From positions 558,001 to 622,000 of the forward strand of contig JAHNUO010000015.1 in assembly GCA_019787685.1 (NCBI GenBank): a stretch of DNA of 64,000 bases, in the 5' to 3' direction. A program made the position numbers and the translations under genes. The notes beneath the pieces were generated by a model. The model made no database searches, was not told the origin of the DNA, and saw nothing but the letters and a program-made list of their open reading frames with translations. The first letter of the stretch is position 1. The number at the start of each line of letters is the position of its first letter. This DNA is from Chiua virens. Lineage: Eukaryota > Basidiomycota > Agaricomycetes > Boletales > Boletaceae. Shown piece after piece: positions 1 to 64,000 of this stretch.

Positions 1-219
1 TTTAACACTCTAGTGATAGATCCAAAAAGTGTCTTTTTTAATCCGTCGTATCAGAGTATTGCAGTGCTCTGATATAAACTAGAGTTCGAACCGATTTTCA
101 AGTTTCCGCCGGTTCGGAATGGTCAGATTACCGGACCGGTAAGTAAAACCGTATTGACTGATTCGTAATGAACTTCACTGCTAATTTATATCGATTACGT
201 GCCATTTACATTTCATCCA

Positions 220-1712
220 ATGGCTACCCCTCCATTCGTTGTGTTTGGATACGGATCTCTTATTTTCAAGGTGAATTACGATCTCTAAGGTTGTGACTCG
301 CAGCTTACTAACTGATCAACAGCCTCCACCACACGTTATATCCCAAGGTACGCCTCCGTCGTCTATCTACCAAGATCGAAGCCTTCTCACATCATCCTCG
401 GACATCCCGTTAGTTCCAGGTTTCCTAAAAGGCTACGTCCGAAGGTTTGCGCAGCAATCACACGACCATCGTGGAACACCTGAGGTGAATAATTGTATTG
501 TTTCGCCGTTTTTTTCATGTTCACATCCGCCTGCTTTCAACGCTTCTTCACTCCTGGAAAATATGGGAATCAAAACGACGTCGACATCGCACGATTTTCG
601 CTCGTGCATGCTGTACATATCATGCAAGAACCCTGGACGCGTGGTGACGCTCGTTCATAAGGAAGACTGGGATAGATTTTCCGCATCCGTGCGTTGGTTT
701 TCTACCAACATTCTCCGCTTCTTACAAGTCAATCGTCGAAAGGATGCCTTTCCGCACGAAGACGTCGTATGGGGCGAGTTCTTTTCAACTTTACTGAACG
801 AAAGAGTGTTTATTGATCCGGCTAACACGATGGTGGATGGCACAGGCGTCGCGTATACCATAGATCCGGCGTACGTCAGTGAAGTGCGTGATTACTTGGG
901 TAAGTACCCTTTTGGCCTTAGAGAGGACAATTCGCTGGCGGCTTGAAAACGACTGGTTATATCCACGATTGACATATCGGCATTGTAGACTACCGGGAAA
1001 AGGTGCGCGCGTTCGGCTCTGGTGCCACGTCGGTTCTGCTTGATCCTTTGTCCCATCTCATGCAAGAGCTGTCGCAGGACGGGTACACGATGGAGACTCT
1101 GGACATATATACCATAGACGATAGCGTAGAGAAAGTCATCATACACAATGTAAGTCCGCCTTCCCTATCCATTCGCTAACATTCATTTGGTTCTGCTGCC
1201 ATTTTCTTGCGTCACGAATATCCCGATGTTGTATAGGCTTATGTACGTGTCCGCTGTCACTGCTTACTGGGGACATCTAACGAGGCATCCTCCATACCCT
1301 ACAGTGCTACGTCGGTCGACCCGACAACCCTTCCTTCAGTATGTATGAAACTTCCCTGTCGACCGTTACGCCCTCATAAGTGCCACGTAATAGTCGGCTC
1401 CGAACCTCTTGACACCCTCGCGGCGCACATCTGGCGCTCTGTCGGTCCTTCTGGAAGAAACAAGGTAGTATTGCATCTCCATTTCACGTTGCATTCCTAA
1501 CCACTCTCCTTCACCACCCTGGATAAAGGACTACCTTTATCAACTCGCAGACAGCGTTCGCGCACTCGCACCGGCGTCGTATGATTCCCACTTGTTTGCG
1601 CTCGAGGTGAGTGAGTCTGTTCGCTGATACGGGCATGGGTCTGATCACCACGTCGCAGACGCGGATTAGGCAGCTCGACAAGGAGCGAGGGGATGGCGTG
1701 GAGAAGAATTGA
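220..1712 (+). CDS. ChaC-type gamma-glutamylcyclotransferase, copy 1 (13 exons)
   Basis: Predicted cytosolic enzyme that releases 5-oxoproline from gamma-glutamyl compounds; ChaC proteins act on glutathione. My splice model is 220-270, 323-347, 414-484, 629-688, 743-773, 846-899, 989-1002, 1078-1149, 1237-1242, 1305-1338, 1394-1464, 1529-1606 and 1659-1712. It stays in frame for 206 residues, the usual family size. The N-terminal VFGYGSLIFK motif forms the nucleotide-like loop. DHRGTPE, PGRVVTLVHKEDW, GVAYTIDP, YVGRPDNPSF and SVGPSGRN follow in family order. The Glu in DYREK matches the catalytic Glu of ChaC proteins. The ATG at 220 directly precedes the conserved motif. Odd points: exon 9 is only 6 nt, and the intron at 774-845 has a GC donor. 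A diverged copy lies at 7260-8605. Confidence 0.9.
774..845 (+). other. 72-nt GC-AG intron (or in-frame retained segment) in ChaC copy 1
   Basis: The exon ends after position 773 and the next nucleotides are GCGAGTT, not GT. The acceptor is CACAG at 841-845. The matching intron of the second ChaC gene (7774-7834) has a normal GT donor at the same codon. The segment is 72 nt and has no stop in frame, so leaving it in would add 24 residues just before GVAYTIDP. Removing it restores the conserved W-G-V-A-Y order. Confidence 0.7.
1237..1242 (+). other. 6-nt microexon of ChaC copy 1
   Basis: The six bases GCTTAT (Ala-Tyr) lie between an AG acceptor (intron 1150-1236) and a GT donor (intron 1243-1304). 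Without them the IIHN and CYVGRPDNPSF segments still join in frame but lack two residues that the second copy has. In that copy the equivalent bases (8081-8086, GCATGT) are fused to the upstream exon. Confidence 0.6.
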
Positions 1713-2800
1713 AGAAACCGCGAGGAGAGGGAGGGGTGATCAGCTAGGTTGAGAGAATACGTGTAGTAGAAGATCCGTGACGATTGCAACCCACTCGCAA
1801 ACAGTCGTGGCTTGTACGGGGGATGACCATGACCACGGAAGATACGCAAAAAAGACTAGTGCCAGGGGTTCCACGTTGGTGAATACAACGGCTACGACGG
1901 CTAGGTAATACGAAGTATAAATAATACAAAATGCATGAACAACAGAAAGCAAAGAAATTGGTGAAATGCGCTTGAAAGCGCAGGTTATTAAGGGTATGAA
2001 AGCCTGAAGATACCGTGGATCGGAAAGAGAATTCAAATGCAACCACGAATCATGTTCTGCGTTTACCATCGAAAACGTTTGGATTTGGGTGCTCTCTGCT
2101 GAACGGATGGGACACTTCTGACGCGGCTCCAGGTTGGTCTAAATGACCATCTGAGCAGGTGGACGAACATCGACGTCCTTGTTTAGTGCGGCCGGAAGTG
2201 TGGACGTTATATTCTTGACTTCACTTTCATTACCGTGTCCATCTGTCCATCTGATCTGATTCTAATGACACACCATTGTCTTTATTATCAGCACCAATCG
2301 GGAAGTTCAAAGAGCGCCGAAACAATTTTAATGTGTTTGATCATCGTGTCGTGAATGGAGCGGATGTTGTGGGCAATCTTTCCGTCATCGCCGCTCCCAG
2401 GAGGCAAGATAATATCTCGCCAAAGGTTGTTCAGGAGCGGAATGATGGGCTGGAAGTATGGCAAAATGTACGCAACAACAGGTGATTGCCAGTCATTGTT
2501 TGATTACTCGACTTGGCGGTGTTGAAGAAATTTCCAAAACATTCCGTGAGTTCCTTGTCTGATTTGATTTGTCCAGGTTCGTCATAAACATAGAAAAAGA
2601 ATTCCAAATTGTGGAACTCGTTATGAACGATTGGTTGGTCCGAATGAGCGACGACAAGCTCCGAAGACATTCAGGGCCACGTTCTCTGAGCTTGTGGGTG
2701 AATTTGGGTGCTGAGCGAAATCATAACCACTTACCGTCGTCAGTGTCTGAAGCATGAACTTTATCCAATGGGCGTTCTGCTATAATTTACATTGAGGTCG
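1713..2800. other. Stretch with no supported gene
   Basis: This is the 3' side of the first ChaC gene followed by unrecognised DNA. Short open frames occur on both strands, but none shows a known motif, a convincing splice pattern or a signal peptide. Confidence 0.5.
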
Positions 2801-3400
2801 GCAGGTTGCCGCAGCCACCATCCCCCCCACCCTCCATTCATCCACGATGGATCAAGTACCATCGCCTGTTCTACCGCCGGTGACCCCCCCTGACATCCGT
2901 CCGGAGAAACACCCTGACATTGGTAACTCATTCACTGGCAAGCGCCGGGCCACTCTGGGAAAGCGTCAGAATGAGTCACAGCGAACGGCCCGGGGAACGA
3001 AGCACATTGTAGCAGGGCTTGAGATATGTTGTAGTATTCCTAAATTGGTCGCACTGACCCCGTGAAACTGATATGAAAGTTCATTCTTAGCGCTCATTAT
3101 GGGATTTTCCGAGCCAATCAAGAAATCATAAGCGGACGTTGTTCTGCAACCGAACGGTGACACCGCGGCAAGGTCGTTCCGCACTCGAAAGGGAAATTAC
3201 ATCTCGAAGCCGCCGGAGCGAATTCATGAAAAAAAAAAGAACAAGAGGCTTGGAAGCTTGCGCTCTGTTTCCCTCTGCTCATTTGTCGTTCAATTTGTAG
3301 CCCAGCTTTGATTACCTCCGAATTCCAGTTAGCCGTATCATGACAAGCTCCTTCGCGAAAGAAGACAAACATGGACATGATTGGTCGTTTAGGCTGTTGA
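2800..3400 (+). repeat. Decayed direct duplicate of parts of 4670-6260
   Basis: Two blocks resemble downstream blocks in the same order. Bases 2806-2990 (proline-rich coding-like text around CCTCCATTCATCC) resemble 4671-4880. Bases 3095-3390 resemble 5865-6260; they share CATCTCGAAGC, GAGCGAATT, CTCCGAATTCC (3317) versus CTTCCGAATTCC (6119), and GATTGGTCGTTT. Many substitutions and length changes separate them, so the duplication is old. The upstream copy keeps no usable frame. Confidence 0.55.
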
Positions 3401-3840
3401 AAATGCGTCTTTGGTCAGCAAAGCTCAGGAAATGCTAAGGCTGACAGGTCAGGTTGCCGTGGCAAAGAAAGATGCTTGGATTGGAATACTTAGAAGGGCA
3501 AAATGGACGCGTGGACACACCACGCTGAAGACATGACAAGCTTGCGGGAATTGCCAAACGTACGCTAAAGAGCTCGACCAAGTGTCGAACCAGTGACGTT
3601 TGTGGGTACACGATGATCAGCAGTGCAAGATAGGCCTCTGCCAGTGAGCAGGATCCGCCATCCAAGAAGGGCAAAGTATATCTGGAATACATGAACAAAA
3701 TGTCAAGGAAATGAGTTGCTAGCACTGACGCACATTAATTTGTTGTTTCATCAGAAAGTTCCGTCAGGTCTTGATATGAGTTGTAGACAGGGAAGTCTTT
3801 AGGAGGACTCGTTAATGAAAAGAATTGGCGCCAAAAACAC
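3401..3840. other. Stretch with no supported gene
   Basis: No recognisable coding motif or RNA gene. Only short, unsupported open frames on both strands. Confidence 0.4.
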
Positions 3841-3843
3841 GAG

Positions 3844-4963
3844 GTGCATGCAACGAGGAGTCATTATGAATGGAAACGTGCGTGTCTGCCTGGCGTAAAC
3901 CGAAACCCTCTCTTATTGACACATTCAAACCACGACGCAGGAGATGTCGCTGGCGAAGACCAGTTGGTAACAATACAACGGAGCAACTGGACCATGCTGA
4001 CAACACCACCAGACGACGAACTCGAAATGCTTCTCGATACAAGCAATTCTGAGCAAGTTTGGGCAGTCGCATTCTCGCCGGACGGAAAGCACCTCTTGAG
4101 TGGAAGTGAGGATGGGATCCGACGATTTCAACTGGCAGAAAAGCTAGAAATGACAGGAATGGACGCCATTTCAATATCTACCCTGTGATGTTGAAGGTGG
4201 AAACTTGGTGATGACGGTGGATGTGTCACCCGACTCGACCTGGTTTGCAACAAGAACTCATCAAGAAACGGCGAGTGTATGGAACCTCGCAACGGGCAAA
4301 CGACTCCTTGGACCCATCGAATTCGACGAGGTAGTGAACGGCACGTGATTCTCTCCGAATGGGGACCGAATTGCCATCTTTGAATGTCGTCACCCGATCA
4401 CGATCCTGGACAGCTACAGCGAGGAGAAACTGATCACCATCGACAAGACAACTTCATATTGTTCATGCACTCCGCTCGCATGGTCAAGCAGTCCACACCA
4501 AGTATTCACCGCTTGCCGGGACGACAACTTGAAAATCAAGTTAAGTATTTGATACCTCGACCGGATCACTCGTTAGCTCGAGATACCAGCAAAAGCCCCT
4601 CCCAGTGCACCTGTCTTCGATAATGATCAGGTTTGTGACCGCTGAACTCTTTCGCTTCTGTGTTGACGTCGCCGCAGCCTCCGTCCCTCACGCCCTCTAT
4701 TCATCCTCGAGTGGAAGAGGTACCTTTGCTTGATGTGTCGCGCGCAACATCTCTACCATCCTCTGCTCGACCGCCAGTGACCTCACCTCTAGAGGCCCGT
4801 TGGGAGGAACATCCCGACACCATCGATTCAATCGAGGCCCGGCCAACACTCTGGAAACGTATGAAGAGGTTAGGAAGGATTGCGGAGGACCGAAGTGATC
4901 ATCGTTCTGCGAATCCTAACTCAGCCGCCGAACCGATGCGCTCGTCATCATTACACGAGTAAC
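3844..4963 (+). pseudogene. WD40-repeat protein relic
   Basis: The fragment opens with an ATG at 3844 and reads into a WD40-type blade: AVAFSPDGKHLLSGSEDG at about 4063-4116. That frame stops at 4186-4188. A second frame resumes the blades from about 4196, with VDVSPDSTWFATRT, ASVWNLATGKRL and FSPNGDRIAIF. It meets a TGA just before the FSPNGDR motif (about 4346) and further stops near 4550. A proline- and charge-rich tail follows at 4675-4960 and ends in TAA. WD40 proteins are scaffolds with repeated 40-residue blades; here only about three remain and the frame is broken. It is most likely a dead fragment of a larger gene. I cannot say which WD40 family it came from. Confidence 0.65.
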
Positions 4964-7190
4964 ACGACCAGCGTTCGACGATGGTCGCTCAACGCGATCG
5001 GGTGAGTTGCTTCTTCTGGAAACGATCGATGCCCACGGTGTCTTGTAATATCTTTCGCGTACGTATGTCGCACCCAGCGACGAAGAGCGACATAGTTTTC
5101 TCTGGCTTTTGCTTCGACGACTCCCGCAACGGACTTGCCCTGCCGAAATCCCAATCCCGTATGAACCGGAGCCGGATGTTTCTCATCCCGATACCGCTCA
5201 AGATCCCTGCAACCAGGCTATACCTGTACGTCCCTTTCCCTTCAATGTGGATCAGCTAATATCCCATTACCCACCCTTCTTGAACATACTTTCTTTCGAG
5301 CGATGTAAATACTAAGAACAATCAATTAGACTCAGCCACTTGCTACCCGAGGTAGAGATAGGGTTTCGTTCTCTCTCCCGGCATGGATCGTGTGCTACCG
5401 TTGTGGTACCATAGAAGAGGCACTTTGACTGTGGTCACCAGAAAGGTAGTATCTTTGGATTGTAGGCATCATCTATCACAATAGAATTCTTTCCCTCCTT
5501 ATTCGTACGACTCGGTATGTTGCTGCTAAAGAGAGAAGTTCGGTATTGCAACTGCGGCATTTCCGTGGAGTCTTTGCCTTTCACTTTACAACTTTCATCA
5601 CATGGGTATATTAATATAATATATTATTTATGGGACAATGAGTGGACATTCGTTTCAATTCCCTCATTGAAATTCCGGGTAAGGGGAATATGTGATGTAG
5701 TGTCTATAATCCACCCTTCTAGTTTGGTAACTTTTCACTTGAAGGTGGGTCCGGGCGGAGAACACATAGGCAGTCTCGTCACATGTGAGCCGTCATGTGA
5801 ACCTGTAGTAAAGTGCGAATACTCGGTCGATCGAACGGCATGCGCTCGTTCTCAATGCTCAATACGGACATTTCCGAGCCAACCATCAACCGTACGTCAG
5901 AACCGGTGAACGGTGTTCGGCAAGGGCACGATGACCCTCCCCTTCCTGACAAGTTGATTTTAGGAGGGTGACATCTCGAAGCTCGAGCGAATTTAATGCA
6001 ATGGGATGTATGTGCGTCTGCCACGTCGAGCGAAGAGAAAGAAGAGGTCGAAGACCTGTACGTTCTGTTTCCGCCTCTGCCCATTTATTGCTCGGCTTGC
6101 ACCAGTTCTGATTATGTACTTCCGAATTCCGGTTGCCAGTTCGGACCGCGCCACAAGTAGCGTCTTCGAGAAACATTCCTGGAAGCGAGAAGATGCAACA
6201 GTACTATGGCGAATGTGGCGAGAAGACAAGCATCATGGGTCGTGATTGGTCGTTTGGATATCCAGTTGGCCAAGGCCCAACTTGCAACTTCGTTTGTTCT
6301 AGGGGTTTTCAGGTGATACGTGGCTAAAAGACCTATCTGTTCTATTATAAACGTCATGATCTGCCATGTCGATAGAATGTGCTTGACACGGGCACAATGA
6401 GGAGGTTCCGAGACCTTGAACGAACACCAAATGCGACCGACGGGATCAATGAATCTATCGGTGATAAGTTCCACAAAACACGGTCTTCTTCACCCAGAAT
6501 TCTGTCGGACACAACAGACTTCTAGTGAAGGATATCGGTCAGGTGGAAAAGTGACTCAGAATAGCGCCCACAATTTTTACTGCAAGACTCGCAGAGACGG
6601 AGCGCAGTTCCTAGTCGTATCGCAAGCTCAAGGACGAACGAAGTCACTAAATCGAATTGTATGTGGTTGTTTGCACAAATCCGAGAATGTTTCTTTTTCG
6701 AAACTCCTTGGCTCGCGCTGCCAATCACCAGCATTGACGAGCAATTGTCGCGAAGAACTTCGCGCGTGGATTACTTATTCTTCAGGATCCAATTTATGGG
6801 TCGCTATTAGCCAAGTTCACAAAGGCATGTTTGCACAATTGTTAGTGATCAAAGAGATTTGAGGGCCGAACTTGAAGTTAGCAACCGATATGTGCCGAGC
6901 GTGCATTCTTTCGACAGACAAGATTCGCGCACAAGGAACATTCTATACCCTCCTGAAAATATGTTTTGCAATCCCAGATCGCTGGCCTTGCCAGGGTGTC
7001 CTCGGCATTGAAATGACCCGCCCGGAAAAAAGAAGGCGTAAACTCAGTTCTGTTTCCTAATCTATCGAAGTCGCTGGTTTATCGCGCATAGTACAGACGT
7101 AAGTGGTCTCCAAACATTTAATAACGGCGATGTCAGTCCCATATGGCTGTGTTATTATGTACGAGATTGCATGCCGGCGATGGTCCGGCA
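4964..7190. other. Mostly non-coding or decayed stretch between WD40 relic and second ChaC gene
   Basis: Bases 5109-5315 read as a proline-rich frame ending in TAA and may be more tail of the relic. Bases 5865-6260 form the downstream copy of the old duplication whose other copy is at 3095-3390. The remainder holds unsupported short frames only, including a 148-codon frame at 6416-6862 that matches nothing I recognise. Confidence 0.4.
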
Positions 7191-7195
7191 AAGGG

Positions 7196-7202
7196 TATAA
7201 AT
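7196..7202 (+). promoter_or_regulatory. TATA box of ChaC copy 2
   Basis: TATAAAT, 58 nt upstream of the start codon at 7260, a usual spacing for fungal genes with short leaders. Confidence 0.5.
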
Positions 7203-7259
7203 CCAGTGGGTGCACTCGAACTTGTCTTCATAACTGCGATTCAGAAGAAACCAAGAACA

Positions 7260-8605
7260 ATGGCTGACACTCCGTTCGTCGTGTTTGGATATGGATCCCT
7301 CATATTTAAGGTACGTGTTTTGCGACAGGATATTTGAACAAACCGAACTAACGGCTCGGTCGCCATCAGCCTCCCCCACATGTGGTATCACAAGGTAGCC
7401 ATGCCTTTCAGTGGCCGGCACTGGGTGTCGTCTGACCCTCGCCACAATGCTATCTCAGTCCCAGGATTTTTGAAAGGATTTGTCCGCCGTTTTGCCCTGA
7501 AATCATTAGACCATCGGGGGACACCCGAGGTAGATATATTTCCGCAATGTGGTTTTTTGGAGCAGATATTAAAGCCCATCCAGAATCCCGGCCGCGTCGC
7601 GACAATTATTCACAAAGAAGACTGGGACGAAATATGTACTTCTGTGAGTCTTGGCTCTCGCGCTTCTGAAAAGAAACTTGAGAGGTGGACTCAAATGATT
7701 TGCGTGTCACGATAGTCATGTCCATGTCCTGGCGACGAGCAGGATGCATATCCAAACGAAGATATTGTGTGGGGTAGGTATTCCGTGTGTGGGTATCACG
7801 ATGTTAGTGGTGCTAACAATGTCTGACGAAATAGGTGTAGCATTTACGATAGACCCAGCCCACGTGGCCGAAGCTCGAGCAAACCTGGGTGCGTTCCCCT
7901 ACTTTTTATAGATCTCTGGTTAACCATGGGTGGCAGATAACCGAGAAACCGTGCGTCCTTTCCTCATTTTATATTCCTTGCTGATATCTTATGGCACCTT
8001 TGTTGTGGCAGGATTACACCATAGAAACGCTGGACGTATATACCACAGAGAACGGTGCTGAGAAGGTCGCGATACACAATGCATGTGTGCGTGCTATCCG
8101 TTCTTGCCAGAATTCCAAGCGAAGCGCATGGTTACACGGCTTTCAAATTTTGTAGTGCTATATTAGTCGACCTGACAATCCTTCTTTCGGTACGTTCAGC
8201 CCTTCTTCCCCGCAGACTCCGGTAGATGACCATCCACAGTACGCTCTGAGCCGCTTGATGCCCTAGCAATGCTTATATGGCGTTCCGTTGGACCCTCGGG
8301 TTGTAACAAGGCATGCGTCCACTTTATTCAACATACTCTTCCACCGCGGATAATGATAACGTCACGGTTCGTTCACACAGGACTATCTCTACCAACTTGC
8401 AGAGAGTATGCGCGTTCTCGCACCAACATCGTATGACCCTCACCTGTTCACTCTTGAGGTAAGCGGCTCGTTTTTTCACCTGGTTTCCGCATTGCCATTG
8501 TCTTTTGATGATTGATCGGACACTTACGCGCTTCTCATTGCCCTGTCAAAGAAAAAAATTAGGCAGCTCGATAAAGAACGAGGGGGAAGCGTCATGTGTT
8601 ATTGA
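7260..8605 (+). CDS. ChaC-type gamma-glutamylcyclotransferase, copy 2 (diverged)
   Basis: This gene is paralogous to the one at 220-1712 and has almost the same exon plan: 7260-7310, 7370-7394, 7459-7529, 7584-7643, 7743-7773, 7835-7888, 7937-7950, 8012-8086, 8156-8189 and further exons to the TGA at 8603-8605. VVFGYGSLIFK, DHRGTPE, PGRVATIIHKEDW and GVAFTIDP are kept, and the catalytic Glu is present in DNRET. Differences from copy 1: the Lys after REK is Thr; the conserved Arg of GPSGRN is Cys (TGT, 8302-8304); the microexon is fused to its neighbour. The donor after the Asn-Lys codons (about 8311) is either GC or a GT six bases downstream. The frame is open, so the gene may be expressed, but changes in conserved positions suggest relaxed selection or altered substrate use. 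Confidence 0.8.
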
Positions 8606-8724
8606 CGACGTTCGTGGCGCTTGAAGGCTCGCACCGAGCCTGCGGGATATCTTATGACAAGTGCAGGTATGATGCTTGAATAGAAACTCAGGTGTACGAG
8701 TAGTTACGTCGTTTATTTCACTCA

Positions 8725-9182
8725 ATGGCCGGTGTGGTATCTCTCGAGAGTATATTAACACTCGCATCGTGTGTGTTTAGATTGGCAGTATCTTCCCGTG
8801 TAGTAAATGCGGTGCGATTCTTCAACGAGGTCGAAGCTCGCACAGCTGTGCGATAATGACGTACCAGTATTCTGGCCATTGACACTCGCCTCGCTGGACG
8901 CGCGAGGTCAGTCCGCAGGAGCGTCCATCGTTGAACTCGAACTTGGACTTCAAGCTTCAAGCTTCACCAGTGTGTGGTCACTGGCCGGTTATCTCGTTGT
9001 ACGAAGTTCAAAACCCAACATTTTGGTACGTACATACTCCGTCGTACCCCTCCCGCTCGGCTAAATCTTTCGTTCGGCGCTCGTAGACGGAACTTGAGCA
9101 TCCATTGGAAGGACTCATCTCAAGTCCTACTGCTAGCCTGAGGTTCTCCAGTCCCTGCTTTTGGGATATATCCGCGAAGTAA
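8725..9182 (+). CDS. Small unrecognised protein, three-exon model
   Basis: I do not recognise this gene. Exons 8725-8787, 8846-9025 and 9087-9182 join in phase 0 through two introns with GT..AG ends (58 and 61 nt) and give 112 residues. The N-terminus is hydrophobic (VVSLESILTLASCVF) and the middle is rich in small hydrophobic residues (SVWSLAGYLVV), so membrane association is possible. The bases at the stop codon (GAAGTAAGTG) also look like a splice donor, so the gene may extend further. It sits between the second ChaC gene and a secreted glucanase, which gives no clue to function. Confidence 0.4.
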
Positions 9183-9384
9183 GTGACTGACACGCGTACC
9201 AAGAGAGGACGCCACCTTTGTACATCTTCTAAATGTGTTGGGTGTTGGCGCGGTCGTCTGAGTGCATCGGCCCATTAGAGTTCGCGTCGTTAATCTCACT
9301 TGCTTCAAGTATCTCCCAGTAATCTCCTCACATCTCCGACTCGGAGTTAAGGTCAAAATCGGACCCCCGTTTTCGTGAAACGCC

Positions 9385-12300
9385 ATGCGTTCCGGCGCCG
9401 GATTGCTTTTATTCATTTCAATTCTTTCTACACTTCGGGTTGCTTCTGGTCTCGGCTCGTCGTGTGACGCTCCTCTGGGTAGCGGCATCGCGTCGCCCGA
9501 GGAGCCATACTGGCTCGAGACGATCGGCCACTGGCACCAGGGCACGTCTCCCTTCCATCCCAACCCAAGTTCATATCAGGTTTTCCGCAACGTCAAGGAT
9601 TACGGCGCCAAGGGCGATGGCATTCATGACGATACGGCCGCCATAAAGTTGGTCCTTGACACCATTCTTTCGGACTTGGGCTTATACTTGCATTCGCAGC
9701 TCAGCCATGTCGCATGGCACCCGCTGCGGAGGAGGACGCTGGTGTGATTCTTCCACGTGCGTCTCATGTTTCCAACCACTGTCTCAAGACTGACATCGCA
9801 CGCCTGTAGTGTTTCTCCGGCAATCGTGTACTTCCCTCCAGGGTGAACGTGTTCTATTTGGTCAATTTGTTTGTTGCACTGATTCCGAGTCACAACAGCA
9901 CTTATCTCGTCTCATCACCCATCGAAACATACTATTATACCCAGTTGATCGGAGACCCTAAGAACCTCCCTATTCTTCGTGCAAGTCAAGGCTTTGAAGG
10001 AATCGCAGTTATTGGTCGGTTCTTTGAGGTCGTATCTTAGTAGTACCTCATCTGAATTGAGACAGACGCGGATCCTTATATTCCCGGTGGCTGGGGTGCC
10101 CAATGGTTCACGAATCAAAACAACTTGTGCGTGTCTTGAGCGGACTTTCGTTGCTGATGTGTTGAAATCGCTCTTCACAGCTTCCGCTCTGTGCGGAACT
10201 TGGTCATTGAGCTGAGGGATATTCCACCTGGGAGGAAAGCAACCGGTCTACACTGGCAGGTAGCACAGGCAACTTCGCTTGTGAATGTCGTGGTTGAGAT
10301 GTCGACCGCTTCTGGCACTAACCACAGAGGTGAGCCAAAGTCATCCACAATCGTCCTGTAAGTGAATCTTCCTTTAAACAGGGATATTCATGGAGAATGG
10401 AAGGTAGGGGTCCAAAACGAACAAATTGCCCAGCTTATCATCATGTGTCTATATCTTCTTAGCGGTGGCTTCATGGGCGGTATGTATTCAGAGTGAATGA
10501 AAAGTGTATACTGATATCTTGCCAGATATCATATTCAATGGAGGTAATCAATGGTCCTGAAAAAATGAAATATTCACAAACTTTCGTTCAGGGAAGACAG
10601 GAATTCATGTTGGAAACCAACAATTCACCGTTCGTAACCTTACGGTCAATAATGCTCAAGTTGGTGAGTCGGATCAACATCTGTGAATGAACATTAATCG
10701 AACGCTGGTCAGCTGTGTCGGGTATATGGAACTGGGGTCCGTCGTTGGACCATCGACTAATACTACCTTTTGCTGAAGTGTCCCTCAGGGTTTACGTTCC
10801 AAGGCGTTACTATCAACGACTGCCAGGTGAGTGGAGTTGGGCTACTTTCGATAAGGACTGTACTCGATCGTCTTTGAACATAGGTTGGCTTCGACTTGAA
10901 CGTCGGAGGAAACACAGTAACCTCTCAGGTGAAGTATCACTTCATAGACACATTTCTTTCGATGCTCACTAGGTATCTCCAGGGTGTTGGATCCGAGGCC
11001 ATTATTGATGCGGACGTTACGAATACACCCGTGTTCGTCCAATCTTCTGTCGCCAGCAGTGGCACACTTCCATACTCTTTGGTCCTGAACAATATCAAAC
11101 TGACGAACGTTCGGACGGCGGTTGGAGTTGCTGATGGTGTTACTATTCTTGCGGGTGGCACTAGGACCATCGTCTCGTGGGGTCAAGGACACGTGTATTC
11201 TGGAACCGGAGGCCAGAAGACCTGGGTGCAAGATAACATTGTTGCGGCAAACAAGCCCTCGATGCTTCTGGATCGCGCGGGTCGGATATTTGGCAAGACG
11301 CATCCTCAATATGTGGACTACGCGCCAAGCCAGTTCGTCAGCGTCAAGAGCAAAGGGGCCAAGGGTGACGGCAGGACGGACGATACAATCGCTCTTCAGC
11401 ATGTCTTTGATCAGGTATGGGTTACATCTGTGCAGACGCTGTCCTCGTCGTCCTGAGAGGATTGTGTTACAGTATGCCGGATGCAAGATCTTCTTCTTCG
11501 ATGCAGGCGTATACTATGTGACAGACACGATCACCATTCCAGCGGGAACTCAGATCGTTGGAGAGGCGTGGCCTGTTATCCTTGGGGGAGGCGAAAAATT
11601 CCAATCTGAGGCCAACCCCCGCGTCGTCGTGCGAGCAGGCACGGCTGGTTCCAAGGGTGTGCTCGAGATCAGTGATATCGTTTTCGCTACCGTCGGACCT
11701 GGTGAGCAGAATACTATCTTGGTCATCGTTGATATGCATGTGTTCCAGCTCCGGGTGCGATCGTGCTCGAATGGAACGTTCACGATCCGGACAACCGCCA
11801 AGGCGCTACTGGTCTCTGGGATACTCACATCAGGTAGGTTGTATAGACTATTGCGAAGGATTGGCTCTCATCTCTATGGTCGACAGACTCGGAGGAGGTC
11901 CGTGTTGGTAGATGCTCAGGACACGTAGCACTAACAAGGCACATCTAGCTGCCGGTACTAACATGCAAGAGGCACGGTGTCCACCTGGTTCCGTGGACAC
12001 GGATTGCCAGGCTGCCTTTTTGGGTATTCATTTGACATCTGGATCGAGTGCATACTTTGAGGTGCGTGACATGGATGCGTTTGCCACCATAATACTGATG
12101 AAACAAATGGTCAGGGGACTTGGGTATGGACTGCAGATCATGATCTTGATGCTGCCACTGGCTCGCCTCAAACGTCCATCTTTACTGGGCGGGGTATTCT
12201 CTCGGAATCAGCGGGTCCTGTCTGGTTAATCGGAACTTGTGAGTTGACCAATACCTTTTGTCCTCTTTGAACCTGAAAATGCTTTTACCACAGCTTGTGA

Positions 12301-13087
12301 GTCCTTTCCGACCGATGGACCCGAATGTAGATCAATGACATGTTGTCATAGCGGAACACGCGGCTCTGTACCAATATAACTTGGTAAACGCGAAGAACCA
12401 CTACATTGGCTTCGTTCAGACGGAGACCGTAAGCGATCATGTGGCATTTCTCGCGAGTTGTCACTGACGTCACTCCTCAGCCTTACTATCAACCTGTCCC
12501 AGCCGCTCCGGCACCATACCGTTCCTCTTCCGCGTATCATGATCCCGTCTTTGGCGGGACCCCTGATGTGGACACTGCTTGGGGTATGTACGTGCAATCC
12601 TCGTATGACATTATCGTCTTCGGTGCGTTGTGTGGTTCTATGTTCCCTCGATGATATAACGGCCACGCAGGTGCTGGCTTTTACAGCTTCTTCCAAGTAC
12701 GTACCCCAATATCGCTCTCACCTATCTTGTTTGATCCCGATTCGTTTGATACAGGACTACAGACAAACGTGCCTCGACACGCACACCTGTCAAGCCCACC
12801 TCTTCAACGTCGACTCGGCATCGAGCGTGACCGTATACAGCGTCTCCACCCTCGGATCGACGTACCAGCTCAGCGTCGAGGAACGCGGGGTCGTACAGGA
12901 GAGCGATAACCGGGATGGGTTCCAGAGCACGCTAACGGCTTGGAGTCTGTATCCTGAAGAAGTGAGCGGAGAAGCAGAGGACGAGCCCCTCGGCCCGGAA
13001 CGTGTCGAAGAACAGGTGGTACTGGATCTTGGGTTCGTGTGGCGGACTCTGGTGGGAGTGTGGGGCTTTTTGACGTGCAGTGGGTGA
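9385..13087 (+). CDS. Secreted GH55-like exo-beta-1,3-glucanase (pectate-lyase superfamily fold), copy A
   Basis: Predicted extracellular glucanase that hydrolyses beta-1,3-glucan of fungal cell walls or laminarin. The ATG at 9385 starts a signal peptide (LLLFISILSTLRVASG). The first exon ends in YGAKGDGIHDDTAAIK, the entry strand of the first beta-helix; a second helix starts with KGAKGDGRTDDT near 11360. This tandem two-helix layout is characteristic of GH55. Conserved stretches shared with the copies at 34196-37749 and 45933-49516 include PAIVYFPPG, LHWQVAQATSLVNVV, GNQQFTVRNLTVNNA, FFFDAGVYYVTDTI, IFTGRGILSESAGPVW and YYQPVPAAPAPY. Well over ten short introns interrupt it. The last exon runs past the point where the other copies stop (after TAW) and adds about 45 mostly acidic residues before TGA at 13085-13087. 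Internal exon ends are approximate. Confidence 0.85.
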
Positions 13088-13763
13088 ACAGACGGGCATG
13101 CGTCGATTCTGGCGTCTGGGATGTCGGAAGTCGATGGGAGTCGGTCCTTTTCGCCATTGTGTCTCGTTTCATTTATTTGCGAAGGGGCCGCGTGCGGTGC
13201 GGTCCCGCTGCAATGATCATCAAGTACATAAATGTGAGGCCAGAGTTCAATATAACTGCGTCGCGGCGCGATGGATTTATTTTCATGCTGTCGCTGAACA
13301 TAGAACAAGACCTCAAATCAGTAGTTGCGTATGTCGAAATCCAGGCTAATAAGATCAGAACGACCACGAAGATGCAAGTTCAATACAGTTGAGAACAACC
13401 AGGAATATATTAATCAAAACAATTCATCCATCTTTTTTCAAAGACTTACTTGATAATCACATTGACACTTTCAGCTCACCAACTGGGTCTAACACAAAGG
13501 TATATATTCCTAGCTCAAACAATTCCAATATACTACCATCTCGAAATGAGAAACGAGTTTTTTCCAAAAATTGCTGAAAGCCAAAGCTAACAGACGTGTT
13601 CGGATGTGTAATTTGCAATCAGCAAAAGACTGTGCCTCGGTAAAGACCTCACTGGCGACAGTACATGCCCGAGCACAAGAGATGAAGAATAATGTTTGCT
13701 ACAGCGAGGTATATATACGATCCTGCCCGTGCGCACGGACCACATGTACATATTTAGTAATTT
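13088..13763. other. Intergenic stretch between convergent genes
   Basis: Contains the 3' flanks of the glucanase (plus) and the aminotransferase (minus). No RNA gene or further coding segment is apparent. Confidence 0.5.
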
Positions 13764-15511
13764 CTATTCACACACGACTCCCCAACCCTCATATTGATCC
13801 CTTCCTTCCTGCACTGCCAATATCTTTTCTCTCAACCCCCGCCCGACAGGACCTAGCCCATTCGTGTCGTCTGGGTACGTTGGAACACGTATATCTCGCC
13901 CTTCGAACCCGATCCGGTGTACGGCGGCGACAATCGCGGCCGTGCCAACGCAAAGAATCTCAAGGAGTCTGCCTTGGGTAGACCACTGGATTAGATCGGA
14001 CATGGTGAACGTGCGTTCCGTGGGATGCAGGCGGGTACGCTCCGAGGAGCTGAGTCGGACGGACGCGTGGAAATCAATGTCCGAGAGGAGGGTCAAACAC
14101 GAAGCGCGTGTGACGCCAGGGAGAATCGTCCCATCCAGTGGGGGCGTGAGGATGTCCAGGCCTAACGTTCCGCCACGATGCCATTGGGTCAGCTCCCTGT
14201 TACATAGGGGAAATAGAAACGGAACAGTACCATTTCCATCCGTGCGCTTAAGCACCACGAAGATGTTCATCGCGCCTCCCTCGGTCACCCGTCGTTCTTC
14301 GCCAAATAGCCACAGCACTTGATCATATCCCTGTTCCGCAGCCGCACGTTGGGGCTGGAATCCAGGGGAATAGTTACCTCCCACTTTGTGTCCACCAGTG
14401 CCGCCGGGCCACGCACGCACCGCGTCACTAATCGCCAGCAGGGAGATGGACCGTTGGAAATACAGTCCACTGGGGGAAGCGAGAATGTAAAGGGTCGCTT
14501 GGTCAGAGGGGGCAACACCGAGTGCTATTGCAGTAAAGGAGACCAACGATCTGCGTCCCATCATGGATAAATGGTGCGAGCGACATACCTGGTCGCGTAC
14601 CGATAATCGTTGGTCGCAAGTAGAGGCTGTATCCTGAGACAGTTGGGATCCATCGCTTCTCGGTTTGCACGAAACGCTTGATGAGCTCGAGGACGGCGTC
14701 ACCGTCGATGGGCTATATCATCGTAATCGCAACGAGGACAGTAGCAAGTAACCCACTCACAGGAAGTGCCAGACGCGCGGCGGAGCGCTCCAACCGACGC
14801 ATATTCATCTCGGGGCGGAACAGTCGTGCCTTGCCGTCAGCTCCAAGGTACGCCTAGTTTTAATAGCCACCTTTCGTTCATCTCTGCCTATACCGTTGAT
14901 CACCGTAACTCACCTTCATACCCTCGAACACATTAGAACAGTATTGAAAGCAGGACGAAGCGGGGTCCAGACTGAGCGGCCCATAGGGTTTGATCTCGGG
15001 AGAGGACCATCCCTTTTGGGGATGAAACGAAGAAATGGCCATGTGGTCGCTGAATGACTGTTCAAAAGGCAACACAGATACTATCAGTGCTTCACGTTTA
15101 TCATTGAGGAACGGCTGAAGATGCACGGGTATCCCAGGCGGAGGACTGGGATGCAACAAAGGGAAGGGCTCACCGCGCCAAATATGAGCGCCTCGACAGC
15201 TGGAATGGGTTTCGGCGCGTCGGTCAGCTGAATTGTGAGCTTGGAAATCTGATCATGATGCAATGTCAGTTGGAGCCAGCCATCAGTGATCCTCGTGATT
15301 GGAACTGCGATCCTGATCACGAGTATCCAAGACGCACGTCAAGCTGCGCGACTCGTGCATCAACTTCCTCGCGTTCGTTGGCACGTGGGCTGTATGGTGT
15401 TTCGATCGGCATATCTGGGCTCTTAGGGGAAGGTAGGGCGGGGATCGTGCTTGTCAAGGCTCCAAGATACTTTATTTTATCTCTCGAGTCACCGTGTCGG
15501 TCATGACTCAT
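13764..15511 (-). CDS. Branched-chain amino-acid aminotransferase (class IV PLP enzyme)
   Basis: Transfers amino groups between Leu/Ile/Val and 2-oxoglutarate using pyridoxal phosphate. In order: SKLTIQLTDAPKPIP, HMAISSFHPQKGWSSPEIKP, YGPLSLDPASSCFQYC, VFEGMKAY, RLERSAARLALP and SLYLRPTIIGTRPG. Then come HKVGGNYSPG with the PLP-binding Lys, GYDQVLWLFGEERRVTEGGAMN, LDILTPPLDGTILPGVTR and the C-terminal GLGPVGRGL region. The usual EVGTMN is EGGAMN here. Exon 1 starts at 15511 and its donor after AQLD joins SKLTIQL directly. A second in-frame Met near 15415 would give a shorter, cytosolic-looking N-terminus, so dual targeting by alternative starts is possible. Several short introns are present. 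Stop at 13764-13766. Confidence 0.9.
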
Positions 15512-16317
15512 ATTCTCGTGTTTACGTGTAATTTTTCCGTTTCGGCCGCCCCTCCTCGCCCGACGCGTGCGATGACTGCTATTTTGTGGGTCTGGTGACC
15601 ACTCGCGTAGTGATATTAACTATATGAATTCCTCTTGGGTGCTGGATAAGGCAAGGACGTGTGAAGGTTCCTCATGAGGGCCGATTGACGACAAAGATCG
15701 ACGATGGCGACGGCGATTGAGAGACTCGAATGAGTGAGACTCATGATCATGTGTTCGAGTTCGACAAAGGAGTGCAAATATACTCATTGACTTGGAATTG
15801 ATGAATATCTGGCTGGACCCTCTCAAACGCCGCGCGTCGGAAATACTGGCCTGTGATATCGCGATTTCGGGTTCCCTGCCAGCGATAAGACTCGCTGATC
15901 CGGTGATTCCCGATGTTGTCAATATCCCGTACTACCACAATATTAATGATCCCCCAAAGTCGCTGGTGACTCGTGAGGATCCTTGACAACGCATAACCAG
16001 CGAAGCGCAACAGACTTGTCTGTAACAGTAGTCCGAACCAAAGTGGAAAGATGATATTACATCATGCCAGCAGCGACTTGAATTTTATTATTTTCGTACC
16101 GTCGTGTCTGCAGATGGGAGACTGACTCTCGGCGATAGGCGATGGTTCACGCCCAAGGATCATCGTCCCGGAGACTACATGGTCCTTGAAGATGCGTCAA
16201 GTTGTATTCGCAAATTTCGCATGGTAAACGTTTATATAGATAAACAGGTCAATGTGAACCCCCCGTATTCGCCATACAAGACATCCTATCGTAGATTAAT
16301 ATGATGCGACGTTACGA
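15512..16317. other. Intergenic stretch
   Basis: Lies upstream of the aminotransferase and downstream of the repeat-protein gene (both minus). Short open frames only; nothing recognised. Confidence 0.45.
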
Positions 16318-17884
16318 TCAATCGAGATTGGTTTCAGGCTTGGCCATCCGAAGAGGTTGGTAACCCTGAAGCAAGCTTTCGACCCTAATGCAAACAAACC
16401 CTCAATCGTCACGCTCAAAGGTAAATGAGTCACAAGAGACATACGTAGCAGAATCATCGAAGCTCGGCATTTCACGTTTCTCTCCCGACGACTTGACAAT
16501 TTCGTCGTATTTCAGTTCGTCACGCCAATCCCGACGCCTGGGCAACCGTTCATGGTCATCTTCCAAAGTTCAAGTTGTATCCGATAACTGTCACTCACAG
16601 ATCGGAGACCTCGTCTCGTTTCAACCCTCCGCCAGCTTCGTAGGCACTCTTAAGCATGTCGTGGAGCCATGAATCCCGACGTCTAAGGCAATCATCGAAT
16701 TTTTTTTCCAGAATATAACAGTCAACAAAGACTCACGAAACAGAAATGTCGTCCGCTTCACGCGTCGCCATCAACAAGTTGACTTCATCAGGAAGGAGAT
16801 TCGAGTCACCATGCCAATCGGCCAATTCCCGACGTCTAAGGCAACCATTACTGTGATATTCGTACACCAAGTAAGTGAGACTCACGCGTTGGAGCCTTTG
16901 TGACTCCCCCCAAAAAAGTCTGCAAGAGAGGCGGCTGTGGAGACACTGTCAAACAAGCCGTTCACAATGGTTCCTGTGCCAATTCGTCGGCGCCTACAGC
17001 ATCGTCAGCCACCAGCTCTAAGGAGTGATGTTCGTATTTGCGGTAAGTGAGACTCACGCGTTGGAACTTTTGTGACTTCCCCCAAAAAAGTCTGCAAGAG
17101 AAGCGGCTGTGGAGACACTGTCAAACAAGCCGTTCAGCACGGTTCCTGTGCCAATTCGTCGGCGCCTACGGCATCGTCAGCCATCAGCTCTAAGGAGTGA
17201 TGCTCGTATATGTGGTGAGACTCACGCGTTGGAGCCTTTGTGACTGCCCCCAAAAAAGTCTGCAAGAGAAGCGGCTGTGGAGACACTGTCAAACAAGCCG
17301 TTCAACACGGTTCCTGCACCGATTCTTCTGCCCCTAGAGCAACGTCGATCATCAGTTCCAAGGAGAGACAGCGAAGCAGGACGCCAATGTGACTTACGCT
17401 AGCTCAGAAGTAGGGTGATTTGGCGTGCCGTGAGCGGGGATATCAGATTCCAGTTCCTGAAGGAATTGTACACCTTCAGGGGTTGTGAACAACCTGGTCT
17501 CCTTGAGTGTCCGTTGAAAACCGTCCTCATGTAGCACTTACTGAACAAGACTGTTGGCCTCGTCCTGAGTAATGAGACCATGTTGGACAGCATCATTCAT
17601 GACGGTAGTTATCCCCGTCTTGATGTCTTCCTCCCGTTTCGCTGGAATCTCAAGAGGCCCGTTAGGATCGTTCTTGAACGACGGCCACAGGAAGGGATTT
17701 TTTTCATTGACGCTCCTGGAAACTTCCCCGGAGAGCTCATTCACTGGGATGTCACTGTCTGGACGTCAGCAAGTCGTGATATGATAGCTTGTTTATACAC
17801 TCACCGGTAAGGTGTAGGAACGCCCATGACCGGTGCGACGGCTGCGGTCATGAAAGCGATAGAGAGTACAGTACAGGTGCGCAT
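16318..17884 (-). CDS. Secreted tandem-repeat protein with dibasic (Kex2-like) sites at exon starts
   Basis: I do not recognise the family. Ten exons read 17884-17805, 17754-17542, 17493-17398, 17333-17226, 17165-17058, 16993-16886, 16835-16737, 16682-16599, 16537-16445 and 16384-16318. They total 1056 nt, 351 residues, and every intron is phase 2. Residues 1-21 are a signal peptide (CTVLSIAFMTAAVAPVMG). Exons 4-6 encode three near-identical 36-residue modules containing VNGLFDSVSTAASLADFF, VLNGLF in two of them. Exons 4-9 each open with RR. Further KR pairs sit in exons 2, 8 and 9, giving nine dibasic sites. A G-x-L-x-x-DE-[AV]-x-x-L pattern recurs in exons 2, 7 and 8, so the diverged modules probably share one ancestor. 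The layout resembles fungal Kex2-processed repeat precursors such as Ustilago repellent; processing itself is inference. A dibasic motif that is simply structural is the alternative. Confidence 0.8.
16871..17386 (-). repeat. Three tandem exon-plus-intron units, about 170 bp each
   Basis: Units start 172 and 168 bp apart (exon starts at 16886, 17058 and 17226). Each holds one 108-nt exon of the minus-strand repeat gene plus its intron. Exons differ at only a few sites; introns are also alike, including the quasi-palindromic donor region GTGAGTCTCACTTAC in two units. Similarity across introns as well as exons points to recent tandem duplication. Confidence 0.9.
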
Positions 17885-18105
17885 GTTGTAATATGGTTAT
17901 GATAAGAAAAATAAGTCGATCAACGACGGTTTCAAAAGAGCGTTCGGGATTAGGATGTTTGCTAGAGAATACAGAAGAAGGCTAAGAAAAAATCAGATTG
18001 TGAACAAGCCATTGACAACGCGAGATGAATGTATAGACTCACTAGCCAGTACCTGTGAGCCGATTGAAGCAGAAGAGGACTGGTGGAACGGGAGAAGAAA
18101 CATAG

Positions 18106-18113
18106 TATTTATA
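18106..18113 (-). promoter_or_regulatory. Possible TATA box of the repeat-protein gene
   Basis: TATAAATA on the minus strand, 222 nt upstream of the ATG at 17884. The distance implies a long leader, perhaps with an intron. Confidence 0.35.
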
Positions 18114-19908
18114 CTCTCTCGGAGAACTTGATCAATTGAAGGACGCGTCGAGTCATCAAACCGCGTCACATGTGCAGGTTGCAAACTATCAACCGAGTGA
18201 CAGCTGGAAACAAACAAGTATTACACGTTGATGCGGCCCGTGATGCTGGCATGCCACCGCAGAGCTCCGGAGAAGTAGTACATACGTACGATTCTCTTGA
18301 ATCAATCGCTGACATGTCCGATCAGTGATGGTAACACGTTGCTAATGGTAGCAATAGCCGAGTCTGGTGGCATGACCTGGAAATGAGACCGAGTCGTAGC
18401 TTCTCGTTGAGTCCAAGTCTGTTATCGGGATAAAAGTGATACGCCCAGTCAAGTTAGTCGTGATAACCCCAAGCAAGCGCTTGATCATCATCTTGTACTG
18501 CGACGGGACCGCACGAGGATGCCAGAAGTGTCCGGAGTTTGCACGGGAGATGCCGATGGCAGGCCTACGGGTGACTCCGGCACAGGAGTTGACGTTTACA
18601 TACCACATCGACAGGGCGAGAGGCCGTTTCAAGTTTTCTGACTTTCATCCTGGTTGGCCCAGTGTGTGATGGTTGAGATCTGAGACCTGACTGACTCGGT
18701 CACTTTTCTTTGCTGTTTTGATCAATCGACGTCGGCGAAGGTTTGAAGCGCTTCGGGCTCCGGGATCAGGGTCCACGACTCGACGCACTATTATTTGAAC
18801 CTATGGACACGCCAAGATGTGACTAGAGAAAGGTACTGGAATTCGATTACAAATGGATTCATCAGGCGCGTTTCAATTTGTTGGCTTCTTGGACGACGGT
18901 CCTGTTAGAGCTTCAGAGGTGGGCCCATGTCTCCTCGCCTTGAAGTTATCTGCTTACCTTCAAGAACGTACGCGTAGACCCCTACGCGCCAGCAGCTATT
19001 CAACTGGCATGCATTTTCGACTCAATAGGATCATTCTGTCTCCGATCGACTTTACATACAGTCATCCAAACTTGTCCGTGGCGTCAAACGCACCACCCTC
19101 AGTGCGCCCGCCCCACATCAACTTTGGCCACTTGGAACGCCATCCAAAGACGCTCAAGGTCCGGCATTTCTGTTCTGGAGTCTGGTCATGATCTGCTAGT
19201 AGCATGTATTTTCTTGTGCAAGTCGAACGTATGTCATTTTTGTTCACTTGTGTTCCGTGACAGATCGGTAACATCATATATGTCTTCCACGATACTCTAC
19301 AAGTACTGTCGGCTGTTTTTGAGAATGCAATGCAGACAATCTCAAGCTCAAGACCTGGATATTGCAGTGTATCGGTGTGGGAGCATGGCTTATCAGTGAT
19401 ACATTCATGATTGGCCGGGGCCTTCGATGGCTGATCAGACCGTTTACAGTAAAGCCCGATTAGAAGAAACACAAAGTGCCCTATGCCGCTCGTGTCGCGA
19501 CATTTTTTGATCTCGGGTGCCTGGTCGCGACCACATCGCTGATTATATCAATAGTATGTAAAAACTCGAAACACGCACCCAGAATCGTACCTTATCTTTA
19601 TATTACAGTCAAAAATGACTGTCACGTTCGGGGCACACGAGAACTCATTGGTTCAGGACTGCGAAATCAGCACACGTGGTTATGCCAGCAGTTGCTTGCC
19701 TCCTTCGGACGACCAGTCACGAGTCTAGTTATGAATGTTTCTATTCTTTTCCTATTTGAATGATCTTACGAGATGGTACGTTCTGATGGAACTCATATTT
19801 ATGGGGTTCAATTCATGGCGCGCTAACTGCCGGGCAGAGCAGGTCCCGAGGTGAATGGAACACTATCGTTCATTGCTACCCCCATTTGGATGATCACAAA
19901 ATGCTAGC
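18114..19908. other. Stretch with no supported gene
   Basis: A frame at 18391-18669 (plus strand) is open for about 90 codons and ends in TGA. It lacks an ATG and could be a 3' exon, since it follows a TAG acceptor. Frames at 18853-19191 and 19476-19763 start with ATG but show no motif. None is strong enough to call. Confidence 0.35.
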
Positions 19909-19916
19909 ATAAAAAC
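19909..19916 (+). promoter_or_regulatory. Weak TATA-like element before amine oxidase
   Basis: CATAAAAA, about 66-73 nt before the start codon at 19982. Confidence 0.3.
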
Positions 19917-19981
19917 GTTGCTTTGATCAGGCTTCTCTGTCTAGCACACATCTGCTCCCCGCATACACATAGAGTTTTATC

Positions 19982-22400
19982 ATGCCTTTTAATCGCGACC
20001 CGCTTGCTCTCTACGAAGATCTCCTCATTGAAGACCATCGCACGTCTTCCCGCACGCATGATTTCATCGCCAAGCACTTCAAGGCGTCCTCAGTCACGCC
20101 CGAGATGCTCCAATTCATCCCCGAGAAAAAAGTGGGCATCATCGGCGCAGGTATCGGCGGGCTGTATATCGCAATGATGCTCAGTTCGATCGGCGTCGAT
20201 TATGAGATCCTTGAGGCATCGACACATACGGGCGGTCGTTTGTTCACGTATGCATTCAAGGGCGACGAGGCTGGCGAGAATGACTATTATGTACGTATCT
20301 ATTTCCTGTCTCTTTCTTTCATGTCACCGAGCACGCGATGGGATTGGTGATGTTCCTCGTTCACTGTTAGGATGCGGGCGCCATGCGGTTTCCATTACCG
20401 AAGATCAAGGATGGCGTGTACGGGGAAGGGTTCATGAAACGACTGGCCAAGCTGACGCAGTTCCTCGGGATGGAACGCCAAGAGGACAATCCCGAGGGCG
20501 AGATCCTACCCTACTGTCACGAAACGTGGTTCAGCTACTACAATGGAACCCACGAACCGCCGTTTGATGCGTCTGGGATGGGTGTGGATGAGGAATATAT
20601 CCAAACAGGCGCGAGTGCTATCAGCGCCGACTTTAAGGAGCCGTTTGTCAGCGCGCTCAAACAGGATGCAGTGTCAGGCACAGGTCGAAAGTGGGGATGG
20701 GAAGCAATCAGGAGCTTCGATGCCCTCTCCGTCCGAGGGTACTTGGCGACCAAGTATATACCGAGTGCCCGCCTGCAGATACCCCCGAGGCATCTTCCTA
20801 CCAACGTCATCAACTGGATGGGGCTCACAGACGGCAGTAGTAGTGGTGGTTATGATCGCTCTTTTACAGAAGCCATCTTGTCATCCATTGCGTTTAACAA
20901 GGAGAGCGTCGATTGGAAGTGTTTCAAGTACGTTTCACGAATGTGTTTGATCCCGCTTATCTCACTTTTTGCCAGAGGAGGCTCTCAGACGCTGACGAAG
21001 AAAATGGAGAAATGGCTCAAAGATAAGAACAACGAAGTCCGATTCAACCAGCGGGTGACCGCGGTCAGCGAAACGAATACTGGTAACACACTCGTCGTTG
21101 AGCTTCCTGCCAATTTTCCAGGGATTCCAACCGAAGCCAAACTGGCACCTGCCAATGCCACTCCGGATCTGGTTATCAACGACAACTCAACACCTACCCG
21201 GAAAAAGTATGAACTTCCCTGCATAACCGTGACGACGAAAAAGTGGGATAAAAACGGAGGCGAGACTTCCCAAGAGCACAAGTACCTCCACGTCTTCTCC
21301 ACGTTGCCCCTTCCCGCGCTCCGTAACATCAACCTCGAAGCTGCCAAGCTCAACACGCTGCAAAAGAATGCACTACGCCAATCTGACTATGGCCCCGCGG
21401 TCAAAATTGCAATTCGGTTCTCCAAAGCGTGGTGGGCCGACCTTGGTATCCATGGCGGACAGGCCAACACTGACCTCCCGATCCGTACCATTGTGTATCC
21501 GTCGTACGGTACCAAGGAGAAGCCATGCAATGTCCTCATTGCGAGTTATTCCTGGACGACCGACGCGGAGCGGATTGCCGCGCTGAATCAGAACCGAGCG
21601 TGCTTGAAGGACCTCGTTCTCGCAAATTTGGCAGAGGCGCACAAGCACAAGGACAATAAGGTCACCCATGAGTATTTGTCAAGTTTGTTCAAGGACATGC
21701 ACGTGCAGGACTGGAGCCGGGACGAGTTTGCGATGGGTACGTTCTGTCTAACCACGTTTGCTTCAACGTACTGATTGTTTCTTTTTGCGACACAATGCCA
21801 TGATTTTTAGGAGCGTTTCCGTACTTTTGTCCCGGCGACTTTGAAGAGGGGTTTACATCTCTCGTGTACCCCGCTGCGAGCAAGCGATTCCATTTCGCGA
21901 GCGAGGCAGTGAGCATTCGGCATGCGTGAGTCATGATTTCTGTTACATTTCCTTAGCCCCTTCTGTTATCTTCCGTTCGATGACATGGATGCTGATCGTG
22001 ATGAAACTGGAACTGTAGCTGGGTCGCCGGTGCGCTCAACAGCGCCTGGAGAACTGTGAACACGTACCTCACGGTCACGGGGCAACGCGACAAGAGGGTG
22101 GACTTTTTGAAGCGGTGGGGTCAGAACGCCGATTGGAGAGAACCTATCTCTGTGAATGTGGACTCGGACAAAGTCGTGATTGGTGATGCTTCTAAGTCGC
22201 AGTTGGAGGATGGGGTACCCGCCAGCGGCTACTCTGTGTCCGCGACAAAAGGTAAGGTCGAGACGGGGAAGGTAAAATCGGCTGCCTCAGACGACCTGGT
22301 CGACCAGTTCATCTTGTTTGTGGACGAGCTGCTCGACGAGCTGAAAACGTTGGACGACAACCGGACCGGAGAATGTACTGATTCGAAGCAGGGCGAGTAA
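19982..22400 (+). CDS. FAD-dependent amine oxidase, L-amino-acid-oxidase-like
   Basis: Flavoenzyme expected to deaminate amino acids or amines, releasing H2O2 and ammonia. Exons 19982-20290, 20371-20927, 20976-21736, 21811-21925 and 22019-22400 give 707 residues. Residues 51-60 hold the dinucleotide-binding VGIIGAGIGG; EAS..GGR follows. DAGAMRFP opens exon 2, a motif typical of L-amino-acid oxidases. Near the C-terminus YFCPGDFEEGFTSLVYP and HFASEA..RHAWVAGALNSA form the FAD-closing region. There is no signal peptide, so it is probably cytosolic. The last roughly 60 residues, ending in an acidic helix-like stretch (DELLDELKTLDD), extend beyond the catalytic core. Monoamine- or polyamine-oxidase activity cannot be excluded. 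Confidence 0.85.
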
Positions 22401-23120
22401 ACTTTGTAAGCATTGTCAAGAGGAACGTGAATGCTTTCGCCCGCGCCGTGTTGTCCACCGACGTTCGCACAGTGATTGTAAATTTTTGTACTTGTATTCA
22501 TTCAAGTTTGCCAATCCGAGATTCATATTAGTATTCTCAAAGTTCTGACTGTCTTAGTATTTACTGCTAGCTGCTCGTCTCATTTAACCAGCGATCACTG
22601 CCGTGAATCGAACCCCACGAAGCTAACTGAATAGGCGTGAGCAGTACTTATTGTTGCATAAGTTTGGCATGTACCACCCAAATATCTCCGGGTATACTGA
22701 TCATTAGGGACTGTCCTAGCTACTGTGCCTAGAGTTTAACACAGGTCAAGTAATCAAAAAAGCGAACCATGTAGGTATAAATCCACTAGAGTACGCACAT
22801 CAATAGGAGGAAATGGTATTCTCAGTAATGCATGATTGTAATTACAATGAGCTGTGCACTACTTATGTTGGAGATCGAGCATCGAGCATTAGTATAAACA
22901 CGAGCAAACCAAGCTCGGCCTCACTGTCAAGACAACGACTACAGATTACACATCTGAGTCGTCCGGAGACAGTAGCAGTAGGATATATAAAATGTCGACC
23001 TGTATCAGGGGATCCTAATTCATAGTCGTCGTCCCCGGCCCTCACAAGGGCTCACCTCGTCTGATCCGAGTCAGTCGCCACCTCGCGTACTCCTGCTGCG
23101 AAAACTTAAAAACCTCTTAT
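22401..23120. other. Stretch with no supported gene
   Basis: 3' flank of the amine oxidase, then unrecognised sequence. A TATAAAA element occurs at about 22986 without a convincing gene after it. Confidence 0.4.
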
Positions 23121-23128
23121 CTACAGGT

Positions 23129-23210
23129 ACGGGTGAACGTCTACACGTCGTTTGATTTTGGGAACAACCACGTCGGATTCGCCTCGCCTGAGTCACACTT
23201 GCCTGAGTCC
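23129..23210 (+). pseudogene. Fragment of an aspartic-protease C-terminus
   Basis: After a CTACAG acceptor, the frame reads VNVYTSFDFGNNHVGFAS. It closely resembles the last beta-strands of pepsin-family (A1) proteases, where Y-x-x-F-D-x-G-N-x-x-x-G-F-A is conserved. The Asp-Thr/Ser-Gly catalytic motifs and the rest of the enzyme are not found upstream, and stops follow within about 100 bp. It looks like a stranded 3' exon. Confidence 0.5.
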
Positions 23211-24257
23211 TTTGATACCATGTTGCTCATCAGGAACCCTCTGTTCGTGATCAATCTCTTTCTTTCTTTTTGGTGGTTTATTAGTGGCAGTGTACCAGTT
23301 TGAACGGTCAGTTACAGAATCGATGTCTCTTCTTGTGTGGATCACATATGTTCTTCGAGCTAATCGAGAATCACATTTTGCAGGTAAATTATCTTGTGCA
23401 GCACCGGCATCGTCCGCTCCGAGGTCGATCTGGCATCCTCTCGCTATCGTGGACGATGTTACTAATTAGGCAGTGCCCTGCTCAAGCCTTGACGGACTCG
23501 CGGTATCTTGACCCTTGTCGCGTCCTTGGCTCCCTATCATAATTTCAAGGACTTACTGATAGGCTGTCGGGCCGCGTGTCTCGGGAAGATTCAGATTCCA
23601 CTACTGGACGTGCTAGGGGTGGACCCTCGTTGTCCCCCGATGACAGAGTCAACTCCGAGGAAGTTGAAGAAATAGCCTTGCCGGCAGCGGTGCGGAGCGG
23701 CGAATGCCTCGTCATCCATGACGTGTCCTGCGTGCGAGACCGAGGACCTTGAATGCACCGTGCCAACTTGAGACGAACCCCAGAACGTCTTCGTCCGAGT
23801 TGTCATCTTGATGCAAGTTTTTAGGGTTATGTTGCCTGTCCGTGATTGATTCTCCGGGAAAGCCCGTTTTTCGAAGCAGCTTGGGAAACGCAGACTTGTG
23901 TCGCCAGCAAGAAGAGCTCATATCGGGGCCAGAGGCATTCTCAAAGACGTTGCTCGGAGCTCGCTAGCAAGTGCGATGGCACTTCCGATTTATCGTCGAT
24001 CCAGTCGGGCTCACAATCATTTCGCCACATCATGATCTCGGATAAAGCCAACAAGGCTTGTACCTGTTGTAGCGTTGCACAACAGATTTAATACCCCAAG
24101 GACACGTCGCAAAATAAGGTTTTATAAATAGTACAGATCGTCCAACACGACGCTACACAATGTCCACTCTCGATGTTAGTAAGTTCGTCCCTGCGCAAAA
24201 CTAGTTACATATGCCTGCTGGTCATGTACCGAAGTAATAAATAGCCACGGCGGATTC
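23211..24257. other. Stretch with no supported gene
   Basis: Short frames on both strands; none carries a recognised domain. Confidence 0.4.
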
Positions 24258-24769
24258 TCAATTAATGACGACAACCGGGCTCATGAACCCGCCGTTGGTA
24301 ACTTGGGATCGAAGATAGTCAGGTAGGTCAAATAACGGCACGGGTGTGGACGAATAGGCTCACAATAACATGCGTATATGCCAGGTAAGACATTGCCTGG
24401 GACTGTAATTGTGGTTACGCCGTCCCGAAGCGCGACACCTGACTTCAACGTGTACGCTACGAGTTTGCTGAATAACAATCCTGGGTGAAATGGGCGAGAA
24501 CGTACATTCCCCTCCTTCACCAGCCGGGGAGAGAACCAAATCGCTCCAGGTTCCACTAGTGTCACCAGTGGCTTTCCTGAAAGGAATGCAATGTGAGAAG
24601 GTGGATCGCACGAGGAAAAGTCGATATACCATTGGGGATGGTGCTTTTGCCCTGCGTACCACTCGACTTGAACGCCATTCTGAGGCCCGTGGGGGTAGTG
24701 CCATTCAAACCCGGCCATTACGGGAATAGCGGCGGCCACAAGTGCAAGAAGGGAAACAAAAGAGACCAT
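24258..24769 (-). CDS. Small secreted Kre9/KNH-like (Ser-Thr-rich wall protein type) domain protein
   Basis: Exons 24769-24630, 24576-24506, 24456-24364 and 24301-24258 give 115 residues. The first 19-20 residues are a signal peptide (SFVSLLALVAAAIPVMAG). A compact beta-rich domain follows: VQVEWYAGQ, ATGDTSGTWSDLVLS, SYTLKSGVALRDG, TTITVPGNVLPGIYA, and a final NGGFMSPVVVIN. This order of strands resembles the Kre9/KNH domain of fungal surface proteins; assignment is by pattern only. Introns are 53, 49 and 62 nt, all GT-AG. The first two sum to a multiple of three and contain no stop, so the unspliced DNA also reads as a 162-residue frame; the spliced C-terminus matches the family far better. 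No Ser/Thr tail or GPI signal is seen. Confidence 0.65.
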
Positions 24770-24829
24770 GGTAAAAATCGAAAGGTTGATGGGGATTTGC
24801 AGGTGCTGAAAAGTATGGAGGGGAGACGT

Positions 24830-24836
24830 ACTTATA
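24830..24836 (-). promoter_or_regulatory. TATA box of the Kre9-like gene
   Basis: TATAAGT on the minus strand, 61 nt upstream of the ATG at 24769. Confidence 0.5.
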
Positions 24837-24889
24837 GCTCGCCGGCTGTAACGAATACATGGTTTTCGAACGTCAAGTTACACGAGTGA

Positions 24890-25730
24890 AACAGACCGGC
24901 CATCAGCAATTTTCCCTAACTAGTGAAAACCATCAGTTGAGTGCGCGATGCAGTCCCGACACGAGCGCAAGGGCCTGTATGGATGTGCAGACGAACGGTC
25001 TCACCAGTACTACGTAGCGTGATCGCCGGAATCTATAACCAATGTCACCTAATTTAGTTCGTGCCTCTCCATGCGGCCCTACGAACTTTTGCTGTCACAG
25101 TCCTGGCACCGTCAGTAGTTTCATGATATCGGGGAGCGGAACTTGAGCTCACTATCAAGCAATATTAGGGCCACAGCAGTGTCTGAAGCGACTCGAGTGA
25201 TAGTACCCAAACCGATCCAAACGGACAATAATAATTGGGTTGCTGATATTCTGGTGACCGTGGGCACAGCATGACGTAGGTGTCGCTGCACCACATGTAC
25301 AACAGGTCTCGAGACGAGCCTGAGACAACCGGCACGTCGCGTAGATGTTGTAGGTGTAAGAAATTGAGGCTAAACCGTGACGTCATGTCTCCCATGTCCC
25401 CCCTCTGTTTGTATCGAGACACTTATATTGTGCTCCCCTCTGAAGCCCCGACCGTCAACACCGTTGACCAGCAGAGACAGAAGGACAACGTTCGTCGTTT
25501 TTGGGTTTGATGTACTTGAGTGGAGCGACACTGCAATCGGAATGAAGTGTGTTAAAAGTTGGAGCCTGGTATATGATCACATGAGCTGTCTGCCGAGTGG
25601 TCACGTAGATCAACTGGCAACGCGAACGTTTCACCGTTGTCACGCTCCTCGTTCTCAACAGTCGCTCGGAAAGATCTGGCTCGATTGGCTCGTAATTACA
25701 TCGTCCGAACGGGAGACATGTGCATGAACG
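24890..25730. other. Stretch with no supported gene
   Basis: Upstream flank of the Kre9-like gene and downstream flank of the methyltransferase. Only unsupported short frames. Confidence 0.45.
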
Positions 25731-27369
25731 CTAACTTTGGTCCTCCATTAGCGACAGTCTCAACACTGCCACACTCTCGACGTGCGCCGTCTGAGGGAAC
25801 AGATCGAACCCTCGCAGGTTCTCTAACACGTACCCCTGTCTTGTCCCTGTCTCCGTCCCTGTCCCCACACCCGTCTCCTCGGATCGCCTGACAATCATTC
25901 CCACGTCCCTGGCTTGCGTGTGCACATTACAGCTCACATACACAACCGTCCCCGCGCCAAATGCCAATAGTTGGTCAATAAACTTGGTGTCACATCCCTT
26001 GCGCGGGGGGTCGATGATCACCGCGGTTTTGTCCCTCGGAAAGTGTGTGACTGTTGCAAAGATGTCCGAGGCGTCGCCGGCCAAAAAGGAGCATTTGTCT
26101 GGTGGGAGCTGGTTCAGTTTGGCGTTGGAGGTAGCGGCCTGGATGGCGGAGGAGGAGAGCTCGATGCCGGCGACGGTGGTAAAGTGAGGGGAGAGAAGGA
26201 GGGAGAAGAGACCGCTGCCACAGTAAGCGTCGACGAGGTGGGTGGGTGGGTTCTCAAATGGTGATGATGGGAAGATGGCATCGCGGACATAGTTGGTGAG
26301 TGGGACGAGGATGGCGTTATTGTTTTGGAAAAAGGCATGGCCAGGAAAGTCAAAGTAGGTATCGCCGACGCGTTCGCGGACGGTGGCTTTGTGGTCTGTG
26401 ACGCAGATGTGTTTCGCGGGGTCGTCTGGGGAGGTGGTATCGATAGGGAGGGAGCGATCGAGGGAGTCGCGGAGGAGGAGGGAAACGCCTTTTTTGTAGG
26501 ACCAGATGTTTCTGTGTATGGTCAGCACGGAATGTGATGAATCGCTATGCGGCATACTGGATGATCTTTTCTCGTATCGGACCGAGTGCCTCGTTGAGAA
26601 CGGGGGTAGCGATGGGACACTCCTGGCGCAGGGTGAGTGGGTGAGATGAAGTGGGAGAAGAGATGGACCTCGATGTCGATGACCGACTTTTTTCCGACTT
26701 GGTTAAAACCGATCTTGAGCCAGTCGGGTTTGACGGTGGTAGGTGTGGGATTAGCGCGCGCTTTTTTTGGAGGGGCTTCAAAGTGAGGTGTGATCTTTGT
26801 GCGATAGTGGTACTGTTTCGGGGAGCCAATGGTTGGCAGAACGGCGGGTGTCTTGGATGGGGAGATGTCTAGAGCGATGTGAGCAAGAATCAGGGACGAG
26901 GTCAAGACTTGCCTGAAAAGTTTTTATACGCTTTTACGACGACATCGCGTTTGATGTCAAGTTGTTTTTCGTAGGAGAGCATCTGGTACTGACATCCGGA
27001 GCATTTGCCAAAGTACTTGCACTGTACCCGGTCGTCGTCTCGCCAGGCAGGGTTTGGTTCGATGACGGTTACAAGATCGGCAAAGGAGTGAAGACGTGCA
27101 TTTCGGTAGACGCGGACGCGGATCCGCTCGCCGGGCAGAGCAAGCGGTGTGACGATGACCCAGTTTTTGTCTGGGCCGAGTGCGAGTGCGTCACCGTGCG
27201 AGGACAGTCGATCGACGACGACCTCGAGCTCCTGTCGAAAGTGAAATGGGGGATCTCTGTCTACATCGTCTGTGAGAAGAGCTCGGACGTCGTGCCAGAG
27301 GACGTCGTCGTGCGAGTAGGGTTCGATGCGACGACACTTGGTCTTCATCGTCCGAAATAGTCGGAACAT
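25731..27369 (-). CDS. TRM2: tRNA (uracil-5-)-methyltransferase, Trm2/TrmA type
   Basis: Makes 5-methyluridine at position 54 of tRNA using S-adenosylmethionine. Exons 27369-26913, 26868-26669, 26622-26558 and 26511-25731 give 500 residues. An N-terminal TRAM-like beta-barrel (RRIEPYS, DALALGPDKNWVIVTPLALPGERI) is followed by the Cys cluster CKYFGKCSGCQYQ. Next come YRTKITPHF, DIEECPIATP, the SAM-binding VDAYCGSGLFSL, IDPPRKGCD and the catalytic-Cys motif YVSCNVHTQARD. FDLFPQTAHVESVAVL closes the protein. The intron at 26869-26912 has a GC donor in the strong context AG|GCAAGT. The likely start is ATG 27369; a second Met lies eight codons in. It is transcribed divergently from the DUF21-CBS gene. 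Confidence 0.9.
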
Positions 27370-27420
27370 CAAAATTTATTAGCCCAAAACCAAACACAAC
27401 ATTTTCTTTCCAGCTCTTTC
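27370..27420. promoter_or_regulatory. 51-bp bidirectional start region
   Basis: Only 51 bp separate the presumed start codons of the methyltransferase (minus) and DUF21-CBS gene (plus). A TTTCTTTCCAG just before 27421 could be an acceptor, so either gene may have an upstream leader exon. Confidence 0.5.
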
Positions 27421-29736
27421 ATGATCCTCGCCGTCATCACACGAGAACCAGTCGACTCACCCGAGTTCTGGGTCAAAATCGCAATCAGCGCCCTCCTCGT
27501 CCTCGCTGGCGGCGTTTTTGCTGGGTGCGATTCTCAACTTGTCCCCTGAGTCTCTGCTCACTTCGCTTTAGCCTCACCCTCGGTCTCATGGGTCTCGACG
27601 ACCTCCACCTTCGCGTTCTCGCGGCGTCCTCAGAAGACATCGTCGAAAGGAAAAACGCACAGCAAGGTATACACCCCTGTCTCTACACACACCCCTTGTG
27701 CTCACTCTCCCAGTTTTGAATCTCATGCGCAAGGGTCGCCACTGGGTCCTCGTCGTCAGTACTCTCCACTCCTCTCCAAACTCTACTCACTCTTTTCTCC
27801 AGGTCCTCCTCCTCGCCAACGTCGTCCGTACACCCCTTTCCTTCTCCCTCCCCTGCTCACTTGCCCCCAGATCATCAACGAGAGTTTACCCATTTTTCTC
27901 GACGGAGCCGTAAGCATCATCTGACTTTGCTTGGTATGATTATCGTATTGTCTAGATTGGCGGCGGTATTGCGGCCGTGGCCATCTCCACTACCGCTATC
28001 GGTACGATGTTCATATTCATCTCCCCATTTCTCGCTTCCTCATCTTCGAATTCGCGTCAGTCATCTTTGGGTACGTGTCACATTGTTCCTCCGTTCCTAC
28101 CTCCGACGTATTTCCTACAGCGAGTGCGTACGACTTTCTCTCCTCTTTAGACCCCCTTCGACCCTTCTTTCAGGATCATCCCTCAAGCTGCAAGCGTCAG
28201 GTATGGCCTCGCAATCGGGGCTCGTTGTGCCCCCTTTGTCCTCTGTCTCATGTACTTGTTTGGTACGTCATTCGCGTCTTCCTTCAATATTTTCTTTGAT
28301 TCCCTGTTCTAGCCCCTGTAGCTTGGCCCATCGCCAAACTCCTGGACTCTGTACTTGGCGCAAACGAGGCTCACACCTACAAAAAGGCAGAGCTCAAATC
28401 CTTCCTTCAGTTCCATCGCACCGGAGAAGAACCCCTTCGCGATGACGAAATCAGCATTCTCAACGGCGTCCTCGAACTTAACACCAAAAATGTGGAAACA
28501 ATTATGACCCCTATCAAGGTTTGCTATCTCCCGTTATCTTCTTTCACACCTTCATCCATTCCTCTAGGATGTTGTCACCCTCTGCGCGGATACCATTCTT
28601 GATCACTCCACCGTTGACGCAATGTATGATCATTCGTGTCGTAATAATTCCTCTTGCGATCCTCAAATCCCTTTTCAGACTCAATAGCGGTTATTCCCGT
28701 ATACCTGTACACGAGCCGGGAAACCCACTCGCTTTCCGTGGTCTTCTCCTAGTCAAAAAGGTCCTTGACTAGCATCTATGCTGTGCTTGTGCTCATCTGA
28801 CAGTAGCTCCTCGCATACGACCCTGCAAAAGCGCTTCCTGTGTCCAGTTTCAAGCTTTCGATTCTGCCAGAAGCTCACCCTTCCATCAATTGCTTCCAAG
28901 CATTAGATTACTTGTATGTTGATGTCATTCAGTCCCGACAAGGTTATTTGTCTCACGCTATTTTCTCCTTATCAAAAGTCAAACCGGTCGTGCGCATTTA
29001 TTGCTAGTGAGCCGCATGCCCGGCCTTGCAGGTGGTGGCATAGGCGTGATTACTCTTGAAGGTGCGTCCGCCTATCACTAGCTTCTTATCTTGTGACAAC
29101 CGTCACCTCGCCAATCCATTGGACAGATATCATCGAGGTAAGCTGTCCTTGCGTGGATTTTGCCATGTCGTTCTGATCGACGGTCTGATGCGTTCGCCGT
29201 GCGCCCATATGACCATTGCGTTCACTCAATCTTGCCTTGCCCTTGATCGATCGGATAGGAAATTATATCGGAAGAAATTGTCGACGAGACGGATCAGTAT
29301 GAGGATAACCAGAGTAAACGACGCGCCAAGCGGATGACGACCGCAGCCGTGATGCGGGGGTACGTATTTCACTTGCTTCTGGTTTCCCATAATGCCTTTC
29401 TTCTCTTTTCCACACTACTATCTCTGTGCACTCCGTGCTGGACGTTTACTCATTTTATTTACCTATAGGATTGTTGAACGCGAGCGCAGCGCCGTTCGCT
29501 CTGTCCGCTCCGTTGATGACACCCCCACGTTACCCTCAAGCCCTCTCCCGACCGACTCGTCGTATTCTTCCTTTTTGCCACAGACGCCGCAACAGATCCA
29601 ACAACAGATCCAGAAACACCAGTTGCAGTACCATGCTTCCCCGCTTATGCCACAACAGGACCGGGATACAAACACGTTGTTGCTCAACCCAACGCCCCCG
29701 CGGTATGGTGCCGTCAGCGAGTCACCAAAGAGCTGA
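27421..29736 (+). CDS. CNNM/Mam3-type DUF21-CBS membrane protein
   Basis: Family members take part in magnesium/manganese homeostasis; yeast Mam3 is vacuolar. The N-terminal DUF21 domain has several membrane helices: FWVKIAISALLVLAGGVFAG, GLTLGLMGLD, LVVLLLANVVRTPL and GEIIPQAASVRYGLAIGA. A cytosolic CBS pair follows (KNVETIMTPIKDVVTLC, GYSRIPVHEPGNPLAFRGLL, GGGIGVITLEDIIEEII). EIVDETDQYED marks the end of the CBS module. The C-terminal tail is low-complexity, with a Gln-rich run (QTPQQIQQQIQKHQLQ) and Pro/Ser stretches. About ten short introns interrupt the gene. The start at 27421 may be internal, because fungal relatives often carry extra N-terminal residues on another exon. Confidence 0.85.
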
Positions 29737-30877
29737 CACTGGTGGATCAGGAGCGGTCGTGTTCCTTTATATTCGTAAAGAGGTGCTGCATCGGCATGAT
29801 AGATATAGGAAAAGTAGGATCATCTAGGTGTGCGTGGTCCTTGTATATTGCAAAGCAGGTAGTGGATCGGAGCATTATATTTTGTGTAGCCATCATTGTT
29901 TGGCGTCGTCGCTTTTTCTTGTCATGTCTGTAGCTTGCTTGAGGGTGATCCGTGTCATGTTTGCGCGTTACATTTATGTTTGCTGGGTTTCATACAATGT
30001 ATGACGGTCGCTCTGAGTACTGAAGTACTGATGGTCAATATGAACTATGCCAGTGAGGACTAGTCCGAACCTTTACACCCACTGGCATGCGAGTTAGAGA
30101 ATGACTGTCACGACTCTGTACCGTAAGCTGATCGAAGCGACCCGGATCTCGTTCGATGGCCCACGCGATGTACCCGGGAGACCACAACAAGCGTCGTGCG
30201 TGATTCAGTACATAGCAGTCGACAATAGGAGTTGTTCCAGAACCTTATCGGAAAACTTATCTAGATCATGATGCAGTCGCTCAGTTTTTAACTGTATACT
30301 ATGAGTCATAATGATCCCAAATTCGAAGTGAATGGTACTTTCCTCTCTCCCCAAGCCTTCCAGAACCATGGCACGCATGTTGAACGTTCCTGACTCCACC
30401 GGGCGATATGAGATTCGAGGTCAACCTGGATCGGCAGCTGCCACGACTTAGCTCTCTTCATCCTGGTGACTCGCATGTTCAAGTATGCCACTTGTCTCGA
30501 CATCACACCTGCAATGCGGCAATACATTGATACCATGCATCATGGCAATAGCCGACTCGGGAGCCGAATTCAATCTGTCCTTCAATGACACGGCGGCTCT
30601 TCAACTTATATATACCCTCCCGAAATTGAAGCGAGCCGCATCAAACCTGGCGCTAGAATGTGAACTGGTATTTTACTCGGCGAGCTGTCTACAGTTCTGC
30701 TGGTTATAACAGCTAAGTTTTACTGGTCTTACTATGTGTTGCAGCCAATCCTCCCGTTTGCACCGGGGTCATATCTGTGGAAGGTTCACATTGTTTCAAG
30801 TTGAAGGAACATGAGCGTGCCACGAGCAAAGCGCGGGGACAACGTAATCGTGTGTTGCTGTCACCAGGGTTAGAACT
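29737..30877. other. Intergenic stretch
   Basis: No recognised coding or RNA feature. Confidence 0.45.
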
Positions 30878-30982
30878 TTGCGTCGAATTTGCACTGCGAA
30901 TGCGTGCCAGTGCACCTTAATAGAGGGCTCGCAGCCAGTGCCTTTCCATCTCCTTCTCTCCCAAACAAATCGCACTGGCGAG

Positions 30983-33326
30983 ATGATATCCCATACGCCA
31001 AATCGAGATCTGTTGGGCGTCGCCATCATCCAGTTTGCCATTTTGATCATCGCATGGGCGTTCTTTATTGTTGTCAAGATAAAAAATCCCCTTCCCCTGC
31101 CGGACGGCACGGCCAAGTGGGCGAACAAAAACCCCACGGAGACGACCGTCGTGGTGACCGTCGTTGCGACCGTCATTACTTCCATGACGTCGAGGTAGGT
31201 ACTTACCTTGACGTTCGCTTGAGCTTCACTACTGAGACTTGTGTCTGACTCTGCTGTAGCTGCTTCACACGGGCGGCAAAGCATGCTCTAAGGCATCACC
31301 TTAGTTCTCGACGATATATATCACTAGCCAACTTGAGCCTGGGCGTCGCCGTGACGAGTGCGTCGTTCAACTTCAAGCGTAAACCCAGGTACCTAGGCAC
31401 GACCTTTGGAACGTTGGTTATTGCGGTGACATTTGGCTTCGTGAATTCCGCGTACGTTCAGATAATGGTTCTTGCAATTGTCTCGTTGATCGCTCACCTG
31501 AGGCTTGATAGCTGGACGACGTTCCTTTCGCCCGTTCAAGTCAACTTACTCGTCCCCGTGACGGGCGAGGAACTGGATCTTCGTAGCCAAGCGTTAGACG
31601 CTCTCTTAGGCCAGGACATGAACAATACCTTTGGATTTTCTAATGGGACCCTTGTTACGCCGCCGAGTAAGTCATTTTCACCGTGCATATATATATATAT
31701 AATGTACATGCTCCCTTCAGACTCCTCGAACTCCATTGTTTCCTTCGCTTCCACAGGCGGCGTGACCAAAGCCACTTCATATGCATCTGGAGAACCAGGT
31801 GTCCTCAACTTCAATAATGTCACGTACGACACGTCTACTGGTGCGTGCTTGAAAGGGAGATCCTGGAGTCTAACGGATAGACGAGGTTACGTCCAGGTGG
31901 CGTTCTCTCAGCTGTTTTTGGATACGGCGGCGCCGACGACATCGTCACAACATCAGCGTTTGGAACACCCGCATCGTTCGGTGGTGGACCCGTTCCAGGA
32001 AATTTGAAAGCGAGCACAAATCGTAAAGGAATATCCTCTACCTACAACATCACCCAGCAAGGCCTGACAGCAAACGTGTCCTGTTTCAATTACACGAACC
32101 CTGCTGATTGGTACCCGATCGAGATCGCAGCCGTGGGTGTGAATGCGACCTATGAGATGGATGGTTATATTGCTGGTATCGTGCCTGTTGCCAATACCAC
32201 TCTGCCACGCATGAGCTGCAACCCGAGTACGACGTATTCGTTGTGACACCAATCTCTAATGAACCTCCCGTTAGATATCACTGGCGAAGGGATGATCGCT
32301 TCGATGGCGGCGGTCAATTTCAACAATAGCAATTATCTCGCTTCAGTGGTCTGCCCGTACACGTGGCAAGACTCGGTCAACGCTGACAAGATCGGTAAAG
32401 TAGAAACCATGGTGTTTCTTGTGCCATTCATGAACGTTCTCTTTGCCAGTTGTCTACCACGCAGGAGTCGGAAAGTACGGCTCGTTATCCCCAACGATAT
32501 GCGAGATCCAGCTTCTTGTCAGCCAATCATCCGTATTGTATGCCAACCAACTGGTCACTGCGACACCACGCGCCACGACATCAATCTCGCAGCAACACAA
32601 CATTATATTTTGGGTCACGCTGTTCGTTGAACTAGAGGAGTGGGCATTTCAGACTGCCCGAGTGAATTCTCTTGGAAATATGCTGTTTTCATTACTGGAT
32701 TCTAGCTCGACAAGCTTCTCAAATGCCCCGGTCCACAGCTACCAAATATTTCTGGTGAGTCGTTCTGATACTTGTACCGAATTCACAAAATAGAGATTGT
32801 TCTAGCAGGAATACTGGAAGGGCGTCGTCGAAGTCACGGGAACTGTGAGTATGGTAATCCGTCAGGAAACCTTAGTCTAACGCATGCATAGGCTCTCCGT
32901 TCCGGATACACAGCATATGCACACAACATCACCTCTGATATGCGGATAACGATGGTTGGCTCGCAGAACATTACGACCATGGGATGGTCCTTCAACGACT
33001 TCCGTATCTACGCGCTCGTCCCCATCACCCTCACGGCCATCATGACCTTTGTCGCGATCGGCTATGCTGCGATGCACCATACCGAGCAATTCGAACAGCG
33101 AGACGAGGCGTCGCAGCCTGTGATCTCGCGCGATGGCTTGGGGCACCTGGTCGTGCCTCACACGGCCATCAAGTCGTTCGATGTGTCGGATCCGATTCAC
33201 CTGCTCATCGCGTCGGCCGCGAGGGAGATGGCGCCTGCCGGTGGATCACAGGACGTGCCGGTCCGGGTGCGTAGGTACTGGGACCAGTACGAGGAAATGG
33301 TGGTGCATTTCCGATTGGAACAATAA
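30983..33326 (+). CDS. Uncharacterised multi-pass membrane protein with glycosylated loop
   Basis: Function unknown; the layout matches a family of hypothetical membrane proteins common in Agaricomycetes. The frame is open upstream to 30878, but ATG 30983 is the last Met before the first membrane segment (LLGVAIIQFAILIIAWAFFI). Further hydrophobic segments are TVVVTVVATVITS, LGTTFGTLVIAVTFGF and IMVLAIVSLIAHL. A long, probably extracellular region follows with many N-x-S/T sequons (MNNTFGFSNGT, YNITQ, CFNYTNP, NNSNY), then a last membrane helix (IYALVPITLTAIMTFVAIGY). The tail is cytosolic and charged (RRYWDQYEEMVVHF). Several introns are present; the region around 31840-32010 needs splicing to keep the frame. 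Confidence 0.65.
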
Positions 33327-34195
33327 TGCGACGAGGACGCTTTAGCGGGTTGATAGAATTTTATTCACGGGTTATTTGTACTGTAATTCATACGAGTGGG
33401 TCGTCTCGCTCCTAATTGACGGTCACCGGGTCCGCAGAGTGTGCATCATTGAAGTTCAGTTCATCTGGAGGAGTGATTCTTGACGTGACCGAAGCTGCTC
33501 TTTCGCAATCGTGGGCAGGCCACCAATCAGAGCCAATGATTGAATTATTACAAGGGTCCTAAAAAGTTTTTTTCATGGAAATTTGTTCCAAACTTTGAGG
33601 CCAAGCGCTCGGGCTATCACTTGCTATCTGAAGGACACGCCAGAATTCCGGCATGCACGAAGCGAAATCGTTCCGTGTCGGGTTCAACCTGTATACTAGT
33701 CCTAACTGGCACGACGGACTTCATTTGATTGATTTGTTGTACAGGCTATCAGAGTTCTCAGGTTGTCACATTAGAAGGATTATCATGATACATTGACACT
33801 CGGACCAAGTTTTGACAATCCGATCACCACCGTTAGTGTTAAACACTCCCTCGGGGTCTCCAACGGTGCTGGTAGCTGCATGACACGTGCCCGCGCACGA
33901 AGCAGCAATCGAGCGAATCCGAGATAGTAGTCATGATCATACATTGAACGTTATAGAACACTTAACGTTAGAACCATTCGATGACAAACTGACGCTATAC
34001 GTCAGGAACGTTAGCAAAATTAAACACATACTAGCAACGAACACGTGCGAGATGAACGCATTGAAGACGGGAACAGGAACGGAGATGGAGATGGAGATAA
34101 AGGGGGAAGACGGAAATAAAGAAGAAACAAGGTGGTAGACAATATCGACACTTCTGTCATCGTGGGTTTACCCTGAGAAATGCAGTTTCGTGCCC
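33327..34195. other. Intergenic stretch
   Basis: 3' flanks of two convergent genes. A short GAGATG-type purine run lies near 34080-34100. Nothing else seen. Confidence 0.45.
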
Positions 34196-37100
34196 TCATT
34201 TGCTCCAGGCGGTGAACGTGCTCTGGAAGCCATCCAAGTTGTCACTCGCCTGTATGACGCCGTTTTGACCCACGCTGAGTTGATATGTTGATCCGACGGT
34301 CGACAGGCCGTATACACTGATACTCGATGCCGTGTCAGTGTTGAAGATGTGTGTCTGACACGAGTTGGTGGTGAGGCAGGTCTGGGCATAGATCTATGGA
34401 ATGTGTCAGACGATCAGGCAAGGAGATATTGATATTCGAATAGAAACACACTTGGTAAAAGCTGTAAAAGCCAGCACCTAAGTGAGAGTTCAGCCACTTA
34501 ACTAAAGGTACCTGAGATACTACGCACCAAAGATGAGGATGTTGGACGAGGATTGCACGTACATAGCCCAGGCAGAGGTTATACTATTAGAAAAGGTGGG
34601 ATCATGATAAGTGGCAGAGGAATTATATGGTGCTGGAGCGGCAGGGGCGGGTTGATAATAAGGCTGATACAGACAATAAGGGTTACCGTCGACTACGAGC
34701 CGGGAGAGAACAAGGATCGCGTACAGTTTCTGTCTGAGCAAAGCCGATATAGTGGTTCTGTGCGTTCACCAAGTTATACTGGTAGAGAGCCGCATGTTCC
34801 GCTTGAATGGCGTTTTATCAGGTCTGCATCTCAAGGAACAATGCATCTGAAAACTTACAAGCTACAATGGGAGCATATCAGGCCCAGCAAAGTTAAAAAG
34901 GTATGATGTGACTCACAAGTTCCGATGAACCAAACAGGACCCGCTGATTCCGAGAGTATACCACGCCCAGTAAAGACCGAAGTTAGAGACGAGGCGGCTG
35001 AATCAAGATCGTGGTCTGCAGTCCATACCCACGTTCCCTGTCCGTCCGTTGGTCCATATAGCAAGAAAAGTGAATCGATATTACAAACCTCAAAGTATGC
35101 GCTAGACCCGGATGTTAGATGGATTCCCAAGAAAGCTGCCTGACAGGCTGTGTTCACAGAGCCTGAAGGACACTGCGCATTTTGCATGTTGGTACCCACA
35201 GCTAGAGGCATTTGTTAATTGGTACAGTATACAGAAGAAGCACCGCACTGACCGCCTCCAAGTCTGACAATCACAGGGATCAGAAAAGTGGCGTGATAGT
35301 ATAGATAGCCTACCTGAGGTGCGTATCCCAAAGGCCTGCGGCGCCTTGCTGCCCGGATGGGTCGTGGACGTTCCATTCAAGCAAGATCGCACCGGGAGCT
35401 GGCAAGGATTCATATAAGATATCACCAGGCAGAATTCTACTTACCAGGCCCAACTGTGGCGAAGACGATATCACTGATCTCGAGGATGCCCTGGGAGCCA
35501 GCTGTGCCCGCTTGTACGACCACTCGTGGGTTGGCCTGAGATTGGAAATTACTGCCTCCCCCGAGGATGACAGACCATGCCTCTCCGACGACCTGGGTTC
35601 CCGCTGGGATGCTGATTGTATCCGTGACATAGTATACGCCCGCATCGAAGAAGATGATCTTGCATCCAGCATACTGTATGAAGGACGTAAGGCGCCATTC
35701 ATTGTCTTTAAGCTGTAAACAAACCTGGTTGAAGATATTTCGGATAGCTGCGGTATCATCCGTCTTTCCATCACCTTTGGCACCTTGGCTCTTAACGCTC
35801 ACGATCTGGCTGGTGGCATAGTTCGCGTACTGAGGGTGCGACTTGCCAAAGATTCGGCCGGAGCTATCAAGCAGCACTGAGGGTTTGTTGGCCGAATAAA
35901 CGGCGCTTTGTACCCAGCTCTTCTGGCCTCCCGTTCCAGAATATACGTGCCCTTGGCCCCAAGAAGCGATGGTAGTGGTACCTCCCGTGAGGATGGTAGC
36001 TCCGTTGGCATCGCCGACCGCCGTCGATACGTTTGTGAGCTTGATATTGTTCAGAGCCAACGCAAAAGGGAGGGTACCATTACTGGGAACGGAGGACTGA
36101 ACGAATATGGGCGTGTCGACGACAACGGCATCAATGATAGTCTCCGAACCAACGCCCTGAAGATGTCATGTGGATATCGAACGACCGTATCCGCGAAAAG
36201 ATACTTTACCTGATCTTCCTCCGTGATTCCCCCGACAGTCAATTGGAAACCAGCCTACCAGTGTGAAGGTTGATCAGATACTCGGGGCTTCGGAGGATAA
36301 GCGGCTCAAATATACTCACTTGACAGTTGTTGATAGTAACGCCCTGGAATGTAAATCCTGATTGGGTTATCAGTAGTACGTTCCATTGGCTGATACGGTG
36401 GAAGCACGGACCCCAGTTCCAGATACCCGATACAGCTAGCAGTGGTACTACACTGAGTTATTGTTCAATTACATAAGTTGCGCCTCAACTCACCGGTGTT
36501 GCAGTTATTGACTGTAAGATTGCGGACTGTGAATTGTTGGCTCCCAACCTCGATGCCAATCTTTCCTGATCAAAGTTCAACATTATGATCTTCGTTCGCC
36601 AATTGTCTTGAATACCTCCATTGAAAACAACGTCTAGTGAGGCGTCAGTGGCAATATCATAGTGTATACTCAATTGCCGCAACTTACCCCCAATGAAACC
36701 ACCACTAACACAATGAAGACGATGTAAGTGGTCATCCCTCAGTTATGATAAACGTCTACCTTCCGTTCTCCATGAACAATCCTATTGACAAGAGATTAGG
36801 CTCATCTCAATGAATGGCTTCCATCACTGACCTATCTGGTTGGTGCCCGAAGCAGTCGACATCTCGACCACAATATTAACCAACGAAGTCGCCTGAGCCA
36901 CCTGCCAGTGCAAACCAATGGCCGAGTTACCGGAGGGAATCCGTCTCAAATCGATGATTAAGTTCCGCGCCGAGCGGAAGCTACATCAAGATAAATCTCA
37001 GCGAAAGACCAAGGACATGCACTCAATAGTGCCTACAAGTTGTTTTGATTGGTGAACCACTGAGCACCATAGCCATTGGGAATGTAAGGGTTGGCGTCTA

Positions 37101-37749
37101 CTTCAATTTAGATCTAATTCCCTGACAGGACACTGTAGGACTGACCAATGACCGCAAATCCGCTGAAGCTGGAGCTTGCGAGAAGAGTTGGAGGATTCTT
37201 GGCATCTCCGATGATTTGGGTATAATAGTAGGTATTAATTGGCGATGAGACCAGATAATTACTGATTGTGAATCAGCGTCCGTGCTCGAATCAAATCCAA
37301 TCAATTTACCCCTGAGGGATATACACAATTGCCGGAGAGAGACTACAAAGTCAAGGTTAGTCACAGAGTGTGTACAGAAAGACCTCATGCATACGTTGAT
37401 GAAGTGCATGTGTCGTTCCCGCAACGACTTCCAGACGATATAGCTAAACTGAAAATGCAAACATCAGTGGGATTTTTCACGGGATTGTGGAAACTAACTT
37501 GATTGCGGCCGTATCGTCGGTGACGCCATCACCTTTGGCTCCAAAGTCTTTAACGTTGCGGAAAACTTGATATGAACTCGGGTCTGGATTGAAAGGGGAT
37601 GCTCCCTGGTGTTTGATGGTCTCGAACCAATAAGGATCACTTGGTGACGCAGTACCACCGCCCAGAGGCGCCGAACAAGAGGACCCGAGGCCAGAAGCAC
37701 GAGAGGCGTATAAGACCGCACTGAGGAGGAACGCGATGTTTAACCACAT
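34196..37749 (-). CDS. Secreted GH55-like exo-beta-1,3-glucanase, copy B
   Basis: Predicted extracellular beta-1,3-glucanase. The ATG at 37749 starts a signal peptide (IAFLLSAVLYASRASG), then SSCSAPLGGGTASPSDPYW and the first beta-helix entry FGAKGDGVTDDTAAIK. The second helix starts with SQGAKGDGKTDDTAAIR near 35790. Shared landmarks include PAIVYIPQGTYLV, GNAIGL-type core strands, FFDAGVYYVTDTISIPAGTQ, ILEISDIVFATVGPG and YYQPAPAAPAPYNSS. The last exon ends in FQSTFTAWSK with TGA at 34196-34198. Exon borders correspond to those of the other two copies; no frame break was noticed. TATA element at 37828-37834. Confidence 0.87.
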
Positions 37750-37827
37750 AGCTTAACGTGAAGCAGACGGAAGGTAATACGAAGACGGTGAACGGATATG
37801 ACTGCAAGAGTAGAGGAGACGAAGGTC

Positions 37828-37834
37828 TTTATAT
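37828..37834 (-). promoter_or_regulatory. TATA box of GH55-like copy B
   Basis: ATATAAA on the minus strand, about 80 nt upstream of the start codon at 37749. Confidence 0.5.
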
Positions 37835-38835
37835 GCTGACCCCAAGTCATGCGAGCGTGCATGAGGTATTTCACCTAACTGCAAAGAAAGCGGATTGAGC
37901 ATGAGGTATGCTATGACCTGGAAATGGGCTTCGGGCTTCAATCGGTAAGGAATTGGGACTTTGACGAACACGTGAGAGACACCACTTGATTCGTCTGTGT
38001 GTCTTCTGCTGGCAATGCGTCAGCACAACACCAGTAGGGCAGTCTGTTACAGCTCGTTTTGTTCACGTGGAGGAAGGTTCATCAGCGGGATTCAAAATTG
38101 AAGCATACCTCTGAACTCCTGACTGAGTCATAATCATGAACCGATACCCACCTTGAGATCGATCCAGAGCAGGAAAAAACTTAAATGAATATGGAACGAA
38201 AGTAGTTTGCCGGAAGGGCGATCCGAAAAACAGAAGGTAGGTGGGGTAGTTCCGGGGCATCAGCGAGAAGTTTGTTCGAGGTCGCCGCCTACTCAGATTG
38301 ACCTGGAGTCTGTATGCTATCGGTCCGATTATGGAGGGAACCAACGAGGGAATAGTTCGGATCTCGGTCACATGAATAGTCAGTTGTTCATTCTCCATAT
38401 GAAGCAGAACGACCCATCTTCGATGAAATCCGGCTTGCCTGCGGGTGGCTGCAGGCAGGTAGCCTCCACGAAGCATATAGTTACGGAAGTACTGATTATG
38501 GACCACCTTGGATTTTTTTGCGTCTTTCTCATGACCACTTACAATGGGGAGGTGGATGTTCGCTGGAAAGTGGATGTAGTACAAACCAAGGATAACGTTC
38601 CCGCACGGTTTTCCGAAGCCAGCACTCAAATAGCCAATGTACTGGCGTTGGGCCCGTCTATGCGTGAAATGCGAGTGGAGAAAGCCGACAACCCGTGCGG
38701 TGTCAATACACCACCCGACCTTAGTTAGTGGTCACGCTGGCTTTAACTGCATCGACGAAAACGCGGCCGGAACAATGTACTATTTGCTGCTCCGCATCTA
38801 GCATAGTGAAGGTCTCCGAGGTTCCGTCGCATATA
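37835..38835. other. Stretch between glucanase copy B and the copia element
   Basis: Long open frames overlap on opposite strands (38063-38629 minus, 38207-38728 plus). Neither starts with ATG at its full length or shows a motif. Together with 43558-43650 this may once have been one gene split by the copia insertion. Confidence 0.35.
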
Positions 38836-38840
38836 GTATG

Positions 38841-39008
38841 TGTTGGACTCGAAGTCCTTTGATTACGCCAAACAATAGCAAGCCTCACTCGGCCTGATGC
38901 CGACTGTAGCTACACGTCATCTGTCGATAGGAGACTCCTAATAGATTCCTGCCTCTCGACTATCATCTCATCTAACTAAGTTCCTCTCGCGCCTATCGTG
39001 CTGCAACA
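38841..39008 (+). repeat. 5' LTR of the copia element
   Basis: 168 bp, TG..CA ends. It matches the 3' LTR except ACTCGAAG versus ACTTGAAG and TTACGCC versus TTATGCC. Confidence 0.95.
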
Positions 39009-39022
39009 GGTTATGAGCCCTG
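39009..39022 (+). promoter_or_regulatory. Primer-binding site matching the anticodon arm of initiator tRNA-Met
   Basis: GGTTATGAGCCCTG directly follows the 5' LTR. Its reverse complement, CAGGGCTCATAACC, is the anticodon stem and loop (CAU) of eukaryotic initiator tRNA-Met rather than the tRNA 3' end. This implies priming by a cleaved 5' half of the tRNA, as known for Drosophila copia. Confidence 0.7.
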
Positions 39023-39102
39023 AGCTCTAATTTGAAGCAGACGAGCATCATTTTATACGTCTATTATCGCCATCATATTTGTCTCACGCTCAGCCAATCA
39101 CG

Positions 39103-42100
39103 ATGTCGCAACAGCCACCGCCCCCGTTACCTTTCTCTTTTCCCACCACCACGGTATCTCCTTCGACTGCCGCTGCGACCACTCCTCAAACTATGGTCGC
39201 GACAACCTCAAATCCGTCGAATCCGATTACGTCGAGTCCCTCAACCCAACCGGCTCCGACCGCGAGCTCCAACTTAGTGAGCTCAGCTCCTAAGATTGAG
39301 AAGCTACGCGATGGGAACTGGCTCGCATGGAAAGTGCGCATGAGAGCCGTTCTCAAACGGAAAGGGGCATGGGAAGGCATTATTGAAGGTAATGTCCAAA
39401 AGCCTAATGACCCCTCGGAAGCCGCAATCCGGGAAACAAAGGACGCAGTCGCACAAGAACTCATCTCGACTTCCATTCGGGATGAACAAGTCGTGCATAT
39501 AACCGACTGCGACACGGCGTTCCACGCATGGGAAACTCTACGTACCGTACACGAACCTCGCGGACAAGAGTCCGTACTCGCTTTGTTCAAACAATTGTAT
39601 AATACGGAAGCTCAGGACGAGACTAACATCACGTCCCACTTCCATCAGCTTCAGATCATACGAGAGCGCCTCATCGTTGCCGGTCACGCTAAAGAAGTCG
39701 ATGACTCAATGTTCAAAGCTATCATCGTCGGGTCACTTCCCGCCAGCCTCGATAGCTTTACCGGCGGCTACCTCGGCTCTCAAAGTGTGATCCAAAGCAA
39801 TCAAAACCTATCGGGCGACATCTCGGTCCCCGATTTTATCTCGCGTCTTTCCGTTGAGTGGCGAAAAAAGCAGAAACTGAAAGAAGAAAGAGAGAAATCA
39901 GGTGACGTCGCAAACACGGCTTTTACTTCGCGCAAGACGACGAAGGGACCACGTCCGTGCGCCATTTGCGGCTACACCAACCACCTGACTTTCCAGTGTC
40001 GCCACAAAGGGAAACCCAAATGTGGCATATGCCAAAAGTTTGGCCATTCAGAGGAAGAATGCCGCTACAACCTTCTGAATAAAGGGCGCCAAAATCCAGG
40101 CAAATTCGGACGGGGAAACTCGCGACCCGGGCCGAAAGGAAAAGAAAAAGCACGTGCAAAGGTAGTAAAAGAAGAATCAGCCAGCGAAACAGATGAGCTC
40201 GAACGAAGCTTTGTAACAAATGTATCTATTGCTGATGACGTCGAAATGAAAGAGGCCAATGAGGCCGACTTTTCAGCTTATCCATGGATCGCCGATACTG
40301 GCGCATCCACCCATATCTGTGCACAGCGTGAAGCGTTCCTCGACTACAAGTCGTTACCAGAACGCATCGTCAAAGGGCTTGGCGACAAACCGGTCGCCGC
40401 TCTTGGAGAGGGCACCGTCATTATACACACGCGTGCTGATGACAAAATTCGTACGCTACAGCTATTCAAAGTCCTGCACGTACCTGAGGCCCGAGAGAAT
40501 CTTGTCTCTATCGGGCGACTTGATAAAGCAGGCGCACATGTCACCTGTGCAGACGGCCGGATGACAATACATAAAAATAACGAACTTATTGCCGTTGCTA
40601 CAATACATCGAAATCTATATTACCTTGACGTCGAAACAGCAAGCTACAAAACCAATGTAGCAATAAAGATCAAACGATCTTGGACCTGGGAGGAATGGCA
40701 TCGCCGCCTGGGACATATCGGCATTGCTGGACTGAGAAAACTTCACGGAAAGAACCTTGTCGACGGGTTCTCACTCCAACAAAGCCTGCAGGACTTCGAG
40801 TGCGAGGCTTGTATTAAATCGAAAATTACGCGGCAACCGCTACCAAAGACGGTCAGCCCGCAAATAAGAAAACCGGGTGACCTCACTCACTCAGATGTTT
40901 GGGGCCCAGCCCGAGTTCCATCTTCACAAGGATACCGGTATTATATTTCTTTCGTGGACGATGAATTGCGACACGCCACGATTAGCTTCATGAAAACGAA
41001 AGATGAAGCTCCTAATAAGGTAAAACAATATGTCTCACATATCGAGAGACAGTATGGGCACGTACCCAAAGCAATCCGTGCCGATAACGGACGAGAATAT
41101 GTCAATAAAAATTTACAGACATGGTGTCTCGATAAGGGAATTGAGCTCCAAACAACTGCTCCCTATACTCCGGAGCAAAATGGCGTCGCAGAACGCTGGA
41201 ATAGAACGGTTGTCGAATTAGGTCGTGCAATGCTTTTCGCGCATGACTTACCAAACGAGCTATGGCCTGAAGCGATGTCTCATGCCGCTTATATTCGTAA
41301 CCGGGCGTACACACGCTCCGTACCCAATATGACACCATACGAAAAATGGTCTGGGAATCGCCCAGACATTTCCTTCATTCAGGAATTTGGGCGACCTGTA
41401 TGGATACTGAATCAAGAATTAAACCCATCAAAATTGGACTCACAGGCTAAGAAGTTCATCTTCGTTGGCCACGAGGATGGTCCAAAAGCAATCAAATATT
41501 ATGACCCCCTTAAAAGAACAATCAAAGTTTCTCGTGAGTACCGTTGGCCGATTGCTGTCACGCAAAGCATACCAGATCATCGGTTTGAGGGGGAGCATGC
41601 TGGAGAAGGTAGCAAACCTTCATCCGGCATGAAACGAAAAGATCTAGATCAAGAATCAGATCTGAATCAAAGTAAAAGACATCGAGTCGAAAGCGACGTA
41701 CCTGAACTGACACCCGATCCTGATGATAATGACTCAGAAGATGAGCATGACCAACAGGAATCAATTGCCAAAGTCGCTGCCGCCGTATACACTGCTATAA
41801 GTGAATCACACATTAGCAGTAATGACCCAAAAACGCTCAAAGAAGCAATGAACTCACCTGACTGGCCCCAATGGGAGAAAGCCATTCAAACTGAGCTCGA
41901 AACATTGAAACAGATGGGCACATGGGAGTTAGTTGATCCTCCCGATGATAGAAAGCCTGTCACGAACAAATGGGTCTTTGTGCGGAAATACGACAGGAAT
42001 GGCAATCTAGAAAAATACAAAGCGAGATTAGTAGCTCGCGGATTCAGTCAGGTACCAGGGATGGACTACAATGAAACTTTCTCACCTGTAGTCCGGCTTG

Positions 42101-43377
42101 AAACAATTAGAGCGATATTAGCGCTCACCGTTGCTGAAGACTGGGAAATCCAGCAAATGGACGTAAAAGGGGCTTACCTAAATGGTAAACTCAAAGAAGA
42201 GATTTATATGAACCAGCCAGAAGGATTCAGTGACGGTACGGCTCGACTATGCCATTTATTAAAGACATTATACGGATTGAAACAATCTGGTCGAGGGTGG
42301 AATGAGGAGCTTGATAACAAGCTCAGCGGCATAAATTTCGACCGCCTCTTATCAGATCCATGCGTCTATATCCGGCGTACTGGAAAGATTATCGAGATCA
42401 TCACTGTATGGGTTGATGATCTATTACTTTTCTCCAATGATAAAAATCAGATGACTAAACTAAAACAAAATCTAAAAGGGCTATTCGATATCACCGGTCT
42501 TGGTGAACCGAGCAAACTCGTTGGTCTAGAATTCACACGTGACCGAGAACGGGGAACGCTTACTATCAAACAAACCAATTATATTGAAAGTGTTCTAGAC
42601 AGGTATGGGATGCATGAAGCTAATCCCGTTTCTACCCCGCTCGATCCAAATCTGAAGCTCGAACCACAAGACGCAGCTACTAACCCATCACAGTATTCCC
42701 AGGTCGATGGGAATTACGCCTCCTTAACGGGATCACTTATGTATGCCGCAATTGGTACACGTCCCGACATCGCATTCGCCGTAAATAAACTCTGCTCGTT
42801 CAATAACAATCCAGATCTTGCCCATTGGACCACGGCGAAACGAGTCTTGCGCTACCTCAAGGGCACAAAAGATCTTGGAATAACATATGCGCGCAATAAC
42901 AAACAGAGCAGTTTCTACGGTTACGCGGATGCAAGCTTTGCCGCCAATAACGATTTAACTTCGACGAGCGGCAACATTTTTATTCTCAATGGAGGTGCCA
43001 TCGCCTGGAACTCAAAGAAGGAACCAACAGCTGCGCTTTCTACTGCCGAGGCCGAATTTACTGCAATGGCCAGAGCCGAGAAGGATGTGATCTGGCTCAG
43101 AAACCTTTATTCCGAAATTGGTTTCGAGCCCGAAAACGCGACCATCCTCTACGGCGACAACAAATCCGCTATTGCCATTGCGACGAATGCCCAATTTCAC
43201 AAACGGGCAAAGTATTTCAACCTACGGAACTTACATATGCGGAACACGATCAAAATTGGCTGGATAACCCTCGTATATTGTCCAACTAATGATATGACCG
43301 CTGATATACTCACAAAAGCCCTACCACGACAAAAACATTTACAGCACTCCAAAGCTCTCGGCCTCCGTGTGGCTTGA
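39103..43377 (+). CDS. Copia Gag-Pol polyprotein (1424 residues, intact)
   Basis: Encodes all functions of the retrotransposon in one frame. Residues count from ATG 39103. A Pro/Thr/Ser-rich leader (1-70) precedes a UBN2-type Gag core (WLAWKVRMRAVL). A zinc knuckle lies near 286-320 (CX2CX4HX4C, CGICQKFGHSEEEC). The aspartic protease has WIADTGASTHIC near 396. GAG-pre-integrase is WHRRLGHIG. The integrase core keeps D (SDVWGPA), D (RADNGREY) and E (QNGVAER) between about 597 and 697. Reverse transcriptase runs from NKWVFVRKYDRNGN to the catalytic VWVDDLLLFS near 1102, where the usual Tyr of YVDD is Trp. RNase H follows with GYADASFA, ALSTAEAEF and YGDNKSAI. No stop or frameshift interrupts it; TGA at 43375-43377. 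Confidence 0.95.
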   Translation: MSQQPPPPLPFSFPTTTVSPSTAAATTPQTMVATTSNPSNPITSSPSTQPAPTASSNLVSSAPKIEKLRDGNWLAWKVRMRAVLKRKGAWEGIIEGNVQKPNDPSEAAIRETKDAVAQELISTSIRDEQVVHITDCDTAFHAWETLRTVHEPRGQESVLALFKQLYNTEAQDETNITSHFHQLQIIRERLIVAGHAKEVDDSMFKAIIVGSLPASLDSFTGGYLGSQSVIQSNQNLSGDISVPDFISRLSVEWRKKQKLKEEREKSGDVANTAFTSRKTTKGPRPCAICGYTNHLTFQCRHKGKPKCGICQKFGHSEEECRYNLLNKGRQNPGKFGRGNSRPGPKGKEKARAKVVKEESASETDELERSFVTNVSIADDVEMKEANEADFSAYPWIADTGASTHICAQREAFLDYKSLPERIVKGLGDKPVAALGEGTVIIHTRADDKIRTLQLFKVLHVPEARENLVSIGRLDKAGAHVTCADGRMTIHKNNELIAVATIHRNLYYLDVETASYKTNVAIKIKRSWTWEEWHRRLGHIGIAGLRKLHGKNLVDGFSLQQSLQDFECEACIKSKITRQPLPKTVSPQIRKPGDLTHSDVWGPARVPSSQGYRYYISFVDDELRHATISFMKTKDEAPNKVKQYVSHIERQYGHVPKAIRADNGREYVNKNLQTWCLDKGIELQTTAPYTPEQNGVAERWNRTVVELGRAMLFAHDLPNELWPEAMSHAAYIRNRAYTRSVPNMTPYEKWSGNRPDISFIQEFGRPVWILNQELNPSKLDSQAKKFIFVGHEDGPKAIKYYDPLKRTIKVSREYRWPIAVTQSIPDHRFEGEHAGEGSKPSSGMKRKDLDQESDLNQSKRHRVESDVPELTPDPDDNDSEDEHDQQESIAKVAAAVYTAISESHISSNDPKTLKEAMNSPDWPQWEKAIQTELETLKQMGTWELVDPPDDRKPVTNKWVFVRKYDRNGNLEKYKARLVARGFSQVPGMDYNETFSPVVRLETIRAILALTVAEDWEIQQMDVKGAYLNGKLKEEIYMNQPEGFSDGTARLCHLLKTLYGLKQSGRGWNEELDNKLSGINFDRLLSDPCVYIRRTGKIIEIITVWVDDLLLFSNDKNQMTKLKQNLKGLFDITGLGEPSKLVGLEFTRDRERGTLTIKQTNYIESVLDRYGMHEANPVSTPLDPNLKLEPQDAATNPSQYSQVDGNYASLTGSLMYAAIGTRPDIAFAVNKLCSFNNNPDLAHWTTAKRVLRYLKGTKDLGITYARNNKQSSFYGYADASFAANNDLTSTSGNIFILNGGAIAWNSKKEPTAALSTAEAEFTAMARAEKDVIWLRNLYSEIGFEPENATILYGDNKSAIAIATNAQFHKRAKYFNLRNLHMRNTIKIGWITLVYCPTNDMTADILTKALPRQKHLQHSKALGLRVA

Positions 43378-43384
43378 GGGGGAG

Positions 43385-43552
43385 TGTTGGACTTGAAGTC
43401 CTTTGATTATGCCAAACAATAGCAAGCCTCACTCGGCCTGATGCCGACTGTAGCTACACGTCATCTGTCGATAGGAGACTCCTAATAGATTCCTGCCTCT
43501 CGACTATCATCTCATCTAACTAAGTTCCTCTCGCGCCTATCGTGCTGCAACA
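43385..43552 (+). repeat. 3' LTR of the copia element
   Basis: 168 bp copy of 38841-39008, preceded by the polypurine tract and followed by target duplicate GTATG. Confidence 0.95.
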
Positions 43553-43557
43553 GTATG

Positions 43558-44271
43558 CAATTGCCACCGACTCGCACCACGGAACATGGAAACAGTTTTT
43601 AGGAGAGCCGGTAACCAATTTTGAGGACCATCTGCCAGTGCTTTGAGCCTGCCAGATACAAGTCACAAGTGATAGCACCTGGATTGCGATTTGGAAACGT
43701 ACCATACAGATAGAATTAGTTCAAAAACAGAGAAAGACTTACTACTTACCTCGAGTTCGTTTTTCAGACTTGGTCTGTGGCCTCAGATTGGTGGGATCTT
43801 GCATTCAAGTCGAAGCTGATGCGAAAGATGGGGGTAAGCATGGTCACTACTACCTCTTCCACTTCAACTTGAATGTGAGCTGAGGATCCTGAAGTTGAGC
43901 AGCTGCCAGGATCTACTTCCGATGTTAGACTTGTCGGAGTTTCAATGAACTTACAATGTCATCCTGCCAAACTGTTTCATGACTATGGTCCATCCTCAGG
44001 CTCTTTTCCATCAGGCCTGAATATCTGCATCATGTTGCCTGCGTAGCATCATGCCGAAGCTGTTCGGCGCTCTGGATGACTAATTTCTTCTCAGTGTGCG
44101 GCACTGTGCCTTACAAATCTCCGAATGATATTGTAATGAGCAGAATTTCGGGAAATGATGTGTGAGTTACAGTCCTTCTACATCCTGGAAGTCTACGGTA
44201 CTTACAAATGCCCCTTTCCCTTAAGGTACGTCAGCACACACTTTATTCAATATCTCACGCAATCTCTCGAC
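43558..44271. other. Stretch between copia element and OYE gene
   Basis: Begins with about 30 codons that read well in the plus frame (ATDSHHGTWKQFLGEPV, stop near 43647), possibly the 3' exon of a gene interrupted by the copia element. The rest is unrecognised. Confidence 0.35.
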
Positions 44272-44279
44272 TATAAAAG
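44272..44279 (+). promoter_or_regulatory. TATA box of the OYE-type gene
   Basis: TATAAAAG, 86 nt upstream of the ATG at 44358. Confidence 0.6.
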
Positions 44280-44357
44280 ACTACCGAGGTCAAGCAAACC
44301 GAATAACAGAACAAGACGCGTCTCTACTCCATCGTCCTTTGCTAACCAACGCCAACC

Positions 44358-45692
44358 ATGTCCTCTACTCCCGCTCTATTCCAGCCCATCAAGGTTGGTC
44401 GCTTGACGCTTCAACACCGCGTCGTTCTTGCCCCATTAACACGCTTCCGGGCGTATGCCTCACATGTCCCCGGACCTCAAGCAGCAGCCTACTATTCCCA
44501 ACGCGCTTCCACACCAGGGACCCTGCTTGTCACCGAAGCCACTTTCATCTCCCATGATGCGGGCGGGTACGCACACGTCCCAGGCATCTACACTGATGAG
44601 CAGATCGAAGGATGGAAGAAGGTATGTCCGTGCCCTTGGGCCGCAGGTCGATCATTCCATCCTAAACATCACCCCACGTGATCCTGCAGATCACCGATGC
44701 CGTGCATGCCAAAGGATCGCATATCTTCTTACAGCTCTGGGCGCTGGGTCGCACTGCCGATATCGAGTTCCTCGGGAAGCAGGAACCGCCATCGCCCTTT
44801 GTAGGTCCTTCGGCGATCGCAATTACTGGGTCAAAACTACCTCGTCCCTTGAGGGAAGAGGAAATCAAACAGTACATTGCCGCGTACGCGCAAGCGGCCC
44901 GCAATGCCGTCGATCGGGCCGGATTTGATGGCGTGGAGGTGCACAGCGCGAACGGATACCTTCCGGATCAGTTTCTTCAAACAGTGTCCAACACACGCAC
45001 AGATGGATGGGGTGGTGACGAAGAAGGCCGCACGCGATTCGCGAGGGAAGTAGTCGACGCAATCGCGGATGCTGTCGGAGAAGACCGCGTTGCCGTGCGT
45101 ATCAGCCCCTGGAGCGATTTCCAAGGTGAACTGCGTCAACTTGATGTGCAAGATGTCGTGCTGATGCTCTTTTTTCATTCCCATTTCTAGGCATGGGAAT
45201 GCCTGATCCCCGCCCAACTTTTGCGTACCTCGCTACTGCGCTTCGCGACAAGCATCCCAAGATGGCGTATCTTCATGTGATCGAGCCTCGCATAGACGGA
45301 GGCACAGACGATACCTTCATCGAAGGCGAGAACAATGACTTTCTGCGTGAGATATGGAAGAGTGGTGAAGGGGGTGAGGAGAGGGTGTTCATATCAGCTG
45401 GCGGACACACCCGCGATTCTGCATTGCACACCGTAGAAGATAAAGGGGGGCTTGTCGCCTTCGGACGACTGTTTATACCAAACGTGAGTATGTATGGTCA
45501 TGTATTGCCACGCCGTGCTCACCCAATAATCGGGATTCACAGCCCGACCTCCCGATCCGACTACAGAAGAATATAGCCCTTACGCGTGGGGATCGGTCGG
45601 CATATTACCAGCCAGGAAACCTAACACCCTTCGGGTACAGTGATTGGCCATTTGCGGATGGCCATGTTGAAGGGGTTTACGGAAGGCTGTGA
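44358..45692 (+). CDS. NADH:flavin oxidoreductase / Old Yellow Enzyme family (12-oxophytodienoate-reductase-like)
   Basis: FMN-dependent ene-reductase expected to reduce activated C=C bonds of enals, enones or quinones with NAD(P)H. Exons 44358-44621, 44690-45125, 45191-45483 and 45543-45692 give 380 residues, the usual size. ALFQPIKVGRLTLQHRVVLA starts the TIM barrel; APLTR contains the FMN-contacting Thr. LLVTEATFIS and FLQLWALGRTA follow. VEVHSANGYLPDQF holds the substrate-binding His/Asn pair and catalytic Tyr. RVAVRISPWSDF and VFISAGG..RDSAL complete the FMN phosphate site, and LVAFGRLFIPNPDLP ends the barrel. No signal peptide. It is convergent with GH55-like copy C, with 240 bp between stop codons. 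Confidence 0.93.
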
Positions 45693-45932
45693 GATACGCA
45701 TTTAGAAAATTTTAGACGAGATGTCAAATAGATTTACTTAACCACGACTCTGTAATCACTTTAATTCTTATTGATGCTACATGCATGACAGTGAATGATT
45801 GAGATGGTCGTGTTCCCCTTGAAAAGTGCATTGAGATGTCTTTCGCGAAGCACATTATAACATATGTTATCATACATGGTCTCAGATATATATCATTACT
45901 CGTAGGACACACTGGCAACACTTTTACCCAAT

Positions 45933-48900
45933 CTAGTAATAGTACCACGCAGTCATCGTTTCCTGGAACCCATCTGCGTTGCCGACCTCGTTGACGATGC
46001 CGATTTCTCCTATGCTCAGCTGCCATGTCGCCCCGATCGTGGATAAGCTATACACGTTCACGGATGATACTGATGCATCGTCAATGTTGAAGATCTGTGC
46101 TTGGCATGTATTGCCGCTGAGACATGTTTGGCCATAGTTCTAAGTGAATATGGTGAGCACAGATCTGGCAGCGTCAGATTCTGGAAATACCTGGAAGAAA
46201 CTGTAAAAACCAGCACCTTGAAGGAGGAGATCAGTCAGTACGGATGAGATGGACAAACGATTATACGCAGCCACACCACTCACCAAAAAGAAAAATGTTG
46301 GACGACGTCTGAATGTACATCGCCCACGCATTGTCGAATCCGCCGGGGAAGCTCGGATCGTAGTAATCTGGGTTGCTGGTATACGGCGCCGGTGGAGTGG
46401 GATCTGGTTGATAGTAAGGCTATGATGGTATGCACACCTTTAGCTTGCAAAGTCAAGCGACCAAACTGGACACCCACGGTCTCTGTCTGCGCAAACCCAA
46501 TATAATGGTTTTGAGCGTTTGCCAGGTTGTACTGATAGAGGGCCGAGTGTTCCGCTGAACGAATAAGATCATCTTCCCTTGCACAGTGCGACATCACCTT
46601 TGAGTTACTTACATGCTAGGCCACTGTCAGTATCGCCCGGGATGAACGCTTATCAGACGCACAAGTACCAATGAACCAAACAGGACCTGCTGATTCCGAG
46701 AGAATACCGCGGCCGGTGAAAATCGATGTTTGACCGGAAGCATCTAGATCGTGGTCTGCAGTCCATACCCAAGTCCCCTAAGCAACTTTTGAAATCGCTG
46801 CATTGCGTGGATAATCAAGTACTACGCACCTCAAAATATGCACTTGATTGTGAGGTCAGGTAAATACCCAAAAACGCAGCTTGGCATGCTGTGTTTGTGG
46901 AACCGGCTGGGCACTGGGAGTACTGCATGTTAGTCCCGATAGCTAAGCATGCGCATACATGAGTTATTCTTCAAAGTAGACGAAGTGGATTACGGACCTC
47001 CCCCGAGACTATCAACAATTCAGTCACCCGCGTCGTTAGAACATGGTGACAAACTCACCGAAGATGACTGTCCCATAGACCAGCGGCACCTTGCTCTCCC
47101 GCCGGGTCGTGGACGTTCCATTCAATCAAAATTGCTCCAGAAGCTATGAACGAGTTAGGTTTAACCACAGGAACTAGAGCCTAGACAGTAACTAGCAGCA
47201 GTACCCACCAGGTCCAGTTGTCGAGAACAGCATATCACTGATTTCCATAAGGCCCTCTGAACCGATGGCACCTGCTTGGATAACAGGTACCGGGTTGTTC
47301 TGGTCTTGGAAGTTGCTTCCGCCTGCTAATATGACTGACCAAGCCTCCCCAACTATCTGAGTTCCGGCAGGGATGGTAATGGTATCCGTAACGTAGTACA
47401 CGCCGGCATCAAAGAAGATGATCATGCATCCAGCATACTACGGCGAGCGAATAAAAAAGTGAGAAATGTAATCAATTCACACACATGTAGGGGATCGAAC
47501 ATTACCTTGTTGATAACGTTTTGGATGGCTGCAGTGTCATCGGTCGTGCCATCCCCAGTTGCCCCTTGACTCTTGACGCTGATGATCTGACTCGTAGAAT
47601 AATCAGCATATTGAGGGTGCCCCTTCCCAAAGATTGCTCCGGAACTGTTGAGAAGAACAGAAGATATCTCTGGTGATACAAGACTGCCCTGAACCCAAGT
47701 TGATTCACCAGAAGTTCCTGTATAGACATTTCCCTGACCCCAGGATGTGATAGTAGTTGTACCACCTTCCAGGATGGTGGCTCCACCAGAAACACCAACT
47801 GCGATTGGAACGTTGACCAATTGGATATTGTTTAATACGAGGGAGTACGGAAGCGCGCCATTGCTTGCTGCTGACGATTGAACAAAAATCGGGGTGTCGA
47901 TAACAACAGCGTCTATGATGACTTCGGATCCAACGCCCTGAAGCTTGTGATAAACAGTAGGACATTGGCGCAAAATGTTTCTTACCTGGGTCGCGGATGT
48001 GGTCCCATCGACAGTCAACTGAAAGCCAACCTATCAAGAAATTCTCAAGTTACCACGCTTCTTAAGGAGGGGAAGCAACTCGACGTACCTGGCAGTTGTT
48101 AATAGTAACCCCTTGGAACGTGAAACCTAGGAGACATGTCTGATGAGGGTATTATCACTAGATGAGACATAACAGACCCCAGTTCCAGGTTCCCGACACC
48201 GCTACGAATTGGCCAATCAACATCAATTTGTCACGATCATCACTATACTCACCAGTGTTTGCATTATTCACAGTCAGATTGCGTACTGTGAATTGCTGGT
48301 TCCCAACAGAGATACCAATGTTCCCTGATGTCGAATTCACGTTATGATCTCCTTTTGATAATGAGTATACTGACCGCCATTGAATACAATATCTGCTCAG
48401 AGTATTCGGCTCGAATGCTTGCAAGCTGGATGTGATCACATACCTCCCATAAACCCGCCACTAGGAAGGCATAAGCGAGTTACTCTTATTGTTTCGCTTT
48501 ATACCAATAGACCTCACCTTCCGTCCTCCATATATAGACCTATCACGCACATCAGCCAAGTGTAAACATTCCTAGAATTGCACCCACCTTGTTGGGTGTT
48601 TCCGGAGGCAGTTGACATTTCGACTACAACATTGACCAGCGACGTTGCCTGAGATACTTGCCAGTGTAAACCGATTGCAGAGGTTCCCATTGATATCTGT
48701 CGCAAGTCGATGATCAAGTTCCTTACGGAGCGGAAACTTCACCAACAACAGGTCTCAGTATGCTAAGAACCACCAAAATCGAAATAGCTGTCATACAAGT
48801 TGTCCTGGTTAACAAACCACTGAGCGCCACCGCCATTGGGAACATAGGGGTCCGCGTCTGTCGCCCATGAGATCCGTGAGAGCATTGTATCGGAAGAGAC

Positions 48901-49516
48901 TAACCAATAACCGCGAATCCGCTGAAATTGGAATTGGCAAGCAATGTTGGAGGGTTCCTCGCGTCACCGATCAGTTGGGTATAATAGTAGGTATCAATAG
49001 CTGACGATACTAGGTAAGTACTTCTCACGAGTCAGGACAGCATACGCATTGAAGAAACCGAATTGATCACCCTTGGGGAAAGTACACGACTGCTGGTGAG
49101 ACACTATGTCTAAACTTAGCCAGTGGTCAGTCGACGTTAGATTAACCACCTACGTTGACGATCCACATGAGCCATCACCGCAGCGATTCCCGGATGACAT
49201 AGCCGCACTAGTGGAATCATCCGTCAATATATACGGGAGTGACAAGCAAGCAAACCTACTTTATCGCAGCCGTATCATCGGTGATCCCGTCTCCCGTTGC
49301 CCCAAAATCTTTCACGTTTCTGAACACTTGGTAAGCACTTGCGTCAGGGTTAAATGGGGATGTTCCTTGGTGTTTGATCGTCTCGAGCCAATACGGGTCA
49401 ATAGACGTAGCGGTCCCACCACCAAGTGGAGCAGTACACGAGGTGCCTAAACCAGAAGCGACTCTGCACCCATACAAGACTGTGCTCAGAACGAAGAATA
49501 CTTGAGGATGCCGCAT
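45933..49516 (-). CDS. Secreted GH55-like exo-beta-1,3-glucanase, copy C
   Basis: Predicted extracellular beta-1,3-glucanase with the two-helix layout of copies A and B. I choose ATG 49516 because it directly starts a signal peptide (FFVLSTVLYGCRVASG); an in-frame ATG further upstream would bury it. The first helix begins FGATGDGITDDTAAIK (so GAKGDG is GATGDG), the second SQGATGDGTTDDTAAIQ near 47550. FFDAGVYYVTDTITIPAGTQ, IFTGRGILSESAGPVW and NAQNHYIGFAQTETV are shared. The last exon has NYGQTCLSGNTCQAQIFN and ends TAWYYY with TAG at 45933-45935. Introns match the other copies in position. TATA element at 49595-49600. Confidence 0.87.
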
Positions 49517-49594
49517 GGTTATGTGGGGGAAAAAAAAGGCGAGGGAGGAGGATGTTCTATTGATTTGACTTGTGACAACAAGGGAACAGTAGGC

Positions 49595-49600
49595 TTTATA
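49595..49600 (-). promoter_or_regulatory. TATA box of GH55-like copy C
   Basis: TATAAA on the minus strand, about 80 nt upstream of the chosen start codon, like the arrangement in copy B. Confidence 0.5.
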
Positions 49601-49619
49601 GTCGATCTGCAACTTGCAA

Positions 49620-51537
49620 TTGCATGACGTTCACATGCCATTAGAGCAGAGAAACAGAAGACATAATGTTTAGCAAGGTTGCAGGTGACCTTTGCATGCT
49701 GAACCCATGATCTCTGATGAATTTAAACAGCGCCCACGATGGTATGAGACGACGTACAAATATGGGTCACGCCCGGTCGACCATGATAGAAATGAGGATT
49801 TTCTGGGCAAGTAGGCCAGCCCGTTGAGGTGGGTGAAGACTCTGCGTAGGCCGGTTTAGGTCGGAGATCATATACTTCATGGACCAGTACCTGTGTATAT
49901 AAAAAGGATGAGGCAGCATCGTACACCCGCTGTGATTTCTTCATTTCAGTCTAGTCCCGAAAAAGCAGCGCTTGCAGCCAGGAGCCGTACAATTGCAGCG
50001 ATGTCGCATATCCAAAAAAGGTGTCTCAACGATACAGGCAGAAGCACCGAGCGCGAAAGACACACATACAGTAACGCTGAATCCACAATACTGTGCTTCT
50101 TCGTCTCAGAATCAACTCAGGTGGCCGTGGCTTGCGAATAGCGGACACAAAGTATATCCGGCATGACCTGACACCTCTTCAGAGTATAAGGACACAAAAG
50201 CTAGGAAATTAGTGTTGAGAAAACCGTAAGCCGGGATGGTGGCGGTGGAAGAATGCTGTTCGCATCCAGCAAGCCAATCAGACTGAGGAATTAGGAAGCA
50301 AATCTTACATTGAATCTAAGCCAGTGCCCGTATTTAAGAAGATGTTGGTCGCCAGGTGAGATGGTTTGTTTGCTCTCTCATCTTGCTTTAAGGAAAGCTT
50401 GGGGAACGAGACGAAGTAGGTAGTTGCATACCAGATTACCCGAGATTTACAGAGAAGTTACTCAAGATAACCTGAACGAGCATCGCGCAATGTCACTGAA
50501 GGCACGATCCGCTTGACCTTTCCCAGCGTTGGAGAGCTGTGACATGTGGGGTCTTGAGCATTTATAAATCCTAGATCACCGACATTTGCCCAGATCTGGT
50601 CGTTATGTTAGAACCGTTTCACAGGTTACGCTAGATCAAATGGTTCCTAGCACAAGTGCTCACCAATGAGAGAGGACGCATTGCAAACTAAAATTGGATG
50701 CCATCCACCAGAAACATTCGGAGCACCATAGAGTCCGCATGCACTCTTCAGCCCAATGTTATGAACATATTCGGAACAGCGGGTTTTCCATGACGGTGAA
50801 GTTAAAAGCCAGTAGTATCTTCTCGCATCTTGGCCTTATCAAGCAATACTTCGAAACAGCAAATTTAGTGAGGAAAGCCATCAATTGATCGATATCCTTT
50901 AGGTTATAGCATGAATCACGCACTTGACCTTTATACTCCCGAAATTCGGCGACTGAATCGGACTCAGAATGCAAGCACCCTTATCATGTTGCTATCATAA
51001 TATCGATAGCGGCGCGCGTGCGCCCAGCCCCCGACTCCCTATATACTAGTATACAATCTTGCATTCACACTTCAAAGCTTCACGGACCAGTCAATTGACA
51101 AACATCACAAAACTCAAGGCCCACCCACCCCACCTGCATTCCGTGCGACTTTGCGTCCGAGTCCGGAATAGTGCTGGCGCGTGGGAGCTGCCAGTGGTTG
51201 TGATTCCGAAATGGGCCAAGTCACTGACTTTACACTGGTACTGGGCATGTCCAAGATGTAAGATAGTAGTCCCGCGAGTCGCTTTGTATGGAGCGGAACG
51301 ATTCTGTCCATGGAAACCTCCCCCACTTCGTGGAGTCGGGGATGGCGGAAGGCAGGTACTAAGCAGGGGGAAATTGGTCATAACAACTTGGTAGGCAGAA
51401 GTGCTAGCTAAATGGTATCAGTAGTCTTCTTGTGCTACTGGCCCGGGTACTGCTATTCTGTTCCGAGACTTCTAACACATCCTACAATCATGAACTAATC
51501 GGTTTACGAAGAGACGCGCCCCGGCATCCGTCCACCA
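49620..51537. other. Long stretch with no supported gene
   Basis: Only short unsupported frames on both strands. Small AT-rich runs such as CTATATACTAGTATAC near 51040 are present. Confidence 0.45.
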
Positions 51538-53140
51538 TCAAACTGCAGGTGGGCGATGGCGCGGATTGGGACCTGTCTTCCTATCTCCATGAACTCTTCC
51601 CCCACCAGCACTCGAGGTACTCTCCATGCTCCTTGCGGCAGTACCCATCACCGGCGTTGTAGCACGCGATCGACTCTGCTCCGTGTGCGTACCAGGCCGC
51701 CCACTAGTCACACTCTCCCATGTCGACGTCCGCGAATGCGCCGAGTACGATGTTGCCCCGGACATGCTACTCTTCTGCTTGTTATGCGTATTCCTCGAAG
51801 ACCTTCGTGCCTGAGTCGTCGTCGCTCCCTCAGACGGGCAATTGACAGATTCCACGGAATCCGAGTACGACGGGGGATTAATGCGTACGCGTTGTGCGGG
51901 AGGAGTCATCCTACCCTCAGAGACAGTGTTGGCAACTTGTCCCATCGGTAAGGATGTATTCGATCGGTTTTTTCGGGGCATGGAAGATGTCGCAAGGAAG
52001 GGAGTGATAATGTCAGCAGCATCCATGATGGCCATGCGATGCTCGTTGGAGGAGAAACCGGAAGAAATAGGAGACGCGAGCGAGGTCGGCGGTAGACTGG
52101 TCGTGGAATGAACAGGTGATGTAAGATAGAGAGAATTAGAGTATGCATTTTCGAAAAAAGCGGGCTGCGGTGTCCGGACGGTGAAAGATGGAAGTGAAAC
52201 AGATGTCGCTGGCGTCTTTTTGTGTCGGCGACGCACCAAAAACACGAATAGCGCCCCAAAGACAACAGCTGCCACACCCCCCGTCACCCCACCAATGATC
52301 GCACCGACCGGTACGCTCGAGGAAGGGGAGGCTGTTGGTGTTGATGTTGCGGAACTTGGGAGGGGCCCACCATAAAGGTCCGGCTTTCCTGGTGTGGAGT
52401 ATAGTTCATGAAGTCCGAGCGTGACCAAGAGAAATAGCTACCTTCTCCTACTATGTTCGATACTTGCGTAGTATTAAACACTCCGTTCGTCCAACTAGAA
52501 GCTAAGGGGAAGTATAAGAGATACGTGCTCGAAATATGGTGAAACCTCACGGTTTGTAGCAGCCCAGAACGGAATGCCACCCGAAACGTTGTATCCAGAT
52601 GGAAGATACCTGGAAATGCCAATCATCAAATTTTTGGTGACTTCAAGCTCGATCGTGCCTCACGAGGTAGTCGATGCATTATTGCCACAGTTAGCAATCC
52701 AGTTATTCCAGCTATGATGGCATGAGATGAATTCATAGACAAACTGGGGCACAGACCTGGGATACTGAGACTGTCCAAGACAGCTGGAACAGCCGCTAAT
52801 TAAATTATACATCGACCAAGAGCTATAGGGTATGAGCAATCTGTCTTGCACCGGACGACAAACCCTCGTACCACGTGCAGCCGTTGGTCGACGTATCATT
52901 CGGAATATAGGTACTTTCTTGGAAATTGACGAGAGAAACTGTATCTAATACATATAGTCAGCATGGGCAGCAGGTGATCTACCATGATAGTTGTCATGTG
53001 CAAACACCACTCCGACTAGGACAACTGAAGTGTCGCTTACATGTTTGGTTGCAGAGATGGCCAACTCCCTGTGCGATGTCGCAAGGAAGTTGACCCCTTT
53101 GGTTCTGCATCTGGGATGGGCAGTTCTGGGTCGTGGACAT
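51538..53140 (-). CDS. Single-pass membrane protein with Cys-rich ectodomain (paralogue of 54053-55374)
   Basis: Function unknown. Recognisable ectodomain pieces in order: QNQRGQLPCDIAQGVGHLC, YIPNDTSTNGCTCSWSMYN, LISGCSSCLGQSQYP, WNNWIANCGNNAS, YLPSGYNVSGGIPFWAATN and SSWTNGVFNTTQVSNIVGEG. Introns of about 50 nt separate them. A 53-nt intron ending near 52396 joins GEG to KPDLYGGPLP. A Thr/Ser/Pro stalk, one membrane helix (VGAIIGGVTGGVAAVVFGALF) and a basic stop-transfer (VRRRHKK) follow. The last exon is a roughly 220-residue Ser/Thr/Arg-rich cytosolic tail. A receptor- or sensor-like topology is an inference. The 5' end is uncertain: 53140 is an in-frame Met, and no clear signal peptide was found. 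Confidence 0.6.
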
Positions 53141-53299
53141 CAGGATCAACACAACAGTTGGTTGAGGTCCCAAACAAAGTGACTGAACAACTTGAATGAC
53201 GCAATCCTACAAAGGAATGGAACCCCAGAGAGGACCGTCGGTGAAAGACGACTTTTGTGGGTAAGGGGACTAGGATAAGAGCTGATTTCGGCGGCAATG

Positions 53300-54052
53300 C
53301 AATCTTCAGCCGTGTGGCACGCTCGCCGCCCGCTTGAAAAGGCGCGAACTAGACCTTCTCCGACCCGGGTGCATTCAATTTAATTCGCTATCAACGCGAA
53401 GTGCAGTCCCGTGACAGGTCACCGGTCAACTGTGGATTGAGCGTACCCATCGGAAGAGTAAGGAGCACTACGGTGAATCTGTGAGTCGCCGCGGTGATGC
53501 TGTTTACCATTGGCAGAAGCAGGTCTGCCGGAGTCTCCCTGGATGAATCCGCTAGACACTATCCATTTGGAATTTCGTGTATATATTTCTTACAGGAAGT
53601 TGATACGACCATCGTCATGTGAGACCGGTCAAATTTCTGAAGGACCAATGAGCTTGGAGCCAAGATTTCGAAACAAGCATTTCCGCCGCACAGGGAAACC
53701 TTCGGAAGAGCGGAGTTACGTGACTCCCGAGTCAAGGTGATTTTTACCACGACTGCTCATCTGGTAGGTTATATCATTTCTATGTACTAAAATTATGTAT
53801 CCGCCCGTCGACCGCTTAATCCCGCCCCAAGTGTTATCGATGTATCTATGGTTGCATGTGGCTCCCAGCGTTCTAGGTCTTTATATAGTGATCGCCGCCT
53901 CACATGACAGAGGCGTGCAGCCTGCTCAAAACCCGGTGCGCTCTTGCACTCGTACTGTCTGACTCTATCCTCCCCCGAACAGTCATTCGAGCACCATTGA
54001 GTATACCTCCAACCCATTCCTGTTTGATTTCTAGTACAGGTCCACAGCAGAC
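53300..54052. other. Region between the two divergent membrane-protein genes
   Basis: Should hold both promoters and the unlocated first exon of the minus gene. No clear TATA box for either; a TTTATATAG element at about 53880 is possible for the plus gene. Confidence 0.35.
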
Positions 54053-55374
54053 ATGACCACTGGCATTCTTTCCTCCCTCATAATCATATTTCTCCTCCGA
54101 GCTGGCCCTCAAGCGTCGGCGGCGGGTCCCCCAAACATTTTGAACGTCGTTTCGAATGCAACGTGCCAACCTGAGTATGCATGGATGGATAACGCAGAAG
54201 GCAAGGACCCTTGTTTGACAGTCGCGTATGTGATAGCCGCCTGCGTCGGGGATAGCAAGTATTTCCAACTCTGGAATTTTTCGAGACGCTTACATATGCA
54301 TCTCTTTTCCACAACTGGACAGCGTGGACACAGCCACCTCTTATCCCAGGGGAATCGTACGACTCACCGAATGGCACAACGGCTACTCCTTGTTACTGGT
54401 ATGACGGTTCTCAGTTGCAATCTTGATGTTCGTTCACACGATCGGATCCATCAGTTCGTGGTCTTGCTATAACCTCATGATGGCCTGCACACTGTGCCAG
54501 AACGCGACGTATACGGCCTCGGTAAAAACGTCAGTACTAGTGTTCTCTCCATCTTTTGCTACGACATTGTCGATCGTGGTCGCAGGTGGCCAACATTCGT
54601 CCAGAACTGTCCCTTAAATTACAAAGATGAGTGAGCGTTCGCTGCCTCCCTGTGCACCATCAGTTTTCTTTACCTGCCGACTAGAATATTCCCGCAAGGT
54701 TATGTCCTTCTCAGTAACATATCAATACCTTATTGGGCCACCATCAACCGTACGATTTCCTACATTCACCAGATACGTATAACCAAGATTACATATAGCG
54801 GAGACTTGGCCCTCTGAGCTGTTCGAAACAGAACAAGCAGAAATTTATGCGAACAAGAGCAGGTGTCCTTTCCTTACCTGCCACGGAATCCCTTTCTGAT
54901 GTTCCCGAAGGTCAGCCTGACTACTACCCAGGTACCAACAGCTCGGGAACCAGCTCTGGGAGCGATAACAACTCGGGAAGCAATACCAACATCGGTGCCA
55001 TCATAGGCGGCACCATTAGCGGCACAGCGCTCCTGGTCATCATTGTCGGAGGGTACTTTCTGTACCAGCGTCGGAAAAACAGATGCCTGAACAGTGGTAC
55101 GGTTGCGACTACGAGTCTTCATACGGGTATGCATGCGACAAATACGCACGCATACTTGCCATCGAATCCGTCATCCTTCTTTTCGTCAACGGGCTCACCT
55201 GCCCCTACGACTTACACGACCACACAGATGGGGACAGGAATGTCCGTTATGTCAGGCACCTCGTATTCGTCTTTCCAGGCCACCTCGCCCCCACCACCTA
55301 CCGCGACTGAGACTGCATCGTTCATGACCACGGGAAATAATGTGGTACGCACCCGTGCTATTCCAATGGTTTAG
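54053..55374 (+). CDS. Single-pass membrane protein with Cys-rich ectodomain (paralogue of 51538-53140)
   Basis: Function unknown; same domain order as its divergent neighbour. ATG 54053 opens a signal peptide (ILSSLIIIFLLRAGPQASA). The ectodomain reads NATCQPEYAWMDNAEGKDPC, then ESYDSPNGTTATPCYCSWS, YNLMMACTLCQNATYTAS, RWPTFVQNCPLNYKDE, IFPQGYVLLSNISIPYWATI and GQPDYYPGTNSSG. A Ser/Gly/Asn stalk, a membrane helix (IGAIIGGTISGTALLVIIVGGYFL) and YQRRKNR follow. The cytosolic tail is Ser/Thr/Pro-rich, about 100 residues. Six or so exons; the junction after LTVAYVIAAC (about 54230-54340) could not be settled. The tail is much shorter than that of the paralogue. Confidence 0.6.
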
Positions 55375-56136
55375 ATTTATGTATCACATGGCTCGAGAGA
55401 TCGTAAAAGCAAGTGTGCCCAGTTGCAATTCTATGTCATAGTACGCGTGTGGAACTAGATTCGTTGAATGTACACATTCTTATATATATATATACACTAG
55501 TTCTGTTATCAACTCCCATTGACTCGAATGCAGTGCGCGTTCGGACTACCTATCTCGCGTAAACTCCTCTTCTGGGCGGCCCAGATAGTGCATTTCCACA
55601 GCAATCAATAGGACATATGGATTGTGCAATAATCTCGTCAGGAATGATGCACAATGACAAGAAAGGCCGCCTACAAACCTAAGTACTTACTAGAATATTC
55701 CAAAGTACGCCCGTGAGTATGTATGTCTCCATCGACCCGACGCACACGTCAGTAATGCGGGTCTGAACAGATGCTGCGCTCAAGCGCTTATAATCGCCCT
55801 GGCGACATCGTATCTGAAGTAGAAGTTCAGAACGTTCATTAGTCATAATGGGACCCCGCTCCGAAAGGCCACGATTATGTGGTAGAATATTCGAATCGTG
55901 GTAGCGAGGAATATCGCATTAACGTGTCAGGAATCGTCTGAATTAGGGTGGAGAAAGTAACAGATAATCTGGCAGTTGAGACAATCAGTTAGGAGGACGT
56001 TTGTAAGGATTGCTACGCATCCGGCTACAGATCTGGTCCGAGTGACCACTGCCTTTTCATTTTATTTGTCAGCGTTATTCAGCACTATTCAGTCGTTTCT
56101 AAGCTCTCTGTTTACCACCTGACCTGCCCACAAAAC
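55375..56136. other. Stretch with no supported gene
   Basis: Contains a short (TA)n run near 55483-55495. No coding signal. Confidence 0.45.
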
Positions 56137-56247
56137 GAGCCTAACTAGGCTCCTTGGCTACGAGTGTCCTTCAGCCTAATTAGGCTCTTTTCCCGTGAAT
56201 TGCCGACACCGGGAATAAACCCGTGCCTAAATATACGTACTTAGGCA
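56137..56247. repeat. Cluster of three palindromes with CCTAA/TTAGG arms
   Basis: GAGCCTAACTAGGCTC (56137-56152), AGCCTAATTAGGCT (56173-56186) and TGCCTAA-10nt-TTAGGCA (56224-56247). Each can fold into a hairpin or bind a symmetric protein. Relevance unknown. Confidence 0.6.
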
Positions 56248-56431
56248 AGCTGAGGGACTACCGGTCTGGAAGGAGATCGCTACCGCCTTCAAGTTGCACA
56301 TCAAGCAGCTGGATCGCTTGACAGTGCAGGCGGAAAGGATGGCGGACTGGACGGAGGAGCTGGCCCATCTGAAGGGAGAGGAGTTGCATGGGGAGTGGTC
56401 GCCGGAGCCAGAGTCGGAGGTGTTACAATAG
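56248..56431 (+). pseudogene. Coding-like remnant ending in TAG
   Basis: The plus frame reads about 58 codons of charged, helix-like sequence (GLPVWKEIATAFKLH, RMADWTEELAHLKGEE) up to TAG at 56429-56431, with no start upstream. It may be the end of an older element into which the gypsy element inserted. Not identified. Confidence 0.3.
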
Positions 56432-56693
56432 TTCCGGGTAGGACCTAATGTAGCCACAAAAGCGCCAAGTACCAAGTGGCTGTGATAACTCAAACAACCA
56501 CCACTTGATACGTGGTGCGCTGAAGAGTTGAATGAGGGTTTCTGGTCAGTGGATTGCTACCAGAGAGACGAGTGAAAACTCAGGCATTGCTGAGAGTTGT
56601 CCGGTTGGGAATCTATACCCGAGGGACGGTCGAGGGTCGAGGGTTGACTCTGAAGAGTCCGAGTGTTGGGTCAAGGGACGATGAGAGAAGTCC

Positions 56694-57126
56694 TGTTATG
56701 ATACCAACTTTTCCTCACTTCTCAACTCCAACGTTCAACGGATTCTAACTATAGAACACCTCATGTCAAGGCTGTCCAAAGGATCATATTCGATTGGCTG
56801 CCACAATAACACAGCATCCATCAACACATGCCTCTTATCTTTTCATTTCCCTTATCACTGACTCATCACCGGCAGTGCAAGGCTATGCTCTTATCTATGA
56901 CTCATATCGGTTCACACCTTATCGTCCAATAAGACACATTATGTTTATCTACGTAGTTCATACTCAGATTAGAACTCCGATATCCATGTAGTATATAAAC
57001 CCCATGAATGACAGCCAGAGGACTCTAATAAAGTTCTCTTGGAGTTTTCGCCTCCTTGCTGGACTGAACCCCCTCTCACCTCAGTCACTACACTTTACAA
57101 GTCTAGCACTGTTCTAGGTTGTTTCA
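56694..57126 (+). repeat. 5' LTR of the gypsy element
   Basis: 433 bp. Contains TATATAAA near 56992 and AATAAA at 57027-57032, the likely promoter and poly(A) signals. Differs from the 3' LTR at five sites, all transitions. Confidence 0.95.
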
Positions 57127-57361
57127 TTAGAACTTTATTGTCTTTCTTCGCCGTCGAAACTACTGTCAAGTCCCTCGACCTCGTCGTAGCCATCTTACCT
57201 CTAAAGAAGGAACAAGCACCACAAGTAAGTCGCCACCTTTGAACGGAAGATTTTTGCCAGCTTCAAATAAGCCGCTCGAGACTCAAGGTCCAAATAGCGC
57301 ACCAGCTGCCAAGTGCACCCGTCACTGATATTGTCCTCTTTACTGAGACCACAAAAAAATA

Positions 57362-57913
57362 GTGACATCCCTCCCTCTATCTGCCATCGCTGCCGCTCAG
57401 GAAGCTTATCCTGATCTCATTGATGAACCCTACGTCTTTGACGCCGCCTACTTAGCAGAAGTCGTCGCCTTAGAGGATCTTGATCCCGAGGATCGCACAG
57501 ACACAGAGATTTTTCACGCCTTATTAGGCCACTTTTTAGGGGAAACTACTCCCTTATCCGACTATCAGTCAACCTGGTCCGACAGCCCGGAGCTTAGGTA
57601 TCCAACCGAGGAAGTTGAGATAAAGCGCGAATACTTTCCCGCTCCCCTTCCCGAAAGAGAACCGTCACCGTTTCCACTTGCTCCATTAAGAGAGCCTTCC
57701 GAGGAAAGTTTAGGAGATCCAAATGATTGGCTCCCACTTCGTGAGATAGAAAGGAGAAACGCCAGGACAGAGTTAGAAAGAAAGAGGATACTCAGGCGCT
57801 TCAAAGCGAACCAGGTCCCTTCCCGTATCCGTCCTTATTCACAATACGATAACCGAGAATTCCCATCCCTTCGTCCTAGAAATACTCTTAGGATTCCTTC
57901 CAGATTTCTCTAA
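57362..57913 (+). other. Accessory frame 1 of the gypsy element (no ATG)
   Basis: About 183 codons, acidic in its N-terminal part and basic (RTELERKRILRRFK) towards the end; stop at 57911-57913. There is no ATG. It begins just after AAAAAATAG, which resembles a splice acceptor; a GTAAGT donor lies at about 57222. A spliced leader protein is therefore possible. No known domain. Confidence 0.45.
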
Positions 57914-57927
57914 ATAGAAATTCTTTT

Positions 57928-58173
57928 ATGTCTTGGGAATTAGTCGCAATAGCATTCATCATCTCTTGCACGCTCACGACCTACTTCTTCGGTTATATCG
58001 CATTTTACCTTACAAACAAGGTACAAGAGTCTCAACGACCAATTTACGTCTCTATCAAACGACGAGACTACCCTTTCGCAGTCACCTTCGGTCTCTTCTC
58101 ACCCTACGAAGAATACGGAACAGCCACCGCTAACGCTTGGGGAGCACCAGAACCAACCATTGATGCTTGGTAA
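57928..58173 (+). CDS. Accessory frame 2 of the gypsy element: small membrane protein
   Basis: 81 residues from ATG 57928. A strong N-terminal membrane segment (LVAIAFIISCTLTTYFFGYIA) is followed by a short polar tail. The stop codon lies two bases before the gag ATG at 58176, an arrangement suited to reinitiation. Such a frame ahead of gag is unusual for chromoviruses; function unknown. Confidence 0.5.
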   Translation: MSWELVAIAFIISCTLTTYFFGYIAFYLTNKVQESQRPIYVSIKRRDYPFAVTFGLFSPYEEYGTATANAWGAPEPTIDAW

Positions 58174-58175
58174 AT

Positions 58176-59246
58176 ATGTCCACACAAGATATCGCAGATG
58201 CGACTGCGGCCATGAACGACCCTAAGGAAAAAGACGCAGATCGGCTGCAAGCAGCCATATTTATTATTACACAAATGTCAGGAGCCATTGCGGCCCTGCA
58301 AAACAAACCCCAATCCACGGGAAAGGTCGGAATATTCGCCGACCCTGGACCCTATGATGGAGAACCAGCCCGATTTGAAGAGTGGTGGGCCAAAGTAAAA
58401 GGATGGATAGACGTAAATCAGAACGCTATCACACCCGGCTCATACACCGCAGTACTTGCTGTGTTATCTCGCCTAAAAGGAAAACGTGCGGCGCAGTTTG
58501 CCGAAACTCGCCTAGCACAAGGGACCAACCTCACATGGGGACAATTGGTCATAGATGTAGAAGGGATGTTCCACCAGAACAACAAGGTTGACTGGGCTCG
58601 CACGGAGCTGGAACACCTTGAACAAGGAAACATGCAGGTCGAAGACTTCCTGATTCAATGGGAAGCACTATGGCATCAAGCCAAAATAGACCCCTCACAT
58701 GCCATAAGACTCCTCGAGGCAAACACAGCACGAGGATTAATACACCAAATCTTCAGGGATAGAACAAGAATCACCCTGCAAGAACCAATGTGGTGTGACC
58801 CACTTGCACCCAAATATGAATCGGATCGCAACAAGGCTGTGACGGCATACCTCACCTTGATAAGACAGGCAGGAAATTCATTGGAGCAACTCCAATATGT
58901 CTGTGGGGAACGAACCAAGAAAAAGGACCCCAACGCAATGGACATCGGCTCCACGTCACGATATGAAGTTGACAAAGATGGCTGGTTTACCGGCAAAGAA
59001 GTCAGGGCAGTTGGCCAAAGGAAGGTCAACCCCAAAAATAAGTGCTACAACTGTGGGAACACAGGACATATCCCAAAGGAATGTCCCAAACCCAAAGTGC
59101 AGTGCCCCGACTGCAAATATTACGCCGGCAACCACAAAGCCAATTGTGGAAAATCTCGAAAAGCGAGATCCACCACACAACAAAAAGAAGCCCCTAAAGC
59201 TTCAACTTCTTCAGTCCCGGAAAAGGACCCCTTCGTGGCCATCTGA
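58176..59246 (+). CDS. Gypsy Gag (nucleocapsid) protein
   Basis: Retrotransposon Gag core (FEEWWAKVKGWIDVN, FHQNNKVDWARTELEHLEQ, VEDFLIQWEALW) with a zinc knuckle near residues 288-301 (CYNCGNTGHIPKEC) and a second Cys-rich segment. It forms the particle and binds RNA. The TGA at 59244-59246 is followed in the same frame by 26 more sensible codons ending at TGA 59325-59327, so the first stop is probably a mutated CGA. Confidence 0.85.
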   Translation: MSTQDIADATAAMNDPKEKDADRLQAAIFIITQMSGAIAALQNKPQSTGKVGIFADPGPYDGEPARFEEWWAKVKGWIDVNQNAITPGSYTAVLAVLSRLKGKRAAQFAETRLAQGTNLTWGQLVIDVEGMFHQNNKVDWARTELEHLEQGNMQVEDFLIQWEALWHQAKIDPSHAIRLLEANTARGLIHQIFRDRTRITLQEPMWCDPLAPKYESDRNKAVTAYLTLIRQAGNSLEQLQYVCGERTKKKDPNAMDIGSTSRYEVDKDGWFTGKEVRAVGQRKVNPKNKCYNCGNTGHIPKECPKPKVQCPDCKYYAGNHKANCGKSRKARSTTQQKEAPKASTSSVPEKDPFVAI

Positions 59247-59305
59247 GGAATGAACCCTGAGGAAGTACAGGCATATTATTACGACAAATATGAAACCGAA
59301 AGGAA

Positions 59306-59312
59306 GGGAAAA
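59306..59312 (+). promoter_or_regulatory. GGGAAAA slippery heptamer for -1 frameshifting into pol
   Basis: In the gag frame the bases are grouped G GGA AAA, the canonical X XXY YYZ form. A -1 slip here enters the frame that continues without stop into the protease. It lies before the terminal gag stop at 59325. Confidence 0.6.
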
Positions 59313-62300
59313 GGCAAGGCGAACTGAGTAAACTGGGATCTCACGTTCGCACTACCCTTCCAAAGAACTATGAAAACACTGTTTCTTTAAAGTTTGATTT
59401 CGCTTATACCGAAAAACCTCCCCGGCAAGAGGATAAACTACCTAAACCATCAAAAACAACAGAAAATGAAAGCGTTGACAGCGTCTCTGCGGAGCGCGGC
59501 GGACACGATAGTTCTGTGCTTAATTCTGTCACAAAACAAATCCCTGATGGGTCTTTCATTAGATCTACATCGGTAGAAAAAGAAATAGTATTACCAATTT
59601 TGGTATCCCCAGTAAACCAAATTGGTTATGTCGGAGCAAAAGCGCTTTTAGATAGTGGAGCTAATGCGATCTTCATACACGAGGATTACGTCACAAAGCA
59701 CAAACTTCCCACACATGCACTGCCTCATGCCATACAAGTCTTCAATGTTGATGGAACCAAAAATCAAGCGGGTTCTATTACTCACGCAACACAGATCTTG
59801 ATCGATTACAAAGGTCACAGGGAGATAGTGGATGCCGAAATTACCAACCTTGGAAAGAACGACCTTATCCTCGGATATACATGGTTAAAGCACCACAATC
59901 CCCATATAGACTGGTCTACAGGATCGGTTGTAATGCGGAGATGTCCCGAATCGTGTCATTCTCAAGAAGAAGACGATTTCTTGGATTCCATTATCGCAGA
60001 AGAACTTAAATATGCAAACTCTATCGCGGAATCTCGTATTTTTACTGCAAACATGGAAACTCCACCTTCTCCTCCTAAGGAACGCACTCTTGAAGAGATG
60101 GTCCCACGAGAATATATGAAATATGCTAAAGTGTTTGGAAAGACGGAATCTGAAAGGATACCATTACGAAAACCATGGGATCACAGCATTGACCTAAAAG
60201 AATCATTTGTTCCAAAAAAGGGTCGCTTAATACCCCTCTCTGTCACAGAACAAGAGGAGGTTTCCGCATTCATTGATGATCAACTAAAGAAAGGATACAT
60301 CAGACCCTCTAAATCCGAACAAACATCCCCGGTCTTCTTCGTCCCTAAAAAGGATGGAAAGAAGCGTATGGTCCAGGATTACCGTTACCTAAATGAACAC
60401 ACAAGTAAAAATAACTACCCCTTGCCGCTCATTTCGCAGCTTGTGGATAAATTAAAAGACGCTAAGCTTCTCACGAAAATGGATCTCCGATGGGGATACA
60501 ATAATGTACGCATCAAAGAAGGCGATGAATGGAAAGCAGCTTTTGTCTGCCACCGCGGTTCCTTCTAACCCATCGTCATGTACTTTGGATTATGTAACTC
60601 ACCAGCAACATTTCAAACCATGATGAACGAAATCTTTGCCGACATGAACGGCGTTGTCATCGTTTATATCGATGACCTTATGATATTCACTAACACCAAT
60701 GATTATGAAACTCATGACAAGATCGTACTCGAAGTGCTTAAACGCCTCCAAGATAACGATCTCTATGTAAAACCAGAAAAATGCTACTTTTGTGTAAAAG
60801 AAGTGGACTTCCTCGGAATGATCGTGGGAACTGATGGAATAAAAATGGACAATGAGAAAACCAAAGCAGTCGCTGAATGGCCTACTCCCACATCAGTCAA
60901 ACACATCAGAAGTTTCCTCGGACTTGCCAACTTCTATCGCAGATTCATTAAAGATTATGGAAAAATAGCACGACCTCTACATGACCTTACTAAAAAGGAT
61001 CAAAAATTTGAATGGACCTTCGCCTGTGATGAAGCATTCACTATGCTTAAAAAGGCTTTTATGACAGCCCCCATACTTGCTTATCTGAATCAGAATGCCA
61101 AATATCGCATTGAATGTGATTCATCGGATTTTGCAACGGGAGCAGTTCTATCTTTAGAAAAAGAAGGACTTTGGCACCCTGTTGCTTACAATAGCCACTC
61201 TATGACCCCAGAAGAACGGAACTACCCGATTGCTGACAAAGAGATGCTCTCAGTTATCCGTTCATTGGAACTATGGCGCCACTATCTTGAAGGTGCAAAA
61301 TATGAATTTGAAATATGGAATGACCACCAGAACCTTACGTGGTTTATGACACGCCAAGATCTTAACTGAAGACAAGCGAGATGGGCACAATATCTCTCAC
61401 GTTTTAACTTCATTTGGCACCACAAGGCTGGTGTTACTATGGGAAAAGCTGACGCTTTAAGCAGGAGAGAGGATCACATGATTGGAATCAAAGATGATAA
61501 CAAAGGAATCCTTCTCATGGATCCATCTAAGATCAGATCAGTCGTCACTCTCCTCTATAATGGTGATCAATTCTTATCTGACATACAACATGAAACTATG
61601 AAACTATCACCTAATGCCATGAAATACTTACTTTCTATCGGATATAAAGTCGAGGACGCCTTCCTTAGAAAGGGGGATAGGATCTTCATTCCCGATTCAT
61701 TAAGAAATAAATCAATCACTATGTTTCATGACACACCCAAAGCCAGACATCCCGGTTATGATAAAACTCTAGAACTTCTCTCATGAACCTATATTTGGCC
61801 TCGTATGAACGAAGAAGTCAAAAATTATGTCTCACACTGTGAAAGATGCGCTCGCTTCAAAGGTTCTAATCAGAAAACAGCAGGACTCCTGCAACCTTTA
61901 GAAACACCGTCGCTACCATGGGAAGATATCTCAGCAGATTTCATCACAGATCTCCCACTTTCACACTCCTATGATTCTATTCTCACGGTTGTGGATCGCT
62001 TCTCCAAAGAAGTCAAATTCATTCCATGTCACAAAACGTGTTCATCTATGGATCTCGCTAAACTATATCTATCACACATATGGAAACATCATGGCCTCCC
62101 TAAAACCATCATATCGGATAGAGGGCCACAATTTGCTTCCCAACTTATGAAAGATATATGCTCAGGGTTAAAAATAACACCCAAATTAAGCACCGCACAT
62201 CATCCACAAACAGATGGACAAACGGAACGAATGAATCGAGAAGTGCAACAGTATCTTCGCATGTTCTGTGCCAAGAAGGATAATACATGGGCTGATTGGC

Positions 62301-62991
62301 TTCCTCTCGCACAATTCTCATACAACAGCAAGAAACACACTGCCACTAAATTCTCACCATTCGAAATCACACGTTCCTATGTTCCTAGAATGGGAATTAT
62401 GCCACAAACTATGAAAAACCTGGCTGCTCAGAACTACATCACGGACTTTCCGAAGTTCTAGAACAAACCAAATCTAATATAGATAAAGCTGTGGAACATA
62501 TGAAAAACGTTGCAGATAAATCGAGATCAGAACCTCCTTCCTATTCCATTGGAGATAAAGTCTGGCTCTCTACTACAAACCTAAAAATAAAGCAACACCC
62601 CAAATTCACAGACAAGTGGATTGGACCCTATGACATAATTTCCATGCACGGTCCAAATGCTTTAAAGCTTCGACTCCCATGCACTATGAGAATACATCCA
62701 GTTGTAAATATTTCTCAGGTCAAACCATATAAGGAACACCTCCCAGAACAGCCAGTTTACAAACCGCGACCTGTCGTAATCGGAGATAACCGAGAAGAAG
62801 AATTCGAAGCAGACTATATTGTCGATTCCAGAATGAAGGGACGACGCTTAGAATATCTCATACACTGGAAAGGTTATGATGATAACGAAAGAACTTGGGA
62901 ACCATTAAAGAATCTAAAGAATGCACCGGATCTCATATCTGATTTCCACGAAGCACATCCAGATGCCCCAAGAAAACTAAAAGTCACATAG
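59313..62991 (+). pseudogene. Gypsy pol with nonsense codons and a frameshift
   Basis: Order of domains: protease (ALLDSGANAIFIHEDYV, about 59640), reverse transcriptase (FVPKKDGKKRMVQDYRYLN, then VIVYIDDLMIF near 60666), RNase H (ECDSSDFATGAVLS), integrase with an HHCC zinc finger and D/D/E residues (ADFITDL, SDRGPQF, TERMN), and a C-terminal chromodomain (EFEADYIVDSR, LIHWKGYDDNERTWEP). Breaks: TAA 60566-60568 within the reverse transcriptase; TGA 61367-61369 after the RNase H region; TGA 61784-61786 inside the integrase zinc finger; and a reading-frame change near 62430-62445. The frame otherwise resumes cleanly after each break, so inactivation is recent. Last stop at 62989-62991. Confidence 0.92.
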
Positions 62992-63113
62992 ACCGAATTC
63001 AACTCTATGTTCCGTACCTATGATGATAAAACTAAATCCGAAGATGAGGATAGTCTCCATCGTCTCAATTATGAAATAGATCATCCGGAGTTCAATCAAC
63101 AGAAGGGGGATAG

Positions 63114-63546
63114 TGTTACGATACCAACTTTTCCTCACTTCTCAACTCCAACGTTCAACGGATTCTAACTATAGAACACCTCATGTCAAGGCTGTCCAAA
63201 GGATCATATCCAATTGGCTGCCACAATAACACAGCATCCATCAACACATGCCTCTTATCTTTTCATTTCCCTTATCACTGACTCATCACCGGCAGTGCAA
63301 GGCTATGCTCTTATCTATGACTCATATCGGTTCACACCTTATCATCCAATAAGACACATTATGTTTATCTACGTAGTTCATACTCAGATTAGAACTCTGA
63401 TATCCATGTAGTATATAAACCCCATGAATGACAGCCAGAGGACTCTAATAAAGTTCTCTTGGAGTTTTCGCCTCCTTGCTGGACTGAACCCCCTCTCACC
63501 TCAGTCACTACACTTTACAAGTCTAGCACTGTTCTAGGTTGTTTCA
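63114..63546 (+). repeat. 3' LTR of the gypsy element
   Basis: 433-bp copy of 56694-57126, preceded by the polypurine tract and followed by AGTCC. Confidence 0.95.
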
Positions 63547-63551
63547 AGTCC

Positions 63552-64000
63552 CTGGTCGAGTGTTCACAAGGAAGGGGTCCGAGTGGAGCAGGGATACTCA
63601 GCTAGATTGCAGAGATCAAGACTACTGTACAGAGTATCGCTGCGAGGTATTTATACTACGAGAACTGCACACGGACCAAGTAACTAGAAGGGGAAGGCCA
63701 GAAGAGCGGAAGGGCCAAAGGGCCAAAAGAAGTGCACAGTAATCAAAAAGGGAATCGTACAATGCGAAGGCAACGGACGATGACAAAGATGAAATGACAA
63801 ATGCGAAGCCATCGGATGATGATGAGAAAGGGAAGCGTAAGCACTCGGGTAAAGCCGGTGCGGAGTTACAAGGGTAAAAGTGGAACGAGTACGGATGAAT
63901 GTACGATGATACCTAGGTATCGAGTGAAGAGAAAACGTACAAGTGAGACGAAAGAAAGAAATTGTAACATTACCCCCGGAGTACAATCAAAGCACCAAGC
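63552..64000. other. Window end, purine-rich stretch
   Basis: The plus strand is strongly purine-rich (GAAGAGCGGAAGG, ACGAAAGAAAGAAAT) and ends near TGTAACATTACCCCC at 63964. A purine tract followed by TGTAACA looks like the start of another LTR, but the window ends before this can be tested. Confidence 0.3.

Follow-up and report, generated by a model that had tools for sequence, protein, structure and literature searches.

The closest described systems to the gene reported here are the Kex2-processed repeat proteins, or KEPs (Le Marquer et al. 2019, PMC6339444; Umemura 2020, PMC7329392; Vogt et al. 2022, PMC9769878). KEPs occur widely among fungi, and the last of these papers describes their functions as largely unknown; knockouts of six kep genes of C. 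cinerea had no apparent axenic phenotype, and the authors propose a role in biotic interaction (PMC9769878). A protein passes the KEP screen, as its authors outline it, when it has a signal peptide but lacks a transmembrane segment, yields four or more fragments with three of them similar, and consists of repeats over at least 15% of its length (PMC6339444). By its description, the repellent precursor Rep1 of Ustilago maydis is likewise a secreted basidiomycete precursor that is cut by Kex2 into similar peptides, and MiSSP8 of the ectomycorrhizal fungus Laccaria bicolor is a repetitive Kex2 precursor with a role in mycorrhiza formation (PMC7329392). For MiSSP8, the parallel with our gene is no more than a possible one of lifestyle. 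Among animals, the pacifastin precursors of arthropods are described as secreted multi-peptide proteins with dibasic separators, for which the authors invoke exon duplication; pacifastins are animal protease inhibitors, and the likeness to our gene is one of analogy only (PMC2689174).

The Chiua virens (Boletaceae) gene that we describe resembles the KEPs in having a signal-like N-terminus and several KR/RR fragments, at least three of which are similar, with repeats occupying 28% of the protein. Unlike the KEPs, it spreads its repeats over phase-2 exons, one to each, and the predicted cleavage site coincides with the splice junction; it also has payload fragments that are not repeated, and its leader and upstream region are common to paralogues with different payloads. 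In the main texts of PMC6339444, PMC7329392 and PMC9769878 the word "exon" is absent and "intron" occurs once, in connection with cDNA cloning. A literature search on exons, repeats and precursors, covering titles and the openings of abstracts, gave no exon-per-repeat fungal precursor among the matches listed. From the sequence comparisons below, it is very probable that the gene encodes a secreted KEP-type peptide precursor and belongs to a family with a shared leader and varied payloads.

The probable precursor gene and its predicted peptides

We analysed a stretch of 64,000 nucleotides, referred to here as the window. The gene lies on its minus strand (17884..16318) and consists of ten coding exons that encode a 351-aa product. 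The nine introns are GT-AG and 48-64 nt in length; all are in phase 2, as the initial annotation had proposed. The spliced translation is letter-for-letter identical over its 351 aa to the annotated Chiua virens database protein JVU11DRAFT_9545, and the gene model is therefore not dependent on the reader. The extra KR pairs described for exons 2, 8 and 9 are also present. RR had been placed at the first codons of exons 4 to 9; this is correct for exons 5 to 9, while in exon 4 the pair occupies codons 2-3 (G-R-R). The features of the gene are as follows.

17805..17884, minus strand: exon 1, signal-like peptide MRTCTVLSIAFMTAAVAPVMG / VPTPYR (hydrophobic core and cleavage point by eye)
17542..17754, minus strand: exon 2, leader/pro-region with KR at residues 66-67 and the conserved TQDEAN motif
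17398..17493, minus strand: exon 3, end of the leader (EGVQFLQELESDI), common to paralogues C12a and C4
17226..17333, minus strand: exon 4, payload module, GRR + IGAGTVLNGLFDSVSTAASLADFFGGSHKGSNA
17058..17165, minus strand: exon 5, copy of the payload module, RRR + IGTGTVLNGLFDSVSTAASLADFFGGSHKSSNA
16886..16993, minus strand: exon 6, copy of the payload module, RRR + IGTGTIVNGLFDSVSTAASLADFFGGSHKGSNA
16737..16835, minus strand: exon 7, RR + ELADWHGDSNLLPDEVNLLMATREADDISVS
16599..16682, minus strand: exon 8, RR + DSWLHDMLKSAYEAGGGLKR / DEVSDL
16445..16537, minus strand: exon 9, RR + DWRDELKYDEIVKSSGEKR / EMPSFDDSAT
16318..16384, minus strand: exon 10, C-terminal tail VESLLQGYQPLRMAKPETNLD and stop, with no dibasic site at its start
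16871..17365, minus strand: tandem array of exon + intron units, 172-nt unit (Tandem Repeats Finder, 2.9 copies, 89% matches)

The N-terminus MRTCTVLSIAFMTAAVAPVMG is conserved in the paralogues, and its signal-like character was judged by eye. A Pfam-A scan of the protein gave nothing above the curated cut-off (best E 0.14), and a PDB sequence search returned only two matches, at E 0.5-1.

Cutting the protein in silico after KR and RR, from residue 23 onwards, produced ten fragments of 8-66 residues (including the trailing basic pair) and two single Arg residues, as compared to the four or more fragments of at least two residues that define a KEP. At least three similar fragments are also required for a KEP, and here three fragments of 33 residues (35 with RR), derived from exons 4-6, were directly seen to be alike. 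They account for 3 x 33 of the 351 residues. The proposed layout of one peptide per exon holds in part: exons 8 and 9 are cut internally, and other fragments join residues of exons 1-2, 2-3 and 9-10.

In the processing route that we propose, the precursor would enter the secretory pathway, kexin would cut it after RR/KR in the Golgi, and a carboxypeptidase would remove the trailing basic residues. The predicted products are linear peptides: three near-identical 33-mers (IG[TA]GT[VI][LV]NGLFDSVSTAASLADFFGGSHK[GS]SNA), a 31-mer, and shorter peptides of the WL/DW type. After removal of the basic residues, the expected peptides would include IGTGTVLNGLFDSVSTAASLADFFGGSHKSSNA and DSWLHDMLKSAYEAGGGL.

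We compared the hydrophobic moments of 11 peptides, six from the target and five from its paralogues, with those of shuffled sequences, and four exceeded the shuffles at P < 0.05 (uncorrected for multiple tests). These were the exon 4-6 peptide (P = 0.033) and the exon 8 peptide (P = 0.006) of the target and the last peptides of C12a (P = 0.001) and C4 (P = 0.022). The exon 7, exon 9, exon 9-10 and leader fragments of the target were not amphipathic beyond the shuffles, and neither were the C12a repeat, the C4 exon 4 peptide and the C5 repeat. The earlier remark that several of the peptides are potentially amphipathic is thus a weak one, true of two of the six target fragments and not of the other four.

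Tandem exons and the second haplotype

Exons 4-6 differ from one another mainly at synonymous sites. Within one gene copy the synonymous difference was 13-26% (pS 0.13-0.26) and the non-synonymous difference 1-6%. Over six within-copy pairs dN/dS was 0.05-0.33, from small counts of 3.5-7 synonymous and 1-4.5 non-synonymous differences per pair. The pairs are not independent of one another. When the counts were rounded, Fisher's test gave P < 0.05 for all but one of the six; the exception, 15e5-15e6, was not significant (P = 0.20).

A second copy of the gene is found on contig C49, colinear with the first and 95% identical over about 7 kb. The flanking amine oxidase and tRNA methyltransferase genes are on C49 as well, at 99% and 98% respectively, and each of them occurs in two places only. 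Because both of the flanking genes tested are found there at 98-99%, we regard C49 as the other haplotype and rejected it as an independent paralogue. The C49 allele encodes 352 residues and retains all ten exons, with one in-frame codon indel. Between the haplotypes, 16 of 1056 exon sites and 14 of 510 intron sites differ, and dN/dS over the whole gene is 0.24 (Fisher P = 0.0035). Exon 5 shows no synonymous difference between the haplotypes, so the exon triplication is older than the haplotype split.

The gap between the precursor gene and the amine oxidase gene (window 17884-20371) is about 2.5 kb on the target contig, C15, and about 24 kb on C49. A large structural variant between the haplotypes adjoins the precursor gene.

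Paralogues with a common leader

A genome search with the target protein gave distant partial matches, and these led to paralogues, for which we built the following models by hand.

C12a: 351 aa, 10 exons
C4 (G000:C4 about 881570-883127): 314 aa, 11 exons
C5 (G000:C5 about 1355655-1356901): 382 aa, 3 exons
C4b: 164 aa, 3 exons
C34: 217 aa, 4 exons, the last of them doubtful because the third intron would be only 30 nt

All 35 introns of the six gene models (the allele not counted) are in phase 2, a count that is not fully independent because the paralogue models were built by seeking open frames. As an independent check, the nine target introns agree with JVU11DRAFT_9545 and the first six introns of C4 agree with JVU11DRAFT_3266. 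The latter protein corresponds to the first 234 residues of the C4 model; it runs into intron 7 and stops short, and the C4 model has four more in-frame exons beyond its end.

Upstream of the coding region, the following elements were recognized.

18101..18114, minus strand: TATA-like core promoter element (GTATAAAT...), motif by eye
18036..18055, minus strand: family upstream 20-mer CAGGTACTGGCTAGTGAGTC, which holds the predicted 5'-UTR splice donor
17982..18042, minus strand: predicted 5'-UTR intron of 61 nt (GTGAGT...TTAG), with a donor motif conserved upstream of paralogues

In the aligned family upstream regions the splice donor lies inside the 20-mer CAGGTACTGGCTAGTRAGTC, and GTATAA occupies the TATA-like position in seven of the ten. 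As predicted from the sequence, the target transcript probably includes one more 5' exon that does not code. When up to two mismatches are allowed, the 20-mer occurs at 10 places in the 48.3-Mb genome, and its reversed control at none. The family leader follows at eight of the ten, including two second-haplotype copies, one on C49 and one on C4 near 10 kb (matching C34). Of the remaining two places, the first stands ahead of payload-like exons that lack a leader, and the second is a remnant in which no gene was seen by eye. Together, the 20-mer and the leader form a search handle for members that have no obvious sequence in common among their peptides.

At the sequence level, the paralogues share the predicted 5'-UTR intron motif and the leader and carry different payloads. 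Four aligned leaders have 29 invariant columns out of 152. The C5 payload consists of eleven near-identical QAYMNALH[GD]LL...KR units and divergent end units, all in one exon. C12a contains a 38-39-residue exon three times, with KR in the middle of the exon, C4 contains two copies of a four-exon block, and the target carries exon 4 in three copies. The target, C12a and C4 have thus each repeated a different set of phase-2 exons, which supports the earlier suggestion that exon duplication alters the peptide set.

The payload modules were also compared with one another. Homology of the exon 4-6 module to the exon 4 modules of C4 and C12a was rejected as not significant (P = 0.18 and 0.21); against the C12a repeat, P was 0.03. 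A likeness of exons 8 and 9 to the final exons of C12a and C4, as an RR-W terminal module, is suggestive only (three pairs, P = 0.0015-0.0105), and the shared Arg adds to it. Exons 7, 8 and 9 show no significant homology at the protein level (three pairs, P = 0.18-0.64); in the DNA, the three are almost the same at their intron ends and in their first codons.

Further loci were seen by eye. On C11 (about 538300-539300, minus strand) there is a degenerate relative of the C5 array, with in-frame stops, KH in place of KR, and no start codon that we could see. C12b looks degenerate or leaderless. From C4:922937 onward the upstream 20-mer stands before RR-W payload-like exons and the leader is absent; this locus is perhaps a rearranged or dying member. 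C18 has two KR repeats behind a different N-terminus. C34 and C4 near 10 kb hold a member with repeated DHGPE exons, in copies that are 97% alike over 3.2 kb and that are presumably haplotypes. Weak matches on C8, C26 and at C4:181207 (read on the plus strand) were unconvincing by eye and were dropped, as was C34:269934. Pfam matches above the cut-off, to Gag_p10 and CBF/Mak21 in C5 and to DUF4168 in JVU11DRAFT_3266, were taken as chance matches to repeats.

A protein database search with the target returned only its own gene product, JVU11DRAFT_9545, among the 8000 candidates sharing most words. A search with the C12a protein returned only JVU11DRAFT_3266 among 799 candidates, with C12a itself absent, and a search with the C5 leader and first repeats returned no protein among 637 candidates. 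As these searches need shared five-residue words, they may miss distant relatives; as far as they reach, the family is found only in Chiua virens. The C5 gene is apparently unannotated. The failure of the database to return C5 and C12a, together with the truncated annotation of C4, suggests that annotation misses such genes.

Splice junctions, predicted kexin sites and alternative explanations

The target has nine dibasic clusters, and six of them fall no more than one residue away from where an exon begins (P = 2e-5 by random placement in 200,000 draws, with the duplicate exons 4-6 counted as independent). Six of the nine non-first exons, namely exons 4-9, have RR within their first three codons, and in each of the five that start with Arg the second codon is Arg as well. 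Four genes together have 30 non-first exons, and in 13 of these an Arg codon comes first (binomial P = 5e-6 for the Arg+Lys frequency of the target, with duplicate exons counted in full). The junctions of these exons typically read TAG|RCGYMG, and in the paralogues they often encode RS or RK. Kexin is expected to cut RS or RK poorly. The register of dibasic clusters at exon starts was not significant in C12a (1/7, P = 0.45) or in C4 (1/3, P = 0.28), which has only three dibasic sites, and in C5 it was 0/15. The paralogues therefore do not follow the layout of one peptide per exon in this respect.

Given the RS/RK reading and the lack of exon-start enrichment in the paralogues, the junction motif seems to have been passed on as part of the exon and, in the target, to have been turned into a kexin site. 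The RR at exon starts could thus partly be inherited junction sequence. This backs the idea of exon cassettes, yet it also yields the main rival explanation, in which a role in splicing came first.

According to this rival, the secreted product functions whole, as a surface or wall protein that contains repeats, and its dibasic motifs are by-products of duplicated splice acceptors. A splicing-driven motif would yield the RR exon register without a protease, and the recurrence of the junction as RS or RK, the 13 of 30 Arg-first exons and the lack of dibasic enrichment at paralogue exon starts all speak for it. On the other hand, the target has KR away from the junctions too (exons 2, 8 and 9), all five of its Arg-first exons have Arg as the second codon, and the C5 repeats each end in KR with no introns between them. 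We consider an uncut protein unlikely.

C5, whose leader and upstream region are of the target's kind, has the form of a textbook Kex2-processed precursor with KR-spaced repeats, and it supports kexin processing of the target as well. At least one place in the genome encodes a kexin P-domain; the count is a minimum, since the domain is interrupted by introns. The surroundings of this place read by eye like a membrane-anchored kexin. C. cinerea is reported to have three kex2 genes (PMC9769878). The initial annotation had inferred a Kex2-cut secreted repeat precursor; the C5 array, the kexin-like gene and the mostly synonymous differences among exons 4-6 all speak for this.

Another possibility is that the gene encodes a precursor of the dikaritin type, whose cores are cyclised by UstYa oxidases. 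Dikaritin precursors have a signal peptide and Kex2-separated repeats. With its signal-like N-terminus and KR/RR-spaced repeats, the target has a layout resembling that of, for example, the ustiloxin precursor as it is described in PMC7329392, and UstYa (PF11807) oxidases are encoded at no fewer than 18 places in the genome. However, none of the 18 places found is on C15, C49, C4 or C12, and the single place on C5 lies some 177 kb away from the paralogue there. The repeated 33-mer also lacks Tyr, in contrast to exons 8, 9 and 10, which hold one Tyr each. Since none of the UstYa places found falls on the contigs of the target, we expect linear peptides rather than cyclic ones of the dikaritin type; we set a dikaritin cluster aside and regard this explanation as highly improbable.

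A decaying or non-functional tandem duplication, spliced into an open frame by gene predictors, is just as hard to credit: C11, C12b and the leaderless C4:922937 look degenerate by eye and the protein searches gave Chiua virens proteins only, but the frame and splice sites of the target are intact in both haplotypes and dN/dS is low between haplotypes (0.24) and between tandem exons (0.05-0.33), and on this selection and haplotype comparison a pseudogene was set aside.

Returning to the KEP-type precursor, every internal coding exon is symmetric (2-2), and in exons 4-9 the predicted cleavage site lies just behind the acceptor, so that such an exon could be gained or lost without breaking the frame or the processing. 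If this reading is right, the family shows how KEPs gain and lose peptides, namely through the duplication of symmetric exons, each with a protease site of its own, downstream of a promoter region and a leader that the members have in common. It could further be speculated that the family is a fungal "exon cassette" system, in which a shared upstream region, 5'-UTR intron and leader are combined with interchangeable phase-2 exons and exons 4-9 fuse the splice acceptor with a kexin site. We put this forward tentatively and hold it to be rather doubtful. Duplication, loss or skipping of any of these exons would leave frame and processing in place, so that peptide mixtures could diversify between genes, by exon duplication, and within one gene, by alternative splicing.

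By analogy to other KEPs of agaricomycetes, the likeliest role of the peptides would be in communication or competition with the biotic surroundings (host root, other microbes). A role towards roots or competing microbes is plausible for Chiua virens, which we take to be an ectomycorrhizal bolete. On this reading, concrete candidate peptides and paralogues are available for study in such a fungus.

Several other features were observed in the window. An uninterrupted frame of 1448 aa at 39031-43374 has Copia-type gag, integrase and reverse transcriptase domains, and frames at 58164-62988 read by eye like the gag, reverse transcriptase and integrase of another retroelement. Three dispersed frames (10884-11453, 35440-36165 and 47425-48030) give pectate-lyase-like matches to PF12708, of which one exceeds the cut-off by a wide margin, another narrowly exceeds it, and the third falls slightly short. 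Next to the C49 copy of the precursor gene is DNA with about 70-73% similarity to window 34203-35206 and 46657-46945, which lie near two of these PF12708 frames.
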